A stretch of 20,398 bases of DNA from a virus, in the IMG/VR virus record IMGVR_UViG_3300013127_001003, positions 1-20,398 of that record; one strand, 5' to 3'. The notes under the pieces are model-generated. The model made no database searches and was not told the DNA's origin. It was given only the letters and a program-made list of their open reading frames with translations. This document shows positions 1 to 20,398 of the stretch, one piece after another (position 1 is the first letter of the stretch; the number at the start of each line of letters is the position of its first letter). The position numbers and the translations under genes are program-made.

Positions 1-1734
1 CATGAAACCAGACTGTCATATGTCAAACGATACTACGACGCGATCAGCAAGCACAAAATCAACATCCCTACCCCCATTATGGCAGGCGTTAGGACGCCAC
101 TTAGACAATTCGCTAGCTGTGTTCTTGTTGATGTTGATGACACCCTCGATAGCATCTTTAGCAGTGATATGGCTATTGGCAGATATGTCGCACAACGTGC
201 GGGCATCGGTATCAACGCAGGTCGCATCCGTGGCATCAACAGCAAAATCAGAGGCGGAGAAGTTACACATACTGGCGTTGTACCGTTTCTCAAAAAGTTT
301 GAAGCGACTGTCAGATGTTGTACGCAAAATGGCATACGAGGTGGATCCGCGACAGTACACTTCCCAATCTGGCACCAAGAAATAGAAGATATTATTGTAC
401 TAAAAAATAATAAAGGAACTGAAGACAATCGTGTTAGAAAACTTGACTACTCCATTCAAATCAGCAAAATCTTTTACGAAAGATTTATTCAAGACGGCGA
501 AATTACGCTTTTCTCCCCGCATGATGTACCTGGACTATATGATAGTTTCGGGTTCCCTGAGTTTGATGATCTCTACGTACAATATGAGAACGATCCGTCC
601 ATTTCAAAAAAGACTGTCAAAGCGCAAGAACTTATTCTTGATCTCCTCAAAGAACGTGCTGAGACGGGTCGTGTCTATATTATGAATATTGATCATTGCA
701 ATTCTCATTCATCCTTCAAGGATAAAGTTGAGATGAGCAATCTATGTCAAGAAATTACTCTTCCAACCAAACCACTTCAGCATATTGATGGCGATGGTGA
801 AATTGCACTTTGCATTCTTTCTGCAATCAATGTGGGTAAAGTAAAGTCTGATGAGGAACTAGAAAATCTTTGTGACTTGTCTGTACGTGCTCTAGATGAA
901 CTAATTGATTATCAGCAATATCCAATCATTGCTGCTGAAAGAGGAACCAAAGCACGTAGATCTCTTGGTGTTGGATTTATTGGTTTAGCACACTATCTTG
1001 CTAAACTAGGATACAAATATGATAGCCAAGAAGCTTGGGATGCAGTTCATGGACTGTCTGAAAGTTTCCAATACTTCCTATTGAAGTCTTCTAATCAGTT
1101 GGCAAAAGAAAAAGGAGCATGTTCGGCATTCCATAATACAAAGTATGCAGATGGCATTTTGCCAATCGATACATATAAGAAGGATGTCGATGAAATTTCC
1201 TCTATAGAGTACCAGCATGATTGGGAAACACTTAGGGCATCCATTGTGGAACACGGTCTTAGGCACTCAACACTGTCCGCACAGATGCCATCGGAGAGCA
1301 GTTCCGTTGTGTCAAACGCAACAAATGGAATTGAGCCTCCTAGAGACTACTTGTCCATTAAGAAGTCTAAGAAGGGACCACTCAAACAGATTGTTCCCCA
1401 ATATAATACCCTCAAGAACAATTATACTCTTCTGTGGGATATGCCTAGCAACCGTGGTTATATCAATACTGTTGCTGTAATGCAAAAGTTTTTTGATCAA
1501 GCGATCTCTGGTAACTGGGCTTACAATCCACAAAATTATGCAGACAATGAAGTTCCAGTTTCTGTCATGGCACAAGACTTCTTGACTACATATAAGTACG
1601 GTTGGAAAACCAGTTATTATCAAAATACTTATGATAATAAGAGCGACGAAATAGATAATAAATCTGACATAAATTCACTAATATCTGAACTTTTGAATAC
1701 CAATGAAGAAGACTGCGAAACGTGTAAAATCTAA
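1..1734 (+). CDS. nrdA: Ribonucleoside-diphosphate reductase class Ia, alpha (large) subunit, 5'-truncated by window
   Basis: Catalytic subunit that reduces ribonucleoside diphosphates to deoxyribonucleotides for phage DNA synthesis. The frame is open from base 1, and comparison with remembered E. coli NrdA suggests about 185 N-terminal residues lie upstream of the window. In window codon numbering, the redox Cys pair is C40 (motif FASCVLV) and C271 (ALCILSA). The radical-site N-x-C-x-E is N247/C249/E251 (SNLCQE), followed by the PTKPL loop. The radical-transfer tyrosines Y539-Y540 lie in SYYQNT. The C-terminal thiol tail ends CETCKI, with two Cys three residues apart, closer than the E. coli pair. 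MPSE (near nt 1290) and NGIEPPR are also conserved. The 3' end overlaps any long form of nrdB. Function is considered certain. Confidence 0.97.
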   Translation, partial: HETRLSYVKRYYDAISKHKINIPTPIMAGVRTPLRQFASCVLVDVDDTLDSIFSSDMAIGRYVAQRAGIGINAGRIRGINSKIRGGEVTHTGVVPFLKKFEATVRCCTQNGIRGGSATVHFPIWHQEIEDIIVLKNNKGTEDNRVRKLDYSIQISKIFYERFIQDGEITLFSPHDVPGLYDSFGFPEFDDLYVQYENDPSISKKTVKAQELILDLLKERAETGRVYIMNIDHCNSHSSFKDKVEMSNLCQEITLPTKPLQHIDGDGEIALCILSAINVGKVKSDEELENLCDLSVRALDELIDYQQYPIIAAERGTKARRSLGVGFIGLAHYLAKLGYKYDSQEAWDAVHGLSESFQYFLLKSSNQLAKEKGACSAFHNTKYADGILPIDTYKKDVDEISSIEYQHDWETLRASIVEHGLRHSTLSAQMPSESSSVVSNATNGIEPPRDYLSIKKSKKGPLKQIVPQYNTLKNNYTLLWDMPSNRGYINTVAVMQKFFDQAISGNWAYNPQNYADNEVPVSVMAQDFLTTYKYGWKTSYYQNTYDNKSDEIDNKSDINSLISELLNTNEEDCETCKI

Positions 1735-1783
1735 TAAATTTAGGATCAACCCACCGCAAACAACAAAAATGGCCATCGACGGC

Positions 1784-2914
1784 ATGACCGTTTTTAATGA
1801 TGCTCAAGTTGATACAAAAAAAGAACCAATGTTCTTTGGACAACCATTAGGTATTCAAAGATACGATAGCTACAAATATCCAGTATTTGAAAAATTAACT
1901 AATCAACAACTTAGTTATTTCTGGCGTCCAGAAGAAGTATCCTTACAAAAGGATCGTAGTGACTACCAGACACTAAGACAAGAACAAAAACACATCTTTA
2001 CTTCTAATCTAAAGTATCAAGTTCTTCTTGATAGTGTTCAGGGTCGTGGACCTAGTATGGCATTTGCTCCATATTGTTCACTACCAGAACTAGAAGGCGC
2101 TATGAAGGTATGGGAATTTATGGAGATGATCCATAGTCGTTCTTATACCTACATTATCAAGAATGTTTATGCAGATCCTTCTGAAGTCTTTGATACAATC
2201 TTAGAGGATCAAAAGATTTTGGATCGTGCTAAGTCTGTAACTGAAGCTTACAATGATTTCATCAATGCTGCTCATGCATATGATAGTGGTAACCAGTGGA
2301 AATTCGTAAATGAAAGTGTTCCTTCTGCTAGATATGATCTATATGAACTAAAGCGTAGACTTTATAGAGCAGTTGCTAACGTCAATATTCTTGAAGGTAT
2401 TCGTTTTTACGTTTCTTTTGCATGTTCATTTGCTTTTGGTGAACTGAAAGTAATGGAAGGATCTGCAAAGATCATTTCATTGATTGCTCGTGATGAAAAT
2501 CAACACCTTGTTCTTACTCAAAATATTTTGAATAAGTGGAAAGAAGGTGACGATCCTGATATGGAACAAATTGCTAAGGAAGAGGAAGAAAACATTGTTG
2601 CAATGTTTAGAACAGCAGTTGATCAAGAGAAAGAATGGGCAGAATATCTGTTCCAGGACGGATCAATGATTGGATTGAACCAAAAACTTCTTAGTTCTTA
2701 TGTTGAATGGATTGCTAATCGTCGCATGAAAGCAATTGGACTAAAACCAATCTATGATATTTCTTCCAAGAACAATCCACTTCCTTGGACTGAGCACTGG
2801 ATTTCTTCTAAGGGTCTTCAAGTTGCTCCACAAGAAACTGAAGTTGAAAGTTATCTTGTAGGTGGTATCAAACAGGATATGAAAAAGGATACATTCGCTG
2901 GATTCCAACTCTGA
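1784..2914 (+). CDS. nrdB: Ribonucleoside-diphosphate reductase class Ia, beta (small, diiron-tyrosyl radical) subunit
   Basis: Radical-generating partner of NrdA. With the start at 1784 the protein has 376 residues and begins MTVFND, like T4 NrdB. The diiron ligands D83, E114, H117, E204, E238 and H241, and the radical tyrosine Y121 (motif EMIHSRSYTY), then fall within one residue of the E. coli positions. In-frame ATGs at 1703 (inside nrdA) and 1769 are possible starts, but they add 27 or 5 residues with no family counterpart. None of the three has a clear Shine-Dalgarno sequence. The gene ends directly at a hairpin terminator. Confidence 0.96.
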   Translation: MTVFNDAQVDTKKEPMFFGQPLGIQRYDSYKYPVFEKLTNQQLSYFWRPEEVSLQKDRSDYQTLRQEQKHIFTSNLKYQVLLDSVQGRGPSMAFAPYCSLPELEGAMKVWEFMEMIHSRSYTYIIKNVYADPSEVFDTILEDQKILDRAKSVTEAYNDFINAAHAYDSGNQWKFVNESVPSARYDLYELKRRLYRAVANVNILEGIRFYVSFACSFAFGELKVMEGSAKIISLIARDENQHLVLTQNILNKWKEGDDPDMEQIAKEEEENIVAMFRTAVDQEKEWAEYLFQDGSMIGLNQKLLSSYVEWIANRRMKAIGLKPIYDISSKNNPLPWTEHWISSKGLQVAPQETEVESYLVGGIKQDMKKDTFAGFQL

Positions 2915-2916
2915 CT

Positions 2917-2941
2917 AAATACCCCAAAAGGGGTATTTTTT
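2917..2941 (+). terminator. Rho-independent terminator after nrdB
   Basis: A perfect 9-bp inverted repeat (AAATACCCC / GGGGTATTT) closes on an AAAA tetraloop and runs into a T-rich tract (TTT at 2938-2940), two bases after the nrdB stop. The 5' arm contains CTAAATA, which resembles a weak T4-type late promoter, but the terminator role is the better-supported reading. The next gene starts at 2942, so the U-tract touches its start codon. Confidence 0.8.
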
Positions 2942-3289
2942 ATGCGTCCACAATCTGCTAAAGCAAAAGGCAGAAGACTGCAACAATGGGTTCGTGATCA
3001 ACTGATTGAACACCTTGAAGTACATCCAGAAGACATTGAAAGTCGCAGCATGGGTGCAGGCGGTGAAGATCTTATCATGGCAAGAGACGCTAGACAGAAG
3101 TTTCCTTTTTCGATAGAATGTAAGAACCAAGAGAAACTAAATATTTGGGACGCATATGAACAGGCCTGCGCCAATTCTGGCGATTATGAGCCTATAGTTT
3201 TTATAAAAAAGAACGGTAAAAAACCTTTAGTTGTATTAGACGCAGAACACTTTATCAGGAGCAAAAACAATGTCAGTGAACCTAATTGA
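2942..3289 (+). CDS. Small PD-(D/E)XK-type endonuclease (Holliday-junction-resolvase/VRR-like), 115 aa
   Basis: Probably a DNA nuclease. A basic N-terminal helix (KAKGRRLQQWVRDQL, residues 8-21) is followed by a PD-(D/E)XK core: G40-G41-E42-D43 is the acidic half and I58-E59-C60-K61 the E-x-K half, and then come a Gln/Glu-rich helix and a strand with PIVFIKK. At 115 residues it matches single-domain phage resolvase-like nucleases. The start directly follows the nrdB terminator and has no obvious Shine-Dalgarno sequence. The 3' end overlaps the next gene by 20 nt. The substrate (junction, nicked DNA or a packaging intermediate) cannot be read from the sequence. Confidence 0.7.
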   Translation: MRPQSAKAKGRRLQQWVRDQLIEHLEVHPEDIESRSMGAGGEDLIMARDARQKFPFSIECKNQEKLNIWDAYEQACANSGDYEPIVFIKKNGKKPLVVLDAEHFIRSKNNVSEPN

Positions 3290-4118
3290 TTTTTTCAAGT
3301 ACTATGATGAGACTAAAGCAAATCATATTGCTGCAGTTGGACTATTGTCCCAAGCAATGCCTGCCGATCTCAAGAAACAAAACTGTGAATGGGTAACAAA
3401 ATATCGTGGTGGTAATGCATTTGGTGGAAATGTAGATCTCCATAAGTTCTTTGAGTTCTTTAGTGAGCGTAATCCTAATCATGTTACTGGTGTAGAAATT
3501 CTTCGTAAAGCACTGTCTGCAAATCTTTTAGTGGATAGTGCTGCTTGGGTAGAAAAATATCGTGAAAGACCAACATTTCCTGTTACGTTACCAGTTCCTT
3601 ACTATAATCAGGTAGATAACTATAGAGATGCTCATAGAACATGCAACAGTTCTTGTTGTGCAATGTGTTTGGAATATTTCAAACCAGGAACTTTAGTGGG
3701 TCCTAAGGGAGATGATGCTTACGTCAAGAAAGTATTTGCAATTGGCGACACGACAGATCACTCGGTTCAGACCAGTGTTCTACAATCTTATGGTATCAAG
3801 TCACGTTTTAGTTACAATCTTTCTTTTTCTGATCTTGATCGTGAACTTGCCGCTGGGAAACCTGTTGTTATCGGGATCCTTCATCGGGGTTCTTTATCTG
3901 CACCTACTGGTGGGCACATGGTTGTAGTCATTGGTAAAAAAGGATCTGATTATATTATGAATGATCCATATGGAACTCTAAACGATGGATATACTAGCGC
4001 AGTTGCAAATGGCAAACAGACTGTTTATACTAAATCTGTTCTTCAGCGTCGTTGGTGCCCTAACGGTAATGATGGATGGGGAAGGATCTTTGATCAACCA
4101 GCGCCTGTAAAAAAGTAA
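3270..4118 (+). CDS. C39-like cysteine peptidase with two N-terminal repeats (upstream partner of a probable -1 frameshift fusion)
   Basis: Likely a cell-wall or lysis hydrolase. Residues ~5-46 and ~58-98 form two related ~42-residue repeats (pattern FF..F......NH..gv.lL..A........WV.KYR), possibly a wall-binding module. Residues ~105-275 resemble the peptidase C39_2 family: PYYNQVDNY, then a Cys-rich nucleophile region (C125...C129-C130), G214-G215-H216-MVVVIG as the catalytic His region, and N231-D232-P as the Asp. AGGAG at 3257-3261 sits 8 nt before the ATG, a good ribosome binding site. The last codons are GTA AAA AAG TAA, which contain a correctly phased A_AAA_AAG slippery heptamer. Slipping back one base would continue into the lysozyme frame and give a ~447-residue product. 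The peptidase call is moderately confident. Confidence 0.75.
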   Translation: MSVNLIDFFKYYDETKANHIAAVGLLSQAMPADLKKQNCEWVTKYRGGNAFGGNVDLHKFFEFFSERNPNHVTGVEILRKALSANLLVDSAAWVEKYRERPTFPVTLPVPYYNQVDNYRDAHRTCNSSCCAMCLEYFKPGTLVGPKGDDAYVKKVFAIGDTTDHSVQTSVLQSYGIKSRFSYNLSFSDLDRELAAGKPVVIGILHRGSLSAPTGGHMVVVIGKKGSDYIMNDPYGTLNDGYTSAVANGKQTVYTKSVLQRRWCPNGNDGWGRIFDQPAPVKK

Positions 4119-4141
4119 TAGCGGCAGTGACAACCACTGCC
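4109..4141 (+). promoter_or_regulatory. Probable programmed -1 ribosomal frameshift signal (slippery A_AAA_AAG plus hairpin)
   Basis: The heptamer AAAAAAG (4109-4115) is phased A_AAA_AAG in the peptidase frame and is followed at once by TAA. After a 7-nt spacer (4116-4122) comes a perfect 7-bp, mostly G-C hairpin, GGCAGTG (4123-4129) / CACTGCC (4135-4141), with loop ACAAC. A -1 slip leads directly into the lysozyme frame (Val-Ile-Ala-Ala-Val-Thr...). This is the slippery sequence of E. coli dnaX. The only start-like codon for the lysozyme, GTG 4127, is buried in the hairpin stem. A homopolymer sequencing error remains the main alternative. Confidence 0.7.
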
Positions 4142-4612
4142 AATGCCAACGAATTATCCGAAGTTGGCGTTAGATTGATCAAAGAATTTGAAGGATGTCA
4201 CTTACAAGCATATCCAGATCCTCATACTGGAGGATTACCAATCACTATTGGATGGGGATCTACACGTAAAACAGATGGAACTCCATTCAAACTTGGTGAT
4301 AAAATCACTCAGAAAGAAGCAGATGAACTGTTACTAGAGCAGTGCAGAAATGAATTTTTACCAGTGCTTGGAAAAATTCCTTATTGGGATGAAATGAATA
4401 TCAATCAACGTGGAGCACTTCTTTCTTTTGCATATAATTTGGGAGCAAATTTTTATGGAAGTCCAGACTTCAATACTATTACAAGGAGATTGAAGTTCAA
4501 ACAATGGGATGCTGTTCCTGATGCATTATTTCTTTATAGAAATCCTGGTTCAAATGTAGAAGCAGGACTAGCACGTAGAAGAAAAGCAGAAGGTGATCTT
4601 TGGAACAGGTAA
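4127..4612 (+). CDS. GH24 phage lysozyme (endolysin domain), probably expressed by -1 frameshift from the upstream peptidase ORF
   Basis: Peptidoglycan muramidase of the T4-lysozyme/GH24 family. Numbered from the GTG at 4127, the catalytic triad candidates are E22 (KEFEG), D31 (YPDP) and T40 (PITIGWGS). The E-D spacing equals T4 E11/D20, and there is a 3-residue insertion before the Thr. The family signatures NQRGALLSFAYNLG and GLARRRKAEGDLW follow. At 161 residues it is a complete domain. No ATG is available and the GTG has no Shine-Dalgarno sequence and lies in a hairpin stem, so independent initiation would be poor. The in-frame upstream codons (KKVIAAVTTTANAN) read as an Ala/Thr-rich linker, which fits fusion to the C39 protein. 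Confidence 0.9.
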   Translation: MTTTANANELSEVGVRLIKEFEGCHLQAYPDPHTGGLPITIGWGSTRKTDGTPFKLGDKITQKEADELLLEQCRNEFLPVLGKIPYWDEMNINQRGALLSFAYNLGANFYGSPDFNTITRRLKFKQWDAVPDALFLYRNPGSNVEAGLARRRKAEGDLWNR

Positions 4613-4630
4613 TAATATAAAGAGGTAAAA

Positions 4631-4840
4631 ATGCTACGAGAATTCAACACGGAATTTAGAGAGCCGTGGAACCCTGTTATAAAAAAATGTCTAGATGGAA
4701 TTGATTTACATACTAGATTGCATCTAGAAACGGGTGATCCTTTTCATTCTTTTCAGTGCAATCTTTTACGTCAGTATCTTTCCAATCTAAAGGATTGGAT
4801 ACATCAAACAGAACCAGAAGCATGGCATAGAAAAGAATGA
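4631..4840 (+). CDS. Hypothetical protein, 69 aa
   Basis: Not recognised. It is a hydrophilic protein rich in His, Trp and Leu (for example DGIDLHTRLHLETGDPFHSF near residues 23-42), with no signal peptide, membrane segment or Cys pattern. It has a good ribosome binding site (AGAGG at 4621-4625, 5 nt before the ATG), and its TGA overlaps the ATG of the next small gene (ATGA). Its place between lysozyme and a membrane protein suggests a role in the lysis block, but nothing in the protein itself shows this. Confidence 0.65.
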   Translation: MLREFNTEFREPWNPVIKKCLDGIDLHTRLHLETGDPFHSFQCNLLRQYLSNLKDWIHQTEPEAWHRKE

Positions 4841-4959
4841 TCCACATACCAGAAATTGTCTTGACAAATCCTATTGGGCTTGGTATACTGGGGTTTCTGT
4901 TGATTGTTATTCCAATCATCGGCATTTCCTTGATTCACGGAAATCTTGACAAAAGATAA
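4837..4959 (+). CDS. Tiny single-pass membrane protein, 40 aa (holin-like candidate)
   Basis: The ATG at 4837 overlaps the previous stop as ATGA, which implies translational coupling. The 40-residue product starts MIHIPEIV. It has one strongly hydrophobic segment at about residues 12-33 (Gly/Ile/Leu-rich, with a Pro in the middle) and a short charged C-terminus ending NLDKR. It lies three genes after a lysozyme domain and just before a secreted cell-wall protein, so a holin- or lysis-regulator-like role is possible but inferred from size, topology and context only. Two strong sigma-70-type promoters lie inside this gene, so part of its sequence may be constrained by those sites. Confidence 0.55.
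   Translation: MIHIPEIVLTNPIGLGILGFLLIVIPIIGISLIHGNLDKR
4861..4889 (+). promoter_or_regulatory. Host-type sigma-70 promoter P1 (inside the 40-aa gene)
   Basis: TTGACA (4861-4866), exact 17-bp spacer, TATACT (4884-4889) with a TGG extended -10. It reads rightward toward the RlpA-like gene. Near-consensus match at ideal spacing. Confidence 0.65.
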
Positions 4960-4974
4960 ATAATCACTTATAAT
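4946..4974 (+). promoter_or_regulatory. Perfect-consensus sigma-70 promoter P2, with an embedded late-promoter-like octamer
   Basis: TTGACA (4946-4951), 17-bp spacer, TATAAT (4969-4974): a full match to the bacterial consensus. The spacer contains GATAAATA (4955-4962), which fits the T4-like cyanophage late-promoter pattern NATAAATA, so the site could serve both early and late transcription. Predicted start is near 4981, upstream of the structured leader of the RlpA-like gene. Confidence 0.75.
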
Positions 4975-4980
4975 GTAACA

Positions 4981-5098
4981 TCGCTTTACAGCGATTACAT
5001 CATGAGATTTTGATGTGACAATTAGAGCCCAGGAGATTGCCCCTTGAGAAAGGGGAAGTGCGCTTTCTCTATTGGGATGTAGAGTTCAATCAATTTTA
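4981..5098 (+). promoter_or_regulatory. Structured ~118-nt 5' leader of the RlpA-like gene
   Basis: The leader holds consecutive hairpins: TCGCT-TTAC-AGCGA (4981-4994), an ACATCA/TGATGT stem just downstream, and CCCCTT-GAG-AAGGGG near 5040-5055. The last lies inside a possible longer stem (CCCA..GAGA with TCTC..TGGG) ending near 5076. A start-stop pair ATGTAG sits at 5077. The leader does not match a riboswitch consensus I can recall; I considered and rejected the glutamine (glnA) motif. It may stabilise the mRNA or control translation. Confidence 0.4.
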
Positions 5099-5461
5099 AT
5101 GCTTTTCAAAACACTTTCTATTATTGCTTTTGGTCTTGTCGGATTGGCACCCGTAACAGCAAAGGCAGCGAGCGGATGTTCCCTCGCATCACATTATGGA
5201 GTTGGTGACGGATATCATGGGCAGATTACTGCCAATGGCGAAAGATATAACGCTTACAGGAAATCAGTAGCACATAGATCATTACCATTCGGAACTAGAT
5301 TGCGAGTTACAAACCAACGAAACGGTAAATCTGTAATTGTGCGAGTAAATGATAGGGGTCCTTACGTTGATGGTAGATCCCTTGACTTGTCTTATGGTGC
5401 TTTCTCTTCCATTGCACATCCTGGTCAAGGGGTTGCTAGTGTTTGCTATTCCAGAGTGTAA
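5099..5461 (+). CDS. Secreted RlpA-like double-psi beta-barrel protein, 120 aa
   Basis: Probably exported and acting on or binding peptidoglycan. From ATG 5099 there is a signal peptide (K4, hydrophobic core ~5-19, cleavage after the AKA/AKAA region at ~21-24). The remainder is the RlpA/DPBB core: ASHYG (30-34), TANGERY (44-50), AHRSLPFGT (58-66) and VRVNDRGPY (81-89), with D85 as the conserved acid. Two Cys (27, 116) could form a disulfide at the domain ends. A TTG at 5072 would put nine residues before the signal peptide and is unlikely. RlpA proteins in bacteria are septal lytic transglycosylases or glycan binders; a phage copy could help lysis or modify the host wall. Two strong host-type promoters precede it. 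Confidence 0.85.
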   Translation: MLFKTLSIIAFGLVGLAPVTAKAASGCSLASHYGVGDGYHGQITANGERYNAYRKSVAHRSLPFGTRLRVTNQRNGKSVIVRVNDRGPYVDGRSLDLSYGAFSSIAHPGQGVASVCYSRV

Positions 5462-5463
5462 GT

Positions 5464-5471
5464 GATAAATA
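5464..5471 (+). promoter_or_regulatory. Candidate late promoter GATAAATA
   Basis: Three bases after the RlpA-like stop, GATAAATA fits the T4-like cyanophage late pattern NATAAATA. It overlaps the ATG at 5471, so it cannot supply a transcript containing that start codon. It could instead serve the tRNAs and genes beyond. Confidence 0.4.
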
Positions 5472-5668
5472 TGGGTGAGAACTGCAGGTCTCACCCTAAC
5501 AAAGCAATCCGAGACTATGAACGCTTGACAGTTGATGATGGAACTGTTAGAATGTTACCACCACGATACTCCGAGTTTTCAGTTGACGAAAGAGTATGCT
5601 ATACTGGAGAATGTAAATCCCTGGATGATGAAATAAGATTAACTGCTCCGTGGCATGTGTCTCAGTAG
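5471..5668 (+). CDS. Hypothetical protein, 65 aa, whose stop codon is U8-A9-G10 of tRNA-Arg
   Basis: Not recognised. The product starts MGENCRSH and is mostly polar and acidic (VDDGTVRMLPPRYSEF, DERVCYTGEC), without a membrane segment. A GTG three codons upstream (5462) is an alternative start. The reading frame runs 10 nt into tRNA-Arg and ends at the invariant TAG of the tRNA (positions 8-10). A hairpin covers the first codons and two possible promoters lie inside it. These features make it uncertain whether the whole frame is translated. Confidence 0.4.
   Translation: MGENCRSHPNKAIRDYERLTVDDGTVRMLPPRYSEFSVDERVCYTGECKSLDDEIRLTAPWHVSQ
5473..5496 (+). terminator. Hairpin after the RlpA-like gene (weak terminator or processing site)
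   Basis: Perfect 8-bp stem GGGTGAGA (5473-5480) / TCTCACCC (5489-5496) with an 8-nt loop, 11 nt after the stop. It is not followed by a T-run (TAACAAAG follows), so intrinsic termination would be weak. Confidence 0.4.
5525..5553 (+). promoter_or_regulatory. Sigma-70-type promoter upstream of the tRNA-Arg/Asn/Thr group
   Basis: TTGACA (5525-5530), 17-bp spacer, TAGAAT (5548-5553) with a TGT extended -10. A second extended -10, TGCTATACT (5597-5605), lies 50 nt further on with only a poor -35 (TTTTCA, 18-bp spacer). Either would transcribe the tRNA group that starts at 5659. Confidence 0.5.
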
Positions 5669-5731
5669 CTCAGTGGATAGAGCATCTGCCTTCTAAGCAG
5701 TTGGTCGCTGGTTCGACCCCAGCCTGAGACG
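5659..5731 (+). tRNA. tRNA-Arg (anticodon TCT)
   Basis: Acceptor GTCTCAG pairs with CTGAGAC. The D-arm is TAGCTCAGTGGATAGAGC, the anticodon loop CTTCTAA gives TCT, and the T-arm is GCTGG-TTCGACC-CCAGC. Discriminator G; no encoded CCA. It decodes AGA, a codon favoured in this AT-rich genome. Confidence 0.95.
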
Positions 5732-5751
5732 CTCCTTTACTAGAAAAAATT

Positions 5752-5910
5752 ATGTCATTACTATCACAACAAGACCGCGAAATGGTTATCGAAGCACTAG
5801 AATATTATGTGCAAAGACTAAAAGATAACAACTGTAACCAAGCAGCAGTAAGTTCTTTTCAGACACTTTTGAATTGGGTCGAGCTGGAGCATTATAAAAA
5901 CGAAAAGTAA
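5752..5910 (+). CDS. Hypothetical small protein, 52 aa, between tRNA genes
   Basis: Not recognised. ATG 5752 to TAA 5910 encodes a soluble, probably helical 52-residue protein starting MSLLSQQDREM, with a heptad-like middle (IEALEYYVQRL, residues 13-23) and an acidic/basic tail ending HYKNEK. It fills the gap between tRNA-Arg and tRNA-Asn almost exactly, leaving 20 and 4 nt. There is no clear Shine-Dalgarno sequence; AGAAAAAA precedes the ATG. Codon use looks like its neighbours. Confidence 0.6.
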   Translation: MSLLSQQDREMVIEALEYYVQRLKDNNCNQAAVSSFQTLLNWVELEHYKNEK

Positions 5911-5914
5911 TCTT

Positions 5915-5986
5915 TGGGGTGTAGCTCAGCGGTAGAGCGAGCGACTGTTAATCGCTTGGTCGTAAGTTCGATCCTTACCACCCCAG
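5915..5986 (+). tRNA. tRNA-Asn (anticodon GTT)
   Basis: Acceptor TGGGGTG pairs with CACCCCA. The anticodon loop CTGTTAA gives GTT and the T-arm is GTAAG-TTCGATC-CTTAC. Discriminator G; no encoded CCA. It lies two bases before tRNA-Thr. Confidence 0.95.
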
Positions 5987-5988
5987 TT

Positions 5989-6062
5989 GCTATTGTAGCT
6001 CAGTTGGATAGAGCAACGGTTTTGTAAACCGTAGGTCGTCGGTTCAAGTCCGACCAGTAGCT
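5989..6062 (+). tRNA. tRNA-Thr (anticodon TGT)
   Basis: Acceptor GCTATTG pairs with CAGTAGC (one G-T). The anticodon loop TTTGTAA gives TGT and the T-arm is GTCGG-TTCAAGT-CCGAC. Discriminator T; no encoded CCA. A late-type promoter abuts its 3' end. Confidence 0.95.
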
Positions 6063-6070
6063 TATAAATA
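6063..6070 (+). promoter_or_regulatory. T4-type late promoter TATAAATA
   Basis: An exact TATAAATA octamer, the T4 late-promoter core, starts one base after tRNA-Thr. It sits 19 nt before the first ATG of the AT-rich cassette (6089), which fits phage-controlled late expression of that cassette. The surrounding A/T tract raises the chance of a random match. Confidence 0.6.
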
Positions 6071-6088
6071 AAAAAAATAATATTGGTT

Positions 6089-6331
6089 ATGCTAAAAATT
6101 AGTAAAGAACATTTGAAAAAAAGTCAAGAGACTTATGGCAGTCATTTAATTTGGGCAACCTATGCTGGGATCAAGATGATCTTGGTGGGATGTTCTAGTA
6201 TTGTACATGGAATTGTTCCTGCATTTTTTCAAGGAACTGCAGCTAAGACTGTTATTGATTTTTATCATAAACGTTTGGTAAATCATCCAAATAATGAATA
6301 TCAAGACTATATCGATCAGTATAAAAAATGA
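6089..6331 (+). CDS. Small conserved membrane-associated protein, 80 aa (resembles DUF6356-type)
   Basis: Function unknown. The product starts MLKISKEHLKKSQETY, followed by a moderately hydrophobic stretch (residues ~20-50: HLIWATYAGIKMILVG, then SSIVHGIVPAFF). The C-terminal part is DFYHKRLVNHPNNEYQ. The pattern of a hydrophobic middle plus HPN resembles, from memory, a small family called DUF6356. A TTG at 6083 is a poorer alternative start. Its TGA overlaps the ATG of the adenylate-forming enzyme (ATGA at 6328), so the two are probably translationally coupled. It follows a late promoter. Confidence 0.7.
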   Translation: MLKISKEHLKKSQETYGSHLIWATYAGIKMILVGCSSIVHGIVPAFFQGTAAKTVIDFYHKRLVNHPNNEYQDYIDQYKK

Positions 6332-7818
6332 TTATTACTAGAGAAATTATTAACAAAAATATAAAATTTTATGATGTGAAGGTGCCAGGTCCAGATGAGG
6401 ATGACCTCGATCCAGGGTGCTTTGAGTATACATATAGCGATTTATCTATTGCAATAGATTTATATAAAAATTTACTAATAGATAATGGAGTATCTCCACA
6501 GGAAACAGTAACAATTGGAGAACTTCCCTCTATATGGCAGATTGCTGCATTGTTTGCAGCATTTGAACTTGGATTAAAAGTTAGCATCAGTGATTATTAT
6601 AAATCACCAATTGTATCAAGAAGCAAACACAAAAAATTTGAATTGGATTCGAAAACAAAAGCATTGCTTCCAATAGATTATGCATTAAGAGATAAAAAAC
6701 AGAATAGTAATAAATTATTATATAATACAAGGATCTCAAGTAAAGAAATAGTCCACAAATTTTCTTACCAAGATTTAAATTCTAATTCTATAGAACTAAA
6801 AAAATATCCTCATAATACAGAAGATGATTTTATAGCAGTAAAAAGTGCTACTAGTGGGACAACAGGAGCTCCAAAATGTGTGGAACATTCTCATCGTTTT
6901 TTGTATGAATTAGCACATAGGAATAGTAAATTATTTTCGGGAGATTATTGTTGTTATAGAAACCATAACTTTAATCATGGCAGCAGTTTATTTTGTTATA
7001 TTGTACCGGCTTTAATTTCTAAAGATATATCCAATTTTTATTCATTTGAAGGTAGAGATCACGTAGGATTTTTGCAGTTTATATCTTCATTAAAAAGAAA
7101 AACTCATCTAATGTTTCCATATATTACTCAAATTGAACACTTTTTAAATTACTTAAATGATGTTGATAAAAAATGTCCAAATATTATTGCTCATGTATTG
7201 ACATTTATCCCTAAACCTTGGAAAAATGAGTTTTATTCGAATAAAATAATTGGTGATGTTATTAGTAATTTTGGTAGTAATGAAACAACGGGACCAGTTT
7301 TCTTAAATAAACTTAGTGATGATCAATTTCTAGAGTGTCAATATAAATTAATTGATAATTTTTTTAAAGTCAAAATAGTTAGAACTGGATTGCAAGTTGA
7401 TATGCCAGTATATAATAAATCTATTATAATGAATGATAGATTTGAATCTAATGGAGCGAATTCTTTTGTTCATACAGGAAGATCTAATTTTATTAGAATT
7501 AATGATACTGAAGTGCAAATAGAAAAATACCAAATTTTAATTGAAGAAACAATAAATGGAACTTTAGTATATGATCAAATTAGATCTAAAATTTATTTGG
7601 CAATATGGGATGTAAGTTATACTACTAAAGATACTAACATAACTTCACTTATCAATGATGCAAATGCTAAATTAAAAGATTTATCTTTATATAAACATTA
7701 TATAAGTAAATATACAATTTTAAATTATGAAGATTATCTTGGTGCAATAAAACTTGATATGGAAAAATTGCGAGAATATTTTAGAAATCCTGATGAAGAT
7801 TATCAAACAATCGATTAG
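6328..7818 (+). CDS. ANL-superfamily adenylate-forming enzyme (acyl/aryl-CoA-synthetase-like AMP ligase), 496 aa
   Basis: Should activate a carboxylic acid as an acyl-adenylate; substrate and acceptor are unknown. The core motifs are present in order: A3 P-loop SATSGTTGAPKC (173-184), A5 FGSNETTG (315-322), an A7-like Asp (ND370RFE), A8 hinge GRSNFIRIN (384-392) and the A10 catalytic Lys in LGAIK475. The length is typical of a stand-alone ligase, and no carrier-protein or condensation domain is fused. No carrier protein is visible nearby. The gene is strikingly AT-rich (one sampled 60-nt block, 7321-7380, is ~18% G+C), unlike nrdAB or the sugar operon. It is coupled by ATGA to the upstream small protein and overlaps or abuts the next oxygenase. 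Such enzymes are unusual in phages and suggest acquired cargo. Confidence 0.85.
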   Translation: MIITREIINKNIKFYDVKVPGPDEDDLDPGCFEYTYSDLSIAIDLYKNLLIDNGVSPQETVTIGELPSIWQIAALFAAFELGLKVSISDYYKSPIVSRSKHKKFELDSKTKALLPIDYALRDKKQNSNKLLYNTRISSKEIVHKFSYQDLNSNSIELKKYPHNTEDDFIAVKSATSGTTGAPKCVEHSHRFLYELAHRNSKLFSGDYCCYRNHNFNHGSSLFCYIVPALISKDISNFYSFEGRDHVGFLQFISSLKRKTHLMFPYITQIEHFLNYLNDVDKKCPNIIAHVLTFIPKPWKNEFYSNKIIGDVISNFGSNETTGPVFLNKLSDDQFLECQYKLIDNFFKVKIVRTGLQVDMPVYNKSIIMNDRFESNGANSFVHTGRSNFIRINDTEVQIEKYQILIEETINGTLVYDQIRSKIYLAIWDVSYTTKDTNITSLINDANAKLKDLSLYKHYISKYTILNYEDYLGAIKLDMEKLREYFRNPDEDYQTID

Positions 7819-8287
7819 AATGGAATTGGTTCAGTTTTGTAATCAAGAAATAGATGCATTGATATCTGAGCGTGTTTGGTCGTCTAATCAGATTACCTGG
7901 GATGAAAGTTTATTTGCCGACATTCCAGGTATTTGTTTATCTGCAGATGTATCTTTTCTCTTAGAAAGAGAATTGAAGAAAGAATTATTACGTCATCTAC
8001 CTAAGGTAGATAAGATTATTATTAATTATAATCTATGGTTGAAAAATTCTGGTATTCGTTGGCATACAGATGCCAATTATGCTTTTGGTGCTACATTATA
8101 TTTAAATGATTGGGATAAGAAGTGGGGCGGTTTGTTTTTATGGGAAGATGTAGATGAACAAATCCATGCGTTGTGCCCACAATCAAATGTGCTTGTAATA
8201 AATACGGAAGCAGAAAGTCATTCTGTAACACAAGTTTCTTCTATAGCGTCTTATCCAAGAAGGTCTTTACAAATCTGGGGAATATAA
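7793..8287 (+). CDS. 2-oxoglutarate/Fe(II)-dependent oxygenase (prolyl-4-hydroxylase-like), ~164 aa
   Basis: Probably hydroxylates a small molecule or peptide using 2-oxoglutarate and oxygen. It has the jelly-roll facial triad and cosubstrate Arg: W-H-x-D (H82/D84 in numbering from ATG 7820), then the LYLND and WGGLFLW strands, the distal His in ESHSV (H134), and R147-R148 in YPRRSLQIW. Possible starts are ATG 7793 (chosen; overlaps the AMP ligase by 26 nt) and ATG 7820 (two bases after it); neither has a clear ribosome binding site. It ends three bases before the radical SAM gene. It shares the AT-rich composition of the cassette. Confidence 0.85.
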   Translation: MKIIKQSIRMELVQFCNQEIDALISERVWSSNQITWDESLFADIPGICLSADVSFLLERELKKELLRHLPKVDKIIINYNLWLKNSGIRWHTDANYAFGATLYLNDWDKKWGGLFLWEDVDEQIHALCPQSNVLVINTEAESHSVTQVSSIASYPRRSLQIWGI

Positions 8288-8290
8288 TCT

Positions 8291-9406
8291 ATGAAAAATA
8301 TTTGTAAATCTCCTTTTACTGGATTTGTTATTGGCACACAAGGAGATATTTTTTATTGCTGTATGGGAATTCGTGATATCTATAAGATATCAAATATTAA
8401 TGAAATTGATGATTTAGGAGAATTTTTTAAAACATCTCCAGATCTTAAGAGTGTACGAAGAAAATTTATGGATGGTGAGTTTGAAAAAATTTCCCCGTGT
8501 TTTGAATGTCTTGAAAAGGAAAAAAAATTCATAAAAACATTTAAAGATAGTATCGATAAAAAATTTCCAAATAATATTGATGATATAAAACTTAGATACT
8601 TGGAATTAACCACTAGTAATATTTGTAATGCTGTCTGTTCAACATGTAATAGTTACTTAAGTTCTTCTTGGAAAAAATATGATAGTTTGTTTGGTAGAAT
8701 AGAATTTCCTCTGCAAAAATTATCAAATTCTTCTATTAATAAAATAAAAAATATTTTGTCAGGACTAGAATACATGATAATAAAAGGTGGGGAACCTTTT
8801 GCGGATGATAATAATATTTCAATTTTAGAAAATCTTTTTGATATTAATAAAGAATGCGAAGTTGCTATAGTAACAAACATGTCTTTATTGAGAGAAAATC
8901 ATATTCGTGTCTTAAATAAAAATCCTAGTAAAGTAAATTTAACAGCTAGTATAGATGGAACTAAAGAAATTTATTCATGGATTAGAAGCACTGATTTTGA
9001 TGTAGTAGTTGCAAACATGAAAAAAGTATATGATCAGACAGGAATAAGATTTGATATTAGCATTACGTTATCAATTTATAACTTCTTTAATATTATTGAT
9101 ATTATTGAATATTTTTCAAGTAAATTATATGTAAAATCAATAGAATTTTCTAATATTTTGCACAAACCTGTAGCGTGTTCTATACAATCATTGCCTGAGA
9201 ATATATTTAATATTCAAAAGAAAAAAATATATGATAATAAAATATTTTGCGATAACGTAACTTCAGAATCATTTGAAAAATTAAATAATTTTTTGCATAT
9301 AAAAGAAAATAAAGAGTTAGTTTTTGATCATATACATAAAATAAATCAAATCAGAGGATTTGATATTTGTGATTATGTTCCAGAACTTAAAGACTGGAGG
9401 GGTTGA
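8291..9406 (+). CDS. Radical SAM protein with an unusual N-terminal Cys-rich (SPASM/twitch-like) region, 371 aa
   Basis: Radical SAM enzyme: LELTTSNIC112-NAVC116-STC119 is the CxxxCxxC [4Fe-4S] motif, and GGE (166-168, KGGEPF) is the SAM-binding motif. Before this domain, residues 1-75 contain C5, C23-C24 (GDIFYCCMG) and C70-C73 (CFEC). That pattern looks like an auxiliary-cluster SPASM/twitch segment, which normally lies C-terminal. The C-terminal ~170 residues complete the barrel and hold few Cys. Radical SAM/SPASM enzymes often modify peptides or sugars, but the substrate here is unknown. The gene is very AT-rich (block 8701-8760 is ~18% G+C). Its stop codon lies inside the -35 box of the next tRNA promoter. 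Confidence 0.88.
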   Translation: MKNICKSPFTGFVIGTQGDIFYCCMGIRDIYKISNINEIDDLGEFFKTSPDLKSVRRKFMDGEFEKISPCFECLEKEKKFIKTFKDSIDKKFPNNIDDIKLRYLELTTSNICNAVCSTCNSYLSSSWKKYDSLFGRIEFPLQKLSNSSINKIKNILSGLEYMIIKGGEPFADDNNISILENLFDINKECEVAIVTNMSLLRENHIRVLNKNPSKVNLTASIDGTKEIYSWIRSTDFDVVVANMKKVYDQTGIRFDISITLSIYNFFNIIDIIEYFSSKLYVKSIEFSNILHKPVACSIQSLPENIFNIQKKKIYDNKIFCDNVTSESFEKLNNFLHIKENKELVFDHIHKINQIRGFDICDYVPELKDWRG

Positions 9407-9431
9407 CAGAAAAATAAAATTTTGGTATAGT
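9403..9431 (+). promoter_or_regulatory. Sigma-70-type promoter of the tRNA-Leu/Gly/Val group
   Basis: TTGACA (9403-9408), 17-bp spacer, TATAGT (9426-9431) with a TGG extended -10. The predicted transcript starts near 9438, ahead of a tiny ORF and a hairpin that precede tRNA-Leu. Confidence 0.65.
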
Positions 9432-9452
9432 ATACAGGTGTGAAGGAAGTGC

Positions 9453-9486
9453 AATGGGCATGAGAGATCTGTAAGTCCCATTTTTT
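9453..9486 (+). terminator. Hairpin with T6 tract directly before tRNA-Leu (attenuator-like)
   Basis: AATGGG (9453-9458) pairs with CCCATT (9477-9482) around an 18-nt loop, and six T (9481-9486) end exactly at the first base of tRNA-Leu. The stem is short, so termination would be partial. It overlaps a six-codon ORF with a strong ribosome binding site (GAAGGAAG 9442-9449, ATG 9454, TAA 9472-9474; peptide MGMRDL). This resembles a leader-peptide arrangement, but that role is speculative. Confidence 0.4.
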
Positions 9487-9568
9487 GTCGGTGTGGCGGA
9501 ATTGGTAGACGCGCTGGGTTTAGGTTCCAGTGGGGTATCCCGTGAAGGTTCAAGTCCTTTCACCGACA
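9487..9568 (+). tRNA. tRNA-Leu (anticodon TAG)
   Basis: Acceptor GTCGGTG pairs with CACCGAC. The D-arm is GGCGGAATTGGTAGAC, the anticodon loop TTTAGGT gives TAG, and a variable arm typical of class II tRNAs is present, followed by the T-loop TTCAAGT. Discriminator A; no encoded CCA. Confidence 0.95.
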
Positions 9569-9654
9569 TTGGTACTCGCTAGGCAGATATCCTAGAAGGA
9601 GACCAAGTTAGATTGTTTGCGCTGGACAGATAAACCAGAATGCCGCAATCTTTC
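9569..9654 (+). other. Structured spacer between tRNA-Leu and tRNA-Gly
   Basis: These 86 nt show no ORF but two nested hairpins: TTGGT/ACCAA (about 9570-9605) enclosing CTAGG/CCTAG, then GATTG/CAATC (about 9611-9650) enclosing CTGG/CCAG. No tRNA fold could be completed. It may be a decayed tRNA, a processing spacer or a small structured RNA. Confidence 0.35.
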
Positions 9655-9726
9655 GCGGAATTAGTTCAGTGGTAGAACGTCAGCCTTCCAAGCTGAATGT
9701 CATCGGTTCAAGTCCGATATTCCGCT
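9655..9726 (+). tRNA. tRNA-Gly (anticodon TCC), CCA encoded at 9727-9729
   Basis: Acceptor GCGGAAT pairs with ATTCCGC. The anticodon loop CTTCCAA gives TCC and the T-arm is ATCGG-TTCAAGT-CCGAT. The discriminator T is followed by an encoded CCA, and the next base starts tRNA-Val, so the two tRNAs abut without spacer. Confidence 0.95.
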
Positions 9727-9729
9727 CCA

Positions 9730-9801
9730 GGGTGATTAGCTCAGCGGTAGAGCATCTCGTTTACACCGAGGCTGTCGGCAGTTCGATCCTGTCATCACCC
9801 A
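9730..9801 (+). tRNA. tRNA-Val (anticodon TAC)
   Basis: Acceptor GGGTGAT pairs with ATCACCC. The anticodon loop TTTACAC gives TAC and the T-arm is GGCAG-TTCGATC-CTGTC (one G-T). Discriminator A; no encoded CCA. Confidence 0.95.
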
Positions 9802-9842
9802 TATCAATAAGTAAAAAGTAGTAGATAAGAAAGTGTAATAAG

Positions 9843-10349
9843 ATGAAAACTTTTTCTCAGTTCATGGTAGAATGTCAGCACATCCAAGAGACCTCGCTCA
9901 ATCGTGTCAAGTCTAAATCGGATAAAGGTGGCATGGCAATTATGTCCGCTGAACGTGGAGACAAATCTAAGTCTCAAAATAAAGCACGATCCAGGCAATT
10001 GGCGAAGGATATTCGCGGCGCTGGTCTTCCTGGTCCGACAAAAGTCAAAGGAAGATATACAGAAAATCCTGGAACAAAGGATGAAAAAAAAGTTTCTGAA
10101 AAATCTTATGTAGTTTCTTCTGGTAAGAAAGGAAAGAGAAAATTCAAAAAAGCAATTACTAAACTTGGCGCTAAGTACAATCAAGATTCTGTATTAGTTC
10201 AAAAGAAAAAGTCTGCAAGTCTTACTGGAACTTCCAAAACATCTTGGCCAGGTAAAGGTAAAAATGTTAAAGTTGGAAAAATGAACCCAGGTAAAACTGG
10301 TGAATTTGATACTAAAGTGAAAAACAAAACATTTACTTATGAAAACTAA
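9843..10349 (+). CDS. Conserved T4-like cyanophage protein, basic, 168 aa
   Basis: Function unknown. The N-terminus MKTFSQFMVE is a start shared by several T4-like cyanophage proteins I recall. The rest is strongly basic and Lys/Gly/Ser-rich: MSAERGDKSKSQN (34-46), a conserved-looking core DIRGAGLPGPTKVKGRY (56-72), KSYVVSSGKKGKRKFKKA (87-104) and KYNQDSVLVQKKK (111-123). No transmembrane segment. The basic nature suggests nucleic-acid or virion association, but that is inference. It overlaps the next small gene by 11 nt and has no clear Shine-Dalgarno sequence. Confidence 0.8.
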   Translation: MKTFSQFMVECQHIQETSLNRVKSKSDKGGMAIMSAERGDKSKSQNKARSRQLAKDIRGAGLPGPTKVKGRYTENPGTKDEKKVSEKSYVVSSGKKGKRKFKKAITKLGAKYNQDSVLVQKKKSASLTGTSKTSWPGKGKNVKVGKMNPGKTGEFDTKVKNKTFTYEN

Positions 10350-10524
10350 ATTTCCATTTCCACATGTAGTGGACTGTAACGAAAAAACTGTATGGGTGCT
10401 TTGTGATAGTGCTATCACTGCAATGGGCGTTGGTTCTATTGTAAAAAAATTCTATCCTGGGTATACTCCTAAAATTGCCAGTAAGGAATATTTTCAAACC
10501 CTAAATAACCAAAAGCAACTTTGA
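10339..10524 (+). CDS. Hypothetical protein, 61 aa
   Basis: Not recognised. The ATG at 10339 overlaps the end of the previous gene (ATGAAAACTAA). The product has a hydrophobic N-terminal half (FPFPHVVDCNEKTVWVLCDS, residues 5-24, then AITAMGVGSIV) and a basic, aromatic C-terminal half (KKFYPGYTPKIASKEYFQ). The hydrophobicity is too broken for a confident membrane helix. Codon use and the tight spacing (2 nt to the next ATG) support translation. Confidence 0.55.
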   Translation: MKTKFPFPHVVDCNEKTVWVLCDSAITAMGVGSIVKKFYPGYTPKIASKEYFQTLNNQKQL

Positions 10525-10525
10525 A

Positions 10526-10723
10526 ATGAAACTATCCAAACTCAAGAAAATCATTCAAAAACCCTTGAGGTTTCATCATCAGGATATACATGAAGAGTTA
10601 GAAGACATTAAAAATGAACTCAAACACATTAATGATACGTTGCAAGTGTTGCAACAAGGAGTTGAAGAGCTCCTCAAAGCGAATAGTTTGCGGATGCCCC
10701 AATCGGGCAACGATTTATGGTGA
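10526..10723 (+). CDS. Small coiled-coil protein, 65 aa, overlapping the next gene
   Basis: Not recognised. The product starts MKLSKLKKIIQKPLRF and continues with a clear heptad pattern (residues ~20-52: IHEELEDIKNELKHIND, then TLQVLQQGVEELL), so a parallel coiled coil is likely. The stop at 10721-10723 lies 92 nt inside the start of the zinc-ribbon gene in another frame. It begins one base after the previous stop. The coiled-coil part lies mostly outside the overlap, which favours a real gene whose tail is constrained by its neighbour. Confidence 0.55.
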   Translation: MKLSKLKKIIQKPLRFHHQDIHEELEDIKNELKHINDTLQVLQQGVEELLKANSLRMPQSGNDLW

Positions 10724-10874
10724 TAAGATTTCAGCAGTAGATCTTTCACAAATCGTTGTCTTAGAAGGGTTTACAAAAAAGCAATCTTCTAGTATACTAA
10801 GTAAAGATGACCTCGCTTTTCAGGAAGCAAGGCGTCAACGAAAAGTTAGAAAACTTGAATTTGAAATTCGCTAA
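10632..10874 (+). CDS. Small zinc-ribbon-like cyanophage protein, 80 aa
   Basis: Function unknown. From ATG 10632 the product begins MIRCKCCNKELKSSSKR with C4/C6/C7, followed by VCGCPNR at about 19-25, giving a four- to five-Cys zinc-ribbon-like pattern. ATIYGDKISAVDLSQIVVLEG follows, a segment I associate with conserved T4-like cyanophage proteins. An in-frame ATG at 10614 would add six residues before the Cys motif. The C-terminus is basic (ARRQRKVRKLEFEIR). It overlaps the coiled-coil gene by 92 nt, and its TAA overlaps the next ATG (TAATG). Confidence 0.65.
   Translation: MIRCKCCNKELKSSSKRIVCGCPNRATIYGDKISAVDLSQIVVLEGFTKKQSSSILSKDDLAFQEARRQRKVRKLEFEIR
10770..10798 (+). promoter_or_regulatory. 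Possible sigma-70-type promoter upstream of the Ser/Ala/Pro tRNA group
   Basis: TTTACA (10770-10775), 17-bp spacer, TATACT (10793-10798). It lies inside the zinc-ribbon gene and would supply the small membrane gene at 10874 and the tRNAs after it. Confidence 0.45.
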
Positions 10875-11131
10875 TGTGGAGACTTTGGTGTAAATCGTTA
10901 GGTGAGAAAGCTTCTGATGAAAATCATGAAGCAGATCGCATAGCAATTATACGGACAGTAATCTTCACTACATACTTTATAACAAATGCATTTATTGTTG
11001 CAGGCGTTATAAGACATTGGAATGATTGTGAATGGAAGCGTGGCCGAGTGGTTTATGGCAGTAGTCTTGAAAACTACCGTGTTAGTAGCACCGTTGGTTC
11101 GAATCCAACCGCTTCCGCCTTGGGGAATTAG
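10874..11131 (+). CDS. Small membrane protein whose frame reads through tRNA-Ser and stops in tRNA-Ala
   Basis: The first ~50 residues look real: MWRLWCKSLGEKASDENHEAD, then one transmembrane segment (about 27-46, IRTVIFTTYF onward) and IRHW. I recall cyanophage homologues of this shape about 50 residues long. Here no stop occurs before tRNA-Ser (11034). The frame crosses the whole tRNA and ends at TAG 11129-11131, which is U8-A9-G10 of tRNA-Ala. Residues after ~53 are therefore probably not a selected protein tail. Its ATG overlaps the previous stop (TAATG). Confidence 0.5.
   Translation: MWRLWCKSLGEKASDENHEADRIAIIRTVIFTTYFITNAFIVAGVIRHWNDCEWKRGRVVYGSSLENYRVSSTVGSNPTASALGN
11034..11117 (+). 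tRNA. tRNA-Ser (anticodon TGA)
   Basis: Acceptor GGAAGCG pairs with CGCTTCC. The D-region is TGGCCGAGTGGTTTATGGC, the anticodon loop CTTGAAA gives TGA, and a long variable arm precedes the T-arm GTTGG-TTCGAAT-CCAAC. Discriminator G; no encoded CCA. Confidence 0.95.
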
Positions 11132-11194
11132 CTCAGTTGGTAGAGCGCCTGCTTTGCAAGCAGGATGTCAGCGGTTCGAGTCCGCTATTCTCCA
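11122..11194 (+). tRNA. tRNA-Ala (anticodon TGC), CCA encoded at 11195-11197
   Basis: Acceptor GGGGAAT pairs with ATTCTCC (one G-T). The anticodon loop TTTGCAA gives TGC and the T-arm is AGCGG-TTCGAGT-CCGCT. Discriminator A is followed by an encoded CCA, and tRNA-Pro begins at the next base. Confidence 0.96.
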
Positions 11195-11197
11195 CCA

Positions 11198-11269
11198 CGG
11201 AGTGTAAGTCAGCGGTAGACGGCTGCTTTTGGGAAGCAGAAGACGTTGGTTCGATCCCAACCACTCCGA
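11198..11269 (+). tRNA. tRNA-Pro (anticodon TGG)
   Basis: Acceptor CGGAGTG pairs with CACTCCG. The anticodon stem-loop CTGCT-TTTGGGA-AGCAG gives TGG and the T-arm is GTTGG-TTCGATC-CCAAC. Discriminator A; no encoded CCA. The D-arm (AAGTCAGCGGTAGAC) departs from the usual TAGCTCAG. Confidence 0.92.
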
Positions 11270-11272
11270 CTA

Positions 11273-11294
11273 GGCACTTGACATAAGTGCCTTT
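11273..11294 (+). terminator. Hairpin terminator of the tRNA group, overlapping the next promoter
   Basis: GGCACTT (11273-11279) / AAGTGCC (11285-11291) with a 5-nt loop and a short TTT, four bases after tRNA-Pro. The -35 box of the following promoter occupies the loop and stem. Confidence 0.6.
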
Positions 11295-11306
11295 ACATCC
11301 TATACT
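11278..11306 (+). promoter_or_regulatory. Sigma-70-type promoter before the 75-aa gene
   Basis: TTGACA (11278-11283), 17-bp spacer, TATACT (11301-11306). The start site would be near 11313, shortly before the ATG at 11331. The -35 box is embedded in the tRNA terminator hairpin. Transcription could continue into the sugar operon. Confidence 0.65.
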
Positions 11307-11330
11307 AGATACGTAAACATTCAATAACAA

Positions 11331-11558
11331 ATGTCTCGCAGTCCATTCTTTTCTAAGTTCAAGACGGACATCAAAAAACTTACTGCTGCCGTCGAGGGTA
11401 CTTTTTATCTCGATGAAGAATATCCAAAACTATATGAAAAGCTTTATAAGTATTACAAGTCCCGCAACGTATATTTTTACGATGATGTGGAAAAAGATTA
11501 TAATGTAATTCTTGACAATCTTGAATACGATCTTATGGATGCAGGTGTTCTAGTATAA
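11331..11558 (+). CDS. Conserved hypothetical cyanophage protein, 75 aa
   Basis: Function unknown. The product starts MSRSPFFSKFKTDIKKL and is acidic and very Tyr-rich in its second half (YLDEEYPKLYEKLYKYYKSR, residues 26-45, then YFYDDVEKDY). It is probably helical and soluble, with no motif I recognise. A good sigma-70 promoter lies 25 nt upstream; no strong Shine-Dalgarno sequence is visible. It is the last gene before the non-coding structured stretch that precedes the sugar operon. Confidence 0.65.
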   Translation: MSRSPFFSKFKTDIKKLTAAVEGTFYLDEEYPKLYEKLYKYYKSRNVYFYDDVEKDYNVILDNLEYDLMDAGVLV

Positions 11559-11783
11559 GTCTCGGGAAGACTAAAAAATCGCCCTGGTCGGGATGGTCAA
11601 TATGACCCCTGGGTTTCTTGCTTCCTAAAAGCAAGTGGTGGAGTCAATTATGACCCCTATTGTCCCCGCAAGATAAGGGACAATAAAAATTCTTGCTGGT
11701 GCGGATGGGGATTTTTCTCCGCCTGGTTTCCAATTTCCAGTCAAAGAATTGGTGGCGAGCCTGAAAATTTATCTTATAAGAAA
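11559..11783 (+). ncRNA. Tandem structured RNA modules upstream of the sugar-nucleotide operon (wcaG-RNA-like candidate)
   Basis: A 225-nt non-coding stretch contains the same module twice, 112 nt apart. Each starts with CTGGT[C/G][G/C]GGATGG-like sequence (11584-11596; 11696-11708) and continues with CCTGG(G)TTTC (11608-11617; 11722-11730). A hairpin follows whose stem differs but still pairs: CTTGCTT/AAGCAAG (11617-11635) against CCAATT/AATTGG (11730-11752). Then comes TGG(TGG)AG/TGGCGAG. GTCAA(T)TATGACCCCT also recurs (11596-11610, 11643-11658), and an ATTGTCCC/GGGACAAT stem (11659-11684) separates the copies. Maintained pairing with changed sequence implies an RNA function. The wcaG RNA motif is known upstream of exopolysaccharide genes in cyanobacteria and cyanophages; identity with it is not proven here. 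Confidence 0.55.
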
Positions 11784-12152
11784 ATGAGTTGTACATGTGT
11801 ACGCAGGGAAAGACCTTGGGGTTGGTACGAGACTATTGATCAAGGACAATCATACAAGGTCAAAAGGATTTATGTAAATCCAAACGCACGGTTTTCCCTT
11901 CAATATCACAATGATCGAATTGAACATTGGAACATTGTGGAAGGGTTTGGTTTAGTTCAACTAAACGAATATACCGAATGGGTTCACCCTGGAAAGCATT
12001 TTCATATTCCAATCAACTCCCGTCACCGCATGACTGCTGGTGACGAAGGAGTTCTTTTTATTGAAGTTCAATATGGCAACTGCCATGAGGATGACATTGT
12101 GCGATTGGAAGATGATTATGGTAGAATAGGTAGTGATTATTACACGGACTGA
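11784..12152 (+). CDS. Cupin of the mannose-6-phosphate isomerase type II family, 122 aa
   Basis: Resembles the C-terminal isomerase domain of bifunctional mannose-1-phosphate guanylyltransferase/mannose-6-phosphate isomerase. RPWGWYE (10-16), KVKRIYVNPNARFSLQYH (25-42) with the RIEHW metal-binding region (45-49), the FHIPINSRHRM second His cluster (about 73-83), and the family tail EVQYGNCHEDDIVRLEDDYGR (94-114) are all present. Alone it should interconvert fructose-6-P and mannose-6-P to feed GDP-mannose synthesis, which fits the GDP-mannose 3,5-epimerase downstream. The guanylyltransferase domain is absent. It is the first gene of the operon, directly after the structured RNA stretch, and its stop overlaps the next ATG by one base. 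Confidence 0.85.
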   Translation: MSCTCVRRERPWGWYETIDQGQSYKVKRIYVNPNARFSLQYHNDRIEHWNIVEGFGLVQLNEYTEWVHPGKHFHIPINSRHRMTAGDEGVLFIEVQYGNCHEDDIVRLEDDYGRIGSDYYTD

Positions 12153-13084
12153 TGTTTTTAGTTACTGGCGGTGCAGGTTTTATCGGCAGTAACTTTCTTC
12201 ACTATATGAAGAAAGTTACGAATGAAAAGGTCATCGTACTGGACAACTTGACTTACGCTGCGGATCTTCGGTTTATTCCTGAGGATCCGCAGTTTGAGTT
12301 TGTTTGGTGCGATATTACAAATGAAAATCATGTAGATTATATCTTCAAGAAATATAAACCACGCAAAGTCTTTCACTTTGCTGCGGAAAGTCATGTAGAT
12401 AATTCTATTACAAACTACAGACCATTTCTAGAAGCAAATGTCATTGGGACAATCAATCTTCTAAATTCTAGTCTAGCAATTGATATCCAGAAATTTCATC
12501 ACATCTCTACAGATGAAGTTTATGGATCATTAGAGTATGAAGATACCGAATTATTCACAGAAGAAACACCATACGATCCACGAAATCCATATAGTGCAAG
12601 TAAAGCTGCTTCAGATCATTATGTAAAGACATGGCATAATACTTATGGATTGCCATATCTAATTACTAATTGCAGTAATAACTATGGACAGCATCAGCAC
12701 ATTGAAAAACTTATTCCAAAAGTTATCTTCAATGCACTAAAAGACGAAGTGACTTATATGTATGGTGGTGGACAGCAGATCAGAGACTGGTTATACGTTT
12801 ATGATCATTGCCGTGCTATTTGGTCTTTGGAAGAACAACGTGTAATGAACGATCACTTCAATATTGGCGGTGATTGTGAATTGCAGAACATTGTAGTCAC
12901 AAAAAAGATCTTAGATATTCTTGGTAAACCACATAGTTTGATTGGAGTATCACACGATCGTCCTGGGCAGGACAAAAGATATGGGATGAGTTTTGAAAAA
13001 CTGACTAAGACTACAGGATGGATCCCACATATGGATTTTGATCAAGCACTGAAAATGACTGTTGATTGGTATTTGGGGCAATGA
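12152..13084 (+). CDS. dTDP-glucose 4,6-dehydratase-like SDR, 310 aa
   Basis: Extended short-chain dehydrogenase that should make a nucleotide 4-keto-6-deoxy sugar. It has the Rossmann motif GGAGFIG (6-12), HFAAESHVDNSI (75-86), the dehydratase triad T120-D121-E122 in STDEVYG, the catalytic Y147/K151 in YSASK, then CSNNYG, LIPK, IRDWLYVYDH and DRPGQDKRY, which are all RmlB-type signatures. It is about 40 residues shorter than typical RmlB. CDP- or GDP-linked substrates cannot be excluded, given the RfbH-like gene downstream. ATGA overlap with the next gene. Confidence 0.88.
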   Translation: MFLVTGGAGFIGSNFLHYMKKVTNEKVIVLDNLTYAADLRFIPEDPQFEFVWCDITNENHVDYIFKKYKPRKVFHFAAESHVDNSITNYRPFLEANVIGTINLLNSSLAIDIQKFHHISTDEVYGSLEYEDTELFTEETPYDPRNPYSASKAASDHYVKTWHNTYGLPYLITNCSNNYGQHQHIEKLIPKVIFNALKDEVTYMYGGGQQIRDWLYVYDHCRAIWSLEEQRVMNDHFNIGGDCELQNIVVTKKILDILGKPHSLIGVSHDRPGQDKRYGMSFEKLTKTTGWIPHMDFDQALKMTVDWYLGQ

Positions 13085-13896
13085 TTTCTTTATACGGTGG
13101 CACTGGGTTTGTAGGTGGTAATTTCAGAAAGATGTATGACGATTGCATAGAAATGCAACGTGATGAACGCAAACCAAAGACAAAAGACATTCTATATTTT
13201 ATTTCTACGGTTGACAATTATAATGTTCATGATAGAATTACACTTGACGTAGAGACTAATCTAAAAGTCTTATGTGAAGTATTAGATCACTGTAGATCCG
13301 AAGACATTACATTCAATTTTATTAGTTCCTGGTTTGTATATGGTAAAACTTCATACATGCCAGCAAAAGAAGATGCACGTTGTGAACCAACTGGGTTTTA
13401 TTCCATCACTAAACGCTGTGCAGAACAACTAATCATGTCGTTCGCAGATACATATGGAATGAAGTATCGTATTCTTCGACTTTGTAATGTTCTTGGTGCT
13501 GGTGATCAAAAAGCATCTAGGAAAAAGAATGCTATTACTTGGTTGATTGATGAACTCAAACTTCATCATGACATCAAACTTTATAACAATGGATCACATT
13601 GTCGTGATATAATGCACGTTCAAGATGTTTGTCGTGCAATCAAACTAGTTACCGACAAAGGTAACCTAAACGAGATTTATAATGTTGGATCTGGCAAACC
13701 AACATCAGTAGGCGAAATCATCCATCTTGCCAACCACTATATAAAGTCGAAGGGTAAGATTGAGAACATGGAACCACCAGTGTTCCACAAGAATGTTCAG
13801 ACAGAAAATTTCTGGATGGACACAAAGAAACTTCAATCACTTGGATTTGAACCAAAACTTTCTTTAGAATTCATTGTAAAAGATTTATGTCTGTAA
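13081..13896 (+). CDS. NAD-dependent epimerase/dehydratase/reductase (SDR), 271 aa
   Basis: Extended-SDR sugar-nucleotide enzyme, reaction unassigned. It has GGTGFVG (6-12) near the N-terminus, ISSWFVYG (81-88) with the catalytic Ser, and Y107-S-I-T-K111, followed by LRLCNVLGAGD and the C-terminal SGKPTSVGEI segment. The start ATG 13081 overlaps the previous stop as ATGA; an upstream in-frame start at 13066 would add five unneeded residues. Its position between a 4,6-dehydratase and a 3-dehydrase suggests it reduces or epimerises a 4-keto-(di)deoxy intermediate. It overlaps the next gene by 10 nt. Confidence 0.82.
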   Translation: MISLYGGTGFVGGNFRKMYDDCIEMQRDERKPKTKDILYFISTVDNYNVHDRITLDVETNLKVLCEVLDHCRSEDITFNFISSWFVYGKTSYMPAKEDARCEPTGFYSITKRCAEQLIMSFADTYGMKYRILRLCNVLGAGDQKASRKKNAITWLIDELKLHHDIKLYNNGSHCRDIMHVQDVCRAIKLVTDKGNLNEIYNVGSGKPTSVGEIIHLANHYIKSKGKIENMEPPVFHKNVQTENFWMDTKKLQSLGFEPKLSLEFIVKDLCL

Positions 13897-15203
13897 ACGA
13901 CAAAGTAACAAATTTTATTTCACAACTTCAACGCGATAAAGAAAACCTTTTCCCTTATCTTGCTAATAAAGATTGGAAGAAGGGTGATCAGATTTTCTAT
14001 TCTGGTCCTTACTGGGATGAACGTGAAGTTGCTGCAGCGATTACAACGCTTTTAGAAGGTAAGTGGTTGCCTGCTGGTGAGGAAGTCAATAAGTTTGAAC
14101 GAGCATTTTCTAAAATGTTCGATTTCAAGCATTCGGTAATGGTCAACTCAGGTTCTTCTGCGAACCTAGTCATGATTGCTGCACTAAAGAAATACTTTGA
14201 CTGGCAAGATGGTGATGAGATCATCGTCTGTGCTTGTGGTTTCCCAACTACAATCAATCCAATTATTCAGAATGGATTGAATCCAATCTTTGTTGACATT
14301 GATTACAGTGATCTGAACTGGAACCTAGACCAGATCCGTGAAAAGATTACAACCAGAACAAAGGCAGTATTCTCTTCACCTGTTTTGGGAAATCCCTACG
14401 ACTTCGATAAGTTTCTCGATATTGTCCACAGGTATAACCTTCATTACATCGCTGACAACTGTGATAGTCTTGGCAGTAGGTGGAGAGGTGATCTTCTTAC
14501 CAAACATGCCGTCGCAGCGTCGTGTTCGTTTTATCCAGCGCATCATATCAGTACTATCGAAGGAGGAATGGTTTCCTCTAATATTGAAGAGATTGTCCAG
14601 ATCGCTAGATCTTTTGCCTGGTGGGGTCGTGGATGCTACTGTGTAGGATCCCAGAATAAATTGCCCAACGGTGTCTGTGGAAATCGCTTTGACCGTTGGT
14701 TGGAAGGGTACGATAAGGATGTCGATCATAAGTATGTCTTCGGCGTTCAAGGATACAACCTCAAGCCTGCTGACTTGCAAGGGTCTATTGGGCTCGTACA
14801 GTTGGAGAAGCAAATAGAGATACATGCTATCCGTCGTCTCAACAAAGCTCGACTTCATGAGATCTTCTCTAAGATCCCTGGTGTGAGGGTTATTGAAGAG
14901 AAAGAACATGCTGAAACCTCCTGGTTTGGAGTTCCTATTGTATATGAGGACGGTAAACCGAACCTTGTGAAATATTTAGAAGAGCATGGTATTCAGACAA
15001 GAAATTATTTCGCTGGTAATATTCTTGCACATCCTGGATACAGGCACATTGAACCAGCATCCAATTATCCTAACGCATCTAAGGTGTTAGATAACGTATT
15101 TTTCCTCGGATGTAGCCCAGTTATTACCCTTGAAATGATTGGCTACATAGAAGAGGTTGTTGAAAACTATACAAAAAACAATTTACAATGGTATCCAGTA
15201 TGA
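13887..15203 (+). CDS. rfbH: RfbH/E1-type nucleotide-hexulose 3-dehydrase (PMP-dependent, DegT/DnrJ/EryC1 fold), 438 aa
   Basis: Removes the C3 hydroxyl in 3-deoxy- or 3,6-dideoxysugar synthesis. It has a DegT/DnrJ/EryC1 aminotransferase fold (NSGSSANL 87-94, ACGFPTT 116-122, IADNCDSLG 188-196). The Schiff-base Lys is replaced by His in SFYPAHHISTIEGGM (H219-H220), the mark of E1/RfbH/ColD dehydratases, and H220 has the same number as the catalytic His of Yersinia E1. A Cys loop follows (C250, C252, C264) where E1 carries its [2Fe-2S] cluster, but the fourth Cys seems to be missing. GYDKDVDHKYVFGVQGYNLK (274-293) matches RfbH. At 438 residues it is E1-sized, not the shorter ColD. Local G+C is clearly higher than in the AT-rich cassette. 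Confidence 0.87.
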   Translation: MSVNDKVTNFISQLQRDKENLFPYLANKDWKKGDQIFYSGPYWDEREVAAAITTLLEGKWLPAGEEVNKFERAFSKMFDFKHSVMVNSGSSANLVMIAALKKYFDWQDGDEIIVCACGFPTTINPIIQNGLNPIFVDIDYSDLNWNLDQIREKITTRTKAVFSSPVLGNPYDFDKFLDIVHRYNLHYIADNCDSLGSRWRGDLLTKHAVAASCSFYPAHHISTIEGGMVSSNIEEIVQIARSFAWWGRGCYCVGSQNKLPNGVCGNRFDRWLEGYDKDVDHKYVFGVQGYNLKPADLQGSIGLVQLEKQIEIHAIRRLNKARLHEIFSKIPGVRVIEEKEHAETSWFGVPIVYEDGKPNLVKYLEEHGIQTRNYFAGNILAHPGYRHIEPASNYPNASKVLDNVFFLGCSPVITLEMIGYIEEVVENYTKNNLQWYPV

Positions 15204-16246
15204 CACAGTATACTAAGAAAGCACTAGTTCTTGGTGCAGGTGGATTTATCGGCAGTCACATGGTCAAACGTCTCAAGTCTGAAGGATATTGGGTACGTGG
15301 AGTAGACCTAAAGAGACCAGAATTTTCTCCAACAGAAGCAGATGAATTTGTAATAGGAGATCTTCGTGATACATCTTTTGTTGCACGTTGTCTTCAGTAT
15401 AAAGGAACACGAGGGAACTTTTATCATTCAGTTCCTTATCGTTATATTCAAGTATTCGATGAAATCTATCAGTTCGCTGCTGACATGGGCGGTGCTGGTT
15501 TTGTCTTTACTGGGGAACATGATGCAGACATCATGCATAACTCAGTATCAATCAACTTGAATGTGCTTGATCAGCAAGCAAAGATGAATGAGCAATATGG
15601 TGAAAATCGCACGAAGATTTTCTATTCTGGATCCGCTTGTATGTATCCAGAGCACAATCAACTTGATCCTAATAACCCAGACTGTCGTGAAGAAAGTGCT
15701 TATCCAGCAGATCCAGACAGTGAGTATGGTTGGGAAAAGTTATTTTCGGAACGTCTTTATTTTGCCTATCATCGCAACTATAATATTCCTGTCCGTGTTG
15801 CCAGATATCATAATATCTTTGGTCCCGAGGGAACCTGGGAAGGTGGACGTGAGAAAGCTCCTGCAGCAATTTGTCGTAAAGTTGCATATCTTCAAAAGGA
15901 AGGTGGGTCTATAGAAGTATGGGGTGATGGAAAACAAACTCGCTCATTTCTTTATATTGATGAGTGTATTGAAGCAACTCGTCGTTTGATGGATAGCGAC
16001 TTCATGGGTCCAGTAAACATTGGATCTGAGGAAATGGTTACTATCAATCAACTTGTAGAAACTGCTGCTAAAGTTGCAGGAAAGTTTGTTGATAAAGAAC
16101 ACATTGACGGTCCTCTTGGTGTTCGCGGACGCAATTCCAATAACGATCTCATCCGTGAGAAACTTGGTTGGGATTATTCTATGACATTAGAAGAAGGAAT
16201 TCGTAAAACATATTTTTGGATTTTAGAACAGAGTGCTAAGAAATGA
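15200..16246 (+). CDS. GDP-mannose 3,5-epimerase (GME-like), 348 aa
   Basis: Should convert GDP-D-mannose to GDP-L-galactose (and GDP-L-gulose). From ATG 15200 the whole protein reads like plant GME: GAGGFIGSH (12-20), FAADMGGAGF (92-101), SGSACMYPE (143-151), a long conserved block around Y176-G-W-E-K180, YHNIFGPEGTWEGGREKAPAA (203-223), WGDGKQTRSFLYIDE, VNIGSEEMV and GVRGRNSNNDLIREKLGW. The catalytic residues C147, Y176, K180 and K219 correspond to C145, Y174, K178 and K217 recalled for the Arabidopsis enzyme, with a constant offset of two. The start overlaps the previous stop (ATGA); GTG 15188 is less likely. It is unusual to find this in a phage, and it fits the isomerase cupin and fucosyltransferase-like neighbours. 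Confidence 0.9.
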   Translation: MTQYTKKALVLGAGGFIGSHMVKRLKSEGYWVRGVDLKRPEFSPTEADEFVIGDLRDTSFVARCLQYKGTRGNFYHSVPYRYIQVFDEIYQFAADMGGAGFVFTGEHDADIMHNSVSINLNVLDQQAKMNEQYGENRTKIFYSGSACMYPEHNQLDPNNPDCREESAYPADPDSEYGWEKLFSERLYFAYHRNYNIPVRVARYHNIFGPEGTWEGGREKAPAAICRKVAYLQKEGGSIEVWGDGKQTRSFLYIDECIEATRRLMDSDFMGPVNIGSEEMVTINQLVETAAKVAGKFVDKEHIDGPLGVRGRNSNNDLIREKLGWDYSMTLEEGIRKTYFWILEQSAKK

Positions 16247-17142
16247 AGTGTTTAGTTACTGGTGGTGCTGGATTTATTGGTTCTCATCTTGTTGATAAAC
16301 TTATAAATCTTAGGCATACTGTCATTGTAATTGATGACGAAAGTGCTATTTCTAATTCCGAATTTTATCATAATGATGAAGCAGTTTATTATAAAAATGA
16401 TATCTGCGATTATAAAAGCACTAGAGAATTATATGATGGTGTAGATTTTGTTTTTCATTTGGCTGCTAATGCACGAATTCAAATTGGATTGAAAAATCCT
16501 ATTCGTTGTGTCGAAGTAAATACTCTTGGAACAACAACAGTTCTTCAGTGTGCAAGAGAAGCAGGTGTGAGGAAAGTAATTTATTCTTCCACTTCATCTT
16601 CTTATGGTTTGAAAAATAAACCTCCACTAAGAGAAGATATGCTTGAGGATTGTCTCAATCCATATTCAGTTTCTAAAGTGTCTGGAGAGAAATTGTGCAA
16701 AATGTATACTGACTTATTTGAATTGAAGACAGTCATTCTAAGATATTTTAATGTTTATGGAGAACGTCAGCCACTAAAAGGACAATATGCTCCAGTTATA
16801 GGTTTGTTTTTAGAACAAGCAAAGCGTGAAGAAGCACTTACAGTTGTTGGCGATGGTGAGCAACGCAGAGACTTTACACATGTTTCTGATGTTGTACAAG
16901 CAAATGTCGATTGCATGTATACAAATGCATATGGCATCATCAATATTGGAACTGGAAGAAATTATTCAGTAAATCAAATTGCTAAAATGATCTCAAACAA
17001 TCATGTATACATAGATGCGAGACCTGGAGAAAGTAGAGAAACATTAGCTAATATTTCTAAAGCAAAATTTTATCTTGACTGGGAACCAAAAGTAAGAGTT
17101 GAAGAATGGATCGATGAACACAAATTACAATGCGGATTGTGA
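16243..17142 (+). CDS. GalE/WbpP-like nucleotide-sugar 4-epimerase (extended SDR), 299 aa
   Basis: Sugar-nucleotide epimerase. It has GGAGFIGSH (7-15), FHLAANARI (71-79), YSSTSSSYG (114-122) with catalytic Ser/Thr, Y141-S-V-S-K145, RYFNVYGERQ, GDGEQRRDFTHVSDV (a typical UDP-hexose epimerase segment) and NIGTGRNYSVNQI. The best guess is UDP-glucose or UDP-GlcNAc 4-epimerase, but the sugar cannot be assigned. ATGA overlap with the GME gene. Composition is more AT-rich than the 3-dehydrase gene. A hairpin starts at its stop codon. Confidence 0.85.
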   Translation: MKCLVTGGAGFIGSHLVDKLINLRHTVIVIDDESAISNSEFYHNDEAVYYKNDICDYKSTRELYDGVDFVFHLAANARIQIGLKNPIRCVEVNTLGTTTVLQCAREAGVRKVIYSSTSSSYGLKNKPPLREDMLEDCLNPYSVSKVSGEKLCKMYTDLFELKTVILRYFNVYGERQPLKGQYAPVIGLFLEQAKREEALTVVGDGEQRRDFTHVSDVVQANVDCMYTNAYGIINIGTGRNYSVNQIAKMISNNHVYIDARPGESRETLANISKAKFYLDWEPKVRVEEWIDEHKLQCGL

Positions 17143-17163
17143 TATCCTAAACAATCCCTTTTC
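17134..17163 (+). terminator. Weak hairpin at the epimerase stop codon
   Basis: GGATTGT (17134-17140) / ACAATCC (17151-17157), then CTTTTC. A 7-bp A/T-rich stem overlapping the TGA. It could give partial termination or lower expression of the distal operon, and it makes a start for the next gene after it (17168) plausible. Confidence 0.35.
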
Positions 17164-17167
17164 TGGG

Positions 17168-17773
17168 ATGGAAAAAATCAAAAGAAATTTTTCTCAAGCA
17201 TATCAAGACTTGTTTGTTTTGACAATGCTTCAGGGAAAGCGTAGTGGAAAGTATCTTGAAGTTGGTGCTAATCATCCAGTAGAGTTCAACAATACTTTTC
17301 TTTTAGAAGATAAGTTTAGTTGGAAAGGTATTTCTGTAGAAATCAATAAAGAAATGGTTGAATTGTTCAATACAGTTCGCCACAATAAGTGCGATTATGC
17401 AGACGGAACTGTGTTTGATTTTCAAAAGAAATTAGACGGTCGTAGGTGGAAAGATAAAGCGATTGATTATCTTTCATTAGATTGTGAACCAGCAATGACA
17501 ACTTATAAAATTTTGACTAGAATTCCTTTTGATGAATACAAAGTTTCTGTAATTACATATGAAACTGATGTCTATAAAGATGGTTCTCAAGCAAGAGAAC
17601 TATCAAGAGAATTTCTAAAATCAAAAGGATTTGAACTTGTTGCTGCTGATGTATGCAATGGTGGCAATCCTTATGAAGATTGGTATGTAGATCCTATGGT
17701 TATTCCAGAAACACTTTGGGGTCCATTTATTTCTGAAGGTGCTGAAGCAAGAAGTCTATTTGTATGTCAGTAA
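17168..17773 (+). CDS. FkbM-family SAM-dependent methyltransferase, ~201 aa
   Basis: Probably an O-methyltransferase acting on a sugar. From ATG 17168: FSQAYQDLFVL (8-18), the SAM-binding EVGANHP (31-37), the FkbM hallmark NNT (41-43), SVEIN (57-61) as the ribose-binding acidic strand, and later IDYLSLDCEP. The C-terminal part (FELVAADVCN, then GNPYEDWYVDP) also fits. Alternative starts are ATG 17114 (18 residues longer, inside the epimerase gene) and TTG 17099; 17168 lies just after a hairpin and leaves a family-typical N-terminus, but no good ribosome binding site supports any of them. It overlaps the next gene by 10 nt. Confidence 0.83.
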   Translation: MEKIKRNFSQAYQDLFVLTMLQGKRSGKYLEVGANHPVEFNNTFLLEDKFSWKGISVEINKEMVELFNTVRHNKCDYADGTVFDFQKKLDGRRWKDKAIDYLSLDCEPAMTTYKILTRIPFDEYKVSVITYETDVYKDGSQARELSREFLKSKGFELVAADVCNGGNPYEDWYVDPMVIPETLWGPFISEGAEARSLFVCQ

Positions 17774-18543
17774 AAATTTCTCATTGGTACGGAAGACTTG
17801 GTAATAACATCCAGCAATGTGCTGTTGGGTGTATGCTTGCTGAAGCATTGACGACTCAGTTTGAAAGTATTGATCATGAGATTATTTCTAAAATGCATAG
17901 GGTATTTGGATATAATTCTGATGAAATTGTATCAAAATTTTTTTACTGGGAAGGTCCTTATAAAGAAGTCAATATTCCAGTTGGACATATCTATCGCAAC
18001 ATGCGTAGGATCTGTAAAGAATACATTGCACCATACCTCAAACTTCCATCAAGATCTTCGATCGGGGATGATACTATTGTTATTCACATAAGAAGTGGAG
18101 ATATCTTTGATCAAGTTCATCCTAATGGACATCAATATACTCCCAATCCTCTTGATTTTTATAACAAATTACTTACCAATTTTGAAAAGGCGATTGTCGT
18201 TACCGAACCAGATACAAATAATCCCATTGTTGAAATTCTTAGACAGAACTCAAAGGTAACGATTCAATCTTCTTCTGTTGCTGAAGATTTTGCAACGCTA
18301 ATGTCCGCAAAAAATTTAGCGAATTCTGGTGTTGGTACATTTTGTGTTGCTGCTGCATTATGTAGTAGTAATATTCAAAATTTTTACTGTACTGATTTGA
18401 TGTTGACAGAACATCTAAATTATAGTATGCTTATCAATACGGATGTCAATGTTCATCAATTGAAGTTGAACAACTATCTGCAAGTTGGTGAGTGGACAAA
18501 TACAGAAAAGCAAAGAAATTTTATTCTTGAATATGTTTTATGA
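17764..18543 (+). CDS. Fucosyltransferase-like (GT11-type) glycosyltransferase, 259 aa
   Basis: Likely transfers a deoxy- or L-hexose from a GDP-sugar. GRLGNNIQQ (10-18) is the N-terminal GDP-binding-type motif of alpha-1,2-fucosyltransferases. IHIRSGDIF (107-115) contains H-x-R-x-G-D (H108, R110, D113), and a family-like NGHQYTPNPLDFY segment follows. A late ANSGVGTFCVAAALCS segment matches the conserved S/G-rich donor loop. The GME next door makes GDP-L-galactose, a close analogue of GDP-L-fucose, so it may be the donor (inference). It overlaps the previous gene by 10 nt and the next by 4 nt (ATGA). Confidence 0.72.
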   Translation: MSVKISHWYGRLGNNIQQCAVGCMLAEALTTQFESIDHEIISKMHRVFGYNSDEIVSKFFYWEGPYKEVNIPVGHIYRNMRRICKEYIAPYLKLPSRSSIGDDTIVIHIRSGDIFDQVHPNGHQYTPNPLDFYNKLLTNFEKAIVVTEPDTNNPIVEILRQNSKVTIQSSSVAEDFATLMSAKNLANSGVGTFCVAAALCSSNIQNFYCTDLMLTEHLNYSMLINTDVNVHQLKLNNYLQVGEWTNTEKQRNFILEYVL

Positions 18544-19379
18544 AAATTTTTGACACGTTCACTTTTTATAATGAACTTGATCTATTAGAACTTAGGATGA
18601 ATATTCTAGGTGATGTTGTAGATTATTTTGTTATCAATGAAGCTACGATCACCTTTACTGGAAAAGAAAAACCATTATATTTTTTAGAGAATAAAGATCG
18701 CTTCAAAAAGTGGGAAGATAAAATCATTCATCACGTCACTGTCGATGACAATAAAACTTTAGAAAAGTATTGGGAAGGTGTTCCATATCATCGAAGCATG
18801 ATAGAGGATAATATCTATCAACTTCCCATTCATTATCAGCGTGCTTGTTTTCATAAAGATAGTGCAATCTATGCGTTGTTAGATCATGCACAGGATGATG
18901 ATATTATTTTGACTGGTGATGCTGATGAGATTGCTAATCCTGAAGCAATCAAATCAATTAGCGAATGGTTTGACCCTATCAATCATTATGTTCTAAATGG
19001 ACCAGTTTATTATTACTATCTAAATCTACTATGTGAAAAAGAATGGATGGGAACAAGAGTTTCCACTATGAAGATGTTGAAGAGTATGAGTGTAGATAAA
19101 CTCAGACAGTCACATCAAGATGCATGGAAAGTTGAAGATGGATCTTGGCATTGGAGTTTCTTCGGTGATGCTGATACTGTTCGTACAAAGATGGATGCAT
19201 ACGAACATCAAGAAAACAATCTTCCAGAATTCAGGGACAGTATGGAAGAACGTATTGAAAAAGGAATAGATCCTTTTGGTAGAGATTACCTCTATACCCC
19301 ACAGGTTGTTCCCATCGATGTCACTTTTCCAGAGTACATCATTCAAAATCAAGATAAGTTAGAGAAGTTTATCAAGTGA
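18540..19379 (+). CDS. GT17-family glycosyltransferase (N-acetylglucosaminyltransferase-like), 279 aa
   Basis: The N-terminus MKIFDTFTFYNELDLLELR (1-19), followed by VDYFVINEATITFTGKEKPL (27-46), is the GT17 signature (beta-1,4-mannosyl-glycoprotein GlcNAc-transferase-like). The metal/donor motif is TGDADEI (125-131), and SWHWSFFGD lies near residue 205. The length is typical of bacterial and viral members. No membrane segment is present, so it should act in the cytoplasm. Donor and acceptor are not predictable. It is coupled to its neighbours by 4-nt overlaps on both sides (the next gene starts GTG). Confidence 0.88.
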   Translation: MKIFDTFTFYNELDLLELRMNILGDVVDYFVINEATITFTGKEKPLYFLENKDRFKKWEDKIIHHVTVDDNKTLEKYWEGVPYHRSMIEDNIYQLPIHYQRACFHKDSAIYALLDHAQDDDIILTGDADEIANPEAIKSISEWFDPINHYVLNGPVYYYYLNLLCEKEWMGTRVSTMKMLKSMSVDKLRQSHQDAWKVEDGSWHWSFFGDADTVRTKMDAYEHQENNLPEFRDSMEERIEKGIDPFGRDYLYTPQVVPIDVTFPEYIIQNQDKLEKFIK

Positions 19380-20296
19380 ACATTATTGAAGGCGTAGCAG
19401 TTTCTAATCACTGCGATTATTCTTTTGGCGATCAATCTGGGTGCATTGGAGGTGTACCTGGATCGTTTATGAAACAAGCAGATCCATCTAACCTAGAGTT
19501 TTCTGAACTCGTAACTGGTAAAGAGTGGATGACAATTTTCATCGATAACATTCGTCTTTATAATCGAAAGATTGAATGTACAAATGATGATGATCAGAAG
19601 TGGGTTGATGCTTTACTCGAAACAAATAATATGTTAGAAACATGTGCAGCGTTTCCAGAAACAAAATTTATTATCTTTACTAACCTAGAAGATACTCCAA
19701 TCAATAATGATATTCATGATCTAATTCCCGATAACGTAAAGGCAATTTATGGTGTAAATGCTGTTGGATTTGGTGGTAAGGTTCATCCATTTCCATATGG
19801 TGTTCAGCGTATTATTCATCCTTCCGACAATCGTATTGCAATTCTGCATGATGCAATAGAAAGGGATGTAAAACCAATCAAATTACTTTACATCAATCAT
19901 GCTGAGCACACAAATATCAGTGAGCGCGGTAATATTAGAGAAAAGTTTGCAAATCTAAAGTACGCTACGGTTGATAGTAGGGTATCATATGATATCTACT
20001 GTCAACAAATTCAGAACCATAAGTTCATGATTTGTCCTCAAGGTAATGGAGTTGATTGCCATCGAAACTGGGAAGTTCTTTATCTCAAAAGAGTTCCTAT
20101 TATGAAAAGAACTTCATATCTACAAGAGTTGTATAAAGATTATCCAGTTCTTTGGGTGGATGACTATGCGGAGATTACAAAAACATTGCTGACAAATCAT
20201 GAGTATCTTTATGATCGGGCTAGAAATTTAGACAACAATCTGCTAGACTTATATTCAGTATTCAACAGGGCGGTAAAGCGTGCTAAAAATTCCTGA
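19376..20296 (+). CDS. Exostosin-like/GT47-type putative glycosyltransferase, 306 aa
   Basis: Starts with GTG at 19376, overlapping the previous stop (GTGA). The N-terminal half is poorly recognisable (MNIIEGVAVSNHCDYSFGDQ, residues 1-20). The C-terminal half has MICPQGNGVDCHRNWEVLYLKRVPIMKR at about 221-248, then YPVLWVDDY, a pattern shared with exostosin-like and other GT-B proteins (sP.G.g.D.hR..Ea...g.iPv). It is best called a putative glycosyltransferase. The last ~17 nt overlap the start of the following gene. Confidence 0.68.
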   Translation: MNIIEGVAVSNHCDYSFGDQSGCIGGVPGSFMKQADPSNLEFSELVTGKEWMTIFIDNIRLYNRKIECTNDDDQKWVDALLETNNMLETCAAFPETKFIIFTNLEDTPINNDIHDLIPDNVKAIYGVNAVGFGGKVHPFPYGVQRIIHPSDNRIAILHDAIERDVKPIKLLYINHAEHTNISERGNIREKFANLKYATVDSRVSYDIYCQQIQNHKFMICPQGNGVDCHRNWEVLYLKRVPIMKRTSYLQELYKDYPVLWVDDYAEITKTLLTNHEYLYDRARNLDNNLLDLYSVFNRAVKRAKNS

Positions 20297-20398
20297 CGTA
20301 ACGTTATTGATGTTGGCAGACATTGATATACCAGAAGCGGTATATGCTGTCAATAAATCGTGTGAAGAAATTGAATGGGGCGCTGTAAAGTTTCTTGG
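20280..20398 (+). CDS. Start of a further operon gene (DUF5672-like), 3'-truncated by window
   Basis: An open frame from GTG 20280 runs to the window end without stop (39 codons). It begins (M)LKIPDVTLLMLADIDIPEA and continues VYAVNKSCEEIEWGAVKF. LPDVTLV-like openings followed by a 'sleeping' helix and F.xV strand remind me of DUF5672 glycosyltransferase-like proteins in similar operons. The GTG overlaps the previous gene by 17 nt; ATG 20310 is an alternative that would lose the conserved-looking first strand. The family call is tentative. Confidence 0.55.
   Translation, partial: MLKIPDVTLLMLADIDIPEAVYAVNKSCEEIEWGAVKFL

Follow-up and report, generated by a model that had tools for sequence, protein, structure and literature searches.

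A predicted -1 ribosomal frameshift signal linking a C39-like peptidase to a GH24 lysozyme in cyanophages

Introduction

How is a lysozyme translated whose reading frame offers no ATG and overlaps, in the -1 frame, the end of a peptidase gene? The question is raised by a 20.4-kb virus fragment (IMG/VR record IMGVR_UViG_3300013127_001003; 20,398 nucleotides, referred to as the window in the following), in which the gene order nrdA-nrdB-RusA-like-peptidase-lysozyme matches that of Synechococcus phage S-PM2 (family Kyanoviridae). A first-pass annotation of this DNA had proposed a dnaX-like -1 frameshift signal that fuses the two enzymes into a bifunctional lysin. We find that the peptidase mRNA very probably carries a -1 programmed ribosomal frameshift signal, which would yield a peptidase-lysozyme fusion. 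The presence of this predicted signal is strongly supported by the anatomy of the sequence, its conservation, synonymous constraint, covarying stems and purifying selection on the -1 frame. In the literature searched, which lacked most subscription papers, there was no report of a frameshifted lysozyme, endolysin or C39 peptidase in cyanophages, in line with the first-pass annotation, which knew of no such cyanophage lysis strategy.

Results

Anatomy of the junction

The peptidase ORF ends with the codons GTA AAA AAG TAA (4107-4118), and direct reading bears out the elements originally described: an in-phase A_AAA_AAG followed at once by TAA, a 7-nt spacer (TAATAGC, 4116-4122) and a perfect 7-bp hairpin with an ACAAC loop (Table 1). 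The junction has the make-up of an X_XXY_YYZ-type -1 signal, with an in-phase heptamer just ahead of the 0-frame stop and a downstream ORF in the -1 frame; its RNA structure begins 7 nt past the heptamer, within the 5-9 nt expected of such signals. Together, the hairpin and the second stem that follows it fold with -24 kcal/mol (z -4.9). The second stem had gone unmentioned in the first-pass annotation; its 3' arm overlaps the lysozyme 'VGV' codons, where most relatives have their main stem. The proximal hairpin is positioned unlike that main stem, and its own stem is also present in the nearest relative, L011. An Rfam search with the window signal gave no match.

Table 1. Features of the peptidase-lysozyme junction in the window
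Feature	Position	Strand	Evidence
0-frame ORF: two N-terminal helical repeats and C39-like cysteine peptidase	3270..4118	+	282 aa, stop TAA
First N-terminal repeat, about 47 aa, helical	3270..3410	+	profile match; four predicted helices per repeat
Second N-terminal repeat	about 3429-3570	+	profile match; four predicted helices per repeat
-1 frame ORF: linker and GH24 lysozyme, no ATG ahead of domain	4094..4612	+	direct reading; Pfam Phage_lysozyme 7.3e-22
Slippery heptamer A_AAA_AAG, peptidase phase	4109..4115	+	direct reading; also in 53/60 peptidase junctions
0-frame stop TAA, immediately 3' of heptamer	4116..4118	+	direct reading
Putative stimulatory hairpin GGCAGTG-ACAAC-CACTGCC: 7-bp stem, 5-nt loop ACAAC, 7 nt after heptamer; covers GTG 4127	4123..4141	+	direct reading, folding
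Second stem AATGCCAAC/GTTGGCGTT, directly 3' of hairpin	4142..4171	+	folding
GH24 lysozyme domain; catalytic-type Glu in FEG, T4-type lysozyme pattern	4166..4606	+	alignment, profile match

A -1 slip on the heptamer would enter the lysozyme frame, and the length of roughly 447 residues given for the resulting protein agrees with our computation: the predicted fusion has 282 + 165 = 447 aa (49.8 kDa) and the junction peptide VIAAVTTTANANELSEVGVR, while the peptidase alone has 31.3 kDa. The lysozyme ORF indeed has neither an ATG nor a ribosome binding site. The sole start codon in the -1 frame ahead of the lysozyme domain is GTG 4127, hidden in the stem, and a lysozyme started there would have the N-terminus MTTTANANELSEVGVR. 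This codon gives rise to a rival explanation, translational coupling, in which ribosomes would stop at TAA 4116 and start anew at GTG 4127, or at a non-standard codon, to produce a free lysozyme. The GTG does lie in the lysozyme frame, 9 nt past the stop; against its use, however, stand its position inside the stem and the lack of any Shine-Dalgarno-like sequence for it in the window.

Enzyme domains

The proposed order of two N-terminal repeats, a peptidase and a muramidase is corroborated by profile matches. The peptidase matches Pfam Peptidase_C39_2 (PF13529; E 2.7e-13), and its predicted fold resembles C39-like peptidases, with 3erv as the best PDB match; its papain-like fold and Cys-His-Asp arrangement (invariant C, H216 and D232 columns) identify it as C39-like. 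The lysozyme matches Pfam Phage_lysozyme (PF00959; E 7.3e-22) and shows the invariant E, D and T columns of GH24 enzymes in the alignment. The N-terminal repeats correspond to no named Pfam family, and a PDB fold search yielded no match for them. In C39-containing freshwater relatives, lysozymes with their own start come with an N-terminal helical domain of their own, whereas the frameshift-dependent ones do not. This distribution suggests that the latter borrow the domain from the upstream ORF; the domain is probably needed for both activities, in wall or substrate binding.

Survey of related junctions

We counted a junction wherever an ORF containing the N-terminal repeat domain had a lysozyme in a different frame no more than 160 nt further on. 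Scans of IMG/VR, together with the window and isolates, gave 75 distinct junctions, which fall into a PEP class with the C39 peptidase (n=60) and a REP class with only the repeat domain and a CPHCGKPLGK tail (n=15); since these sequences are related by descent, the counts below do not represent independent events. The relatives conserve what the first-pass annotation had suggested looking for, namely the heptamer, the -1 offset and compensatory changes in the stem. The lysozyme lies in the -1 frame at 75/75 junctions, and 72 of them have an in-phase X_XXY_YYZ heptamer at the stop or no more than two codons from it: A_AAA_AAG (53), G_GGA_AAG (15, all REP), T_TTT_TTT (3) and C_CCA_AAG (1). Among other ORF ends of the same loci, any heptamer occurs in the last two codons in 6/1030 cases and A_AAA_AAG in 0/1030. 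The association is also seen among peptidase ends, where A_AAA_AAG is found in 54/61 with an out-of-frame lysozyme vs 1/155 without one (Fisher p 6.5e-42). Synonymous sites are constrained as well: the KK codon pair is AAA AAG in 53/53 cases (0.25 expected from codon usage), and the preceding codon ends in A in all 53.

The isolates illustrate the range of these junctions. S-PM2 reads GCA AAA AAG TAA and S-CAM7, with a T8 run, GTT TTT TTT CCA CAG TAG, both with the lysozyme in -1, while S-SRM01 (GCA AAA AAG CAATGA) has an overlapping ATG. The deposited 'lysin' of S-PM2 and S-CAM7 begins only at an internal ATG (MNDNQRG...), so that the catalytic half is missing. In the REP class, the 0-frame product is exemplified by L033 (2726-2941), where termination at G_GGA_AAG gives a 72-aa repeat-domain protein ending in CPHCGKPLGK, a zinc-ribbon-like knuckle.

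The survey also bears on translational coupling. A separate lysozyme with an ATG and no slippery site, named at the outset as the case that would speak against frameshifting, does exist: the three junctions without a heptamer (L137, L168 and L350) all have an overlapping ATG start, and six other loci have a heptamer and an overlapping start together. The former are a small minority, however, and 35/60 PEP junctions have no ATG, GTG or TTG at all ahead of the lysozyme domain, while the heptamer codons are invariant. ATG codons in 14 REP-class loci were considered as starts and rejected; they are mostly the Met of 'PMMGIKLIKE', and because the same Met residues occur in in-frame homologues, we do not read them as starts.

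RNA structure downstream of the heptamer

Downstream folding has z < -2 at 61/72 heptamer junctions, with a mean of -3.6. In the PEP class, the 5' arm of the stem lies immediately past the stop and the 3' arm usually on the codons of the conserved lysozyme motif G[VI]xLIKE. The arms vary between loci and retain their complementarity, with 60 distinct stems in PEP and REP combined. Native arms pair with a duplex energy of -15.2 kcal/mol, compared with -8.6 kcal/mol for arms swapped among loci, and permutations as good as the native pairing were found in 0/20,000 cases for PEP and 12/20,000 for REP. With the two arms anchored separately, one on the heptamer and the other on the motif, compensatory pairs appear in three registers, offset from each other by whole codons; register 14, for example, contains A-U to G-C (18:6), C-G to U-A (21:5) and A-U to U-A (20:6) changes. 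Likewise, RNAalifold on 19 aligned junctions is consistent with a covarying stem. Stem and heptamer together thus carry the evolutionary marks of a maintained signal, i.e. compensatory stem changes and synonymous-site conservation in 53/53 loci.

Hairpin strength discriminates further between frameshifting and coupling. The mean hairpin energy is -4.5 kcal/mol in the loci with an overlapping start (n=6) and -16.8 kcal/mol where no start overlaps (p 1e-4), and weak hairpins in these six loci are as expected if the signal is no longer needed there. On this evidence, we consider translational coupling an improbable explanation of the window.

The heptamers and stems also speak to transcriptional slippage, in which RNA polymerase would add or drop an A in the run, such that some of the mRNA would code for the fusion. 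Such slippage can be favoured by runs of A or T, and the T8 run of S-CAM7 would suit it, but at the G_GGA_AAG and C_CCA_AAG junctions no run exceeds three, and covarying stems that lie 5-8 nt further downstream are a typical trait of ribosomal signals. Slippage of the polymerase therefore appears highly improbable to us, and ribosomal frameshifting the better account.

Decoding context

Among 64 heptamers tested in Escherichia coli, the three most efficient were A_AAA_AAG, G_GGA_AAG and C_CCA_AAG (PMC4066793), and these are the three AAG heptamers of the cyanophage junctions. G_GGA_AAG is described as highly shift-prone, and the reading of AAG by a single UUU tRNA as the condition for the slipperiness of A_AAA_AAG in E. 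coli (PMC5009743). A Synechocystis genome has 40 tRNA genes, including one tRNA-Lys, with anticodon UUU. A full-length tRNA search of ten further cyanobacterial genomes, from which the phage's own host may differ, found tRNA-Lys(UUU) in 10/10; an additional tRNA-Lys(CUU) is present in 1/11 cyanobacterial genomes. The phage itself contributes nine tRNA genes in the window (5659-11270; Arg, Asn, Thr, Leu, Gly, Val, Ser, Ala and Pro), with no tRNA-Lys among them.

Related fusions and evolution

Homologues fused in one frame, another of the checks initially suggested, exist in Synechococcus phage ACG-2014f, where peptidase and lysozyme form a single in-frame fusion. The two ORFs of the window align end to end with the two halves of this protein (PHROG phrog_3617), which has the same domains in the same order and differs in being a single 0-frame ORF. 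Fusions of the ACG-2014f type (L005, L172 and L174) retain GCA AAA AAG TCT GAG, followed by GGAGGG...CCCTCC, with the slip site about 30-40 nt ahead of the lysozyme domain. In ACG-2014f, a -1 slip would read GTC TGA and terminate after one codon, which is the polarity of dnaX. In S-CREM1 and others, the two domains are fused in the opposite order.

Further in-frame peptidase-lysin fusions result from an A7 in place of the A6 run, with downstream stems still visible (L322 and L327, near 3190; L540 and L541, near 2000); these variants are possibly a natural toggle or an assembly artefact. Together with the ACG-2014f fusion and the error-prone nature of homopolymers, they invite the explanation that the window junction reflects gene decay or a mistake in sequencing or assembling the A6 run, with a single uninterrupted ORF as the true gene. 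A sequencing error cannot be upheld, as 53 distinct loci share the junction, among them that of the cultured phage S-PM2. Moreover, 15 loci use G_GGA_AAG, which has no long run, L011 keeps the frame relation of the window with a different stop codon, and the frameshift-junction lysozymes are under purifying selection (median dN/dS 0.13 in the -1 frame). We thus attach hardly any probability to error or decay.

The second enzyme is not always a lysozyme of the GH24 type. The sole A_AAA_AAG exception among the 155 peptidase ends without an out-of-frame lysozyme, L345, had been taken as a counter-example and was dropped, as its -1 frame encodes a GH19-type endolysin. There (about 3196-3750, on a contig shared with L538), the peptidase and A_AAA_AAG-stop-hairpin lead in -1 into an ORF that matches a PHROG endolysin (8e-32) and, below the Pfam cut-off, Pfam GH19 (4e-4). 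The independent contig L539 (about 1998-2549) is organized alike, with a stem of 11 perfectly matched bp and a GH19-type endolysin in -1.

The lysozyme tree requires 12 gains or losses of the frameshift state, of which only 3 are forced by well-supported branches. Given few alignment columns and many unresolved forks, the tree is poorly resolved, and we therefore make no claim on the number of frameshift origins.

A separate observation concerns S-CRM01 (L356, about 2330-2370), where a GH24 lysozyme shifts to -1 inside its domain, at GAA AAA GAT, and the new frame leads on to a domain whose HGGG...HGCIRM motif is L,D-transpeptidase-like. This frame change may be either a sequencing error or another frameshift.

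Discussion

On the proposed mechanism, most ribosomes would stop at TAA 4116 and release a repeat-repeat-C39 peptidase of 31 kDa. A fraction would be paused by the hairpin 7 nt downstream, tRNA-Lys would re-pair from AAA_AAG to AAA_AAA, and translation would go on in the -1 frame as KK-VIAAVTTT... to give the 447-aa repeat-repeat-C39-GH24 fusion of 50 kDa. That ribosomes slip in infected cells, and how efficiently, is our inference. The most likely purpose would be the sharing of one N-terminal domain by two wall-cutting activities, with their ratio set by the frameshift; the fixed ratio of fusion to peptidase alone that the first-pass annotation envisaged may follow from such an arrangement.

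Judged from its sequence, the signal is of the dnaX / lambda G-GT kind of -1 frameshifting, newly found in cyanophage lysins. The likeness to dnaX holds for the heptamer and the hairpin but not for the polarity. Like the cyanophage signal, E. coli dnaX (tau/gamma) combines A_AAA_AAG with a downstream hairpin, and most of the cyanobacteria examined share with E. coli a single tRNA-Lys(UUU) (PMC5009743). Its slip, however, leads to the shorter product, whereas that in the window leads to the longer one, as in lambda G-GT, and dnaX polarity is seen only in the ACG-2014f relatives. The upstream Shine-Dalgarno-like stimulator of dnaX, for which we used a range of 6-17 nt ahead of the motif (PMC4066793), has no counterpart at that distance in the window, the nearest AGGA being at 4083-4086, 24 nt upstream of motif base 2. 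In the narrow sense of dnaX-type signals, the window thus lacks both the stimulator and the shorter slip product. Furthermore, dnaX encodes a polymerase subunit and the window junction a lysis enzyme.

Lambda gpG/gpGT resembles the window in being a phage gene with a 0-frame stop soon past the slip and a longer fusion as the minority product, while it encodes a tail-assembly chaperone and proteins unrelated to the cyanophage lysins. The lambda G-GT heptamer is G_GGA_AAG, as in the 15 REP-class relatives, and we know of no covarying stem in gpG/gpGT of the kind seen at the cyanophage junctions. Some endolysins use an internal start to obtain two products from one gene region. They share with the window the production of two lysin forms in some ratio; in their case, the shorter form arises by internal initiation, whereas in the window the forms would arise by frame choice. 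A lactococcal phage lysin is also cited, in the PRFect paper (PMC10885494), among the genes known to contain a frameshift; in what was consulted about it, neither cyanophages nor a pairing of C39 with GH24 are mentioned.

Taken over all junctions, it is likely that -1 frameshifting serves cyanophages as a modular means of sharing domains in lysis enzymes, in which an N-terminal domain, alone or with C39, is joined to a second wall-cutting domain only upon a slip. This device would use at least four heptamers and two unrelated downstream enzymes (GH24 and GH19), and lineages would switch between frameshifting, an overlapping start, in-frame fusion (changes from A6 to A7 among them) and reversed dnaX polarity. 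The arrangement is widespread, occurring in dozens of relatives, and is missed by present annotations, in which the second enzyme is often truncated. If our reading holds, a sizeable group of T4-like cyanophages have lysis enzymes that are misread at present, endolysins are to be added to the classes of genes with conserved programmed frameshifting, and lysis may rely on a ratio of two lysin forms that is set in translation. The junctions would then also provide a natural set of frameshift signals, with four heptamers and 60 distinct stems, for studies of the mechanism in cyanobacteria.

Two other regions of the window deserve mention. A small protein with an N-terminal signal-like segment (5072-5461) resembles RlpA-like lipoproteins, and RlpA is annotated near lysozyme or peptidase genes in S-CRM01 and S-SZBM1. 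Finally, the translations at 11784-20296 indicate a series of genes for sugar epimerase/dehydratase, aminotransferase and glycosyltransferase-like proteins, such as would serve to make surface polysaccharides.
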